Of a DNA stretch of 64,000 bases, positions 1-64,000 are shown piece by piece; position 1 is the first letter of the stretch; every line of letters starts with the position of its first letter. The translations under genes were made by a program, and so were the position numbers. The notes beneath the pieces were generated by a model. The model searched no databases and had not been told where the DNA came from. It saw nothing but the letters and a program-made list of their open reading frames with translations. Origin of the DNA: Luidia sarsii (Eukaryota > Echinodermata > Asteroidea > Paxillosida > Luidiidae); contig OX465120.1 of assembly GCA_949987565.1 (NCBI GenBank), positions 7,144,587-7,208,586 on the forward strand. The letters are read 5' to 3'.

Positions 1-160
1 GACGCGACTATGCGACGGCACGACGCGACGCCGAAACGGCCCTATACACACAAAAAGGGGCGACGGCACGACGCGACTATGCGACGCAACTTAACTATGC
101 GACGGCACGACGCGACTATGCGACGCGACTATGCGACGGCACGACGCGACTATGCGCCGT
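1..160. repeat. GC-rich degenerate short tandem repeat
   Basis: Irregular repeats of 'gcgacggcacgacgcgac' and 'gactatgcgac' fill the first 160 bases. The array is cut by the window start, so its full length and unit cannot be given. No coding sense is apparent. Confidence 0.7.
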
Positions 161-479
161 GAACGGCGCATCGAGAGATACGGATATAAATGCGAAACAT
201 GCGCCGCGTAACTTGGCAGAGATGGAATTCCATACGTACGTACGTGTACGAACGCGTGAATTGTTGTTGAGCGGTCTACGAGGGTCCGTACGAGTGTTTA
301 AGGGTCATTTCGATTCCATTCAGTCCGGCACTCAAACCCTACCTCCATGCTCAAACGAAAGCCACCAGGTCCAAAGGGCAAGCACAAGGTTCCCTTAGTT
401 ACTTCCTACCACCCTTCTCTTCCTCTTCTCAGGAAGATAACTAAGGAAAACCACCATATTCTCCACACTTAAGATCGTC

Positions 480-1095
480 TGACTGAAGCCATTCCAAATT
501 CGCCTGTTATGACTTTCAGGCGCTCCGTAACTTGCGTGACTTAATTGTCCGAGCAGAGGTTTCCTCTTTGGACTCTTAAGCTCCAACTAAATTTGGTACA
601 TTCAAGTGTACCTCGAAATGCACTGTTTGCAAGACACATGTCAAGAAAATAGACTCTTTCAATGGACATTCTTCTGGAACTACCCACACGACATATGGCT
701 CTATCACGTGCACTACCTCAAACATCATATACCTCATCTCCTGTAGAGTTTGTAATGTTCAGTATGTTGGCGAGACCAAAAACACCCTCAAAAAACGTAT
801 CGATGACCATAGGTCTACAATCAAAACCGGTAAAATGGACACCCCTGTTGGGTATCACTTCAATCTCCCTGATCATTCGATATCAGATATGAGTGTACTG
901 GGCAAAGAATCCCTTGGTCACCATAGTAATGCTGTCCGTCTTAGCCGTGAGAAAATGTGGATAGAGCGTCTTCGGGCTATTCAACCACATGGTCTCAACA
1001 TCCAGGAGGGTATGACTAAAACCATGCAGCATTCTGATAATCCTACTTTTGTGTTCACTCTTCCACACTTCTCTTTGATCCCCCCTTCTCACTAA
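480..1095 (+). pseudogene. Penelope-like element, C-terminal part with GIY-YIG nuclease domain
   Basis: One frame runs from about 480 to the TAA at 1093-1095, broken by an in-frame TAA at 577-579. It reads as the end of a Penelope-like reverse transcriptase protein: the linker 'LRNLRDLIVRAE', a Cys/His cluster ('CTSKCTVCKTH'), then a GIY-YIG domain recognisable by 'IIYLISC', 'CNVQYVGET' and 'LKKRIDDHRS'. GIY-YIG endonuclease cuts the target DNA in this class of retroelement. The RT part is missing or not readable upstream. The copy is dead (stop codon, truncation). The same domain is seen again on the - strand at 28370-27990. Subfamily (Neptune- or Nematis-like) cannot be settled by eye. Confidence 0.82.
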
Positions 1096-1450
1096 TCCCT
1101 ACCCTACTCCTTGCCCTTCCTTTTGATCTCTCCCTCCCTTTGTCCTTTGTTTCTCATCCGTGTCCTATTCACTCTCTTCCCTCTTCCTTCGTGTACATGT
1201 ATCTGTTTTGTCATTGTCACTCTGCATTTGAGAAAGGTCCTGCTTGGATCGAAACGTCATAATTTTAAGATTAATATTTTTAAAGTGATATACAAAAATG
1301 TTGCAAACTGCTTACTGACTAAAATTACCAAAATGCAAATCTTAAAATTTAGTTTCGATTCTAGCAGGACCTTTCTCGAGGACCTCTCTGGAGAAAGGTC
1401 CTGCTAGGATCGAAACGTCAGGCCCACTAAATTTTAAGATTTGTATTTTT
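1096..1450 (+). mobile_element. Penelope-like element 3' tail, partly inverted on itself
   Basis: Pyrimidine-rich 3' flank followed by the tail motif 'gagaaaggtcctgcta' and 'gatcgaaacgtcaggccc'. The tail appears at about 1226-1260, then in reverse ('agcaggacctttctc') at about 1361-1377, then forward again at 1391-1440. This makes a local inverted repeat around 'gaggacctctctgg'. The same tail recurs more than ten times in the window and marks Penelope-like debris. Confidence 0.7.
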
Positions 1451-2395
1451 AGAGTAATTTGTATCGCAACCAAGCTGATTGGTGTAGCGATACTGCATGT
1501 CATGAGGCACGGGCACAAAATGTGGCTGATTTATGTCCTCGTTGTCCACAATGGAGCAGATCTTTGAGCGAGCGAGATTTACAGCAAACAGTAAACCTCA
1601 AAAATACAACGGGCACCAGTTTCTGTTGAAAAAAATAAGTTTTGGGAAGAGTCGAAAAAACCCCGTAAGGCTTACTCGAGGAAAGAGGGATTGGCATAGC
1701 CTATATATTGTTCTCTCTTGGTGCTCTGTTCACTGAACATGGAAGATCGTGGTTCTTTCTTGTAACCAGTCTTTCAGGCTGGACTTTCTCCCAACTCTCC
1801 TCGTCTCTATTTTTCATGTCAAAGCCAAATTTTCTAAACAATATTTGTCGGGATGTGAGCAATGATTTACAAAGGCTCTTGTTTCGCCCATGCTTGCACT
1901 CACCACTGCAGCTTTCTGCTGACATCCGTCCACTTTGCTCTGCTAAGTACACCTTGCACCATCACTATGGAGCTATGTATAATTAAGTACTTATAGCTCC
2001 ATGACTATACATACGATTATGTCCACTGGATCTTCATGAGGTTCATAAGAAACCACTTTTCACAGTAATCCAATTGATTCTTATGTCAGGTGGCTAATAT
2101 AATCTTTACCATAATTAGCCTTCATTGATACAGGCTAGACACAACCGTTCAGGCCCACAGCTGGTCTCCGAACGTTCGTCCTCCCATCAATTAAGTGTGG
2201 TCGATTTCTTGACGGAAAATCTTCAAAGGGCTAACTTTTTCGTCTTGGCAAGTAAGTGCGCATGACAAGCCCCCCGCCCCCCAAAAAATCTATACAACAT
2301 TATGTATAGAATTATGATTGTACAACATAATAACTCAAACGATTGAATGAAACTTACTGAATTAAAAATTTGAAAACAAATATTAAAGAAATTTC
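1451..2395. other. No gene recognised
   Basis: Unique-looking AT-rich sequence with no ORF that resembles a known family and no clear splice-bounded exon. A run of C (2272-2284) and short A runs are the only low-complexity features. Confidence 0.5.
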
Positions 2396-2560
2396 ACTAG
2401 ACCGGGACTTAACCCGAGGCCTCTGTTTTGAGTACCAGCGCTCATAGTTTTGAGCCATGATTTGAGCTATCTAGTAGCCCTTGCAAGGAAGCGGCTGGAT
2501 GGGAGCGTGATCCCTGGCAACTCTGATTGGCGCCCTCATCCCGGCAATGATTGTTGCAAA
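2396..2560 (-). mobile_element. Degenerate tRNA-derived SINE-like fragment
   Basis: On the - strand the stretch around 2400-2425 reads like a damaged B box followed by upstream tRNA-like sequence, similar to the better copies at 28700-28960 and 37300-37400. It is strongly decayed, so the call rests on similarity to those copies. Confidence 0.4.
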
Positions 2561-2764
2561 GTTTGGAAATTGGTGGGGAAAGGGGAAGAAGAAGAAGAAG
2601 GAGACTTTTTTTTGACTTTTCAAATGGAGACTTTATTCCAAATCCATTTGATACGAATTAACATACAGTATACGTGAAAGTAAACAAAAAATGAACATAC
2701 ATGACTTTGTATATATGAACAGAATAAATAGAAATATACAAATTTAAACAAGTAAAAGAATTCT

Positions 2765-3090
2765 TAAAATTTAGTGGGCCTGACGTTTCGATCCTAGCAG
2801 GACCTTTCTCAAAGGCAGAGTGACAAGGACAACACAGATACATGTACACGAATGAAGGGGAAGAGAGTGAATAGGACACGGATGACAAACAAAGGACAAA
2901 GAGTAAAGCTGGTAGTGTGAGATCAAAGGGAAGGGCAAGGAGTAGGGTAGGGATTAGTGAGAAGAGGGGGAAAGATCACTTTCAACCACATGGTCTCAAC
3001 ATCCAGGAGGGTAATGACTAACACGATGCAGCTAATTTCTGTTAATCCTTCTTTTGTGTTCACTCCATCACACTTCTCTCTTTGATCTTT
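2765..3090. mobile_element. Head-to-head Penelope-like tail fragments
   Basis: 2765-2970 is a - strand Penelope tail, opening with the reversed motif 'cctgacgtttcgatcc' and 'agcaggacctttctc'. It is joined directly to a + strand piece (2985-3090) that matches the end of the ORF and start of the 3' UTR ('ccacatggtctcaacatcc'). The orientation switches in the middle, so two fragments are fused in opposite directions. Confidence 0.7.
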
Positions 3091-3129
3091 TATTTTTTAT
3101 TTCTTGGCACGATCTTGCAATATATAATT

Positions 3130-3620
3130 TGTACATCGCATATGGCGCATCCATCGCTGGGTCAGTGTGATCCCGCCCACTCAGAGTATGAGTGCATGCA
3201 TGCAATGACAGAGCCCATTATAACCCGGTTAGCCTACTAGCGGTAACATGACGTCATTCAATTGGCCTCGTGCAAAAGCGCTCGACTATAATAGCAACGT
3301 GAAGGTTAGTGTTTTTTCGTGATATGCCTATAAAAAAAAAATTACCCGCATGATCCTGCGTAGGCCCATAAGGTGCTTGAAAACTTCTTACATACCAGCA
3401 TCGCATGTGGCGCATCCAGGTGTGTCGGTGTGATGCTGGGGCTGTCCTCAAATCCAGGTTCGCGTCTTCGTACAGGGACACAAGACTTAGTGTTTGGTCA
3501 CTCGGCAGCCAAGGTCTAGTGGCCGCTGTGTTTCACATGGCGCATGGGGGCCTTTACCACGTGATCCTCGGGATCTCAAAGCTTGGTCTGATATCGCGTA
3601 TTAAACTTTGCCTCAGACTA
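3130..3620 (+). repeat. Dispersed repeat R1, copy 1
   Basis: Shares ordered blocks with 49500-50030: 'gctcgacta' with 'agcaacgtgaaggttag', a block reading 'catgtggcgca..cca' followed by 'gtgatgctggg', then 'ccaggttcgcgtcttcgta' and 'aaagcttggtctga'. The first block looks like a damaged tRNA-type promoter, so a SINE or a SINE-bearing composite is possible. No protein is encoded. Confidence 0.6.
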
Positions 3621-3724
3621 TAGGTTTTCCCGGCCAATTTCAGAAAAGAAGCATTCACTTTACCACTAGGCGCGATTAAATTCGTTTTAACATGAATGCT
3701 CGTCCCTATGGGCGTTTGAATTCA

Positions 3725-3895
3725 AAACTGTGTCACTCGAATTCGTCATTGAAGCCTTCTTACCATGAATACGATCTTTCAGATTCAGATAGTCATGTCT
3801 TGCATTCGAATTCGTCACTGAAGCATTCTTACCACGAATACGGTCTTTCAGATTCAGATAGTCCTGTCGTGCATTCAAATTCGTCAAAGGCCTAA
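3725..3895. repeat. 72-bp tandem repeat, two full units and a partial unit
   Basis: The block running from 'cgaattcgtca' through 'cagattcagatagtc' occurs twice in full, at about 3739-3810 and 3811-3882, and restarts at 3876. The unit is a multiple of three and stays open in both orientations, but no protein family is suggested. Confidence 0.75.
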
Positions 3896-4476
3896 ACGGC
3901 GATCTGGCTGGCATTCTCTGTCGTGTATAAGCATTCAATTATCACACATGTAAATTCGAATTCATTGCTATATGGGTGTGTGTATTTGTTGATGTGTTTG
4001 TCTATAATTATAAGACCTAGTCTTTCTTGAAAATTTACATCGGCTTTGCAGGATCGCAGCTCAGTTAACACGAAATAACGCAACAAAATAGCGACCCGGG
4101 GTCCTTACAGGAAAGTGTAGCATCTAGATAGGCATACAAAATTACCCCTTTGTGTTTTGCCATTTATTGGTTAAAATAATTTTAATCACGAAGTGATAGC
4201 GAAACAAGAAACTCCGCCTACACTTAAAATACGGTACTGTCCATGAGTGAGGTATTGACATGAAGTGAATGATAAGGTTATCTGAAAGTATGTATCAGGA
4301 AGATTTCAACTCGCTTTCATCAAAAATATACCCCAGAATACTTGCATGATTCACCCACGTAACATCTATACTGAACATATAAAGTGCCAAATAAAGTGAC
4401 TGAAACGTAAAATGAAAAGCACGCGCAGACAAAAAACCGTCCACGCGTCTGTGGCTTTTAATTTCAAGTTGATTGG
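3896..4476. other. No gene recognised
   Basis: AT-rich unique sequence between the 72-bp repeat and element A. Nothing beyond short spurious ORFs. Confidence 0.5.
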
Positions 4477-4516
4477 CCCGATAGTAGTATATAAAGAGCA
4501 TTTCGGTCCATGTTGA

Positions 4517-4670
4517 GGTGGCATTGAGGTGGAGGTGGAGGTGGAGGTGGAGGTGGGAGGTGGAGGTGGAGGTGGAGGTGGAGGTGGGAGGTGGAGGTGG
4601 AGGTGGGAGGTGGAGGTGGGAGGTGGGAGGTTGGAGGTGGAGGTGGGATTGAGATTGTGGGAGGTGGGAG
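4517..4670 (+). repeat. GGAGGT minisatellite in left arm of A
   Basis: About 150 bp of 'ggaggtggaggtggg' units. The mirror array (CCACCT) is at 6919-7068. The reading frames through it (polyproline, poly-Gly/Val/Glu) are products of the repeat. The G-rich strand has closely spaced GG and GGG runs that could fold as a quadruplex. Confidence 0.9.
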
Positions 4671-5007
4671 TGGTTTCGTTAAAGACTGCGACAAGGGAAT
4701 CGAAACGGGTGCCTAAAACCAACCGGAACTCACCAGAACATTCCTTATGTGGTCAACAGGCAATATACAGTTTGAGGTATTTTATTGAACACTTTCACGC
4801 TTGTAACAATAACAATAATAAATTAAAGAAATAAATAAAATTAATAAAACATTAGTAAACAACAAAATAATTAGCGAAACGAACGTCGTTTCCATCTACT
4901 AATAAATAAAGTACAAAACAGAAATTGATGAATAAAAATGGAAAGTACGACATTTACTTATTAAGTGATAATTGTTTTCGGAAGTGTTCCGATTATGCAA
5001 AGGTCTT

Positions 5008-5433
5008 TTACAAATCAACATTTAGTCTTTTGATTATATCATCAATCGAGCTCCGTTAAAATGTCGAATACGTTGGTATAAAACGATTGACTGAGGTCGG
5101 CAGGATCAAGTTTTTACTCATTCAGTACTTGGTGAATTATATCATCCATGTTCATTCCTTCGTAAGTAAATGGACCTACGCCAAGACGACTGGTCACCGC
5201 ACCAAATACGAGGACGACTTGGGTCTTATCAACCGACTGCGCGGCTCGCACGAAGTATTCATCTACGTAGTCACTGAGGCAACATATCGGATTCATTCGA
5301 GGAGAAGATGGTTGAATCTCCGTCTCAGAAGACGTGTCAATGGGAATTTGTAATATTGGAAGTTCACCCATTTTCGGAAAGAGAATATAGTACGATCGTA
5401 ACGTTCGACGAAGGGTCCACTTTCAGTACACAT
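5008..5433 (-). pseudogene. Decayed copy of element A cargo ORF
   Basis: Mirror copy of the ORF at 6156-6575, in the left arm and reading outward. A 5-bp insertion near 5387-5391 shifts the frame close to the start, and the codon matching Trp105 is TAA. The rest is nearly identical to the right copy, so it decayed after the arms last matched. Confidence 0.8.
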
Positions 5434-5627
5434 CGGCGTAGAAATGGTGTCCACTCTTGTTCCACCCCTTTATAAAGACCGGTAACTTAATCCCTAAACA
5501 TATTTAGCTTACATTACGTCATTGTAGTATTCAAATTGGTGACGTCATCGGATTGCTCCTACTCGATCCAGATGGTTAGCAATCCCTAAACAATGGTACA
5601 AGACGAGACTTGTCTGAACCTATATTT

Positions 5628-5931
5628 AGCTTACATTACGTCATAAGGATATTAAAACAATAGACTCGATCTGTCGGAACACAGTGCTTTGGTTGTCATT
5701 CCCAAGTGTTTATTATATTTTCATTCACCACCGGTTTTGAACAATAAACAAAACAGATTCATTATAATGAGGAGTGAGTAACTGAGATAAACTTCATGAT
5801 CATACAAATGCTAGACTATTTAACAATTATAACAGTCTGTCTTTGTGCTCACTTTGCTCATTTTGCTCATTCGCCTACTCATTTTGCTCATTCACCTGCT
5901 CATTTTGCTCATTCGCCTTCTCATTTAAATA
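5628..5931. other. Unique core of element A with GCTCATT repeats
   Basis: About 300 bp between the arms. The right end (5845-5925) is a minisatellite of 'gctcattttgctcattc' units. The same repeat, inverted, is in the core of element B (52160-52375), which links the two elements. A TTACGTCA site lies at 5637-5644. Confidence 0.75.
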
Positions 5932-6006
5932 TAGGTTCAGACAAGTCTCGTCTTGTACCATTGTTTAGGGATTGCTAACCATCTGGATCGAGTAGGAGCA
6001 ATCCGA

Positions 6007-6120
6007 TGACGTCACCAATTCGAATACTACAATGACGTAATGTAAGCTAAAATTAATATGGGTCCGGACAAGTCTCGCCTTGTACCATTGTTTAGGGATT
6101 AAGCTACCGGTCTTTATAAA
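6007..6120 (+). promoter_or_regulatory. Candidate outward promoter in element A arm (CRE-like sites and TATA box)
   Basis: A full TGACGTCA palindrome lies at 6007-6014, a TGACGTAA half-variant at 6033-6040 and TATAAA at 6115-6120, 36 bp before the first ATG of the ORF. The tract 'cttgtaccattgtttaggg' occurs at 5953-5971 and again at 6080-6098 as a direct repeat. TGACGTCA is the known CREB/ATF target. The left arm repeats the arrangement in mirror (TGACGTCA at 5540-5547). Promoter activity is inferred. Confidence 0.55.
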
Positions 6121-6155
6121 GGGGTGGAACAAGAGTGGACACCATTTCTACGCCG

Positions 6156-6575
6156 ATGTGTACTGAAAGTGGACCCTTCGTCGAACGTTACGATCGTACT
6201 CTCTTTCCGAAGATGGGTGAACTTCCAATATTACAAATTCCCATTGACACGTCTTCTGAGACGGAGATTCAACCATCTTCTCCTCGAATGAATCCGATAT
6301 GTTGCCTCAGTGACTACGTAGATGAATACTTCGTGCGAGCCGCGCAGTCGGTGGATAAGACCCAAGTCGTCCTCGTATTTGGTGCGGTGACCAGCCGTCT
6401 TGGCGTAGGTCCATTTACTTACGAAGGAATGAACATGGATGATATAATTCACCAAGTACTGAATGAGTGGAAACTTGATCCTGCCGACCTCAGTCAATCG
6501 TTTTATACCAACGTATTCGACATTTTAACGGAGCTCATTGATGATATAATCAAAAGACTAAATATTGATTTGTAA
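6156..6575 (+). CDS. Element A cargo protein, 139 aa, unknown family
   Basis: The first ATG in the open frame is at 6156 and the TAA at 6573-6575. An upstream GTG at 6135 is in frame but is unlikely as a start in an animal. The protein is acidic and without a signal peptide. It has a short hydrophobic strand (residues 71-77, 'VVLVFGA') after a Cys-Cys pair (49-50), and an acidic-amphipathic C-terminal helix (120-136). I do not recognise the family. It sits inside the inverted arm, so the element carries it twice, but only this copy is intact. A TATA box lies 36 bp before the start and AATAAA about 220 bp after the stop, so a short unspliced transcript is possible. Similarity of the two copies suggests, but does not prove, recent function. 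Confidence 0.6.
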   Translation: MCTESGPFVERYDRTLFPKMGELPILQIPIDTSSETEIQPSSPRMNPICCLSDYVDEYFVRAAQSVDKTQVVLVFGAVTSRLGVGPFTYEGMNMDDIIHQVLNEWKLDPADLSQSFYTNVFDILTELIDDIIKRLNIDL

Positions 6576-6793
6576 AAGACCTTTGCACAATCGGAACACT
6601 TCCGAAAACAATTATCACTTAATAAGTAAATGTCGTACTTTCCATTTTTATTCATCAATTTCTGTTTTGTACTTAACGACGACGATGGAAACGACGTTCG
6701 TTTCGCTAGTTATTTTGTTGTTTATTCATGTTTTATTAATTTTATTTATTTCTTTAATTTATTATTGTTATTGTTACAAGCGTGAAAGTGTTC

Positions 6794-6799
6794 AATAAA
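6794..6799 (+). terminator. Outward poly(A) signal in element A right arm
   Basis: AATAAA within 'gttcaataaaatac', downstream of the cargo ORF. It lies in the block conserved with element B. The mirror signal on the - strand is at 4786-4781. Confidence 0.55.
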
Positions 6800-7161
6800 A
6801 TACCTCAAACTGTATATTGCTCGTTGACCACATAAGGAGTTCCGGTTGTTTTTAGGCACCCGTTTTGACTGTTATTTATCCCAACTCCCCTGTCGCAAGT
6901 CATTAACGAAACCACTCCCACCTCCCACAATCTCAATCCCACCTCCACCTCCCACCTCCCACCTCCACCTCCCACCTCCACCTCCCACCTCCCACCTCCA
7001 CCTCCCACCTCCCACCTCCACCTCCACCTCCACCTCCCACCTCCACCTCCACCTCCACCTCCACCTCAATGCCACCTCAACACGGACCGAAATGCTCTTT
7101 ATATACTACTCCCGATCGTCAAACGACCGGAAAGATACAACTTTTGAAAGGTGGAAGTGTG

Positions 7162-10100
7162 GTCTTGAATGTCTATAAACGAAACAGAACGCCTGAACCG
7201 AACCTGAATGGTAGAGCAAAAATCTTGAATGCAAGAAAACGAAATAGAACGCCTGAACCGAACCTGAATGGAAGAACAACAATCTTGAATGCAAGAAAAC
7301 GAAATAAAACGCCTGAACCGAACCTGAATGGTAGAGCAAAAATCTTGAATGCAAGAAAACGAAAAAGAATACCTGAACCGAACCTGAATGGTAGAACAAC
7401 AATCTTGAATGTAAGAAAACGAAATAGAACGCCTGAACCGAACCTGAATGGTAGAGCAAAAATCTTGAATGCAAGAAAACGAAAAAGAATACCTGAACCG
7501 AACCTGAATGGTAGAACAACAATCTTGAATGTAAGAAAACGAAATAGAACGCCTGAACCGAACCTGAATGGTAGAGCAAAAATCTTGAATGCAAGAAAAC
7601 GAAATAGAACGCCTGAACCGAACCTGAATGGAAGAACAACAATCTTGAATGCAAGAAAACGAAATAAAACGCCTGAACCGAACCTGAATGGTAGAGCAAA
7701 AATCTTGAATGCAAGAAAACGAAATAGAACGCCTGAACCGAACCTGAATGGTAGAGCAAAAATCTTGAATGCAAGAAAACGAAAAAGAATACCTGAACCG
7801 AACCTGAATGGTAGAACAACAATCTTGAATGTAAGAAAACGAAATAGAACGCCTGAACCGAACCTGAATGGTAGAGCAAAAATCTTGAATGCAAGAAAAC
7901 GAAATAGAACGCCTGAACCGAACCTGAATGGAAGAACAACAATCTTGAATGCAAGAAAACGAAATAGAACGCCTGAACCGAACCTGAATGGTAGAGCAAA
8001 AATCTTGAATGCAAGAAAACGAAAAAGAATACCTGAACCGAACCTGAATGGAAGAACAACAATCTTGAATGCAAGAAAACGAAATAAAACGCCTGAACCG
8101 AACCTGAATGGTAGAGCAAAAATCTTGAATGCAAGAAAACGAAAAAGAATACCTGAACCGAACCTGAATGGTAGAACAACAATCTTGAATGTAAGAAAAC
8201 GAAATAGAACGCCTGAACCGAACCTGAATGGTAGAGCAAAAATCTTGAATGCAAGAAAACGAAATAGAACGCCTGAACCGAACCTGAATGGAAGAACAAC
8301 AATCTTGAATGCAAGAAAACGAAATAAAACGCCTGAACCGAACCTGAATGGTAGAGCAAAAATCTTGAATGCAAGAAAACGAAAAAGAATACCTGAACCG
8401 AACCTGAATGGTAGAACAACAATCTTGAATGTAAGAAAACGAAATAGAACGCCTGAACCGAACCTGAATGGTAGAGCAAAAATCTTGAATGCAAGAAAAC
8501 GAAAAAGAATACCTGAACCGAACCTGAATGGTAGAACAACAATCTTGAATGTAAGAAAACGAAATAGAACGCCTGAACCGAACCTGAATGGTAGAGCAAA
8601 AATCTTGAATGCAAGAAAACGAAATAGAACGCCTGAACCGAACCTGAATGGAAGAACAACAATCTTGAATGCAAGAAAACGAAATAAAACGCCTGAACCG
8701 AACCTGAATGGTAGAGCAAAAATCTTGAATGCAAGAAAACGAAATAGAACGCCTGAACCGAACCTGAATGGTAGAGCAAAAATCTTGAATGCAAGAAAAC
8801 GAAAAAGAATACCTGAACCGAACCTGAATGGTAGAACAACAATCTTGAATGTAAGAAAACGAAATAGAACGCCTGAACCGAACCTGAATGGTAGAGCAAA
8901 AATCTTGAATGCAAGAAAACGAAATAGAACGCCTGAACCGAACCTGAATGGAAGAACAACAATCTTGAATGCAAGAAAACGAAATAAAACGCCTGAACCG
9001 AACCTGAATGGTAGAGCAAAAATCTTGAATGCAAGAAAACGAAATAGAACGCCTGAACCGAACCTGAATGGAAGAACAACAATCTTGAATGCAAGAAAAC
9101 GAAATAAAACGCCTGAACCGAACCTGAATGGTAGAGCAAAAATCTTGAATGCAAGAAAACGAAAAAGAATACCTGAACCGAACCTGAATGGTAGAACAAC
9201 AATCTTGAATGTAAGAAAACGAAATAGAACGCCTGAACCGAACCTGAATGGTAGATGAACAACAATCTTGATTGCAAGAAAACGAAATAAAACGCCTGAA
9301 CCGAACCTGAATGGTAGAACAACAATCTTGAATGCAAGAAAACGAAATAAAACGCCTGAACCGAACCTCAATGGTAGAACAACAATCTTGAATGCAAGAA
9401 AACGAAATAGAACGCCTGAACCGAACCTGCATGGTAGAACAAAAATTTTGAATGTAAGAAAACTAAATAGAACGCTTGAACCGAACCTGAATGGTAGAAC
9501 AGCAATCTTGAATGCAAGAAAACGAAATAGAACGCCTGAACTGAACCTGAATGGTAGAGCAGCAATCTTGAATGCAAGAAAACGAAATAGAACGCCTGAA
9601 CCGAACCTGAATGGTAGAGCAGCAATCTTGAATGCAAGAAAACGAAATAAAACGCCTGAACCGAACCTGAATGGTAGAACAACAATCTTGAATGCAAGAA
9701 AACGAAACAGAACGCCTGAACTGAACCTGAATGGTAGAGCAGCAATCTTGAATGCAAGAAAACGAAATAGAACGCCTGAACCGAACCTGAATGGTAGAAC
9801 AACAATCTTGAATGCAAGAAAACGAAATAGAACGCCTGAACCGAACCTGAATGGTAGAGCAGCAATCTTGAATGCAAGAAAACGAAATAGAACGCCTGAA
9901 CCGAACCTGAATAGTAGAGCAGCAATCTTGAATGCAAGAAAACGAAATAAGACGCCTGAACCGAACCTGAATGGTAGAACAACAATCTTGAATGCAAGAA
10001 AACGAAACAGAACGCCTGAACTGGACCTGAATGGTAGAGCAACAATCTTGAATGCAAAAAAAACCAAATAGAACGCCTGAACTGAACCTGAATGGTAGAA

Positions 10101-11213
10101 CAACAATCTTGAATGGTAGAGCAACAATCTTGAATGCAAAAAAAAAAATAGAACGCCTGAACTGAACCTGAATGGTAGAACAACAATCTTGAATGCAAGA
10201 AAACGAAATAGAACGCCTGAACCGAACCTGAATGGTAGAGCAGCAATCTTGAATGCAAGAAAACGAAATAGAACGCCTGAACCGAACCTGAATAGTAGAG
10301 CAGCAATCTTGAATGCAAGAAAACGAAATAAAACGCCTGAACCGAACCTGAATGGTAGAACAACAATCTTGAATGCAAGAAAACGAAACAGAACGCCTGA
10401 ACTGGACCTGAATGGTAGAACAACAATCTTGAATGAGAAAAAAACGAAATAGAACGCCTGAACTGAACCTGAATGGTAGAGCAACAATCTTGAATGCAAG
10501 AAAACGAAATAGAACGCCTGAACCGAATCTGAATGGTAGAGCAGCAATCTTGAATGCAAGAAAACGAAATAGAACGCCTGAACCGAACCTGAATGGTAGA
10601 GCAACAATCTTGAATGCAAGAAAACGAAATAAAACGCCTGAACCGAACCTGAATGGTAGAGCAGCAATCTTGAATGCAAGAAAACGAAATAAAACGCCTG
10701 AACCGAACCTGAATGGTAGAACAACAATCTTGAATGCAAGAAAACGAAATAGAACGCCTGAATCGAACCTGAATGGTAGAACAACAATCTTGAATGCAAG
10801 AAAACGAAACAAAACGCCTGAACTGAACCTGAATGGTAGAGCAACAATCTTGAATGCAAAAAAAAACAAATAGAACGCCTGAACTGAACCTGAATGGTAG
10901 AACAACAATCTTGAATGGTAGAGCAACAATCTTGAATGCAAAAAAACCAAATAGAACGCCTGAACTGAACCTGAATGGTAGAGCAACAATCTTGAATGCA
11001 AGAAAACGAAATAGAACGCCTGAACTGGACCTGAATGGTAGAGCAGCAATCTTGAATGCAAGAAAACGAAACAGAACGCCTGAACTGAACCTGAATGGTA
11101 GAACAACAATCTTGAATGCAAGAAAACGAAATAGAACGCCTGACACGAACCCGAATGGTAGAACAACAATCTTGAATGCAAGAAAACGAAATAGAACGCC
11201 TGACACGAACCTA
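7162..11213. repeat. 60-bp satellite array, about 67 units, with higher-order structure
   Basis: The unit contains 'cctgaaccgaacctgaatgg' and 'caagaaaacgaaatagaacg'. Units 7201-9240 fall into five types. Thirty-four units form two copies of a 17-unit, 1,020-bp higher-order repeat (7201-8220 and 8221-9240); the first 11 units have identical order. From 9241 units are more diverged, and a shortened unit ('cttgaatggtagagc') recurs at about 10106 and 10906, 800 bp apart. Because 60 is a multiple of three and the unit lacks stops in several frames, very long ORFs exist on both strands. The + frame (7069-9258) even starts in element A. I treat these as repeat products, not genes. Confidence 0.93.
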
Positions 11214-11216
11214 TAG

Positions 11217-11447
11217 GTCTAGGTCGTAACACCATAATCTTTAAGTTGAATAATAAGAAAACGAAATTGAATGTGATAAAGGAGAAAAAGAAAACCGAAT
11301 GTGCACAGATTAGAAAGACCGGTCCGAATTAGAATGAACTTTGACGAAAATGAACATTAGAGCATTCTCTTCGACCTATATCTTATAGGGCAATATTTGT
11401 TTTAAAACATTGGAATGAAAAAACTGAGTGGGAAATTTTGAAGAAAA
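11217..11447. other. Degenerate flank of the satellite
   Basis: Contains isolated pieces resembling the unit ('aagaaaacgaaattgaatg') and then unique AT-rich sequence. No gene seen. Confidence 0.5.
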
Positions 11448-11860
11448 AAAAAGAGGTGACCACCTGAGCTATCCAGCCTGAGATGGCGGCCTTCCCAAAT
11501 ACAACAATACAAGTTCGATAATTTTTGTATCTTTGTTGATTATTCCAATAATCATTTCATGAAAATAGCAAAACAAAATTTATTGTACCGGGAGTTGAAC
11601 CCATTCCTCACCCATGTTTGAAAATAAATTAGAAAAAGTTCTATTAACCGGTTGCAATCTCTGATTTTCTGCAGGAGTTACTATAACTGTTCTTTGCATC
11701 TACGTACATGTGAATGAAAATGGGGGTGCCGGGTACGATACCCAACTCAGTGAAATGTTTTTGACTGGTGCCCCAGGCCCAACGCCTGCAAAGAAACTAG
11801 ACTGTTTTGGAAGACCCCCACCTGCACCATTTTAAGGATAGTGGCGCTGCGCAAAACCAG
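11448..11860. mobile_element. SINE-like fragments, mixed orientation
   Basis: 11460-11505 matches, on the - strand, the tRNA-like head of the SINE family ('ctggatagctcagg' reversed). A B-box-like reversed motif is at 11586-11600 ('gggagttgaaccca'). 11745-11815 matches, on +, the 'tgactggtgcccca' leader seen at 28755-28775. The order does not fit one element, so two or more fragments are present. Confidence 0.5.
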
Positions 11861-11908
11861 AGCATAGGTTATCATCCCGGTCCAGTCAATAATTGTTCAT
11901 CAACATTA

Positions 11909-12193
11909 TTATAGTATGGTGGCGCAAAAGGGACATCGCAAATCGCAAATATCTGCAAAAGATATTTGCAAATCGCAAATTTTGTCGCAAATATGTGCGC
12001 ATATATTTGCGACAAAATCTGCGAATTGCAGATTTTGTCGCAAATATTTGCGCACATAATTGCGACAAAATCTGCAATTCGCAGATTTTGTCGCAAATAT
12101 ATGCGCACATATTTGCGACAAAATGTGCGAATTGCAAATATCTTTGCAGATATTTGCGATTTGCAATGTCCCTTCTGCGCCACCATATTATAG
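11909..12193. mobile_element. Palindromic MITE with internal inverted units
   Basis: Near-perfect palindrome. The ends are 'tatggtggcgca' at 11915 and 'gcgccaccata' ending at 12187. TTATAG on both sides (11909-11914, 12188-12193) may be a 6-bp target duplication or part of the inverted repeat. The inside consists of alternating 'gattttgtcgcaaatat' and its complement, so nearly the same peptide is open on both strands. Confidence 0.85.
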
Positions 12194-12528
12194 CCTAGGT
12201 AAAGAATAATTTTAGAGCTCCTGTACGGTGTAATTATTGTGCGCCCTCTTGCGGAAAAAAAATATTATTCGGTAAGTTGTTGGGGGCTATCCCGTTACGT
12301 CTCGCGCGGGCAAAGCACCATTGTCCACTTGAAGATACTTGTGCTGGAACAGGCACAGTCTTCCTACAAGGAGCACCGATTAATATGGAATGACTTGCTG
12401 CGCTGAAGGTGTTCTGTGTTACAGGTACTTGCTCCATGCTTGTTTACGTGCCTATTCATGTCCCTGTCAGTCTGTTGAGGGCGCGCTTCTTGTGTGCTCT
12501 CATACTTTCATCGCATGCGTACTTTCAT

Positions 12529-12665
12529 AGGCCGTTTTCGAAATAAAGGCTCGGGCTTAGGCTTCGTCACCATGGTCTGAGAAAACCTGAACATCCAGGT
12601 TGTGGTTTGTTTCCGAATTTGAAGGTTTGTTGAACCGATAGGTAAAGGGTATTCCCCAAGAAACT
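12529..12665 (+). mobile_element. Single-ended copy of the GGCCGTTTTC MITE
   Basis: Matches the left half of the MITE at 50441-50693 ('ggccgttttc', 'ttaggcttcgtc', 'tttccgaatttgaaggtttg'). The right terminal repeat is not found nearby, so it is truncated. Confidence 0.7.
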
Positions 12666-12839
12666 GGTACCGAAGTGTATATAATCCTGTGGAAGGCATA
12701 GCTGGCACTCAATGACATCGCCATCTTGGACTTGTATTTATTTAGTGGTGTGCACCAATGTTGTACGTGGTTTGCCGGTAGCGTTGCGCCTGCATTGCAA
12801 AACAGCGTAAACATGTAGTGTACTGTGCTGTACATTATA

Positions 12840-13567
12840 TCCTCCAATAACCGGTTTTGGACGATATAAGGACTTTTCTTCAAACTGAACAATGTGGACG
12901 AAAGTATCACACTAAAAGAGGTCTCAGTCACTTTCTCCACACCACAGACTATTAAAATAATCATAGAGAAGGTTGATCAAGCCTGTCACTTCCGTAAGAT
13001 TACCCGGTTTTGTTGACGTCCGCGGCGCACCGCGCAGTAAGCATTGTGACCTATTTTCGTCAGTGGTGTTTAGTAAGGTGTCCCAGGCCCAGTGCAGCCA
13101 AACGCAAAATAAATTCTTAAAATAACTCAAAATGCTAAAGTAAAAGTAGTACACTACTACTACTACGTTACTACACTAGATACATGTACCCATGCATATA
13201 CGTACATGTACCTCACATAATGATCATTTAACTAAACTAGTAATTAATACTAATAGTTTAATAATAATACACTGTATCCTCCAATAACCGGTTTACGACG
13301 ATATAAGGACCTTTCTTCAAACTGAACAATGTGGACGAAAGTTTCACACTAAAAGAGGTCCCAGTCACTTTCTCCACACCACAGACTATTAGAATAATCA
13401 TGGAGAAGGTTGATCAAGCCTGTCACATCCGTAAGATTACCCGGTTTTGTTGACGTCCGCGGCGCTCCGCGCAATAAGCATCGTCACCTGTTTTCGTCAG
13501 TGGTGTTTAGTAAGGTGTCCCAGTGCAGCTAAACGCAAAATAAATTCTTAAAATAACTCAAAATGCT
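12840..13567. repeat. Direct duplication of a 300-bp block
   Basis: 12840-13136 and 13274-13567 match base for base over most of their length ('tcctccaataaccggttt' to 'ataactcaaaatgct'), with a few substitutions and a small deletion in copy 2. A 137-bp spacer with TAC/TAG triplets lies between them. No coding function is apparent. Confidence 0.88.
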
Positions 13568-14653
13568 GTGTGGCACTGTAAAATTCTTCCCTGTATGTTT
13601 TTGTGTGTTCATCTTTGTTTTTGTTTTTCCACACTGCTTCTAACACTTTCCTCAAATCATTCATAATTTATGCTTAAAACGTATTGGTCTGGTCGATGTC
13701 TTCTTTTGTGACGTTTAAAAAAAACTCCATAATCCTCTTTCTCACTGCTTCTTCAGTTATGACCTTTCCCAAAATCACTCCAGAGACACATTTCCTCCTT
13801 CTTGGTACTTTCTCTAGCTGCCCTTTTATTTTTTTCATTTTTTTAAAAAGCCTATTGGGCCATGTTACTTTTTGTCTTTAAATAATAATAAACAAAAATT
13901 AAAAAATTATATAAGCGAGACGCCCTATAGGAGCTTCCATAGTTTTTACCCAGAACGGACTGCCTCAAGTTGCGTGATATATTTTTTTTTCTACGGATGT
14001 TGGGGTTTGTTAATGTAAACTCAGATTTGTTTTAGGACCAACAATAAAGAAAACTGGAGCTTCGAAGCAACTGCCAATTTTGTACCTAGGAAAATAGACC
14101 CCAAAAGAGCAACTTTTTGAATCACACGAGTTTGGCCTACTGGAAAGGCCTTAAATTTCCACATTTTCGGTGACGGACAAGAGCAGGAAACCAACTGTAA
14201 GATACGAAGTCTGAGATCGTTATACGGAGTTGTTTTCATAGTGCGATGTGAGTTAGAAGGCTAAGCGTCGAAAACGTGTAGCGTCGAAAACGGGGGTTCC
14301 CACGATACATGTATTGCTCATTCTTAATGTGCTGTTCATTTATTGATTGAAATTTGATTGTGTACCGGTATGTTCATGGTATGTTTTTTTTGTTTCATTA
14401 GAGAGTTTATTTGTGTTTATTTGTGTCATAAGAGATTAACTGTAGCCATTTGTTTTTACTCCTTTTGATTTTTCAACTTTTTTTTTTATAAAAAAATGTA
14501 AGGAAAAACCATGCTATCGAGTTATATTGTATACCTGTGCCAGCACCAGCCATGCTATGTACCGTACACAAATCGCCTGTCAGTAAGCCCATACTGCCCA
14601 TAGCTTATTTCCTTGTTATTTCCTTGCACTTTGCAGCCCCAGTCTGTGCCACC
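13568..14653. other. Upstream region of the ETFRF1-like gene
   Basis: AT-rich, with T and A runs and no recognised element. The promoter and any 5' non-coding exon of the ETFRF1-like gene should lie here, but no TATA box or initiator can be picked with confidence. Confidence 0.4.
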
Positions 14654-15605
14654 ATGATTAACAACACTCGACAGATTGTGAAAGAATTGTATAGAAATGT
14701 AAGTACATGTGTACTTAAACTAGAGGTCATCATGATTTTCAATTGACAAAAGTTGCTGCTTATTCAAATCCCAAAATTTATCTCACAATTCAAGTAGTAA
14801 AAGCAATTTATTTTAAATTACCGTAGCCTAAATCTACTAAAATCACATGGTTGTGGTATTTTGAACTATTTTCAATGTTGCCGTTTGGAAGTGGTGAAAG
14901 CAAGTATGAAAATATTTTGAAAGAAGGCCTGGCGTCGATTTCACCAAACCCATCGTAACTTACGATCAAACGCAAGGCGATGAACGATGCAGAGAAACCA
15001 TAGTGTATCACAACTTACGATGGGTTATTCATTGTAAGGTGAGTTACGATACATCGTAAGGCTTCGTGAAATGCAGCCCTGGTGTTTGTTCTGACATGAA
15101 TCCTAGCAGGGTCATTCTGCCTTTGCCAGTAAGCAGTTGGCAACATGGTTGTGTTGCCTTTACTGCATTAATGATGTGTGTTCTTGTTCTTATCCTCTCA
15201 CTTCTTATTTATGCAGAGACCTAGCTAGATTGTCTTACTACTGATACAAGTGTTCTTTATTTAAGTAACTATGACTTTACTTCCTGTTTAAAGTAAGACA
15301 AAAAGCTCTGGATGTCTACACATGTATGTAGTGTACATGTATATGATTTGTATTAAAAAGAATTACTTTATTTTCTTTTGTACCCTTTTCCACAGTTGAT
15401 ATTCCTTGGTCGCGATTACCCAAAAGGAGAGAAATACTTCCGAGACAGATGCCATGCTGCATTCATGAAAAACAAGGATTTAACAGACCCTCAGAAGATC
15501 CAGGAATTGGTTGCCAGAGGGGAATATGTCATGAAAGAACTTGAAGCCTTGTACATGCTGAGGAAATATCGAGCATTAAAGAAACGCTATTACCATGAGA
15601 CCTGA
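14654..15605 (+). CDS. ETFRF1: ETFRF1/LYRM5-like LYR-motif protein, two exons
   Basis: Exon 1 is 14654-14698, exon 2 is 15396-15605. The start sits in 'gccaccATG', a strong initiation context. The donor is GTAAGT and the acceptor 'ttttccacag', phase 0. The product is 84 aa, near the roughly 90 aa of vertebrate ETFRF1. Hallmarks: 'ELYRN' (the LYR region) at residues 11-15, 'LGRDYPKG' at 19-26, and '[10 protein letters not shown]'-like '[19 protein letters not shown]' near the C terminus. The intron falls at the place I expect for the family, just before the LGRDYPKG block. LYR proteins work in the mitochondrial matrix with acyl-carrier protein; ETFRF1 acts on electron-transfer flavoprotein. 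The gene is convergent with the LRRC27-like gene. A 150-bp MITE lies in the intron. Confidence 0.9.
14928..15082. mobile_element. MITE M1, copy in ETFRF1 intron
   Basis: About 145 bp (14933-15077) between two CCTGG pentamers. The ends contain 'gatttcacc' and, reversed, 'gcatttcac'. A second copy is inside the 12-bp minisatellite at 55476-55618. Internal sequence is shared ('catcgtaacttacgatcaa', 'gttattcat'). Confidence 0.82.
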
Positions 15606-17845
15606 CATTGGACTACAGGCAGCATGGGTCACAAATAATCCCACCTGACAGCAGACATGAAGTGTGCATAATTATATGCATAAGTGTACAACAGTACAAC
15701 AGACATTGTTGTATTCTATGGTTGAAAACTGTTCCATTGGCATACATTGCATATGAATTGAGTGATAAACTCAAAGAATTGTTTGATAGCAAAGCTGCTA
15801 TCCATTTCCGTTGGTTTATTCCCCAACAATAATGCATATCTCTTTAATTGTAACAGCAATGAGAGTTATCCAGGGTGATGGTACATGTAAGTAGCCATTG
15901 CTTCTTACATGTACCTTATTGTACATGTATTCATCTTAATGAATCTGGGAAAGCTTGGCTGTGTTCAACTTAAGTCCAAGGTTTCAAAGGTTCATTTTTT
16001 GGTTCTTAGTGAGGACTACATGTATTTAATTACAATGTATAGGACATTACCATTAAAATTGTCATTGACATTACTTTTACATGTAATTTGAGCGTGGACC
16101 TTGTCTAAATTAATTGGCTTTGTCTCCAAATGAATCCACATGTGTGGGGCCATTAGCTAATGCCTGCAATCAATATTCAATACCCAAAGACCAGTGTGCT
16201 GTTTATGGTCATAGCCAATTCTGTCACAACTAGGATTTTTTTCCCACCACTCTTTCTCCACAATATTCTTCAAAAGTTCATTAATTAAAAATCACTACTG
16301 TGGGCTTCCAGTTTAATAAAATATACAGAATCAAATGTGGAAATATGTATGTATTGTATTGATAGAACTTGACATTAAATAAATGATTAGGAACTAAACT
16401 TCCTGAAACATTTGTCACATCTCGGTAAGTGTTGACCCATGTATTGGAATTCTCTAATTTCCTCTTACTTTGGGCTATCATGTATTCATCATGAATGGAC
16501 AAGTTTGGCCACAATCTCCACTTTCACCTGACTTTGGCATCTTTTTATGTTTTTGCTATAGAGCAGCAGTCTGTGGTAAAACCAGCTATAAGTATAGGTA
16601 TACCATCAGTACCACGGTCTTTGTGAGTTGGTTGATTTTTAGTACTAATTTGCCATGACCATGTAAGTCAATTGCAATGAAAAAAGCTGGTAACACAATA
16701 TTTTGGGTAGTGTGCGCATGTGCTCTGCCCATGGCAGTCTCCTGACTTAACTGCAAGTCTGCAAGTCTGCAATCTTTCCACTTTGTGCTTCCACCATGTA
16801 AACATCTTATAATTAACTTATATAGAAATAATGTATAAGATGGGCAATTGATTTGGCAATACCATTTCATGTCTGATTCTTAAAGTAGGATCAGAATCAA
16901 TGTGTTAATGCAGTGACATATCTGGAAAGTTTAATCCTCCCCAGTAAACTAAACGTTATTATCTTCAAGATTCAAATAAATGAAGAAATGTTGTGTTCAA
17001 CTATATGCATATCAAACAAAGGCAACTTAGGGAGGGTTTAAACTTACTGTACCTACTTCAATGCCAAGCTATTGAAGGGCATGTTGGATCTTAAATTTTA
17101 AGAATAATTACAGGCCTTTCGTAGTAAGAATCAAGTGTTTACCATACATGTACTTGTAATGTACATGTACTATGGCACACAACATAAATGCCATGTAGTT
17201 GTCATGTTTTGTTTTCTATTGTTTACATGGAGTTCAATGTCTGAAACAACACATCCGTATATCCATAAACATGTACGTGTAAATGTGCCACTGGTCTAAC
17301 CTGGACAGTAAAGTTAGTTCTTCTCCAATGCTAACAGGAGGCAATAGTGAATTATATTTATATTGGTATATTTGATTGGTGTTATGATACATGTTGTGGA
17401 TTATTGGTTGACAAAATCTACACAGTATTGGAATGTTAATGTTGTAATGTTGTGTTGACCCATTCGTTGATATCAAGTGCTGAGGTACAACAGATGTTAA
17501 CATTTCTATTTTATACAAGTTGAAGGAGAGCAGTCCAGATATCAGGTATTTTCTTTTGTCATAATGTGCTTCCATGGTTTCAATGGATCCCGGCCATATC
17601 TTTAGCATGTTCATGTATTTTGTTGTTGATCAACTACAATGAATAGAAATTTGCTGAAAATAAACACCTTTTTGGTTGCATAATTATTGTCATGTTTCGG
17701 ACATGAATCTGTATTTAAAGTTACAAATGTGGTCTCTGCTGCACCTTTTATTTGAAATGGAAACATGATATTAAAGTAAAACAAAACATCTAATTAAGTG
17801 ATTTGATTAGAGACGCAGTCTTGCATTGGAATTTTGGGGATTTAT
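15606..17845. other. 3' flank of the ETFRF1-like gene
   Basis: No further coding exon recognised. Short ACATGTA-rich patches occur. Several AATAAA hexamers are present (for example near 17660), so the 3' UTR could be long, but the true end cannot be chosen. Confidence 0.4.
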
Positions 17846-17849
17846 AACA

Positions 17850-18322
17850 TTCGATATCAGATATGAGTGTACTGGGCATAGAATCACTTGGTCACCGTAG
17901 TAATGCTGTCCGTCTTAGCCGTGAGAAAATGTGGATGAAGCGTCTTCGGACTATTCAACCACATGGTCTCAACATCCAGGAGGGTAATGACTAACACCAT
18001 GCAGCTTTCTGATAATCCTTCTTTTGTGTTCAGTCTTTCACACTTCCCTCTTTGATCTTTCCCCCTATTGTCACTAATCCCTACCCCACTCCTTGCCCTT
18101 CTCTTTGATCTTTCCCCCTCCTCTCACTAATGCCTACCCTACCCCTTGCCCTTCCCTTTGATCTCTCCCTACCAGCTTCACTCTTTGTCCTTTGTTTCTC
18201 ATCCGTGTCCTATTCACTCTCTCCCCCCTGCCTTCGTGTACATGTATCTGTTTTGTCCTTGTCACTCTGCCTTTGAGAAAGGTCCTGCTAGGATCGAAAC
18301 GTCAGGCCCACTAAATTTTAGA
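17850..18322 (+). mobile_element. Penelope-like element, 3' fragment
   Basis: Starts inside the C-terminal coding part ('ttcgatatcagatatgagtg'), continues through 'ccacatggtctcaacatcc', and ends with the tail 'gagaaaggtcctgcta' and 'gatcgaaacgtcaggccc'. The pyrimidine-rich segment of the 3' UTR is duplicated (18060-18175). Confidence 0.8.
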
Positions 18323-19883
18323 TGTTTAGTGTTGTGATACACTTTCAGTGCAGTATTTTTAAGCTACAACCATGAAAATAAAACCCACTTCGATAAATCA
18401 GAAACAATCTGAATTTCAACTTTATTTCAAAAATATTGTCAAGCAAAACAAAAGTAACTATACATTAGTTACCAATGTGCATTGAACACTTTTATGTTCA
18501 CCAAGTATTATTAGCAATTGGTCCAACAATGGAAAATTTAACAATTTGAACTGCTGAAAGTAAGCAAAGAAAGATTACTTTACCCAAGGAAGTCATGACA
18601 AAAGTTAATGGAATAAGTTTGAAAATGTATATATGGAAGGCAGAAAACAGAAAATCCTTTTAAATGAACAGCACTGATGTTATAATGCTGTTTGCTGATA
18701 CCTAGAATACTACATAATTTAGCATTGCTTCACACATTGTAACGTACATAATGCACATACCGTTCTTGCAAAAACACTGGGTAAACCAAGGTTTATTTGT
18801 CAGGCCCTATTCAGTACAAACTGTTTAACTGAAAGCAGTACCGGTATATACCGAGAAAAGCACTCGGAGCCAAGCACCATTTACTGCAATATTAACAAAT
18901 ATTTCAAAGCGATCCAGAATGACAGATCCGGATCATCCCCCCCCCCAAAAAAAGTTAAGCAAGAGAGAATACCGACATACTGTAGAAAATATTCATAACT
19001 TTTCAACTTATTTTGTTAACAGAAAGATTGACAAACAACCAGACTAACGGTACTGCAGCAAAAACATAACCTTGATGGAGGTAAAAATGTAGTACAATGT
19101 AGTATATAATGTAATAATGTTATATTAAAACTAGTGCTTAATTACTTAAATGACCAAAATGCAAATCTCAAAGCATTTCCTTTAGGAAAACACGATATAA
19201 ACTTCTCCCTTGTCATTAACACATGGAAGTAAATGACTAAGTTTACTAGCTAGTTTGTGAATGCCGCAGCACTATAGACCAATCAATGAGGCATATACAT
19301 CATTGTGTCAGTCAGGAGTACAGACCTGTTATAGCTTCTGGGTGATACCCCCACAGCAAACAAAGATTTGTACAAATGAATATCTCATTCAGAAACTCAA
19401 TGAGGACCTTATTCAAATAGAAAATACATAGAAAATCTTTCAAATTTGTTGTACCCCATTTTCAATTTACAATTGCATGTATTGAGACATAAAATGGGGC
19501 ATTAAGGAATGCTTTAAACAAGATGACTTATATATTTATCAGTTCTCACTCTCGGCTGCAAAGCTGGTGGGATAGGTTCATTATAATAAATCCCAACACA
19601 AGAAAATTTATGAGTTCAATAAGTGTCAAGACAGCATACTCAGATAACTTGGTCATTAATTTCAATGAAAGAACAACAAACTAAGGCATTCTACATAAGA
19701 CAGTGTACATAAAAAGTAGTATAATTTTAATGTATGGTAAAACATTGTACACTCAACATCTTGTATTTGAATAGAATATTGTATACAGTACTTCCATGTT
19801 TATTTAGGCACTTCTCAATACTATTCACCCAATTATAGACAATTTTGTTTATGTTGAAGGCAAACATTGTGGAAGGTTTTCAT
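18323..19883. other. 3' flank of the LRRC27-like gene
   Basis: No coding exon recognised. On the - strand AATAAA lies at 19804-19799, about 80 bp past the LRRC27 stop, and further hexamers occur near 18425. One of these probably ends the LRRC27 transcript. Confidence 0.45.
19799..19804 (-). terminator. Candidate poly(A) signal of the LRRC27-like gene
   Basis: AATAAA on the - strand about 80 bp after the TGA at 19886-19884. It is the nearest canonical hexamer. Confidence 0.5.
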
Positions 19884-22800
19884 TCAAGGGATAGGGGAGG
19901 CATCCCCAGTGAAGGCACGGAATCTGTACTCTAACTCCAGACGTCTGTGGTTCACTTCCCGTTGTAGGTCACTAGCCTGTTCAAAGAAATCAATGACAGA
20001 CAAAATCTATTAACAAATGTGTCCAGATGTGTCTTAACTGCTTCACCACTTTGTGCCGGGGACACCCCATTTGGAGTCTGCTATGGTTTTACTATGTGAC
20101 AGGCTCTCTGAATCCGGGCACCACTATTGTCCAAAGACTGTTTTCAGCCTCAAACAAATCAATACAAAGTATGAAAAAAGACCAGTTTTGATGCAAGTTG
20201 CCACATGAATTGCCTGGATTAGTGGTAACAATTGTTTTTGGGACCTTTACTGTAGATGTTCAAGGGATAGCGCACTGCCACGGGAGAGTGTATTGGCACA
20301 TCCCACAGCCCAATGGTGGTCGGTTAGGCAGTGGAATTCCACCCACATTATATTCTTCACCGCAAACTGTATGCTCGGTTGGGGCCGACCAACTCAAAGA
20401 TTTGACTGCCTGGACTGGAGGCTAGTCTGCGGTCAAAGGCTATCAGTATCAGTCCACACACACACACACACCCACACACAAGTTCCGCTATGCTCAGTTG
20501 ACAACGCACTGAGGGTGTTGACAAAGGGTGTTGACAACACCCTTTTTTGAACGGATAATCCCTTGGCAAAAGCCACACTGATGTCCAAATTGTGCCAGGT
20601 TTGACTCATGTGTACACATGGTATATAGTTATTGACTTATTTCACAGGTATACATGTATGTTTCCCGATTGTTTTAGCGAGTTTTTAGAATGACGCATTG
20701 ATGAAAAATCCCCGTATGGCGGTCAAGGGGCACTGGAAAATGCCCGGTGCAAAGTGGTTAAGGCATCAAATATAAATCCATACAGGAGCTTGTCATCATG
20801 CAATATTAGGATGCAAAGTACACTTTGACAAGAACTGTGCAAAATACACTATTTATGTGTTATATGGAAGTCACAACAAGCACCTCAAACAAACTTGAAC
20901 CATATTTGCCTTCCTTGGTTTGGCTTTGACCCCCTTGAAGCCAGGGTTAATAATAGTCCCAATGGAAATCCCAGTGCCATTTCATCAAAAACTCGCTAAA
21001 TAATTGGATAACCATTAACTGTATCTGCAAAATCAATTAATAAAAGTAGACTGTATCTGTATCATCAAGTCAAACCTGGCACAATTTGGAAGGCTGTGTG
21101 GGTTTTGTCAAGGGATTATCCACCCAAAAATACATGAAGAAGATCATTGTGTGTAGCATAGTAGAGCATAGCATGTGCCCTTTGAATAGAGATTAGCCTC
21201 CACTCCAAGCGGACAAATCTTTAGGAGCATTTCCACTGTCTATCCGGTGACCGCTGTGCTGTGGGACATGCCAATACACTGTCTTGTCCACAATGACATC
21301 CCTTAAAGGCATTAAAGACTGTGATTAACATACAGCTTGTAATAATATGCAAATATCTTGTTGCTTTCAACTTCATCCCTCTCATTGTCAGTGAAGAAGT
21401 AAAGTCACATAAATGACATGAGCATGTATTGTAACTCATAATGTAACTCACAGCACATCAGCACCTAATTTAATCTGTAATGTAATGTTTATTCACATAT
21501 GGCTCCAGCTCATGTTGAACACTGCCAGGATTTGATTGTTGTCAAGCCAATATACTCAAATGTTAATAACCACTGCAATTAACACCAGTGCACCAATACC
21601 AACAACATGAAAAGTGAGTTTACGTGCTGCCCTCCAATCTGCAATGAAAAAGAAACTTACAAAGCATACACTTTGGTGGAGAACAGATGGAAGCTCAGAA
21701 GAGCTTCAGTTGGGAAAATTGTCCTGGCTTGGGAAGCTATGAAGAAAGAGAGACTCTGACTTGAAAATCATGTTGGTACTTGCCAACTATGTCCAGGCAG
21801 TCATTGTAGTTCTGGGATCACCCAAAGTGGATGCAGCTTTTACATCTTAATGAGATTAAATATATTATTACTACCCTGAGGTCAAGATCCTTCATTGGCA
21901 ATCTGAATTTTGGCTTTTCTGACTACCCCTTTACAGCAGTGCTCAGCAATGCCCCTGATCTAATGCATGACTGCAGATTGACAGTTCAATGTCCACCACA
22001 GGCCGCTAAACAGTCTACATGCACATGAGCTGTACCACTACTAACCTTCTCGTCATCATATGTAAGCTGTGTGGCAAGGTTTGCACTTATCAAACCAACT
22101 GAAGCTCAGCTATCATTTTGATATATCATAAGCAACATTACAGCTGTCCCAACAAAGGATGACTCCATCAGTACTACGAGTGTGTGTATGGTTTTTTTAT
22201 CAATGACAATGACATTTCAACATCAATGACTGGCAACAGAATCATAGAATTGTATGCATTCTACCCCCCACACATCAAAGATATACCTTCACTGATAGAC
22301 ATATGTTGATTTTACAATCACAGGCACTGATTACCAGGTTTCCTTACATGGATTACATACAGGTGTGAGTATTCAAGTTAGAGGTGACACCCTATCTCTT
22401 TGGAGTATGGACTATTTCAGAGCAATATTCTTTCTTGAAAGAGAAGACTTGCATGATGTCACTGCAATCTTTCCACATTGTAATTGCAACCTAAGTGTGA
22501 ATATCATTAAACTAACACATTTTCTTTCTACCAGGTATTTCCACTTTGGATTGATTGAACATCATACATAAAGCCTAGCTCCAACAGGCCCGTCACCCCC
22601 ATGCATTGGTAGTTGCATAGGCTAAGTCCATCAAATGCCAAAACAATGCCAAGTGGGAGAAATAGGAGGCACAAGACCTGCACCAATTAACGGTGGCACA
22701 TGAATGGGGAAAACCGGCTGGGAATGTTACAGCAACTGGCAACTGGCACACTTGTGGCACTATCTTGTGTGGTGTGACGCTTCGCAAGGCAAGAGTGCTG

Positions 22801-25800
22801 ATCAGTGCAAGGCAACCATCGTCTGGCGCATTCTGTGTGTATTTCTCAACATGCCAAGGCAGTCAGCTGGCCCTGGATGTCATTTTTCCTGTGAAAATAC
22901 ATACACAGGGCCTGTGCAGGGGAATCTCACACACAACACTATAACGTGCGCAGGTCGTGGGCCAATCTTAGATCAAGGGTAGGGGGGGGGGGGGTGGGGG
23001 GGGGCGGTGGGTGGATGGTGCAGGAAAACCCCTCACTCACACTTTGCTCAGGATTTCTCATGGGACAGACCTGTATTACCAGACCTCATCATCAGCCATC
23101 TTCCAGCTGTCGTATCGCTGTGTGAGAGCAACTGACACAAGCTATGTGCTTACGCAGCACCGGTGCCATGCAGGCGCACTCTTGATGGACAAAAATCAAC
23201 GTGTCTACATGCATGATGGCTACAACTGACGGACCGGTGGAAGCCAGGCTTAAGATACAACAAACTACTGATGTATCTTATGCTTGTAAATATCATTCCT
23301 TATGGACAGAATTGATTTTGGAACTTGCGGGAATGAATTGATCTTCTGTCTCCTACATGAACTGCTTTGACTTTAAAATTAGCCTCAAGTTTTCCATCTA
23401 TCTCTAAAAATGTCCAATCTCATTCAACGAAGCCCAACGTCTTGAACACATTTACACAGCTTATTTGATTTTGGTCATTGTGAATTTTCTATATCTATAC
23501 TGTACATGCATATGACAAGCTCCCCAGGTAGACAAAAGTTACGATTGACCTTACTTTCGTGCTGTGTATTTTAGGGTAATGAAGTCAGAGCCTACCAGGG
23601 CACAAATTGAACATACCATGCATAATCCCCATAGCAAAACACTACATAACATCTTACTGATTTCAAGTCTTGCTTGGCAGCTTCCATTTCATGCCGGGGG
23701 TTTCCTCGTGGTTGCTGTTTCCTCTCTTGTACCTTGAGTGTATGTTGCTTAATTCTTTCTATCAGTTGCCTGTCCCTCTCTGCCCTGTTATATAATTGAC
23801 ATGATATCAGTCAAGAAGTCCCTTCATCTACTCAAAAATGAGTTGCAGGGAGCAGTTGTAATAAAATAGTGACATACATTCATGCAGCAAATGAGCAAAC
23901 AAGGTGCATGACAATTCTTCATATTGTGCATTATCTAATAACATTGATTGTACAATCCTTTGCTGTTACGTATAGCCCTGTATAGCTTACCTGGCCTGCT
24001 CTATTTTCTGGGCAGCTTCAGGATCACTTCTCTGCTTCAGAGCCTCATGTTTGCTCTTAACCTCTTGCTGAAATAAAAATTGTTTCATTCAACAGAGCAA
24101 TGTTTTAAAACACCATTATCCCCTGTCTGTTATCAGAATATAGGTTACATACATTTTTACTAGAAAATAATCAAAATAACTTGGTTTCAATAAAGGTCCA
24201 ACACTTGGCCCCCTTTTTTGATATGAACAGACATATCAGTACATGTATGTGAATGCAAGGCTTTGGTACATGGCAATGTGGCTTAATTTGATGTAACTTT
24301 GTAACTTTTTAGGGAACACTCTATCCACAGTGATGAAATGCTTTTACTGCACTAAATGTAGAAATCACACATACACATGTACTGAGTCTCTCACCCTTAG
24401 AGCCCTGCCAACCCATGGCATCACATTATTCACATCTATGTTAAATATACACATGTATCATACATGTATCTTCTTAGTACCATTGAGATATTCAGCATCA
24501 TGTAATAGCCAAAATGGTGCTGTGAGCTTTCTATGAAATCATTATTACAGATATCTCAAAATTTAGTGGGCCTGACATTTCAATCCCAGCAGGACCTTTC
24601 TCAAAGGCAAAGTGAGAAAGGTCCTGCTAGGATCGAAAGTCGAAACGTCAGGCCCACTAAATTTTGAGATTTGCATTTTGGTAATTTTAGTCAGTAAGCA
24701 GTTTGCAACATTTTTGTATATCACTTTATGATCACAGAGAGACTTATGCATACCTTGATTCGTTCCTCTTTTGATAACATCTTCATAAAGTTAGGATCAG
24801 TATCATATGGAGTTTTGAGGGAAGGGTCGGAAAAGTCTGTAAGAAAATTAAGACAAAGAAATGATTGGATGTTGAACATTCATTTGCTTGGTTATTAAGA
24901 CAACCATAGTATTTCATTGATCCATCCCACGACTTACATGTAGCTGCGGGCAAGTGTTATGTTTCTATGTGCCAGTCTATGTAGCATCAAACCACCATGA
25001 CAAATACCAAAATGCCTTCTGAAAGAACATTACAAATTTGACTATGGACAAACACGGTGCATTCATGAAAAATGTAATAATATTCTCTCAAACTTGCCAT
25101 CTCAGGGTGCAAAACTCATGCTAGAAAACAAACACAAAGCAAAAACACTTCACTACATGCAAAGTGACGTGTTACAGATTTTTCCTGATTCCACAAGCTC
25201 ATATACATGTAACAGTGCTCACAGAAATAACCTGTATCATAAGCAGCTAAAAGCATTGTGTAATGTACACCGCTACAAGTATCAGTTAATCTTGATATTT
25301 CTATACCGTATGTAAGTTAAGACAATGTTGAGACTGGATCAGTATTTGAACCCAGGCCTCATGATTAACCTTACAAGCATTCTACCACCTGGTTTATCCC
25401 TGGAGATATACAGCAGTTAATGCTTGAATGCTTCTGGCTGGAGCCCCATCCCAGCAAAGACTACCGGGTAGTTGACTATTAGGGAAGGCCACCACCTTAG
25501 GGCTGGATAGCTCAGATGGAAGAGTGCTGGTATACTGCATGTTAAACCAGAGGCCTTGTTAAAATCTTACTCTAATATAATTCTGTTTGTTACTTCATAC
25601 TTTATTTTTCAAAGTCAGTTTTTCTCTCCTTTGTTTGTTTGTCTGCAATGTTTGTCACTTGATTTACAGTAAATAAACCAAAAAAATGGCATTTAATAGA
25701 AACACAAACTCTGGAACATGTGAAACAAAACAGCAATAAAGAACTTATAAAACCAAACAATAAAGAAACAAATTAAAACCAGAAAAGTGCACAACACGGC

Positions 25801-28800
25801 AGGCAGTACAGAGCCTGAAAGAAAGTATTTACCCTTGTATTTCCATGGCATACCTGTCAAAATAAAATGTTAGCTATTACAAGGTATTGCATTCTGTGCA
25901 GAATTACCACACTAATCAACACAAATCACTACCAAATCACTGGTAAACAGGACAAGGTTGAAATGATAATTTTGAAGCGTTTGTGGTTTGAGTTTTTAAA
26001 AGCTGAATGTTTTCTTATGACCCAGAACAGTATTGTCACAATGACTACAAGATGGTAGACCGATGAGAGTATCATCTGCATTTTCAGGAATTGGCAAGTA
26101 ATTTCAAAACGTAACACTCAGTATCACTTTATGTCCTTATTCTAATAGACAACCGTATTGCCAGAACTCTTTTACACTACCCATTAAAAGAGTGGTGAAA
26201 TACGTTTTGAAAAATGTTACAAACTTTCCCGGTGCTATTTTCAAAAATTTGGTTTTTTTCCCTGCATGAATGGATCACCATTTCATGAAAATGCCAATGA
26301 TGTGGTATCATAATGACAGCTGAACTTTGCAAGGCAGCTATCCCAACCCTTACTTAGCTTTTACACAGCAGTATGTTTTTTGTGCTATTTTACCCTTGCA
26401 AAGCCAAAGATGTTTGAGGTTTTTTTTATATCCAAATCACTGTTTGCTGACATCATGAGAAATAGGCCTAGCACTAACCATAAAGCCAAACAATCACTGA
26501 TCACCATCATGTTTCAATAAAGATTTTGGCTAAAAAATGCATTCATTTGAAATGCATTAACTAAAGGATACAATCTTGAACCTTGTTGCCACACACGAAA
26601 GGCAAGAAATGAGATACTTGCCTCAGCTGTCTCCTACCATATGTGCAATGGTTTCAAGAGTGCTACATCACAAGGGCAAATTACCACAAACAAATATGTA
26701 GCATAACAAAAAAGCTGCACAAACATCCAATTGTGTGAGGTTTGATTTGCTTTTAGCCATACTGTTCTCTTAGTGATTGATTTCACAGGTATTTATTGTT
26801 CCTGATTATTTAGCAAGTTTTGAAAATGACACTTAGATGTAATTCAAAACCCTCCTGTGTGGTGATCATCAAATCATGTGCACTGAAAAGTGGCCCAGTG
26901 CAGAGTGATTGATCATCTCATCTTCAATCATCTTACCTTGTTGGGCATTCTTTATGGCTCGTATGTAATGTTTGCGTTGCATTTCTCTTGTTTCACTCCG
27001 CCAATCTTCCAGTAACTGCTGATCTCTACAGTAAGTGTGAAATAATTTACACAAAATAAACGATCATAATTTACTATTCAAACAATCCATCATTTCCTAC
27101 ATTTCTCACTATTAAAAAACAAAGTTTTTGTAATATGCACAAATGATCCAAACTGCTCACTGATGTAAAAACCAAAACGTATCTCAAAAATGTAGAATGA
27201 TTTCACTTTTAAAAAAGGGTCTGCAATGATCAAAACATCAGGCTTCATACATTGAAAACAAAAATGTTGTAAATTGCTTACAGACCAGAAAGACTTGAAA
27301 ATAAAAGTCTTAAAAAGTGAAAGGGGTTGAACCATCAGTACTTATTCAAATTCAACCAATACCATTATCAGAGATAAGGTCAGTACCCAATTCACAACCC
27401 ACAAAATTAAAGAAAACAAAATCACTGTAAAAAAAAAAAAACCCATACAGTGACAGTTTGAAATGAAATTTGGTTTGATTTGATAAAGGTATTAATAGGC
27501 GGATATTTTAATCAATGCTATGAATATGATTTCTTGTTATAAATAACACAAGGTGATATCATGTCTCACTTTCTCTTCTGCTCCATCAGTGCTTGTTTCT
27601 GTTGAAGTTCTCTGAGTTTAGCTAAGCGTTTCTCTTCTGCTTGACGGGACTCAATGGGATCAATCAAAGGTGGAGTCTTTATTCGCTTCTTCTTCTTCTT
27701 CTTTCGCCTGAAATAAAACCATAAAATTTACTGGGCCTGATGTTTTTATCCTAGCAGGACCTTTCTCAAAGGCAGAGTGACAAGGACAACACAGATACAT
27801 GTACACGAAGGACAGGGGAAGAGAGTGAATAGGACACGGATGAGAAACAAAGGACAAAGAGTAAAGCTGGTAGGGTGAGATCAAAGGGAAGGGCAAGGAG
27901 TAGGGTAGGGATTAGTGAGAAGAGGGGGAAAGATAAAAGAGAGAAGTGTGAAGGAGTGAACACAAAAGAAGGATTAACAGAAATTAGCTGCATGGTGTTA
28001 GTCATTACCCTCCTGGATGTTGAGACCATGTGGTTGAATAGTCCGAAGACACTTCATCCACATTTTCTCACGGCTTAGACGGACAGCATTACTGCGGTGA
28101 CCAAGGGATTCTATGCCCAGTACACTCATATCTGATATCGAATGATCAGGGAGATTGAAGTGATACCCAACAGGGGTGTCCATTTTACCGGTTTTGATTG
28201 TAGACCTCTGGCCATAGATACGTTTTTTGAGGGTGTTTTAGGTCTCGCCAACATACTGAACATTACAAACTCTACATGAGACGATGTATATGATGTTGGA
28301 GGTAGTGCACGTGATACAGCCATAGGTCGTGTGGGTAGTTCCAGAAGAATGTCCATTGAAAGAGTCTATTTCCTTGACATGTGTCTTGCAAACAAATAAA
28401 ACCAAAATAAAAATAAAACCAAACGAATCTAAGAATGTACTAGATTTCTATGAACAGTATGAAGGGCCCCAAAGTTAAGTGCGTGTCAATGTTTTCTCAG
28501 TGTGAAACATATTTTGTACATACATTATATGTGTCACAGTAATCTTGGATTACAAGCTGTTCCACCCTACAAGCATGCTATAAGCAACATCATTATGACT
28601 CTTCTTCACCAATGTCGTGTTCATTATACTGCTAATGTAGTCAGGTGCTGAAAATTTCATCAAAATTACATTTACAACCATTGGTTGTTTTCATCTGTAT
28701 GAAAGCGGGGGTGTTATCCCTGGAGAAATAAGCCAATTATTGGTTGAATTGCTTCTGACTGGTGCCCCACCCCGGCAAAGACTAGTTTTTGGGTATGCCA

Positions 28801-31800
28801 CCATCTAGGGGCTGGATAGCTCAGGTGGGAAGAGCACTGGTATGCAAAACCAGAGGTCCTGGGTTCAAATCCCGGTCAGGGCGGTCCAGTCAAATCATTC
28901 CAGTCAGTTTTTCATTGATCTGTTTGACTCAAAATGAGATTCAAACATTTAGTCTATTGAATTTAAAAGTGTCTAACTTAATTTTATTTTTTGTTTACCG
29001 GTAATTTATTTTTATTTTTTTTAATAATGTAACGGTTTACAAATAAAAAATGACGATTCATCAATACGGTAATTTACTTGAGGAATTTCAGCAAAAATCG
29101 GTTTTGTATATTGGGAATAAAATGTACACTTATGTACATGTATAATGTTTGTTCAGAGGTGAAATAACACCAATAAAAAAAAATATGCGAAGTGTTAAGT
29201 TCAACAATCATGAGATCATCTGGACATTGGTGAACAATTTGAAAGAGTCATCTACCAAGGTAGTGACCCAGACAGTGACTGTGCAACTTCACGCACATGG
29301 TGAGCACTAGAGAAACAAGCCTTTAGCCAAACCATGACATCATGTCTAAATTGCATAATTACAGAACATAAATGCAGTAGTGGATGCAGAAACTAGGCAA
29401 ATACTGTACATGGACAACATACAGTATTATGTACAGTGTATATGAGACAATAATCGTCTACATTATAAAGAAGACTAATTGTATCAAGTCATTCATGAGT
29501 CAGATATTTCAACACAGTTATGCCCTAATCATTTACCTCTTCTCAATGCAGGGCATACTGAAGGTGAACAAGTGCTTTGGATCATGTGTGGTAAAACTGA
29601 GAACTCGTGCATTAAAGTAAAGGGCTGGACAGTAAAAGTGGACCAACTGCCTCTGAGCACTGACCATAGCATCAGGCTACCTGATAGTGTGGGGTCAGCA
29701 GCTTGGCTGCCCTGCCATGAATAACACACAAACATTTAGCTTCAACTGTAATACTTTATATCAAAGAATATCTAAGCCATTTCCCAAATTCGGGCTCATC
29801 ATAGAGCTATTTGGCCACAATGTTTCTTGTGATGAGCTCTGGATAGCCATCACAGACAAATAAAGTTCGCTAGGCAGCATTGTTATCTCTGAATACAGGT
29901 TTGCTGAGTGCCTCAGTAGATGTACCATGGTAGTGTACCTGCATTGTTTGTATCCAGAGGAGAAAGGATTCTAAGGCCTTTTCACACTATGAAAAATCTC
30001 TGTGTTGAACACGGGTCGGACCCGTGTTGAAATGACTGACCTGTTCACACTACATTTCAACACGGGTCGGACCCGTGTAGAGCGCTCGACCCATGTTGAA
30101 ACCAACCCTGCTCGGGAGGTGGGTTGAGAGCTCTCAACCCGTGTTGAAAATTTCAACACGTGTTGAAAGCCGTAGTGTGAACGTCTCCGGGTTGAGTTCG
30201 ACCCGTGTTGGGAGACGGCCGAGTGCACATGCGTGGCAGCCCCACACTGTAGATATTGTACTGTGCAACGAACAATCATGCCAGATTTTGTTGTTGCATG
30301 CACAGACGTATATTTATACGTCCATGGTTGCATGGGGTATTAAACCCCACATGCAAAGGCAGCGCTGCCTCGAGTTCAGTACATGTACAGGCACAAGAAA
30401 CATGACAACTTCTCTGGCTGTAGGCACATAATTTGCTTGTCTTGAAGCAATATCCCTGTCATTATCGGAATGGAAAAATGTGTCTTTTTACAATCATGTA
30501 TACTTATAAGAAGCTCTCGCAGGGTGAGATCGGCAAAAAAACGGGTCCTAACAAAGTCGTCAGCGATGCACTGTAGTCTGTACTACGATGTCAAACTTCG
30601 CGTGCATGCATGTGGCGGCAGAAAATACGAGAAGTCATTCGATCGATTTTACTAAGGAGTAAGGGAGGTTTAAAAGACCATTATACAAACTATAAAACTA
30701 TTGTACTTATAAATCAACGTTGTAATTTTCTTTCATCAAACAGTGGCAACAAATAAACAATAGCCACTGCGTCGCAGAAAATAAGCGAGGCGCTGGCGGC
30801 TGCCGGATTCGAGAAGTCAGCAATACAGTGCCGTGACGCACCGCAATGCATTATGGGGGTTTTCAGATTGGACCCGTGTTGAAAGTTCAATGCCGTGTGT
30901 AGTGTGAAACGATCACGCATTACACGGGTCGAAACATTACACGGGTTGAGAAAATGCGGCGAGAGTGACCCGTGTTGAATTCAACACGGGTCGGACCAAT
31001 GTCGGACCCGTGTAAGTTTCAACACGTGTTGAACGTTCATAGTGTGAAAAGGCCTCTAGTTTTGCAGTGGTACACACAATTCCTACCTGCAGTTCATGGA
31101 TCATTCACACTTGTGATGCTGCTTTTTGTATTGCTTGTTTGTAGTGCTTCATACACAGACTGTTCATGAATAAGCTATGTGTGTGCATCACTGTGTTCAA
31201 TCACACTCTACTGTGCTTCATTCATTCACACATGACAAGTCCATTGCTCACTGGTTAAGGCAATCACACCTACACTGTGTATGTTTTGATTTTAAAAACA
31301 AAATGTATGCTGTTTGAAGCTTAAAATGCTGGCATTAGTAGGAGACCTATTTGTGTATTACCTTTGCATTGCCTGAGCACAGTTAATGCCAACTTAAAAG
31401 AGAAATGCAGCTTACATGATGTTTTATTCACTGATGGGGTTTAAGATTCATCCATATTGTGGCATCAAGTCATGTCATCAGGTGTATCACATCACCCATT
31501 GGATTTGGACTGTAATCTTTTGGGGGCTCAATTCAAAATCTTAGATTTTAGCAGATTTGAATTTTTGGTCCTAATGTTAGCAATACTTGGGTTTTCTAAA
31601 TCTCAATGCTGCACATATGCAAATACAGGTAGTGCAGTACACATGCAAGTGTGTACAGTGTACAGTCAGTGTGCATAGTGTATGGTATACAAATGACAAG
31701 GTTGCTGTGCAATTGGGTTTTCATTTGCAGAATGTGTACACTGTTGGTGACACATATGTGCATATAATGTTTATATGTACACATGTACAGTTGTAGATAG

Positions 31801-34800
31801 TGCTTCTATACTTACAATAGTCTCCTTGCAACCTGCTTACTTGTAATGCCTGTCTCTGATGGCATCAATGGTTCTAATTCTATATTGCTGCAGCATGTAT
31901 GTTATGAAGATGGGCGTACTATCAAACATCTATCACACAGTCCAATATTGCAACATTCTCACTTCAAGTATTTACCAACACAACATTACTTGAACAAATT
32001 CTTCCTCTTGAAAAGATTTTATAAAAACAGGAAAGAAAAAAATTGCCTTGACTAGGATTGGGTCCAATCATATTGTCTTTACTAATTTTCATAAATTGTT
32101 TGGACTCCAGTACAGACCCATCTAAAGACTTCATGTTATTACATTTTAATTGTTTACTAAATTTGTGTTGACTTTGTCAAGTTCACTTGTCATCTACTTT
32201 CCATCATAATGACAAAGTATTGTGAGATACCTGATGCAATGTTGCCTAAAGCAGCCTGACATTGACCAAAATGCAACAAGTAGCAACAGGGAAAAGGACA
32301 AAGGAACTACCATACACTGCACTTTAATTCAGAAGGAGAAACAAATACATGTAGGCGCTTGCAATTTTATTACATAAACATGAGATCACATCTGATCACA
32401 TTGATCACATTGAAGCAAGTTGGAAGTGTACTTACTTATCTCTACCTAGCACTCCTAGTGCTCCAGCTCTTTTAAACTTCTCATATTGAAGTTGCCTGTA
32501 CTCCTCATATGTCATGTGACGATGGAGCGATACAGACGTAGGTCTAGGAAACTCTAAGTCTTCTGTGCTCCCAGTGGAATGCATGGAATGATGGCTGGCT
32601 GACTGCAGCTTAGTATTCTGGCTGACTGTTTCTTCACCACTTAGGTTACCATGGTAATCACCTTCACTCTCAGAGGAATTCTTGATGGAATCACTCAGAT
32701 GGAGATCTTCTAGTTGTATGTCTATAGGAAATACACAAAGCAGGCCCGAGGATTGCTCACCATCAGTAAATCTAAGTGCAGCTATACACACACACATGTA
32801 CCATTATCTAATACATTATCTTCCATTACCTGAATGAATCAAGTATAAAATCACTCCTTTCAAAGAGCAATTTCACACAAGAAAATGCAATGAGAGACAT
32901 TGAGACCCAGATGGCAGTAGACCTATTGGCTCTTTTCATAGCCTCAGGTGCACATACCTAGAACTACACATAATGTGCCCAGAACTACACATGTACATAC
33001 ATGTATGCCCAGAACTACACATGTACATACATGTAATATGTATGCCCAGAACTACACATGTACATACACATATGTATGCCCAGATCTACAAATGTAGCAA
33101 AACACATGTAGCATATAGCACACATGTACATGTACATGCGTATGCCCAGAACTACATATGTACAGGTTGTACATATGCATGCCCAGAACTACACATGTGT
33201 ATATGTATGCCCAGACGAACTACACATGTACATACATGTATGTATGCCTAGAACTACATATGTGCCCCAGCAAAGCATTATGAGGAATAACGCCCACTTT
33301 TGCAATTTTGAGATTTTCTAATGATGTGAAAGAGTATACCATTAGCTTTCAAATGATATCAAAATTAATTCCATGCGGTAAAGATTTATGAAGTTACAGC
33401 ACGAGAAAGACGTCGAGGCGAAGCCATGTAACGGAAAACACCTGTTGTCATTCAATTTGATTTCACTCTGGCTTAAGTAATATTTTAGCCATATCAATTT
33501 AGTAAAGCATGTTAATTGTTTTGTCATACACAGGCAATCATTCTGATTGATGTCACATGCATGCATACGCTATGGGTTTACCTGCTGCTATTAGGCGGCG
33601 ATCTCTTACTCCATGTGCATCACGCAAGTAACGCTGAATTTCTTTGACTCCTCTCTCTAATACTCTTGATGGGGGAAATTCTAAAAGATTTCCCTGAAGA
33701 TTTAGTCCAGTTAATGTTTTCACAAAACCTGATAAGAAAATGAATGACACAACTGCTGTTAAAATACAATAAAACTAAAATATAAACTGAATGTAAATAC
33801 CTTACACCTTCCAGGTGAAAGATTCTTTAAAACTAACCTAATGACAGAAATAATACTTCAGCCTTTAAGAAAGGTCCTGCTTAGATCGTAATTTGGATCG
33901 CATTTTAATCATTTAAGCCACTAAGCAGCTTGCAGCATTTTTGTATATATTAATCCCAAGACACAAAGAAGTTGTTCCGAGACAAAGGAAAATACTAAAA
34001 TGCTTAATTGAGAGTGAAATGTTCCTTAAAGCACCTTGTAGAAACCAAATTGAATAGTATACAGTGCCACAGTAGTAAGATCATTTTAGCAGCATTACTA
34101 AAATTCCATTATATTTGTTGCATTAGGTTATGGCTAGCATCGTACATGTTTATCAATTCCTTTGACCATCCCTTGAAAGTATCTTTCCTGATCGCTGAAT
34201 ACACACTGCCTCATGTAATCCACCTACAAGAATTAATGGCTCTATCATGGTTACAGTGAAATGCTTGTCATTTTTACAATTTTTTTAGAACAAATATTAA
34301 GACAAAACATTGTAACTGTATCTATAAGTCTTACCAAGTTCGCATGGTAATTCTTTCAGTTGATTGCCTTCCAGAAGTAGGTTCTTCAAGCATCTAAAAG
34401 GGGTTAATGGGATTAATTTACATTAGATGAGGCAAGGCATATTTCATGGGGCAAATACATGGCTGACTGATCAATTATTAAATTAAGTCAAGTGGCATTA
34501 CAAAAATCTTCTTTGAATTTTACCATTTAAATTTGTATTCAATTTGAAAGTAGGTTTTATGCATGATACAATGCCCTTAACAACTTCATCACAATAATGT
34601 GCAAGTCCTGAGTAACAGACAATTTACTGGACTTGTATGCATTAGTACAGTAGCATTGAGAAAGTTTATTTCATGTGACACTGGTCATCCCTCTCCAATT
34701 CTATCTCACTTCATAGGAGGTAAAACTGCATTCAGTGTGCAAAAGTCAAGAAATACGCCAGCAATACCCCAAGCATTCTTTGGTATAAGTTATCTGAAAG

Positions 34801-37221
34801 TCATTGACATGTTCTACAGTGTACATGTATATTAAGTTAATGTGATAACATGAATATCCATGTCCAACTTATTATGAATACACTATGTACATACTGAAAA
34901 TTAAACATCCCCCCTAAACAATAGTTCAGCATATACATGTGGACCTATACCAGTGTTTTATTTAAGTGTTGATTCGTCTGCATACACAGGCTAAATCGTG
35001 ATGGTGTGACAGGACTTTAAGGACATTAGAAATGCCAGTGTCCACATGAGTATCTACATAGCATAACCACTCAATTCACCTCATTCACATTCAGTATTGT
35101 GAATAGTGATAAAAAACAAACCAAATAAATCAACAAATAGTGAAACCTCTGTAAAGCAATTCATGCTCAGTCACCTGTGTTCTCCGATGGAAGCAGGCAA
35201 TTCTTGGAGCTTGTTATTCCTCAGATCAAGCCATTTGACATTACATAGCTTGTCAAAAAACTCATTGCTGACATGTGTGATATAATTTCCCTCTAAGTAA
35301 ACATACTGGAAAAGTAAACACAAAGTACAATTTATTAAACCATTATGTAAAATGAGAGTGCTATTTGAAAACCTCACAACAAAAAGGTAATCATTCATCA
35401 TTTAAGACATTTACTTAAAAGTACTGTACAAATAATTTCAGAAACTTGATGACTGATAGAAAAAAGCTTATGTCATGGACGGACATACTGTATTATATAA
35501 TGTACATGTAGTCCTTTTGGCTGGAGGAAAAAGGAGAGATTCATGCAGTTGGCAATGCATATTTGTGAATTCATGACACTATTCCTTAACAATTGTATGT
35601 TATCATTTTCACAGCTATTCAGCATAAAGTTATTTGTCTATGCTGAAGAAAGCATCCAAATTGTTTTCCAAAGACTGTTATTCACTCACTCTACGGACAT
35701 GTTCAACACCTTTTGCATTGTGCATCATAGTATTGCTTTCTGGCTACCCATTGTACTGCCATGACCATACATATAACGAGGAGAAGATCCAATGGCCTAT
35801 TTGTCCAGGTTCAATTCATTTGTGGCCAGTTCTTCCCATTCAAGACTAACAGGTTCAATTACATTGGTAGGCGAAGTGAAGGATGAATCTCATCAATCAC
35901 ACTCAATCTCACTACGTACATGATTGCAAGCTGCATACACGTATCATAATGATAAGTAGAAAAAAAGCAGGCAGATATGACATTACTTCAAAGCAAAAAC
36001 ATAATGAGGTTTTACCCCCAGTGGTACCAATGCATTAAAGTCTCTTAAGCCGCGTTTCCACTGGACTTATTTTTGTCAAAGTAACGAGACGATTTTAAGC
36101 CCAATGGAAACTGCCCAGTTAAATTTCCTCTTGATTAATTCAACCGAGCCGAAAGGTTACTTTTACCGTCAACCTCGGTAAGGTACACAATGTAAGTTTA
36201 ACTGAGCCGATTACTCCTGTGGAAATGTACCACTCGGTAAAACACGCTAAATGTAGGGTATGTTGACCTGATCTTGTGCACTACTGATGTCTTTTTGTAA
36301 CCTCAATGGTCATGCACAGCACCCACATATTGCCAGCTCGTTTACTTCAACCATCATCTCAGTTAAATTGACCGACTCTGAAGTCAAAGTGGGAACGTCA
36401 GGAAATTTTGACCATCGGAAATTTAGCCATATATATCGGTTAAATTTCTGTCCAGTGGAAACGCGGCTTTTGTATCACACCCTTGGGATATTACTTCCTG
36501 AGATTATCCTCGGGTGCCTTTTCCAGAAGTAATCTTGCATTTGTGTGCGGGGCAAACTTTGTCTACAAAACTTTTTCTACAAAGGTTCACAATAAGAAAT
36601 GATGCTGATGATGCTGATGACCACCTGGTCAGATGACAGTTCAGCAATTGCCTGGCCAGACATCACTGTACCCTCTTTTTGCAACCAAATTCATTAGCTA
36701 GCTACATTCAAGGAAGTTTGTTTCTTGAAAAGACGAGAACAACCATTATGAAGTTCCATCACACTAAGTCAAATCAATTCTTTCTTTTTTTCTAGTTCAC
36801 AAGAATTTCTCAAACAGTATTTCAAAGGTGGTATGCAATGACACCATGTGGATACCTTGTGAGTATGTGTGGTTCTGAAGAGAATTGTTGTCAGTGGACA
36901 GTGGAGATTGTAGACGTGAGTTGGTCTCGTAAAGGATTCATAGTGTGATGAGTATTTCTGTTGGTAGATGACAACTTAAGAAATAAGTTTCCACTCATTA
37001 ATCACAGGCTGGAACTCCATAGCCTTATACTTCTCACTACATGTACATATACTAACCTCCACATGTTCTAGGAGTAAGACCTCCTCAGGAATGTATGTCA
37101 GTCCTTTCTTGCTGAGGTCCAATGTGATAGCTCCCAAGGCATTGGCTACAGCTATTACATTAAGCACATCTTCATTGATTCCATCCTCTTGCTCTGAGAT
37201 TGTTTGTTCATCACCTGCCAT
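19884..37221 (-). CDS. LRRC27: LRRC27-like leucine-rich repeat protein, 12 exons
   Basis: Coding exons (5' to 3'): 37221-37057, 35305-35175, 34393-34335, 33728-33582, 32781-32436, 27707-27570, 27025-26937, 25850-25830 (micro-exon), 24836-24754, 24067-23991, 23784-23658, 19976-19884. All have GT donors and AG acceptors, and every phase joins, giving about 491 aa (human LRRC27 is about 530). The N-terminal part holds leucine-rich repeats: 'ITLDLSKKGL', 'YVYLEGNYI', 'VKWLDLRNNKLQELP', 'LKNLLLEGNQLKELP', 'LTGLNLQGNLLEFPP'. A serine/acidic linker follows, then a Lys-rich run and long charged helices (likely coiled coil) to the C terminus ('RRLELEYRFRAF'). LRRC27 function is poorly known. The start is the ATG at 37221; an acceptor-like 'atacag' 19 bp upstream suggests a 5' non-coding exon. 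The gene is convergent with ETFRF1 and divergent from the gene at 39233. Confidence 0.87.
20034..20761. mobile_element. TTAA-flanked DNA element K1, copy in last LRRC27 intron
   Basis: TTAA at 20034-20037 and 20758-20761 brackets 720 bp. The inner ends are 'ccactttgtgccggg' and, reversed, 'ccactttgcaccggg'. A second copy of 718 bp with the same ends is at 38467-39192. No transposase is encoded. TTAA duplications are typical of piggyBac and Kolobok superfamilies. A CA microsatellite lies at 20456-20482. Confidence 0.82.
20980..21300. mobile_element. Old fragment of element K1, inverted
   Basis: Resembles the K1 interior in the orientation of the 38471 copy ('ttttgtcaa', 'ggattatcca', 'cctccactcca'), with many changes. 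No terminal TTAA pair is found. Confidence 0.55.
22976..23016 (+). repeat. G-rich low-complexity run
   Basis: About 35 bases, almost all G, inside the last LRRC27 intron. Confidence 0.9.
24545..24725. mobile_element. Inverted pair of Penelope-like tails
   Basis: A reversed tail (24555-24610) meets a forward tail (24613-24665), then 'cagtaagcagtttgcaaca' follows. The junction forms a palindrome of about 50-bp arms in the LRRC27 intron between exons 9 and 10. Confidence 0.75.
25400..25565 (+). mobile_element. tRNA-derived SINE, decayed copy
   Basis: The leader 'gcttctggctggagcccca' and tRNA-like head 'ggctggatagctcagatgg' match the copy at 28700-28960. The B box is decayed ('ttgttaaaatc'). 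Confidence 0.65.
25830..25850 (-). CDS. LRRC27-like micro-exon (21 nt)
   Basis: On the - strand 'ttgacag' precedes and 'gtaaat' follows a 21-nt stretch coding MPWKYK with phase 1 on both sides. Exons 7 and 9 also join directly in phase, so this exon can be skipped without shifting the frame. Confidence 0.6.
26700..26895. mobile_element. Old fragment of element K1
   Basis: Weak match to the right half of K1 ('gtgtgaggtttga', 'tgatttcacaggta', 'agtggcccagtgcagagtg'). Lies just downstream of LRRC27 exon 7. Confidence 0.45.
27720..28390 (-). mobile_element. Penelope-like element with GIY-YIG domain, 5'-truncated
   Basis: The tail motif is at 27730-27765, the 3' UTR to about 27960, and the C-terminal coding part to 28390, all on -. 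The frame shows 'CNVQYVGET', 'LKKRIYGQRS', 'VGYHFNLPDHS' and 'RLSREKMW', very close to the copy at 480-1095. An in-frame TAA sits near 28240 where the linker is damaged. It lies in the LRRC27 intron directly upstream of exon 6. Confidence 0.82.
28700..28960 (+). mobile_element. tRNA-derived SINE, best copy in the window
   Basis: The tRNA-like part is 28808-28884, with A box 'tagctcaggtggg', an anticodon-stem-like 'ctggtatgcaaaaccag' and a B box 'gggttcaaatccc' at 28861-28873. A leader ('ttctgactggtgcccca') precedes it and AT-rich sequence follows. The leader and the repeated family copies argue against a functional tRNA gene. The anticodon position reads GCA (Cys) if folded. Confidence 0.75.
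29971..31058. mobile_element. PIF/Harbinger-like non-autonomous element H1
   Basis: The 1,082-bp element starts 'aggccttttcacactatg' at 29974 and ends 'catagtgtgaaaaggcct' at 31055. CTA lies on both sides (29971-29973, 31056-31058). The subterminal parts hold several copies of the palindrome 'acacgggtcggacccgtgt'. A related element is at 39921-40763. The 3-bp duplication suggests PIF/Harbinger. No transposase is encoded. Confidence 0.85.
32975..33262. repeat. Imperfect minisatellite rich in ACATGTAC
   Basis: About eight irregular units of 'gcccagaactacacatgta' with spacers of 'catacatgta'. It lies in the LRRC27 intron between exons 4 and 5. Confidence 0.85.
33860..33950 (+). mobile_element. 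Penelope-like tail fragment
   Basis: Reads 'agaaaggtcctgctta' followed by the 'aagcagcttgcagcattttt' end, changed from the usual tail. Confidence 0.6.
36044..36472. mobile_element. MITE with AAGCCGCGTTTCCACTGGAC ends
   Basis: A 20-bp perfect inverted repeat closes 36047-36469 in the first LRRC27 intron. The subterminal 'cagttaaatt' and 'ggttaaattt' tracts resemble 44215-44330, which may be a related fragment. The target duplication is short and unclear (about 3 bp). Confidence 0.85.
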
Positions 37222-37295
37222 ACTGTTTCCTAGAATCACCTGTATTTACATACAATACATAATAATTGTTAAACTGACACAATTTTGATAAGTGG

Positions 37296-37410
37296 CAAAG
37301 AAAAATTTGACAGGACCAGGATTTAAACCCGAGACCTCTAGTTTTGCGCAACAGCGCTCTTACCATCCGAGTTATCCAGCCCTTAGATGGCGGCCTTCCC
37401 AAATTGTCTA
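37296..37410 (-). mobile_element. tRNA-derived SINE, - strand copy
   Basis: On - it reads 'ggctggataactcggatgg', an anticodon stem with 'ttgcgcaaaa' and a B box 'gggtttaaatcc'. It lies upstream of the LRRC27 start. Confidence 0.7.
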
Positions 37411-37454
37411 CTAGTCTTTGCCATTTTCATTCAGTTGTTTAAACAAGTTCCCAG

Positions 37455-37566
37455 TTCTCTGCCTTTGAGAAAGGTCCTGCTAGGATCGAAACATCAGGCC
37501 CACTTCATTTCAAGATTTGTATTTTGGTAATTTTAGTCAGTAAGCAGTTTGCAACATTTTTGTATC
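37455..37566 (+). mobile_element. Penelope-like tail fragment
   Basis: Complete short tail: 'gagaaaggtcctgcta', 'gatcgaaacatcaggccc', then 'cagtaagcagtttgcaaca'. Confidence 0.75.
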
Positions 37567-37779
37567 TAGGCCTATCACTCACTTTAAGTTCCCAGTCAGT
37601 GTTTCCTTTTATTTGTTTGACAAAAAGCTGCATCCAGTTTTTGTGATCCCTGGGCTGCTGTAGCCAGATTTACAACCGTTGGTCGTTAATTATTTCTTTG
37701 TGCAACTTTGCCACAAACAAGGCTCTTATAAAGCCACTCAAGGTTAAGGGCCAAGGAAAGAAGCACATAGAGAGGGACT

Positions 37780-38085
37780 CAAGAAGGCTGGAGATAGGAA
37801 TTTACATTCCTCGTAAAAAGGGCAAGATTATATACTAGTTTGGGGATTGTCTTCCAGATATCCAGGGAGCAGACTGATAGGATGGTAGTTTGAATAATAT
37901 TTGATGGGTCAGAATGTTCCCCAGAACCCTTGAAGACTGGAACAACAGCATTCCAGCATGAGGGAAAACTTGGACACACACAGATTGAATAACTTGGAAA
38001 GAACAGGAGAAAGCTCAGGAGAGCACACCTTTAGCACTATGACCAGGATTCCATCAGGGCCTGGAGCTTTGGAAGCTTCCAGTTT
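37780..38085 (-). pseudogene. LINE reverse transcriptase fragment
   Basis: On - the sequence reads 'KAPGPDGI', 'ELSPVLSKLFN', 'VVPVFKGSGEHSDPSN' and 'HPISLL' in shifting frames. These are the early fingers/palm blocks of a CR1/Jockey-type non-LTR reverse transcriptase. The catalytic box is absent and several frameshifts are present. It lies between LRRC27 and the TTAA element. Confidence 0.75.
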
Positions 38086-38466
38086 AGAGATGATGTTTGA
38101 CTTACATGTAACCTGATGTTTTACTTTAAAATCCGAGTTAGAATTTGAATTTCAAATACAGCATGCACTGATGAATATATCTTCCAGGCCTTGAATTTCA
38201 CATGAAGTGACTGGGGCAATCCACTTGATAAGATCTACAGAAGGGGCCATGGGATAAAAGGCCACGCATCCATATTCCTGTACATGTATTTATTATATTC
38301 CTCAATGAGGGGTCTAATGGTGTCGCTTTTGTTCCCAAAAAAGAACCAAATGGAGCAATAGGCCTATTTAATGGGACACAATAAAAAGGGAAACTCCTTG
38401 TCCCTCATTCATTTCAACCCTTTTTTGCCCTAAACAGGTTAAAGTCAACCATCCACAAATAATGTA

Positions 38467-39192
38467 TTAACCACTTCGCGCAGGGGGGGGGGGGGGGTGG
38501 GGGTTTCAGCGCCGATGACCGCCATACGGGGGTTTTTGAACAATGCATCATTTTCAAATCTAGCTAAAACAATCGGAACAAGATATTTCTGTGAAAAAAA
38601 TCGATAAGGGTACACTATGGGTACAAGAGAGTAAAACCTTGCACAATTCAGACATTGTTGTGGCTTTTGTCAAGAGATTATCCATTCGAAAAAGGGCCCA
38701 TTGTGTGTGATCAATGGAGCGTAACGGACTTGTGTGTGTGTTTATGTACAGTGCTGTCAATCCCTGACCGCAGACTCCAGCCTCCACTCCAGGCAGTCAA
38801 ATCTTTGAGTTGGTCGGCCACAACCGAGCGTACAGATTACGGTAAAGAATGTGGGGGGAATTCCAATCCCAGACCGACGACAGTTGGGCTGTACTATGTG
38901 GCATGCAAAGACAATGTCCCCCGCGTGCTTTCAGCTGCAGCGCGGTATCCCTTGATCCTCCACAGTAAAAGTCCCACAATTGCACAATTACTGCTGCTAA
39001 TCTTGCAATTCATGTGGCAACTTACATGTACGTCAAAAAGGGTCTTTGTACTGATTCGTATTGCTTTGTTCTAAGCTGAAAAGAGTCTTTGTTTAGAATG
39101 TGGACAATAGTGGTGCCCAGATTCGGAGGGCCCCGTCGCAAAGTCAAGCCAATGGAGCTCCGAATTGGAGGGCCCCGCCCCAAAGTGGTTAA
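38467..39192. mobile_element. TTAA-flanked DNA element K1, copy at the promoter of the third gene
   Basis: TTAA at 38467-38470 and 39189-39192 brackets 718 bp, with ends 'ccacttcgcgc' and 'ccactttgggg' (reversed). Inside are a G run and tracts shared with the 20034 copy in inverse orientation. The right end lies 40 bp before the ATG at 39233, so it must form part of the gene's proximal promoter or 5' UTR. Confidence 0.82.
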
Positions 39193-39232
39193 AACATGTA
39201 TCATTGATTTGCGTGTACATCAGAAATCAAAG

Positions 39233-42200
39233 ATGGCTGCCACATTTTGTATCGTCGGACAGGAGAGACATCTTCTCGATCACCTGAGGGGAAATTTCTC
39301 CCTTTTTCCCAAACGTGAGTACAGTATTTAAGCAAATAACCAGTATTGGTCTATTGGAATCTGTGATTCTCACTGTATCCAAATATGGGTGCATGGGATG
39401 GTTTCATGGGCGTTTTCAGGGAAAATCTGGGGATTTCGGCCAGGCGTAGTCAAAGTTAAAGTTGCTGTGAAGCATTTCGACTACCCCGGTACTGGAAAGC
39501 ATGGACCCTACAGTCCCCCGTCCCCTCCAAATTTTGAAAAAGGGTGACTTGTCGGGTCCAAGTTACTTGGACTACATTCCTCCCCGTTTTAGTAGTTTTA
39601 CAATGAGGGTACTCAATTTTTGTTGGCCTACATGTACATCAGTGCATGTACACATGTACTTCAACATTTAGAAGCATTATTAGTACATTATTTGTCATCA
39701 CTGTCCGTGACAGGGCTCATTTGAATTTTTTTAGTTTCTTTGGGCATTTTGTTATTTTTGAAATGTTTAATTTTGATCGACCCCTGACCCCCTCCAAATT
39801 TCAAAAAGGGCAAGTACGTAGTTGTAAGGTCCTGGTTAACCGCACTAGCCTATGCCTAAAGTAGGTACAAAAGTATAACTAAGAAATTATAAGCCTTAAG
39901 GGCTACTATTACTAACTCAGTAAAGGCCTTTTCAATCTAGACAAATCTCCGGGTTGATGCGGGCTGAAAATCGCCGACAATTCACACATGGCAATTTTCA
40001 ACCCCGCATCAACCCTGAGATTGGCTACAACCCGGGTTGAACTCAACCCTGCCCCAGACCAGGGTTGAGATTTTCGCCCCGGATTGAAACTCTCGCCCCA
40101 GGTTGAAAATGCTAGTGTGAAAAGAACTGGGTTGAGTCTGCCCCGGGTTGAGTGCCGTGGGATTTGTTTTGGTCTGCAGGTACAAAGGTCATGGCAACGA
40201 AGCGCATGCTCTTTGTCGATGTTTATTAAAATAATGTTGGTGCATCAGACCGATCTTTGGTTGCAGAGACTGATTCCCACGATTATTGTTGACAATGCCA
40301 TGACATGTGGTGCGAATGCAAGATTGGGGGGCCCGAAAACGCTGCTGAAATTCACGCCGTTTTCGGCCAAATAGGCTCGACGTTGCTTGCATTATACGTA
40401 TATCCCGTCTTGAATGCAGTACTTCTTGATGCTTTCTTGCCTCATTCTCTCGTGTTCTCCGCCTGCGCAAATCCGTGGAAAATCGCAATTGTGTGCAGGA
40501 GCCATGCTGCTTCTGAATCCATTGCATTGTGTATTTTGTTTATTGGCACTCACTAGGTGCTGCACAAGATACATGTACTAGTGTGAAAAGTTTGCGGTAA
40601 TCTCGGGGTTGAGGTCGCCCCGGGTTGAAATAAGCTTAGTTTGCATAAATCAAACTTGTGAAATGATACCAGGTTGAACACGGGGTTGAAAAAAATCAAT
40701 TTTCAACCCGGGGCGAGAATTTCTCAACCCGGGTTGACAGGCTGTAGTGTGAAAAGGCTTTAACTGAGTTAGTGTAGTTGCTGTAACTGTAATGTACATG
40801 TACAGTAGGCTACATATTAGTGTAGGCCCTAACCGTAACCCTGAAATCTCCCTAGGGTCATAGACCCTTAGGAGGAAGTACTACTCGTACTACAGTGCAG
40901 TAATTAAGGCTACTCTACTGTAGAGCATTTGAGGCTTAGCTAAGCAGTAATCTAACTTACATGTAGGTCTAAAGTACATGTAGGCTAATTTAGTAATTAA
41001 TCAAATAAATTCTACTTGAACTTCATGTAGTAAGTACCGGTAGTATAGTTATATAGTAGGGCCTACTCAGCACTTGCACTACGCCATGGAACACCATGTA
41101 TGACTATATCAGTGTGAAGTATGAACACTGATGTCTAGAATTTGAAGTAGTACAAGTACACCTGTCACTGTCAGTGTCAGTGTCACTACACTACTCACTA
41201 GTACTGCCACTAAGGCACTAGCAAAGATCTTATAGCGCGCAAGATGAACAATATTATCATACTCCAAGCAAAAGGTGAAGTACACCCTGGACACCATTTT
41301 AGTAAGCAACTGAATCTGTCGTCTGCTTTCAGTGCTCCAAAAATGAAGCGGGAGAGTCACAAACAATAAAAAAGATACAACTTTGGATGAGTGAACAGAA
41401 TGTGATAACTTTCGATGTGATGAGACCATGAAATAGAGAGAATGTGTGCGACTTTGCTTACTAAAATGGCCCCCAGTGCGTACTTCACCCGGATGCGTGT
41501 GATCTCGCAAGAGTAGGCTATCTTGCACGCTTCACGCTATAAAATAGGATCTTTGGGCACCAGTGCCTAGTTAACCCATGGAGGAAAAACATCGATAGGC
41601 CGAGCCTAGTCCGAGCAGCTCCATGGTCTGAGTAACTTGAACCCTTACAAAAGGCGGATGTGGGGGTACAAGTAGTCCCACTTACTGGGCAGCTAGGAGC
41701 TCCCCTTAAACGAGTGCGACAGACAATCTCAATCTCAAAACTCGTTTAAGGGGAGCTCCTAGCGGCCCAGTAAGTGGGACTAGGGTACAAGTTACTCGGA
41801 CTAGTCCAAACCGAAGTCTTCATGTTGACTGACACTGACAGTTGTTCCCTTCCTTATTGTAATTATTGTCAAGATTTAGTGGGTCTGACGTTTCGATCCT
41901 ACTCCTAGCACTAGTCCGAATTACTTGGACCCTTATCATCGCGGTTTTTTTTTTTTTTTTTTTAAGGGCGATTGTAAGGGTCCAAGTTACTCGGACTATT
42001 CTAGCACTAGCACTAGCACAGTAGCACTAGCACTGTAGCAGGACCTTTCTCACTCTGCCTTTGAGAAAGCAGCTAGCACTGAACAGCAGCTAGGATCGTA
42101 GTTGCGGTACAGACAGTATTTGGGTGAGTTTCTGCCCGTTTTTCGGAAAAGTATTTTACCCACGATGTTTTGAGTTATCTGATCACATTCAGTATACATT

Positions 42201-45200
42201 TGGGATCAAGTGCATGTCCTTAGATTGTGTGTGGCGATTTTCAAAAGGGTGGAAAAAGGAGGCGATCGGGACAGTGGTGTTTCCAAAATGGTAAAAACAA
42301 GAACCTCGCATATAATCTTGTACATATCTTCCCGTAACCCTCAGGTCTCCGACCTTCGGGAGGATGAGGGTTACGGTTACCGCAACTACTACTAGTACTA
42401 GTACTAGTACTACTGTACTAGGATCGATACGTCAGTCGCACTAAATTTTGAGTTTTGCATTTTGGTAACTTTACTTTTTACCTCTTTTAGTTTTACTAGT
42501 CAGTAAGCAGTTTGCAAAATTCTGGTACATCACTTTATATTAATGTGTAAACGTGAATGGACATAAATAATATATACTAATTAGTATCAACAATTACTAG
42601 TTAAAGTATTAATACTGTGTAAGCTCACCCTTTTGCTGGCTTACTACACATACATGTGCATGTAGCATTGCATTTACGGTCTCCGTCAATTGTGACTTTT
42701 GCAATAATTGTGTGCATCAACAACTCGCGTGGAATCACTTCGTCATTGTGCATACATCTTACGTGTTACAAAACATGGAACCAGTCTACACATTGTACGC
42801 CGCTTTCGTTGCTATGGGCTTCATAAGCTCAGTGCAGAGCAAAGATCTAGTTATATCGCAAGCGCGCAAGATTAAGATAGCCTACTCTTGCGAGATCACA
42901 CGCATAGTACTTATACGCACTGGGCGCCACAGTTTAAGCAAAGCCGCACACATTCTCTCCATTTCGTGGTCACATCACATCGAAAATTACCACGGTGCAT
43001 CCAATGTTGTATCTTTTGTATTGTTTGTTACTCTCTAGCTTCATTCCCGGAGCACCAAAAGCAAACAACAGATTCCGTCGCTTACTAAAATGGCGTCCAG
43101 TGCGTACTTCAAATTTTGCTAAGAGTAATCCATCTTGCGCGCTTTGCGCGCTATAAGATCTTTATACCTATCCGCACTGGATTAATGTGGGTAAACTAAC
43201 CCAGCAAAATAATGGGTAACTAGACAATGTTAAAGGTCAACTGCAATGCATTTTGGAATTCGTTTTTATTATTTCAAATAATACTATGGTGTCAGTAAAA
43301 TACATCCATGCATTTTTTCCGAATTTTAAACTATGGGAAAGAGTGTAAAAAAAAGTATTTAAATTTGGAAGGGGGAGTAGCCACGCCCCTGTGGAGGACG
43401 TCCTTGGTGACGTCAGCGGATGAAGACTCGGTCCATTACTCTTGTCGGGGAACTATTGTATTGTACGTTCGAATATACCAACAGTCAGTGAACGTTTTTC
43501 AAGAGAACCGATTTCGGGAGTATATCAACAAACCCGTTGACACGCCAGCCAGATTCGTTGTTGAAGATTGCAGCAGTGGAATAAACATGTATTTTAGACC
43601 CTGACGATCCTAGAATAAGCCGCATTTGGACGTCAAAAATCACGCTGACACGACCGAAATAATCCGACCCGTCAAATCGTGCAGTGTAGTGTCCATTTCG
43701 AAGCTTGTTTTCACGGAGACCGTCCGGGCTCATACGTGTATGGTTTGGCAACGTGTTCCTGTCTGTGGCCATAGGAAAACTATTTTCAGAATCTCTATCC
43801 TTGTTATTGACTGAGAATTCATCTGATTCCGAAGAAAAAGCTTGTCGAAAGACGTCTCGACCAACAAAATTGTGAGGTTTTTCTCGCCGAGAAAAAGACT
43901 GGTGCCACGCTCAAAAAACGTGCATTATCTACTGGTAGGCCTACTGAACGCGTCAGGGAACCTCTCCGACTATTTAAGTCCATACGGCTATCGCGGGAAG
44001 AGAAAAAAATCTCTGCGTTCATCCGGTGACGTAAAGAACAGCGCCCTCAATAACTACGAGCATAATTTTAATTAATTAAAAGGGCTTCTAATAAGCCTGA
44101 AAAACAAAATTTATGTTTGATCTGGAATTATAATGTACCAATGAACATATTTAATGCCAAATCAGGATTTTCTAATTTTTGCACTTCAGTTGATCTTTAA
44201 GTCCAATGCGGACAGCCCAGGAAGTTTTCCTCCCATGTAACTTACCCCACTCAAATGGGTAGTTTAACCGACCAACTTCTGCCCGGTTAAATTGACCAGG
44301 TCGGTATTTAACCGAGTCGAAAAGTCCAATCCCTAATCTCCACCCCTCTTGGTGTTCATCTTTATCCCACTCCCTTCCCGGCCTTTTGTCCTTCCTCTGT
44401 GATGTAGGGCCTATTCGTGTGTCTGTCAGGGCTTTCCCTCCCCTGACTGAGTGTTACTTTGTCCTTGTCACTTTGCCTTTGAGAAAGTACGTCCTGCTAG
44501 GATAAAAACGTCAGGCCCTTATTGGGTATGGTCCAAATAAATGAAATGACAACAGATAGGCCCTTGTCATTTTCACTACAGTTACTTTATGCCAAATAGC
44601 TAATAGCTGGGCTTAGGCCTATAGTATACTATAGGCCTGTACTAGTAGGCCCAAGATACCACCAATACATTTCAACATTCCATAGGGGCTCAAGTTGCAC
44701 ATCCTTACGGTGAGCGCTAGGCTAATAACTGTGTCAATAGTACTGACAGGCAAATGACAACAACAGATAGGCCTATTGCTACTACATGTACTAGGCCAAT
44801 ACCGCTCCATTTACTCAAACCTTTCTGAAAAATCACGATTCATCAGTCACACCCATGCCTATAATAAGGCCTAGTACTCCGGAACTCACGGCGCGCCGCT
44901 CAGGACGGGCGTTACGTCTGCCGATATATACCGGAGTGGGGTTGACAGAAATCAAAGATCTTTATTTTCTGCAAGGTGGTTGCTCCTCTTGGGGAGACAA
45001 GGCATGGCCTCCACCTTTATGAAAATGTCCTGTCTTTGTTTATTTTTCATGTCCGTGGAGAGTATTCCAGACCCTTTTTTGTTAGTTAGTTTGTTATGTG
45101 TTTAGTTAGTCCCTCTGACAGTCTTGACTATAGTCACCCATAACAAAATCAATCAGGCCATGAGTCTTCTTCATTATCCTTCTATTGTATTCCATGCACC

Positions 45201-46992
45201 CCTAAAGTTTCCGTGGGTCTTCCTCTTTACCCCTCTTTTGTATTGTCCACTGGTATGGGAGTTCTACTCAGTATTAGTGTTTTGTTCAGTGAGTCTCTTT
45301 GAAATAGTAAGGAAACCGCCAGGTGTTAGCAAACCCCTGCGCATGGCAAAGTAAGTTAATGAATGCGTGGCCCTCTTTTAATGCAAATTTATTCAAAATA
45401 GTTACGTAAAAGAATGGAATGAGAGAGATTGAAGAAAAGAAATAGTGAGGGGAAGTGTTGTGTGGAGAGAGAGTATGGGAAGATCATGAATTGATGTACA
45501 TGAAAGAGGTCCAAGAAGTACTAGCTCCGATGTTTGAAAACATGTTGGCCTCTGACAGTAATTGAAAGACGGATTTGCCACCCAGCAAAAACAAAATTGA
45601 GGTGTTTGAGGCATCAGTCCCCAAAATCTTGCCCTAGAAATCAATAGCTATAGGACGTCAGATCGGGCCAGGAGAGAGCAGACCTCAAAAAGAAACCCCT
45701 ATAGGAGAAGCTCGTAGAAGTTATTTTCTTTCCTTTTAACACTTCATTCAAATTGCATTGGTCAGTTAAATCTACGTGATACAGCAAGTGAACAAAATTT
45801 AGATGTTTGTGAATTTGTCTTGGAAGCAAAACCATAATTATAATGAAATCTACGACACACATTTTTGAAGGTCGAAAGATGAACGGTTATACAATTTGAT
45901 GTACAGTATACAAAGGTATTTCTCCTGGAATTAAAGGATCATGATAGTATACAGAAACTTAATTTAAAGATGGCTGAAAACTAAAAGGTTGTAAAATCTG
46001 ATATGGTTAATCTTCTTAGTGTTGTTAGGGTTATATTTATGTTTTTAAAATATTTTAGATGGCCTTTGGCTGCCAGTGCCAAGAAACCTCCCTGGTGAGA
46101 CGCTCGTCAGCAAGCAGCCACCCTAACTGCTCCAATCCTCATAGAAGGACCACTTGCTGGATGTAGAGGGGACTGCAAGCTAGACGGCCCAGATCTAACA
46201 CCATTAAGGGAGGAAGGCTTAACCATTTAAATTAAAGAATAGTTATAAAGTTGTAAAAAAAACACCAATTGGAAACATAAGAAAATTAACATAAATTAAT
46301 TGTGTCTTTAGAAGAGAAACCTGTCTGCAATTAATTTTCAAAGCTAAAGAGAAACCAATATTGTATTTGTTGTTGTAAATTAATTGTCACGTATGAAAGG
46401 ATTGGAAGAAGAAGCGAAAGCGTGACCTATCTAAAATCAATATTGTCCAAAGAGAAACCAATATATCCTGTTTTTTATGGTGTAAATAGATTGTAAATAA
46501 AATAAAAGTAAATCTTAAAATTTAGTGGGCCTGACGTTTTGATCCTAGCAGGACCTTTCTCAAAGGCAGAGTGACAAGGACAACACAGATACATGTACAC
46601 GTAGGAAGGGGGAAGAGAGTGAATAGGACACGGATGAAAATCAAAGGACAAAGAGTAAAGCTGTTAGGGTGAGATCAAAGGGAAGGGCAAGGAGTAGGGT
46701 AGGGATTAGTGAGAAGAGGGGTAAAGATCAAAGAGAGAAGTGTGAAGGAATGAACACAAAAGAGGATCACAAAAGAGGAACACAAAAATAAAAGTAAACT
46801 AGTTGAAGTGTTATTTTCCCATAATTTGGTGTAACGTCGCCTTAATTCTTATACAGGGGTCTTATCGGTCCTGCATCTGAACGTAGAATAGAAGGCATCA
46901 CCAAGTCTAAGTTATCTGTCATCAACCACCTCCAGACCAACAAAGTCATGTCCTTCTTCCGGAGACCCACTCTAAAGAACTCTCCCACCTGA
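39233..46992 (+). CDS. Unidentified small protein gene, four exons, PIP-box-like C terminus
   Basis: Exons: 39233-39314, 45290-45350, 46059-46094, 46857-46992. Donors are GTGAGT, GTAAGT and GTGAGA; acceptors 'ttgttcag', 'tattttag' and 'cttatacag'. Phases 1, 2 and 2 all match, giving about 104 aa. The start 'aaagATGGCTGCC' also forms a YY1-like AAGATGGC motif, common at animal promoters. Exon 1 codes 'MAATFCIVGQERHLLDHL', exon 2 'VRKPPGVSKPLRMAK', and the last exon ends 'NKVMSFFRRPTLKNSPT'. The spacing of V and FF ('xxVMSFF') resembles a PCNA-binding PIP box without its usual Gln. I do not recognise the family. Intron 1 is 6 kb and full of mobile elements, and further exons could be hidden there. 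Confidence 0.6.
39921..40763. mobile_element. PIF/Harbinger-like non-autonomous element H2
   Basis: The 837-bp element begins 'aggccttttcaatctag' (39924) and ends 'gtgtgaaaaggctt' (40760). TAA lies on both sides. The interior has repeated 'caacccgggttga' palindromes, like the 'acacgggt' palindromes in H1. The insertion point is the centre of a palindrome: 'actaactcag' before and 'ctgagttagt' after. Confidence 0.82.
41212..41569. mobile_element. MITE M2, copy 1
   Basis: The ends are 'ggcactagcaaagatctta' and, reversed, 'ggcactggtgcccaaagatc', with 'gcgcgcaagat'-type subterminal repeats. The interior is shared in inverted orientation with 42830-43190 ('ttactaaaatggc', 'cagtgcgtacttca'). Confidence 0.7.
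41673..41782. repeat. Perfect long hairpin
   Basis: Arms 41673-41714 and 41741-41782 are inverted copies of 42 bp with one mismatch, around a 26-bp loop. It may be a small MITE. The flanks share 'acaagta' and 'acaagtta'. Confidence 0.85.
41913..41997. mobile_element. Small inverted-repeat element with T run
   Basis: The ends 'agtccgaattacttggaccc' and 'gggtccaagttactcggact' enclose a run of about 20 T. The motif 'gtccaagttac' also occurs at 39557 and 41789, suggesting a dispersed family. Confidence 0.75.
42420..42545 (+). mobile_element. Penelope-like tail fragment
   Basis: Reads 'aggatcgatacgtcag', then 'ttttgcattttggtaa' and 'cagtaagcagtttgcaaaat'. It follows a short TACTAG repeat (42386-42420). 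Confidence 0.6.
42830..43190. mobile_element. MITE M2, copy 2
   Basis: Inverted relative to 41212-41569. The ends carry 'gcaaagatct', 'gcgcgcaagat' and the reversed equivalents 'atcttgcgcgc' and 'agatcttta'. Confidence 0.65.
43230..44200. mobile_element. TTAA-flanked element K2
   Basis: TTAA at 43230-43233 and 44197-44200. The ends 'aggtcaactgcaatgca' and, reversed, 'agatcaactgaagtgca' match at 14 of 17. The 963-bp interior has a 98-aa + frame (43308-43604) that ends 'VVEDCSSGINMYFRP'. I do not recognise it and it may be spurious. The TTAA ends suggest a Kolobok- or piggyBac-type element unrelated to K1. Confidence 0.75.
44330..44525 (+). mobile_element. Penelope-like 3' UTR and tail
   Basis: Pyrimidine-rich UTR (44330-44460), then 'cctttgagaaag', 'gtcctgctaggat' and 'aacgtcaggcc'. 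The usual tail is interrupted by 'tac'. Confidence 0.65.
46505..46795 (-). mobile_element. Penelope-like 3' UTR and tail
   Basis: Reversed tail at 46515-46570 and reversed UTR to 46770, in the last intron of the unidentified gene, about 60 bp before its final exon. Confidence 0.75.
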
Positions 46993-47145
46993 TCCGGTGA
47001 TCCTCACAGTAAGACCAGTGTCCATTGTACGGCATTATCAGATACCTTCGTCAGATAACCCGCCAAGTGACGAGAGCCAGTTGCAGAGTGCTCCTCAATC
47101 GAGTCTGGAATGGGCAGCCACTGAGATTGAAGGACGGTCACCATT

Positions 47146-47436
47146 AGCCCTTTCCAGACGATGCTGAAAAAAATTCAAGGCTTGAGAGAGAATTTAGCGT
47201 AGGCACTGTAGCATGCATGGGACGTCGAACATGTACGTTGTACATATATACAATAAACAGTTCCCCTTCACACGATATGTTACAAAATTGTTCAAGTGTT
47301 CACCAGGGACATCGATCGGTCACTCTCAAGCATTGGTAACCTTTCACACAATGCCACTTGTGTAAGATTTCTCATGTATGAGACATTTTCTCAAGCCTTG
47401 CGCGGGTTTTTTTTTCAGCGCCGTCAGAAAAGGCCC
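47146..47436. mobile_element. MITE covering the 3' end of the unidentified gene
   Basis: The left end 'gccctttccagacgatgctg' and the right end, reversed, 'gggccttttctgacggcgct' form an inverted repeat; 'tcaaggcttgagag' and its counterpart 'ctctcaagcc'-like tract lie inside. TTA occurs on both sides. Confidence 0.7.
47252..47257 (+). terminator. Candidate poly(A) signal of the unidentified gene
   Basis: AATAAA 260 bp after the stop at 46990-46992 and inside the MITE at 47146-47436. I saw no other hexamer between the stop and this one. Confidence 0.5.
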
Positions 47437-47629
47437 ATTATATTGTCAACGTCTAAACCACCTTGCCTCCGATTCCAAACACTCGATCCCATCACTCTTC
47501 ACGTGCCCATGTATAGGCTATATCTGCGACTTATAACTGCCGCAGCACTATACTTGGGCTATATAGTTCTTCTTACCCAGATGGTGACACGCTATAAGAC
47601 TGAGCATCACCTCTGGCATGCATCTTCTC

Positions 47630-48960
47630 TACGACCCCAAGCAACCAGGCAGTTTCCACTTCGGCCGTTGGAACACCAGCTCCATGGCACCCAGACCTGG
47701 CCTTCGTCAACAGACTTGGTCCTGCCCCTGCCCGCATCATCCTTGACCATTTTCTGATAACTACAGTCAGATCATGGTCAGATCAACCTCATTCCCTCCC
47801 AAGCCATGCAGTTATCAGAGGTGGGATTTCAGCAAAGCTGCATGACTGGCACCAGTTTAAAAGCCTTATGGACGCGGGAGTTTGCACCGGCTTCCCACTC
47901 ATTATCCTCTGACCTGGACCATTCATGCATAGGCCTGTGCATTTGTGCATGGTCTCCTTATCAGTGCCGGCTGAGCAAAACCGTATACCACCCCCGCGGC
48001 TTCCACAAAATGCTACATTCCACTATGGGATAATGAATGTTCCTCCGTGCAGAGCGTGGTGACGAAGAAGCACGGCACTGGCAGACTGTCTTGACAGGGA
48101 ACATAAATTATAGAGAGCGCTGGGAGGAGACTGTGCGAGGAATTGGCTTCTCCCACTCCAGCAGGCTAGGCTGGAAATCCGTCAACCGTCTCACAGGCAG
48201 AAGCTCAAAAACCAAGATATGATGCCCAGGGCCTGCAAACTCCATCGCACCTTTTGGATAATCATAACGGGAGGTTGATGGCTTCCTCTCGACTCCCTTC
48301 AGCACCGAGGAGCTTACCCTAGCCGTCCGCCAACTCAAGAGCGGAAACTTAGGGCACAGCTGGGCTCCAGACAACATCCGAACGGAATTCCTCATCCACT
48401 GTGGCCATCAATGTCTGGAATGGCTCACGGGTTGCTACTGCCTCTCAAACCTTATACCCAAGATCTGGCGTAAGTCAACAGTCATCGTCAAACCGAAACC
48501 CAATCAACCAATTGATGACCCTTGTGTGGTTTATTTCTACCATCATCTCAAACTGTAGTTTCATCCTCAAGACAAGTGATGGGTAGACCATGCAGTAAAC
48601 TGCGTCGTCAAAAAACGCTCAGTCAAGGCTCAGTTTTGCTTCCACATTGTTTAACATCTATCTCAGGGATCTCTCTCCTACCTCGTCATCCATGTATGCT
48701 GATGCAGATGACCTTGTACTCCTGTCCCCAGACAGAAGCTGGACGATGGTAAGAGACCGTATACTAGAGACGTATACTAGAGACCGTATACTAGAGACGT
48801 ATACTAGAGACCATATACGTCAGACATGGATGTTCTGGCTGCGTACCTGAGGACATGGAGACTCAGGCTAAGCACCAACAAAACCGCATCAACACCCTTA
48901 ACTCTGAACACGAAGAAGACCCATGGACAGCCCGCTGGTCGCCTACTGCTCTGGAGTCGG
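47630..48960 (+). pseudogene. Decayed non-LTR retrotransposon (LINE)
   Basis: Pieces in order, in changing frames: an endonuclease end ('TWPSSTDLVLP'), a linker typical of LINE ORF2 ('GFSHSSRLGWKSVNRLTGR' at about 48140-48200), RT blocks ('LRQLKSG', 'GHSWAPDNIRTEFL', 'IPKIWRKSTVIVKPK'), the catalytic box written YADADD (about 48695) and a later block 'LAAYLRTWRLRLSTNKT'. Many frameshifts and stops. The clade is not assigned. Confidence 0.78.
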
Positions 48961-49440
48961 GCGTTTCGGTTCCAACATGCACCGCTGGGGTCTTCGCCCT
49001 AATTCGGTAGCTTGACCGTGTGCACGGCGCCCCTCGGAGCAGACCTCACATCACCTGGGGGAACCCCAGCCGATCTGTCTGACCCAAGTCAAGAGACCAC
49101 TGACTGGTTGCGGCAACTCCGTGGACTGGAGTCGGAAGCAAATTTCTCTCATGTGAAAGAAGAACATTCCGTATACAATGGCTTGCAATGGAAGGCGCGA
49201 CCTTTTGACAAAGACAGAGGTGAATGGTACACTTCGACACTTGCAGACCAATATTTCAATTTTTGTGGCCAAACAGGTCTGACGGGATAGCTGCTGCCGT
49301 CAGAGCAAACCGGAGCCTAACCCGTGCCAAGACCCGGGTTTTTTTCAGGGTGATTTTGGTTACGTTATTTTCGTATACGGGGTAATGATTCTTATTTATT
49401 TATTTATTTATCTTTTTTTGGTGGGGGGTGGGAGGTTTTG
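48961..49440. other. No gene recognised
   Basis: A 92-codon + frame (49012-49290) is open but resembles nothing I know. A TTTA microsatellite is at 49391-49412 and a G-rich run follows. Confidence 0.45.
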
Positions 49441-49499
49441 GGGTGGTTATTATGGTCCGCCCACAAGTAGATTTAATGTGGTGCACCCTTTAAAACAAC

Positions 49500-50035
49500 A
49501 AAACCAAAAGCACGCTGCCAACGGTTAGCCTATTAGCGTGTTAGAGGTGTGGATATTTTATACGTAATTCAAGTGGCTTCGTGCAAAAACGCTCGACTAG
49601 CAAGTAGCAACGTGAAGGTTAGTTGTTCGATTCGCGATGTGGTCGTGTTTTTCATGATATATTTTTTCTCGGCAGATCAAACACCAGCATCACATGTGGC
49701 GCACCCAGATGGCTCGCTGTGATGCTGGGACTATCCTCGAAACTGTCCTGGGACTGTCCTGGGACTGTCCTCAAAATCCAGGTTCGCGTCTTCGTACAGG
49801 GACACTGGCGTTTGGTCGACTCGGTGACCAAGGTCTAGGGCCGCTGTGTTTCCTCCGTCAGTCATGGCGCATATGGGTCTACGGCCTATATGGATGAGGG
49901 CAGGGAAGGAAGTGCGGTGGACCGGTAAACCGAGGCCAGAAGAGCTCTATATAGAACCATGCACACGGAACGACCCTGGATGACCCGGGAGATCCGAAAG
50001 CTTGGTCTGACACCGCATAACTTCTTGTCTCCCGA
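49500..50035 (+). repeat. Dispersed repeat R1, copy 2
   Basis: Same order of blocks as 3130-3620, with the middle expanded by a tandem 'gggactgtcct' (49731-49771). The first part contains a pol III-like B box 'gttcgattcgc' at 49625, which supports a SINE origin. Confidence 0.6.
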
Positions 50036-50440
50036 CCTTTTGATTTCTGTATCGTTGTATGAAATTAAATAATGTTATCTTTTCTTTTAATTTCTTTTAT
50101 CCCAGGTCCTTGCCTCTGCACAGTAGTTATATTCGCGCGAATAAAGGCCTACATTTGGGTCAACATTTGGAGCATTCCATTATTTTAATAACTGGTGAGA
50201 TTACACTTTTACAGCTTATAAGCGGACCTCTAACTTGGTCCATCAAATCCCCCGTTTGTTAATTTTTGACCAAAAAACAACTATAGACTCCCATTTATGT
50301 AAAAATGACGATCAAAAATCACCGTTTTAATAGCGCGCCGTAGCCGAATCGATAAAAGGATGAATGACGTCATAATGATATGCAATGACCCCGTAACGTA
50401 CAGCTTGGGAGCATAGCTATAGAAAGGTTATTTTATTCTT

Positions 50441-50693
50441 TGGCCGTTTTCAAAAGGAAGGCTTAGGCTCGGGCTCAGGCTTCGTCTACGTCTGACAAAA
50501 CCTGAGAATCCAGGTTGTGATTTGTTTCCGAATTTGAAGGTTTGTTGGCTTGATAGGTACAGAGTGTTAACCAAGAAACTGGGGCCAAACGCTTGTTTTG
50601 AGATGCCTGTGACATTATAACGAGTAAGATAAATATGACCGAAGCCTAAGCCCGAGCCTAAGCCTTTATTTCGAAAACGGCCTATATCTGTGT
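50441..50693. mobile_element. GGCCGTTTTC MITE, complete copy
   Basis: Both terminal repeats are present: 'ggccgttttc' with 'ggcttaggctcgggctcagg' and, reversed, 'ggccgttttcgaaataaagg' with 'cttaggctcgggcttagg'. The internal part matches 12529-12665. The target duplication is not clear. Confidence 0.85.
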
Positions 50694-50869
50694 TGGGAGT
50701 CCCAGACTTGTTTGTGTATGCTACAACAGGATGCCATAGTGGACACGCGCTGTAAAGCTTGTTCCAAGGCCCCTCGTGTTTAGTTTGTTACAGCGTGATA
50801 ACCACTTTATTTCCTCTGAACACATTGCCACCGCTATGTACGATGCCACAATCGTGTGTATAGTTGGTT

Positions 50870-51588
50870 AGTAGTATGTTGTGACCGATGTGCACCCCTT
50901 TTGGTGGTGCAAAAATGTGCAGGTGGTGCAGGTGGTGCAGGTGGTGCAGGTGGTGCGGGTGGTGCGGGTGATGCGGGTGGTGCGGATGTGCGGGTGGTGC
51001 GGTTGGTGCGGGTGGTGCGGATGTGCGGGTGGTGATGTACGTGGTGCGGTAATGGTGGACGCATAGGCCTACGGCTATTTTGTATTGCATTGTTGCCTTT
51101 TTAAAATTATTATTATTATTAATTTTTTTTAATTTTTTTTTTTGTTTTTTTGTTTTTTTAATTTTTTTTCCCCCAGCGTTTTCTAACAAACAAACAAACA
51201 AACAAACAAACAAACCACACCCAAACAGACAAAGGAACAAAAAAGTCAAACAACAGCTACGAATTGCGACAAGGGAGTTGGGTTAAATAACGGTCGAAAC
51301 GGGTGCCTAAAACCAACCGGAACTCACCAGAACATTCCTTATGTGGTCAACGGGCGATATACGGTTTGAATGATTTTATTGAACTCTTTCATACTTCACA
51401 AATCTTTACAAATCAAGGTAGGTGGTTGTTCTGCCGTCATAAGCCACTTTCTTTCTTTCTTTTTGGATATAAGTATGAAAATGCAGTTTTCAACATTACG
51501 TTACATACGTTTGTATGGTTCAGTTTAACTAATAAACAAACAAAAAAGCTACCAGTGGCAGTATCTATCTAATGGTAGTCGTTATCAA
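50870..51588. repeat. Element B left terminal inverted repeat
   Basis: The arm includes the ATG of the cargo ORF (51572), so its first five codons are repeated in mirror in the other arm. The - strand AATAAA at 51380-51375 would end a leftward transcript. Confidence 0.9.
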
Positions 51589-52132
51589 ACCGGGATTTAA
51601 AAGGCGTAGATGTCAGGATTCAGAAACAGACAGCAGCGGAACTGAATCTACAATTGATGGTGACGGGACTGAATCTAAGGATGATGGTGACGATTTGGAG
51701 GAGAGTGATGACGAATCAGAGGAAGAAACTGACGATGACTTGTCGGAAGAAGATGGGTCCAGCTCTGAATTGGAAGATAATATCGCTTACCAAGACTGGT
51801 TGAAAGAGGCCAAAGAGGCAACCAAAGATATGTGGAATGAGAAACACGAGAAGTACATCGACAATGGTATGGACGAAGATGAAGCCGAAGACAAAGCCAA
51901 TAGGAAAACCTGCTGGGCAGTCAAGAGAATCTTCTTTGACAACTACAAGGATTTCCTGTCAAGTTACTTGCATCTTGAAGAAAATGAAACCCACCAAGTT
52001 ATTCTCGCAGATCTCAAAGAAAAACTAGATAAAGGCATGGAAGTTGACAAGGCCCTGGACAGGGTAATGGTTAAACACTATGCCGAATTTCTCGGCTTGT
52101 TCCAACATGATGAAAGCGGAAGAAAAAGTTAG
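51572..52132 (+). CDS. Element B cargo protein, 186 aa, acidic N terminus
   Basis: ATG at 51572, stop TAG at 52130-52132. A short basic patch (residues 9-13, FKRRR) is followed by a long Asp/Glu/Ser tract (17-69). A helical domain of about 115 residues then has 'GMDEDEAEDKA' (99-109), 'FFDNYKDFLSSYL' (121-133) and 'GMEVDKALDRV' (155-165). The paired 'GM-x-x-x-x-A' motifs suggest an internal repeat. I have a vague memory of similar acidic-helical proteins in invertebrate genomes but cannot name a family. The intact frame, with acidic tract and helices in one module, argues for real coding. A nuclear, protein-binding role would fit the basic patch and acidic tract but is inference. Poly(A) lies at 53234-53239 in the right arm. 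Confidence 0.65.
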   Translation: MVVVIKPGFKRRRCQDSETDSSGTESTIDGDGTESKDDGDDLEESDDESEEETDDDLSEEDGSSSELEDNIAYQDWLKEAKEATKDMWNEKHEKYIDNGMDEDEAEDKANRKTCWAVKRIFFDNYKDFLSSYLHLEENETHQVILADLKEKLDKGMEVDKALDRVMVKHYAEFLGLFQHDESGRKS

Positions 52133-52154
52133 AGATGGTAAGGATTAGAGAATC

Positions 52155-52375
52155 CTATTTCTTTATGAGAGCAAAATGAGCAGGTCGATGAGCAAAATGA
52201 GCAGGAAATGAGCAAGATGAGCAAAATGAGCAGGAAATGAGCAGGAAATGAGCAAAATGAGTACGTGAATGAGCAAAATGAGCAAGTGAATGAGCAAAAT
52301 GAGCAGGTGGACGAGTACAATGAGCAGGTCGATGAGCAACATGAGCAGGTGGATGAGTACAATGAGCAGGTCCCG
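52155..52375 (-). repeat. GCTCATT minisatellite in element B core
   Basis: About 220 bp of 'gagcaaaatgagcagg' units on +, equal to 'cctgctcattttgctc' on -. It is the same unit as in element A at 5845-5925. The open frames it creates are repeat products. Confidence 0.85.
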
Positions 52376-52554
52376 ATTCCTGTTTGATGTTTTTAGATGG
52401 ATGCACAGATGACGATGAGTACGTTGCCGACTGCAAGCAGTCAAGTCTCTTGAAGACTTCCACGACCGCGCTCAAATACGTCAATCGGACAATATACCTT
52501 CATTAGAATTACCGACACTGTTCGTGGCCGGCATTGAACCGACATCAATAACAT

Positions 52555-52875
52555 TCAGCCTTCTAGATTCCCTCTTTGTTCTGTCCGATAGACACTCACA
52601 GATCCCTCTTTGTCCTGCCCGAGAGAGATTTGCGGGCCCCGCATTACCCCTCGTCGTTCTGTCCAATAGAGGCGTGTAGGTCCCTGATTATCCCCCTCTT
52701 TGTTTGGTTCGATAGAGACGTGCAGGTCGCTCATTACCCCCTCATCGTTCTTTCCAATAGAGACGCGCAGGTCCCTGATTAAGCCCTCTTTGTTTTGTTC
52801 GATCGAGACTAATGTCCCCTTGACTCGGACTTGTAGTAACAACTCACCTAGCACCGATTCAACGTGCCCTGTCAC
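52555..52875 (-). other. Imperfect tandem repeat of about 59 bp with a - strand open frame
   Basis: About four units of 'ccctctttgttctgtcc' and 'gatagagacgtgcaggtc' (+ strand). On - a 106-codon frame reads repeated 'DLRVSIGKNDEG'-like motifs. It points toward the poly(A) signal in the left arm. It could be a second, convergent cargo gene, but no start context or known domain supports this. Confidence 0.4.
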
Positions 52876-53029
52876 CCTCGCAGACGATCATTACGCGTTC
52901 CATCTTCGGACTGAACACAACTGCACCGGCTTCACTTTTTGCTTTGTCATCAAGTTAGTATCAATACACATTGATTTGTTGTTTTGTTTTTGTTTTTTAC
53001 TTAGTAGTCTAATTTAAATGTACATTTGA

Positions 53030-53748
53030 TAACGACTACCATTAGATAGATACTGCCACTGGTAGCTTTTTTGTTTGTTTATTAGTTAAACTGAACCATA
53101 CAAACGTATGTAACGTAATGTTGAAAACTGCATTTTCATACTTATATCCAAAAAGAAAGAAAGAAAGTGGCTTATGACGGCAGAACAACCACCTACCTTG
53201 ATTTGTAAAGATTTGTGAAGTATGAAAGAGTTCAATAAAATCATTCAAACCGTATATCGCCCGTTGACCACATAAGGAATGTTCTGGTGAGTTCCGGTTG
53301 GTTTTAGGCACCCGTTTCGACCGTTATTTAACCCAACTCCCTTGTCGCAATTCGTAGCTGTTGTTTGACTTTTTTGTTCCTTTGTCTGTTTGGGTGTGGT
53401 TTGTTTGTTTGTTTGTTTGTTTGTTTGTTTGTTAGAAAACGCTGGGGGGAAAAAAATTTAAAAAACAAAAAAACAAAAAAAAAAATTAAAAAAAATTAAT
53501 AATAATAATAATTTTAAAAAGGCAACAATGCAATACAAAATAGCCGTAGGCCTATGCGTCCACCATTACCGCACCACGTACATCACCACCCGCACATCCG
53601 CACCACCCGCACCAACCGCACCACCCGCACATCCGCACCACCCGCATCACCCGCACCACCCGCACCACCTGCACCACCTGCACCACCTGCACCACCTGCA
53701 CATTTTTGCACCACCAAAAGGGGTGCACATCGGTCACAACATACTACT
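53030..53748. repeat. Element B right terminal inverted repeat
   Basis: Mirror of 50870-51588 with no difference that I can see. Contains the outward AATAAA at 53234-53239. Confidence 0.9.
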
Positions 53749-53754
53749 TTGGTT

Positions 53755-54456
53755 GTAGTCGAAACACCGGCAAACATTCGGGATGCCTCCTGTCTTTTCA
53801 ACACGACGCGAGTGGATCCGCTTCGTAAAGAACGCGCTCTGACTGAAAGGCTTCAATATAAAAGGCTTTGAAAGGCTTCACTTTGCCATGGTATTAGTCT
53901 GAGTAACTTGGACCGTAACTGTCTTACATTCAATTTCCCCCAAAAAAAACAAAGCTGAGTGTGGGCTATAAACAATTGTTCAAAAGCTCATTCATACAAA
54001 AACAGGCTAGTACCAGTGATTGTTCAACAGCCGATCATTCGCTGGCTGTTCGGGGGACTGGGACATCGCGTCCGTCGGCCTCGGCGCCTCTGTTCGCTGC
54101 CAAGGGCTAGAACCAATATGGCTCAGCACCTCCGACATTTTCAAGCGTGCACCGACTACGCGCTAACTGAATCAATAATGTGTTGTACAAGCCATGCTGT
54201 AGTCCAGGAACACGACCCTATCGCGCGTGCATTTCGTTGTTTTGCGCGACTCCGAAGATGCACGTCGCGCATGATACGAACCCCTCAAAAAAGTCTATTT
54301 TTGCGGGTTAGATTTAACAAACAGATACGACGGAAAGAATATACTAATACACAACCACACGTACTAACATTGGTACCACTGCATGGCTGGTTCCCCTCAG
54401 AACCGCGCATCAATAAAAATAGAGAAATCTGACACTATATATGTCACCGCAAACTA
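53755..54456. other. No gene recognised
   Basis: A 157-codon + frame (53959-54432) is open but has no family resemblance and a composition like neighbouring DNA. I do not call it a gene. Confidence 0.4.
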
Positions 54457-55680
54457 TGTAGGCCCTGATATAGGCCCTGATAGAGGTCCTGGTATAGGCC
54501 CTGATATAGGCCCTGATATAGGCCCTGATATAGGCCCTGATATAGGCCCTGATGTAGGCCCTGATATAGGCCCTGATATAGGCCCTGATATAGGTCCTGA
54601 TATAGGCCCTGATATAGGCCCTGATATAGGCCCTGATATAGGCCCTGATATAGGTCCTGATATAGGCCCTGATATAGGTCCTGATATAGGCCCTGATATA
54701 GGCCCTGATATAGGCCCTGATACAGGCCCTGATATAGGCCCTGATATAGGTCCTGATATAGGTCCTGATATAGGCCCTGATATAGGCCCTGATACAGGCC
54801 CTGATATAGGCCCTGGTATAGGTCCTGATATAGGCCCTGATATAGGCCCTGATATAGGCCCTGATACAGGCCCTGATACAGGCCCTGATACAGGCCCTGA
54901 TACAGGCCCTGATATAGGCCCTGATATAGGCCCTGATATAGGCCCTGATATAGGCCCTGATATAGGCCCTGATACAGGGCCAGATATAGGCCCTGATATA
55001 GGCCCTGGTATAGGTCCTGATATAGGCCCTGATATAGGCCCTGATATAGGCCCTGATACAGGCCCTGATACAGGCCCTGATTCAGGCCCTGATGCAGGCC
55101 CTGATACAGGCCCTGATATAGGCCCTGATACAGGGCCTGATATAGGCCCTGATATAGGCCCTGGTATAGGTCCTGATATAGGCCCTGATATAGGCCCTGA
55201 TATAGGCCCTGATACAGGCCCTGATACAGGCCCTGTTACAGGCCCTGATATAGGCCCTGATACAGGCCCTGATATAGGCCCTGATATAGGCCCTGATATA
55301 GGCCCTGATATAGGCCCTGATACAGGGCCTGGTATAGGCCCTGATATAGGCCCTGATATAGGCCCTGATATAGGCCCTGATATAGGCCCTGATATAGGCC
55401 CTGATATAGGCCCTGATATAGGCCCTGATATAGGTCCTGATACAGGGCCTGATATAGGCCCTGATATAGGCCCTGCAGTCGATTTCACCAAACTCATCGT
55501 AACTTACGATCAATCGCAAGACGATGAGCAATGCACAGAAACCATACGGTGTATTACAACTTCCGATTGGTTATTCATCGTAAGGTTACGACGCATCGTA
55601 AGGCTCTGTGAAATCCAGCCCTGATATAGGCCCTGATATATAGGTCCTGATATAGGTCCTGATATAGGCCCTGATATGAC
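54457..55680. repeat. 12-bp minisatellite (GATATAGGCCCT)
   Basis: About 85 units to 55475, then MITE M1, then a few more units to 55676. Common variants are 'gatacaggccct' and 'gatataggtcct'. The unit is a multiple of three, so one frame reads Gly-Pro-Asp-Ile and the - strand reads Ser-Gly-Pro-Ile over 300 codons or more. These are repeat products. Confidence 0.95.
55476..55618. mobile_element. MITE M1, copy inside the minisatellite
   Basis: 143 bp between two CCCTG pentamers. It matches 14933-15077 along its length. The repeat unit itself contains CCCTG, so the duplication could be target choice or chance. Confidence 0.85.
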
Positions 55681-56196
55681 CTAATGACTATTTTGACCAA
55701 ACAAATAATTTATTTTATTCAGCCTTTCAATCCCTTACAGGATAGCAAATAAAATACATGTACAGGCCTATGTGAAGTAACTGGTTTATTGTGCTGCACC
55801 ATAATCATTATAATGCAGCAGAGTAAGCCAGGCCAAGATTGCTCCGCCCAGCTGATTATTACAAAATACCATATGCAGGGCCTAACTTTTTTAATAAGGA
55901 GTCTTTGTAGGTTAATTATTCAACTAATTTTTCTAAAAAGGATTCAATTGTTCAGGTTTTTGTCAGGATTATAGGGCACAACAAATCCACACGACCATAT
56001 AAAAGTACAAATTTTGAAAGGAATCAAAGAGATTAATGTTCAAGGTACAATTTCCAGTATTACACTGAAAGACTCCCGTATCATAGGAAGTCACGCGGAG
56101 AACCGATTTATAGCAGGCTGCACCCTTAAATTCCCCTATGCGAACATCCAATACAGCATTTGACATACAGCATTTGACATTCAAATACATGCACGA
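55681..56196. other. No gene recognised
   Basis: AT-rich unique sequence between the minisatellite and the LTR element. Confidence 0.5.
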
Positions 56197-56200
56197 AACC

Positions 56201-56462
56201 TGTAGTGACCACTTTACTTCCTTTGCTTCTGCACCTTAATAGTGGAGCTCTTTTTGTATTGGCAAAGCTCCCTGGAATTCACTGTGCATGGTTGCCCCTT
56301 GCAGGAATTAGCTAGCACTAGGCGCGGCCTCCTATTGGCATTGACTGCACCCAATTACAATAACAATATCATGGGTAGAGTCATGCAGTTCATATAGGAG
56401 GGCATGCAGACATACCTACCACTCTCCCTCAGACCTTGGTAGATGCCACACCTAGTACAGCT
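56201..56462 (+). repeat. Truncated 5' LTR
   Basis: Matches the first 262 bp of the 3' LTR and stops at 'cctagtacagct'. The next bases are U2 snRNA-like, with 'gct' shared at the join. Confidence 0.88.
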
Positions 56463-56484
56463 TTTCGGCCTTTTGGCTAAGATC
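56461..56484 (+). other. U2 snRNA 5'-end-like sequence at the head of the LINE
   Basis: 24 bases match the conserved start of U2 snRNA ('cggccttttggctaagatc') with a single mismatch near the beginning. The match then stops, so this is not a U2 gene. Some Tx1-clade LINEs (Keno) are known to insert in U2 genes, so the tag may record target sequence, a 5' template switch, or a captured 5' UTR. Confidence 0.8.
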
Positions 56485-56754
56485 TTTCTCCTTAGCCGCT
56501 TCTTCACCTGCCCTTCCCTTGTCTTTTCCGATAAGCGATCGCCTTTTTTTCTCCCAACACCCTGTGGATGCATGCTGAGCTTAGGCTCTAACACAGGTGA
56601 GGGAGTTACCTTTGTTCTCGCTTAATTGCCGTTTCTTTCTTCTTTTCGTTTTTCGAGAAAAAAAACGCTTTTTACTTTCGTTCCTTATTTCCACGACCCC
56701 AGGGGAGGCCGCTTTTTCCTTTACCTTTTTTTTCCTCCGCTGCTGCAGGAAGCA

Positions 56755-58438
56755 TGCCAAGTCGCAAGTCCGACTGTGCGCTGCTCCTGCAGTATGAGGA
56801 CGTTACTCTACCTGAAAAGATTTTTAGTCAGCTTCGGGAGAGGGGGTTGTGACGCGCGACCATTTGGCCGCGCTCCAACCTCTTCCCCCGAAGAAGTTTG
56901 ACGTTGTGTTCAAGTCGCCAGAACTCCTCCGGCGATTTGGCCCCAAGCTTTGAGATATTCATGGGTGTACATACAATTACACCGGTGGCGTCTCCATGGT
57001 CACTATTTTGTATGTTGACCTTGGGGTAGATGACAAGATTGTCCGTAGGCGGTTGTCGGAGTACGTGGAGGTGATCGTTGGTAGGTATTGTACCTATCAG
57101 GGTGAGCCGACCGTCTTTAACGGCACCCGCCAGTACCGTATGCGGATTAAATCGAACATTCCTTCGGTCCTCCGTATCGGGAGTAGGAACGCCTGGGTAT
57201 CTTACCCTGGTCAAAAGCGGACCTGCGCCTGGTGCGGGGCTGAGGGGCACGTGGCCAAGGATTGCTCCTTGGTCACGTGTTTCAAATGTCTTCAGGTAGG
57301 GCATTCCATCAGGGATTGCCCCAACGTTTCCAAGTGCACGTCCTGCGGGGAGACGGGGCACAACTTTCGGTTGTGCCCCAACTCCTTCGCCAACAGGGCG
57401 TCCCCCTCCAAGGCTTGGGCCTCAACCAGCGTCCCTGACGATGACGAGGCCCCTGCACCCCCGCCTGCGGAGGAGAACATCGAGTCACCGTCAGTCTCTA
57501 AGTCTTCTGTCCCTTCTGTTCCTGTTTCATCTGTTTCTCCTTCTACTTCTTCCACTCCGCAGTCCCCCAAGCCTTCGGCTTCATCGCCTCCTTCCCCGCC
57601 TCAGTCTTCTCCTGCCCCGTCCGGGGGGACGCCTGCGGACCCCCTGCAGACACCCGTGCCCCCTACTCCCCTCCCGATTAAGAGTTGCAGTCGGTGTGGC
57701 GAGGCCTCAGGGCCTTACCCCGCTGACTCCTCTTGTCGGGAGTGTGGGGCGCGCCTCGGCGGGGATTTCTCCGTCGTCGAGTGTGTCTCCTGCAGGGGCA
57801 CCAACGGCCCGGCTCAGCTCGTCTGTGCCACCGAGGCGTGTGTCGCTTCGGTCTCGGGGGCCGGTTCCGGGGTGGCTGGTCGGCGAAGGCGGCGCTCTAA
57901 GCGCCGTCAGCGTTCGCCGGACACTTCCCCGGAGGCGGGCACCAAGGTGGCGAGGGCCGGAGGGGGGCGGGATGGCCCGTCCTCTGACGAGTCCTCGAGC
58001 CATGAAATGGAGGCCCAGGCTGGCCCTGGCCCTACGGGCGCGTCTGAGGCTGCGACCCCGATGATCGACTCTAACGAGTCGGTCAAAGGGGAAGCGGCCG
58101 AGGGCTCGCCCCGTGGGGTTGGGGACTCTCAGGAGGAGCCGAGGGACATACAGGCGGAGGCCAGGAGGTTTGTGGACGCGGTGCCTCTCCCCGGGGGTGG
58201 TGGCCCCACCATCGCCTGCCCGGCGAAGGGCTGTGGCCGAGAGTTCGCCATCTGGGTTCACCTCAAGCTGCACATCGGCTCAGACCACGAGGAGCAGGTA
58301 CCTGTTCAGGTCGCCTGCCCCTTCTGCTCTGCAAAGCCAGAGGCCTGGCTGTGGAGGAAACATCTCGGCAGCCACCACCCCCTTCAAGTCCTGAAGAAAC
58401 CTGCCAGTTTCTTCACTGACTCCTTTTCTGTCCTTTAA
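56755..58438 (+). pseudogene. Tx1/L1-type LINE ORF1 with zinc knuckles
   Basis: The first ATG at 56755 starts a frame that ends after 33 codons; the rest continues in other frames and then is open from 56996 to 58438. Three CCHC knuckles lie at about 57229-57385 ('CAWCGAEGHVAKDC', 'CFKCLQVGHSIRDC', 'CTSCGETGHNFRLC'). A Pro/Ser-rich linker follows, then paired Cys motifs ('CSRCGEASGPYP', 'CRECGA'), and a C-terminal C2H2-like part ('CPAKGCGREF', 'CPFCSAKP'). ORF1 proteins bind the element RNA. At least one frameshift near 56850 and a stop near 56952 disable it. Confidence 0.82.
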
Positions 58439-58499
58439 TCCCCCCTTCCATTTTTTTGGCTCCATCATGGTCTCTTTCCTCTCCTTTACCTTCAATATG

Positions 58500-60436
58500 A
58501 TTTCTTTTCTTTCACTCAATGTCAACGGCATGCATGACCCTGCGAAGCGTCGCGCTGTCTTTGACATCTGTTTTTCCTTTGATATTTCTTTCCTCCAGGA
58601 GTGCCACATCTCGACGGAGAAGGATGTTCGGTCCTGGAAGGCTGAGTGGAAGGGTCACCTTCATGCCAGCTTAGGCAGCCCTGCATCCTGTGGTACCATC
58701 CTCCTCACCTCTTCCCGTTCTAACCTTTCCCTTTCAGATCTTTCTTCCGACAGCAGTGGTCGTGTCGTCTCCGGAGTCCTCGAGACTTCAGGAACGAAGC
58801 TGAGGCTGATCAACATCTACGCCCCGAACGACCCTGCAGGCAAAACCTCTTTTTTTCTCTGACCTGTCTTCTTTTTTCTCAGGAAACCTGCCTGCCTCGC
58901 TGGGTGGTGACTTCAACTGCGTGTTGGACAGCCAGCAAGACAGAGCGGGTCATTCTTCTGTGTCATGCGACGGCGGCCAACAAGACCTGGCCCAGTTGAC
59001 GCCCTGTCGGACGGCTGGAGGCAGCTCCATCCCGGAGAGCGTTCCTTCACTTGGAGGAACGCCTCAAACTCCATCCAGAGCCACCTCGACAGGTTCTATC
59101 TGTCTTCTGCTTGCCTCCCTGTGGCTTGCGACCATTTTCCTGTGTATCTTTCTGACCATGATGGAATCTCTCTCTCCCTCCGTTTTTCCTCTAGCCCCTC
59201 CCGCGGACCCGGCTATTGGAAGTGCAACACCACGAGCTTGGAGGACGACTCCCTTCAGCGAGATTTCAGGTCCAAATATCTTGGCTGGCGGTCTCTCAAG
59301 AGGGGGTATGACTCCATCTTGGAGTGGTGGGATGACGTCAAGGATCGTAGCAAGTCCTTGATCGTCTCCCACTCCTGCCGCCTCGCGAGAGACCGCCGTA
59401 AAGTCAAAAAATGTCTTCTTGCCTCCTTTTCGCAGGTCACCGCCAGACTGGACGGGGGTTCGAGGGACCCCGATCTGTTGGCTGAGAGGGAGCGGATCAA
59501 GGCCGCGCTCTCGGACCTCGACGCTGTTCGGGCTGAGGGGGCCAGAGTGCGGTCCCGCATCCAACAGCTGATGGACGGGGAAAGTCCCACCGGGCACTTC
59601 TATCGCCTGGAGTTCGGCAATAGGAAGGCATCCACCATCCCTGCGGTCAGGCTGGCTGACGGTATGGTGACTTCCTCTCCGGAGGACATCACAGACACGT
59701 ACCGTCAGTTATATTCTTCTTTGTATTCGGCGGAACCGGTGTCCGAAGGTTCACGGTCCTTTTTTCTGGACGGGCTGACGGACACGGTTCCTGAGGTTGA
59801 AGCGGACGAGTTGGAAGCCCCGCTGCGTCTGTGCGAGCTGACATCAGCTCTGCACAGTATGCGCAGGGGCAAGACGCCGGGGGGTGACGGGCTCCCCAAG
59901 GAGTTTTACTCCACCTTCTGGGACCTCCTGGGCCCAGACCTCCTTGAGGTCTTTGCGGCCGCTTTTGAGTTGCGGGCCCTTCCGGCTTCTCAGAGGTGTG
60001 GCATCGTCACCCTCCTGAATAAGTCGGGGGACCCGCTCCTCCCCAAGAACAAGCGGCCCATCTCTCTCCTGATCGTGGACTATAAGATCTTGTCCAAAGT
60101 TCTCTGTACTCGTCTGGGCGCCGTCCTGCCCTTCCTTGTGAGTCCCTTTCAGACGTGTGGAGTTGTGGGTCGCTCGATCCACGACAACGCTTGTCTGCTG
60201 AGGGACTTGGCTTCTTATGTTCAAGACCGTTCCCTTAACTCTCTCTTCATTTCTTTGGACCAGGAGAAAGTGTTCGACCGTGTCGACTGGTCCTTCCTCC
60301 TGGCAACTTTCCGGCGGTTGGGATTCGGGCCGGGCTTTGTCCGTTGGCTGGGCATCCTCTACGGGAATATCTCGTCGAGGGTCCTGGTCAATGGGCATCT
60401 GTCTGAGTCCTTCTCCCTCCGCCGAGGTGTCCGCCA
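58500..60436 (+). pseudogene. Tx1/L1-type LINE ORF2: endonuclease and truncated reverse transcriptase
   Basis: The APE-type endonuclease begins 'FLSLNVNGM' and shows 'ISFLQECHIS', 'LINIYAPND', 'GGDFNCVLD' (58900) and 'SDHDGISL' (about 59150). A stop at 58860-58862 and frameshifts before 58965 break it. From 58965 the frame is open through the linker and RT blocks 'MRRGKTPGGDGLPKEFY', 'NKRPISLL', 'SIHDNACLL' and 'FISLDQEKVFDRVDWSFL' (motif A). It stops just after 'SLRRGVR', before the catalytic YADD box, where the sequence turns into gypsy pol. Confidence 0.85.
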
Positions 60437-61480
60437 TCAAGTCTTCATGGCAAAACTATATTTTCGAAGATTGATTTAGTAAGAGCAAATCTCAAGATAC
60501 CTGTGGAACCCAGTGACATTCCAAAGACAGCATCTACTACCCCTTTTGGTTTGTTTGAATTTGTCAGAATGCCATTTGGTTTAAGAAATGCAGCACAGAC
60601 TTTCCAAAGATGTATAGATCAAGTTCTGCATGGCCTTCGATTTGCATATGCCTACATAGACGACGTACTTATTGCTATAGTTCATCACAGGAGGAGCACT
60701 ATCAGCACCTTACGATATTATTCGAAAGGCTGAATGAGTATGGAGTGATTATTAACCCTAGCAAGTGTGTTTTTGGAGTGCAATACCTTGATTTCTTAGG
60801 ACACAAGGTAGATTCAACAGGAATTAGTCCTCTTTCAGACAAAACACAAGCTATCCAAGATTTTCCTCCCCCAAATTCTTTGAGGAAGGTACGAGAATTC
60901 TTGGGTTTGGTTAACTTTTATCGCAGATTTATACCTCACGCTGCTGATATTTTACGACCATTCACCGATCTTCTTGGAGGTACAGTTTACAACAAGGCCA
61001 TTCAACTCTCTGACAGGGAACTCCAAGCTTTTAATGAAGCTAAGTCAGCTTTAACTCAAATAGCGATGCTCACTCATTTAGACATCTCTGCTGCACTTTG
61101 TATTGCCGTAGATGCATCTGATGTTGCTGTAGGTGGTGTACTCCAGCAGTTGGTGGAGGACCATTGGCAACAATTGCTTTCTTTTCAAAGCGTCTTAAGA
61201 AAGCTGAGACTAAATATAGTACATTTAGTAGAGATTTATTAGCAGCTTATCTCTGTATCCGACACTTTGCTCATATATTGGAAGGCAGATCTTTCCATAT
61301 TTTTACGGACCACAAACCACTGACATACTCTTTTGCAGCTGGCCCAAATCGCTATATACTCACCACGAGAAATAAGGCATTTGGATTATATTTCCCAGTT
61401 CACAACTGACATTCGCCATGTAAAAGGCAAGGATAATGTCGTTGCTGATGCCCTATCTCGTCCACTTGTCGGCATTATAG
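60437..61480 (+). pseudogene. Gypsy pol: reverse transcriptase (5' cut) and RNase H
   Basis: Starts abruptly at '[13 protein letters not shown]', RT motif A. It continues '[19 protein letters not shown]', the catalytic '[10 protein letters not shown]' (about 60640), 'REFLGLVNFYRRFIP' and the RNase H start 'IAVDASDVAVGGVLQQ' (61100). After a frameshift near 61160, 'FFSKRLKKAETKYSTFSRDL' and 'FHIFTDHKPLTY' follow; another shift comes near 61345, then 'VKGKDNVVADALSR'. Fingers of RT, protease and gag are missing. Defective. Confidence 0.88.
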
Positions 61481-61567
61481 AGACTAGCAGAGCAGAGCAG
61501 AGCTGAAGACATTGCTTCACTGCAAAAAGATGATGAAGAATTACGCAAATTACGGAATTCATCATCC

Positions 61568-62497
61568 TTGCGCTTACAAGAAGTACCATTATCTACTTCT
61601 CATGGTATGATTACTTGTGATACTTCATCTGGTACGGCAAGGCCATATGTACCCATGAAACTACGACAAGCAGTTTTCCATTCTTTGCACTCATTGTCTC
61701 ATCCAGGCATTCGTGCAACGCAAATGCTCGTTACACAGAGATTTGTCTGGCCAAGCATTAATCGTGATGTCCGAAGATGGACGCGAGGTTGTTTAAAGTG
61801 CCAACAAGCTAAGGTACATCGCCATAATATGGCACCAGTTGGTACCTTTGCCTTACCTAAAGCACGCTTTAACCATGTGCATATAGACATAGTAGGACCT
61901 CTACCTCCATCTAATGATTATAGTTACATTCTTACCATCATAGACCGATTTACCAGGTGGCCAGAAGCTATTCCTATCCATAATAACATAACGGCCGAGA
62001 CTGTTGCAAAAGCCTTTGTAGAGCGTTGGGTAGCAACATTTGGGGTGCCAAGTATTATTACAACTGATAGAGGTACCCAGTTTGAGTCAGCGCAGTTCAA
62101 ACAACTTAACCATATTTTCGGAGCAAAGCGTATCCGTACTACAGCTTATCACCCGATGGCTAACGGAATGGTGGAACGCTTTCACCGACAGCTTAAGTGT
62201 GCCATTAAAGCGCAACCACATCCTACTCACTGGACAGAGGCATTGCCGATCATTCTTTTAAGCATCCGTACTACATATAAAAATGATCTTAAATGTTCAG
62301 TAGCTGAAATGGTATTTGGTAGTACTCTTTCCCTTCCATGTGAACTTGTAACAGCTGATAATGAAGAGATTATCCCACTTGATTCATCCAATTATGTTCA
62401 TCGTTTGAAGCAACAAATGGCCGCATTACGGCCAAGAGCACCTCGGCTATCCACAAAAAAGGCCCAAAAAAGGCACTTTAGTGCTAAGCCGAAGTGA
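61568..62497 (+). pseudogene. Gypsy integrase
   Basis: A 309-codon open stretch. The zinc-binding part has the His pair in 'FHSLHSLSHPG' and 'CLKCQQAK'. The catalytic core shows the first Asp in 'HVHIDIVGPL', the second in 'ITTDRGTQFES' and the Glu in 'NGMVERFHRQL', the DDE triad of retroviral-type integrases. It is well conserved but continues a broken polyprotein. The end is out of frame with the C-terminal piece and about 30 residues seem to be lost. Confidence 0.9.
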
Positions 62498-62750
62498 TAA
62501 AGTATTCAAACTTGATTATCATGGGAAAGAGGAAACCGTGAGCATAGACAGACTCAAAGTAGCATATCTTGATGATGATATCATGATTGACGCTGACACA
62601 CAGAAAATTAAAGAACTTAAGGAACATCCCAAAGTGGAAAAACCTGAAACCCCAACGAGAATTACTCGGAGTGGGAGGCATGTTCGCTGGCCAAGTAGAT
62701 ATATCCAGGCGATATTACCCAGCGATACACATTTTATTTCTCTTGGTTGA
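62498..62750 (+). pseudogene. Gypsy pol C-terminal end
   Basis: The frame from 62481 reads 'VLSRSDKVFKLDYHGKEET', 'SIDRLKVAYL' and 'RITRSGRHVRWPSRY', the usual end of gypsy integrase proteins, and stops at 62748-62750. Confidence 0.82.
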
Positions 62751-62819
62751 AATAAGTGTATAGTAGGCCTAGTATTGTCGATTTCTTCATGTTCACTCGT
62801 AATCTAGGGAGGAGCTAGA

Positions 62820-63324
62820 TGTAGTGACCACTTTACTTCCTTTGCTTCTGCACCTTAATAGTGGAGCTCTTTTTGTATTGGCAAAGCTCCCTGGAATTCA
62901 CTGTGCAGGGTAGCCCCTTGCAGGAATTTGCTAGCACTAGGCGCGGCCTCCTATTGGCATTGACTGCACCCAATTACAATAACAATACCATGGGTAGAGT
63001 CATGCAGTTCATATAGGAGGGCATGCAGGCATACCTACCACTCTCCCTCAGACCTTGGTAGATGCCACACCTAGTACAGCTACTTAGTTCAGGACAGTTT
63101 GTGTGCACAGTTAGTTAGTACAAGTAAGTTATAGTATTTGGATACATTAGGGTATATAGTCTGCCCGGTAGTTATTATTATATATTTGTAGTACAACAGT
63201 AAACAGTAAAAAGGAACCCAGATAGCTTGACTGTGTGTGATACCTGGGTGTTGGCAGTAGTATACAGCCACCCCAAAAGGGTGTCCATACAGTCAGGAAA
63301 TACCAACCCGGACCTCCACCAACA
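62820..63324 (+). repeat. 3' LTR
   Basis: 505 bp, TG...CA, preceded by a purine tract and followed by AACC. Promoter elements cannot be chosen confidently; 'tatatagt' near 63152 is TATA-like. Confidence 0.85.
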
Positions 63325-63328
63325 AACC

Positions 63329-63600
63329 AAGAGACGTTGATGAAGAGGTAAGCTCAAATAAGGAACCTCATCAAACCTATGGACAAAAGCGTTACCTTTT
63401 ATTTCATGTCACCTGATTTGCATTCAAACTAACTAATGCTTATAAAATATTACTTCATATTTGGACTCGTGTGTATAATTATTGAACAGATTGAAGACGT
63501 GAAAAACTACGATTTCTCTTTCCTTCTCCCTGTAATTCATAGTCGAAGTTCAGCCCCCTCAGTCATCAGCGCAATACAGTTGACAATAAGCGTTATCCAA
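63329..63600. other. No gene recognised
   Basis: Unique sequence after the LTR element; a 74-codon frame (63436-63660) runs into the tandem repeat and is not supported. Confidence 0.5.
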
Positions 63601-64000
63601 TGGGGTAAAAATGCTACTTTAAAGCGACGTAACTTGACACCCGATGACGTCATCATCTAAAATTTCTGTCAGAACCATCTGTGTATATATGGTCTTGTAA
63701 GTATCAGATGTAATAAACTGCCATAATGATGTGAGGAACTGCAGAAATACCAAACATGGAAAACGTGTAGAAATCCTAAGGGGGTAAATATGGCTCTTTA
63801 AAGTGACGTAACCTGACACCTGATGACGTCATTGTTTTGAATTTCTGTCTGGTTCCTCTGTGGATGGTCTTCTAAGTATCAGATGTCATAAACTGCCTAA
63901 ATGATGTCACAAACTACCAAAATACCCAATATGAAAAACGTGTACAAAACCAATGAGAAAAGAAAAGTTGCGTAACTTGACACCTGATGAGGTCATCGTT
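63601..64000. repeat. Tandem repeat of about 165-180 bp, cut by window end
   Basis: The block 'gacgtaacttgacacc' plus 'gatgacgtcat' occurs at about 63626, 63805 and 63970. Intervening parts ('gtaagtatcagatgt', 'ataaactgcc') also repeat. The array continues beyond the window. Confidence 0.8.

What the first reader, a model, noticed from the sequence alone, without database searches (positions are those of the whole stretch)
50864..53754. Element B shares ends, arm block and core repeat with A but carries a different ORF
B has the same 8-bp termini, a 6-bp duplication (TTGGTT), the same 130-bp arm block, and the same GCTCATT repeat in its core. Its arm minisatellite and its protein are unrelated to A's. 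That points to a modular family in which a fixed mobility chassis carries exchangeable genes. Arms that look identical imply a recent insertion.
Basis: partly seen in the sequence, partly recalled or inferred. Interest (0 to 1): 0.92.

Follow-up and report, generated by a model that had tools for sequence, protein, structure and literature searches.

The report
Cut-down virus-like transposon with mirror ends
Element B is a 2.9-kb stretch of DNA with long mirror-image ends, flanked by a 6-base duplication and carrying a shortened gene; it is likely a cut-down relative of the virus-like Maverick/Polinton transposons that would need a full-length relative to copy and move it.

Summary
B (50870-53748, TTGGTT duplications) begins AGTAGTAT, ends ATACTACT, and its 720/724-bp arms align with 2 mismatches and one 4-bp gap. 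A (4483-7110, CCCGAT duplications) shares the ends, arm block and core repeat. (AGT)2//(ACT)2 ends plus 6-bp duplications are the published signature of vertebrate Mavericks (PMC8097293, passages), but A and B are under 3 kb with no room for Maverick core genes: likely non-autonomous elements with Maverick-type ends, not members proper.

'Fixed chassis, exchangeable genes' needs correcting. Both ORFs are 5'-truncated chimeras. B's joins arm sequence to the C-terminal part of a zinc-finger/acidic protein (28 relatives, 16 with a C2H2 motif). A's joins the start of a WW+PC4 gene to the C-terminal half of a zinc-knuckle gene. B's core also holds the start of that zinc-knuckle gene family. Simplest account (inferred): two different internal-deletion leftovers of related larger parents.

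Genome-wide copies, a parent and presence/absence polymorphism were not tested: the genome search did not complete on 25 of 25 tries.

The parts
50864..50869 (.). left target-site duplication of B, TTGGTT
53749..53754 (.). right target-site duplication of B, TTGGTT
50870..51589 (+). B left arm (720 bp); starts AGTAGT, ends ...GTTATCAAA
53025..53748 (-). B right arm (724 bp), inverted copy of the left; ends ACTACT
50915..51034 (+). G-rich end minisatellite of B, 9-bp unit (mirror copy 53584-53703)
51262..51395 (-). arm block, left copy; outward-facing AATAAA at 51375-51380, a predicted polyadenylation signal
53219..53352 (+). arm block, right copy; outward-facing AATAAA at 53234-53239
51572..52132 (+). 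B ORF, 186 aa: 6 codons from the arm end, then the C-terminal part (acidic stretch and helical domain) of a C2H2/acidic protein family without its zinc finger
52169..52371 (+). 21-bp tandem repeat (GAGCAAAATGAGCAGGTGAAT), shared with A
52387..52473 (+). start of the zinc-knuckle gene family whose C-terminal half is A's ORF; only about 20-31 residues recognisable, open frame ends at 52503
52624..52809 (.). 45-bp tandem repeat in B's core, not found elsewhere in the window
4477..4482 (.). left target-site duplication of A, CCCGAT (right copy 7111-7116)
4483..5628 (+). A left arm; carries a copy of A's ORF on the minus strand with an in-frame stop at 5114-5116
5926..7110 (-). A right arm, inverted copy of the left
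6213..6575 (+). A ORF, 120 aa plus stop: 6213-6287 is the start of a WW+PC4 protein, 6288 onward the C-terminal half of a zinc-knuckle protein; TATAAA at 6115
4700..4797 (-). arm block in A left arm (92.9% to B); right copy 6783-6901
5846..5926 (-). core repeat of A, homologous to B 52169-52371

Best explanation
B is a 2.9-kb inserted element with near-identical long inverted arms and a 6-bp duplication, and it is likely a non-autonomous derivative of a larger Maverick/Polinton-type element that would be copied and inserted by enzymes supplied by a full-length relative. The proposed cycle (inferred, by analogy with Mavericks and adenoviruses): the doubled AGT at each end would let a protein-primed polymerase start and jump back; the two arms would pair in the displaced single strand and keep each other identical; a retrovirus-type integrase would insert the linear copy, leaving the 6-bp duplication. 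The cores of A and B are read as remnants of a larger gene set left by different internal deletions, which accidentally joined new start codons to the C-terminal parts of two parental genes. In both, an AATAAA in the arm block faces outward and is predicted to end transcripts that leave the core.
For: Ends, duplications and arm lengths match published vertebrate Mavericks: (AGT)2//(ACT)2 the most common end motif, 6-bp duplications, arms of 46-1,447 bp, end repeats proposed to serve jumping-back (PMC8097293, passages). Each ORF is a chimera: B's joins the arm end (exactly at 51589) to the C-terminal part of a family of which 16 of 28 relatives keep an N-terminal C2H2 motif; A's joins 25 residues that are the start of WW+PC4 proteins (24 of 25 identical to P0039; WW in 6 of 6 and PC4 in 5 of 6 leader hits, the query among them) to the C-terminal half shared with 8 other proteins. 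B's core has the start of that second gene, beginning at its Met: profile score 26.9 bits, E 4.7e-7 among 1,971 window frames, next best 9.4, best of 20 random first-order Markov controls 12.1, reversed window 7.0; tblastn hits from 3 of the 4 relatives with that N-terminus at E 1e-5 to 0.009. Arm block AATAAA is kept in all four arms.
Against: No parent was seen: no polymerase, integrase or capsid gene was found linked to these ends, and six scans of viral contigs, two of genome contigs and two of phages gave nothing. None of the three gene families was shown to be viral; no protein named a Polinton source. The Maverick end rule quoted is for vertebrates, and this host is unidentified. P0030's MVVVI start suggests the arm/core joint may be a fixed boundary, which fits a modular chassis about as well as a chance deletion. 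The match in B to the second gene is short (20-31 residues), and P0034's N-terminus did not hit by tblastn. In A's two ORF copies, 3 changed codons are silent, none missense and 1 nonsense: too few to decide, but not what pure decay would favour.
Confidence: 0.55

Rival explanations
1. A and B belong to some other long-arm (foldback-like) cut-and-paste transposon family that happens to make 6-bp duplications, and it captured pieces of host genes, as Pack-type transposons do.
For: Gene pieces fused in frame to element sequence are typical of gene capture (recalled). No Maverick core gene was found in either element; C2H2, WW and PC4 domains are all common in host proteins.
Against: (AGT)2//(ACT)2 plus 6-bp duplications is a specific published match. 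B carries pieces of two gene families 255 bp apart on one strand (52132 to 52387), and the second family recurs in A, which independent capture would not favour. Ginger elements, also integrase-like, have 4- or 5-bp duplications and, for Ginger1, TGTNR ends (PMC2836005, passages), not met here.
Confidence: 0.22
2. One reading: a fixed mobility chassis that carries exchangeable, useful genes kept by selection.
For: Two copies share ends, arm block and core repeat with different ORFs. P0030 may be a third with the same arm end. B keeps 34 of 35 columns conserved in its relatives. A's two ORF copies differ by 3 silent and 1 nonsense codon, no missense.
Against: Both ORFs lost their N-terminal module, and the two cores share pieces of one gene set. 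B's arms are so little diverged that an unselected ORF would still be intact; the one conserved column B lacks lies in the lost finger. dN/dS was not computable: the relatives are held as proteins only.
Confidence: 0.15
3. The shared ends and repeats are chance or assembly artefact.
For: Low-complexity arms and inverted repeats can mislead assembly (recalled).
Against: Two independent insertions with different perfect duplications and the same ends; arm block E about 1e-37.
Confidence: 0.02

Closest known systems
Maverick/Polinton elements (vertebrate, PMC8097293)
   Same: (AGT)2//(ACT)2 ends, 6-bp duplications, arms of several hundred bp (passages)
   Different: intact ones are 12.7-24.6 kb with eight core genes (seven in Xenopus tropicalis); A and B are 2.6 and 2.9 kb with no room for them
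Non-autonomous Polinton, Repbase name Polinton-1N1_DR (zebrafish)
   Same: by its name, a non-autonomous Polinton; the name was seen in one passage of PMC9341505
   Different: its sequence was not seen, so whether it has symmetric long arms or a chimeric ORF is unknown
Defective and symmetric adenovirus genomes (recalled; one search found no open paper on them)
   Same: small linear DNAs with both ends alike and most of the middle lost, carried by a helper
   Different: those are virus particles' genomes; A and B are chromosomal insertions with duplications
Foldback/Galileo and Ginger transposons
   Same: long arms with internal repeats (Galileo, abstract); integrase-type enzyme (Ginger)
   Different: Ginger duplications are 4-5 bp; Galileo belongs to the P superfamily (abstract), whose duplications are 7-8 bp (recalled)

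Membership tests
Maverick/Polinton | end motif (AGT)2//(ACT)2 or (AG)3//(CT)3 | tested here: met
   against PMC8097293
Maverick/Polinton | 6-bp target-site duplication | tested here: met
   TTGGTT and CCCGAT, both perfect
Maverick/Polinton | terminal inverted repeats of 46-1,447 bp | tested here: met
   720/724 bp and about 1,150/1,185 bp
Maverick/Polinton | protein-primed polymerase, integrase, ATPase and capsid genes | tested here: not met
   longest stop-to-stop frame inside B 198 aa, inside A 151 aa; the two ORF proteins have no Pfam match above cut-off
Maverick/Polinton | size 12.7-24.6 kb when intact | tested here: not met
   2,879 and 2,628 bp
Non-autonomous derivative of a Maverick/Polinton | a full-length partner in the same genome with the same ends | not tested
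   The genome search unanswered on 25 of 25 tries
Ginger | 4-bp (or 5-bp, TDD) duplications; TGTNR ends in Ginger1 | tested here: not met
   6 bp and AGTAGT against PMC2836005
Pack-type gene-capturing transposon | captured pieces come from host genes elsewhere in the genome | not tested
   needs the host genome

The most novel reading that the evidence does not exclude
A and B are defective-interfering-style satellites of an animal virus-like transposon: both kept the C-terminal domain of a parental regulator while losing its N-terminal zinc-binding module, so the shortened proteins would act as decoys that hold down the parent while the element rides on its enzymes.
Probability: 0.08. Interest if true: 0.85.

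Novelty: new variant of a known kind. Interest (0 to 1): 0.5.

Why it matters
Small elements with Maverick-type ends are rarely described: among ten literature searches, one passage named a non-autonomous Polinton, and no listed paper held 'defective interfering' together with two other Polinton terms. If the parent is found, these copies give a record of deletion and end-copying in an animal protein-primed element, and the arm pairs serve as a clock (B about ten times younger than A by arm divergence). In-frame fusions with new start codons also make whether such leftovers do anything directly testable.

Tried and rejected
Rejected: that the arm block is a structured RNA. No Rfam match in A or B (one match in the window, a tRNA at 28810-28883) and folding no better than shuffles (z 0.09, 0.59, -0.79, -0.05).

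Rejected: naming the B domain by fold or profile. The model of P0001 has mean pLDDT 65 with a helical region 71-174; Foldseek gave 0 of 42 PDB and 0 of 106 viral matches at E<=0.001 (best viral 0.04, an astrovirus capsid fragment with TM-scores of 0.23-0.27). The profile search of PDB listed 60 of 177 matches: those shown were C2H2 fingers, plus ornithine aminotransferase entries at E about 0.003 over a short stretch, taken as chance. PHROGs gave a weak phage virion-protein match (E 0.0098), not used. NCBIfam gave nothing credible. The zinc-knuckle family model was too poor to search (pLDDT 40) and had no PDB relative. The bacterial promoter/terminator scan of B was at chance. A profile of that family from 4 of its members was used. 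P0038 and P0039 were left out of alignment A3, and P0043 out of A5.

Only 2 of the 4 finger-bearing relatives put to Pfam passed its C2H2 cut-off; the count of 16 of 28 is by a C2H2 spacing pattern.

Full report
What is there. B is an insertion of 2,879 bp (50870-53748) between two TTGGTT copies. Its arms are 720 and 724 bp and align with 718 matches, 2 mismatches and one 4-bp gap. The arms stop at the same base on both sides...GTTATCAAA at 51589 and its complement at 53025. A is an insertion of 2,628 bp (4483-7110) between two CCCGAT copies, with arms 4483-5628 and 5926-7110. In one search A's arms gave 1,097 matches, 33 mismatches and 88 gap columns, about ten times B's substitution rate (2.9% against 0.28%).

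How it compares with chance. All four ends begin AGTAGTAT. Of the AGTAGT/ACTACT pairings in range in the window, only these two passed a filter for duplication and inverted ends. The arm block hits only the four arms at E<1e-3.

What kind of element. The Maverick paper, of which I saw passages only, gives (AGT)2//(ACT)2 as the most common end motif in vertebrates, 6-bp duplications, arms of 46-1,447 bp, and the proposal that the end repeat serves jumping-back in protein-primed copying (PMC8097293). A and B meet all of these sequence criteria. They fail the gene and size criteria: B's longest stop-to-stop frame is 198 aa and A's is 151 aa. So I file them as elements with Maverick-type ends, likely non-autonomous, not as Mavericks. 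A study of polinton-like viruses in cryptophytes also takes arms of 97% identity or more, with 6-bp duplications, as a sign of recent integration (PMC12220804, passages).

The ORFs. B's ORF (51572-52132, 186 aa) has no Pfam match above cut-off but 28 relatives at E<=1 among 119 candidates. By a C2H2 spacing pattern, 16 of 28 have an N-terminal finger and B has none. B matches relative P0003 from PGFKRRR onward at 94.6% over 184 residues counted from the joint, and the residues before that come from the arm. B keeps 34 of 35 columns that are at least 90% conserved among its relatives; the one missing is a finger histidine. A's ORF (6213-6575) begins with 25 residues that are the start of WW+PC4 proteins: a search with the first 40 residues of P0039 gave 6 of 6 proteins with WW and 5 of 6 with PC4, the query among them, and A matches P0039 at 24 of those 25 residues. 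A's upstream frame also matches the extended start of P0043 (29 of 61 identical, a two-sequence comparison). The rest of A's ORF is the C-terminal part of a family of 8 proteins, 5 of which carry a CxxC...HxC knuckle that A lacks. The copy in A's left arm has an in-frame stop.

The link between A and B. The start of the knuckle family lies in B's core at 52387, just after the shared repeat. A profile of four relatives scores 26.9 bits there (E 4.7e-7 among 1,971 frames); the next window frame scores 9.4, the best of 20 first-order Markov random sequences 12.1, and the reversed window 7.0. By tblastn, three of the four N-termini hit there at E 1e-5, 0.004 and 0.009; P0034's did not at 0.01. So B holds the end of one gene, the repeat and the start of a second gene, while A holds the start of a third joined to the end of the second. 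Two different deletions in related parents explain this more simply than two captures. This is inference: no parent was seen.

A third copy. P0030, from an 18.9-kb contig I could not reach, begins MVVVI as B's ORF does, then differs until the conserved domain. By residue frequencies the chance over 28 relatives is about 3e-5.

How it may work (inferred). Copying by a protein-primed polymerase from the doubled AGT; pairing of the arms in the displaced strand, which would keep them alike; insertion by a retrovirus-type integrase with a 6-bp duplication; all enzymes from a helper. The arm block carries an outward AATAAA in all four arms and is predicted to end transcripts. A has a TATAAA 98 bp before its ATG; B has none. 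The inward G-rich minisatellites are unexplained.

Limits. The host is not identified. The genome search gave no answer on 25 of 25 tries, so copy number, parent, dN/dS and polymorphism are open. Six scans of viral contigs, two of genome contigs and two of phages found no relative (64, 91; 22, 103). Ten literature searches covered open-licence papers only; they turned up one passage naming a non-autonomous Polinton.

Noticed in passing
7177-11212: a 4-kb minisatellite of a 60-bp unit starts about 60 bp outside A's right duplication
   Followed up: no
54459-55475: a 12-bp minisatellite, 85 copies, open in several frames (GPDI repeats), about 700 bp right of B
   Followed up: no
580-1095: ORF with a GIY-YIG domain, perhaps Penelope-like (recalled), with dispersed similar stretches at 2750-2978, 17848-18320, 27716-28394 and 46503-46767
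   Followed up: partly
56954-62497: a CCHC frame and a reverse-transcriptase frame, then a second reverse transcriptase/RNase H and an integrase frame; looks like a LINE beside a gypsy-type element
   Followed up: partly
50917-51034, 4526-4670 and mirror copies: both elements have unrelated G-rich tandem repeats just inside the ends, each with 4-5 G-quadruplex-like motifs by pattern in the left arm; possible role at the ends unknown
   Followed up: partly
relatives P0005, P0024, P0026 and P0030: some relatives of B's protein look chimeric too: P0005 and P0030 have unrelated starts, and P0026 joins the start of one subfamily to the end of P0024
   Followed up: no
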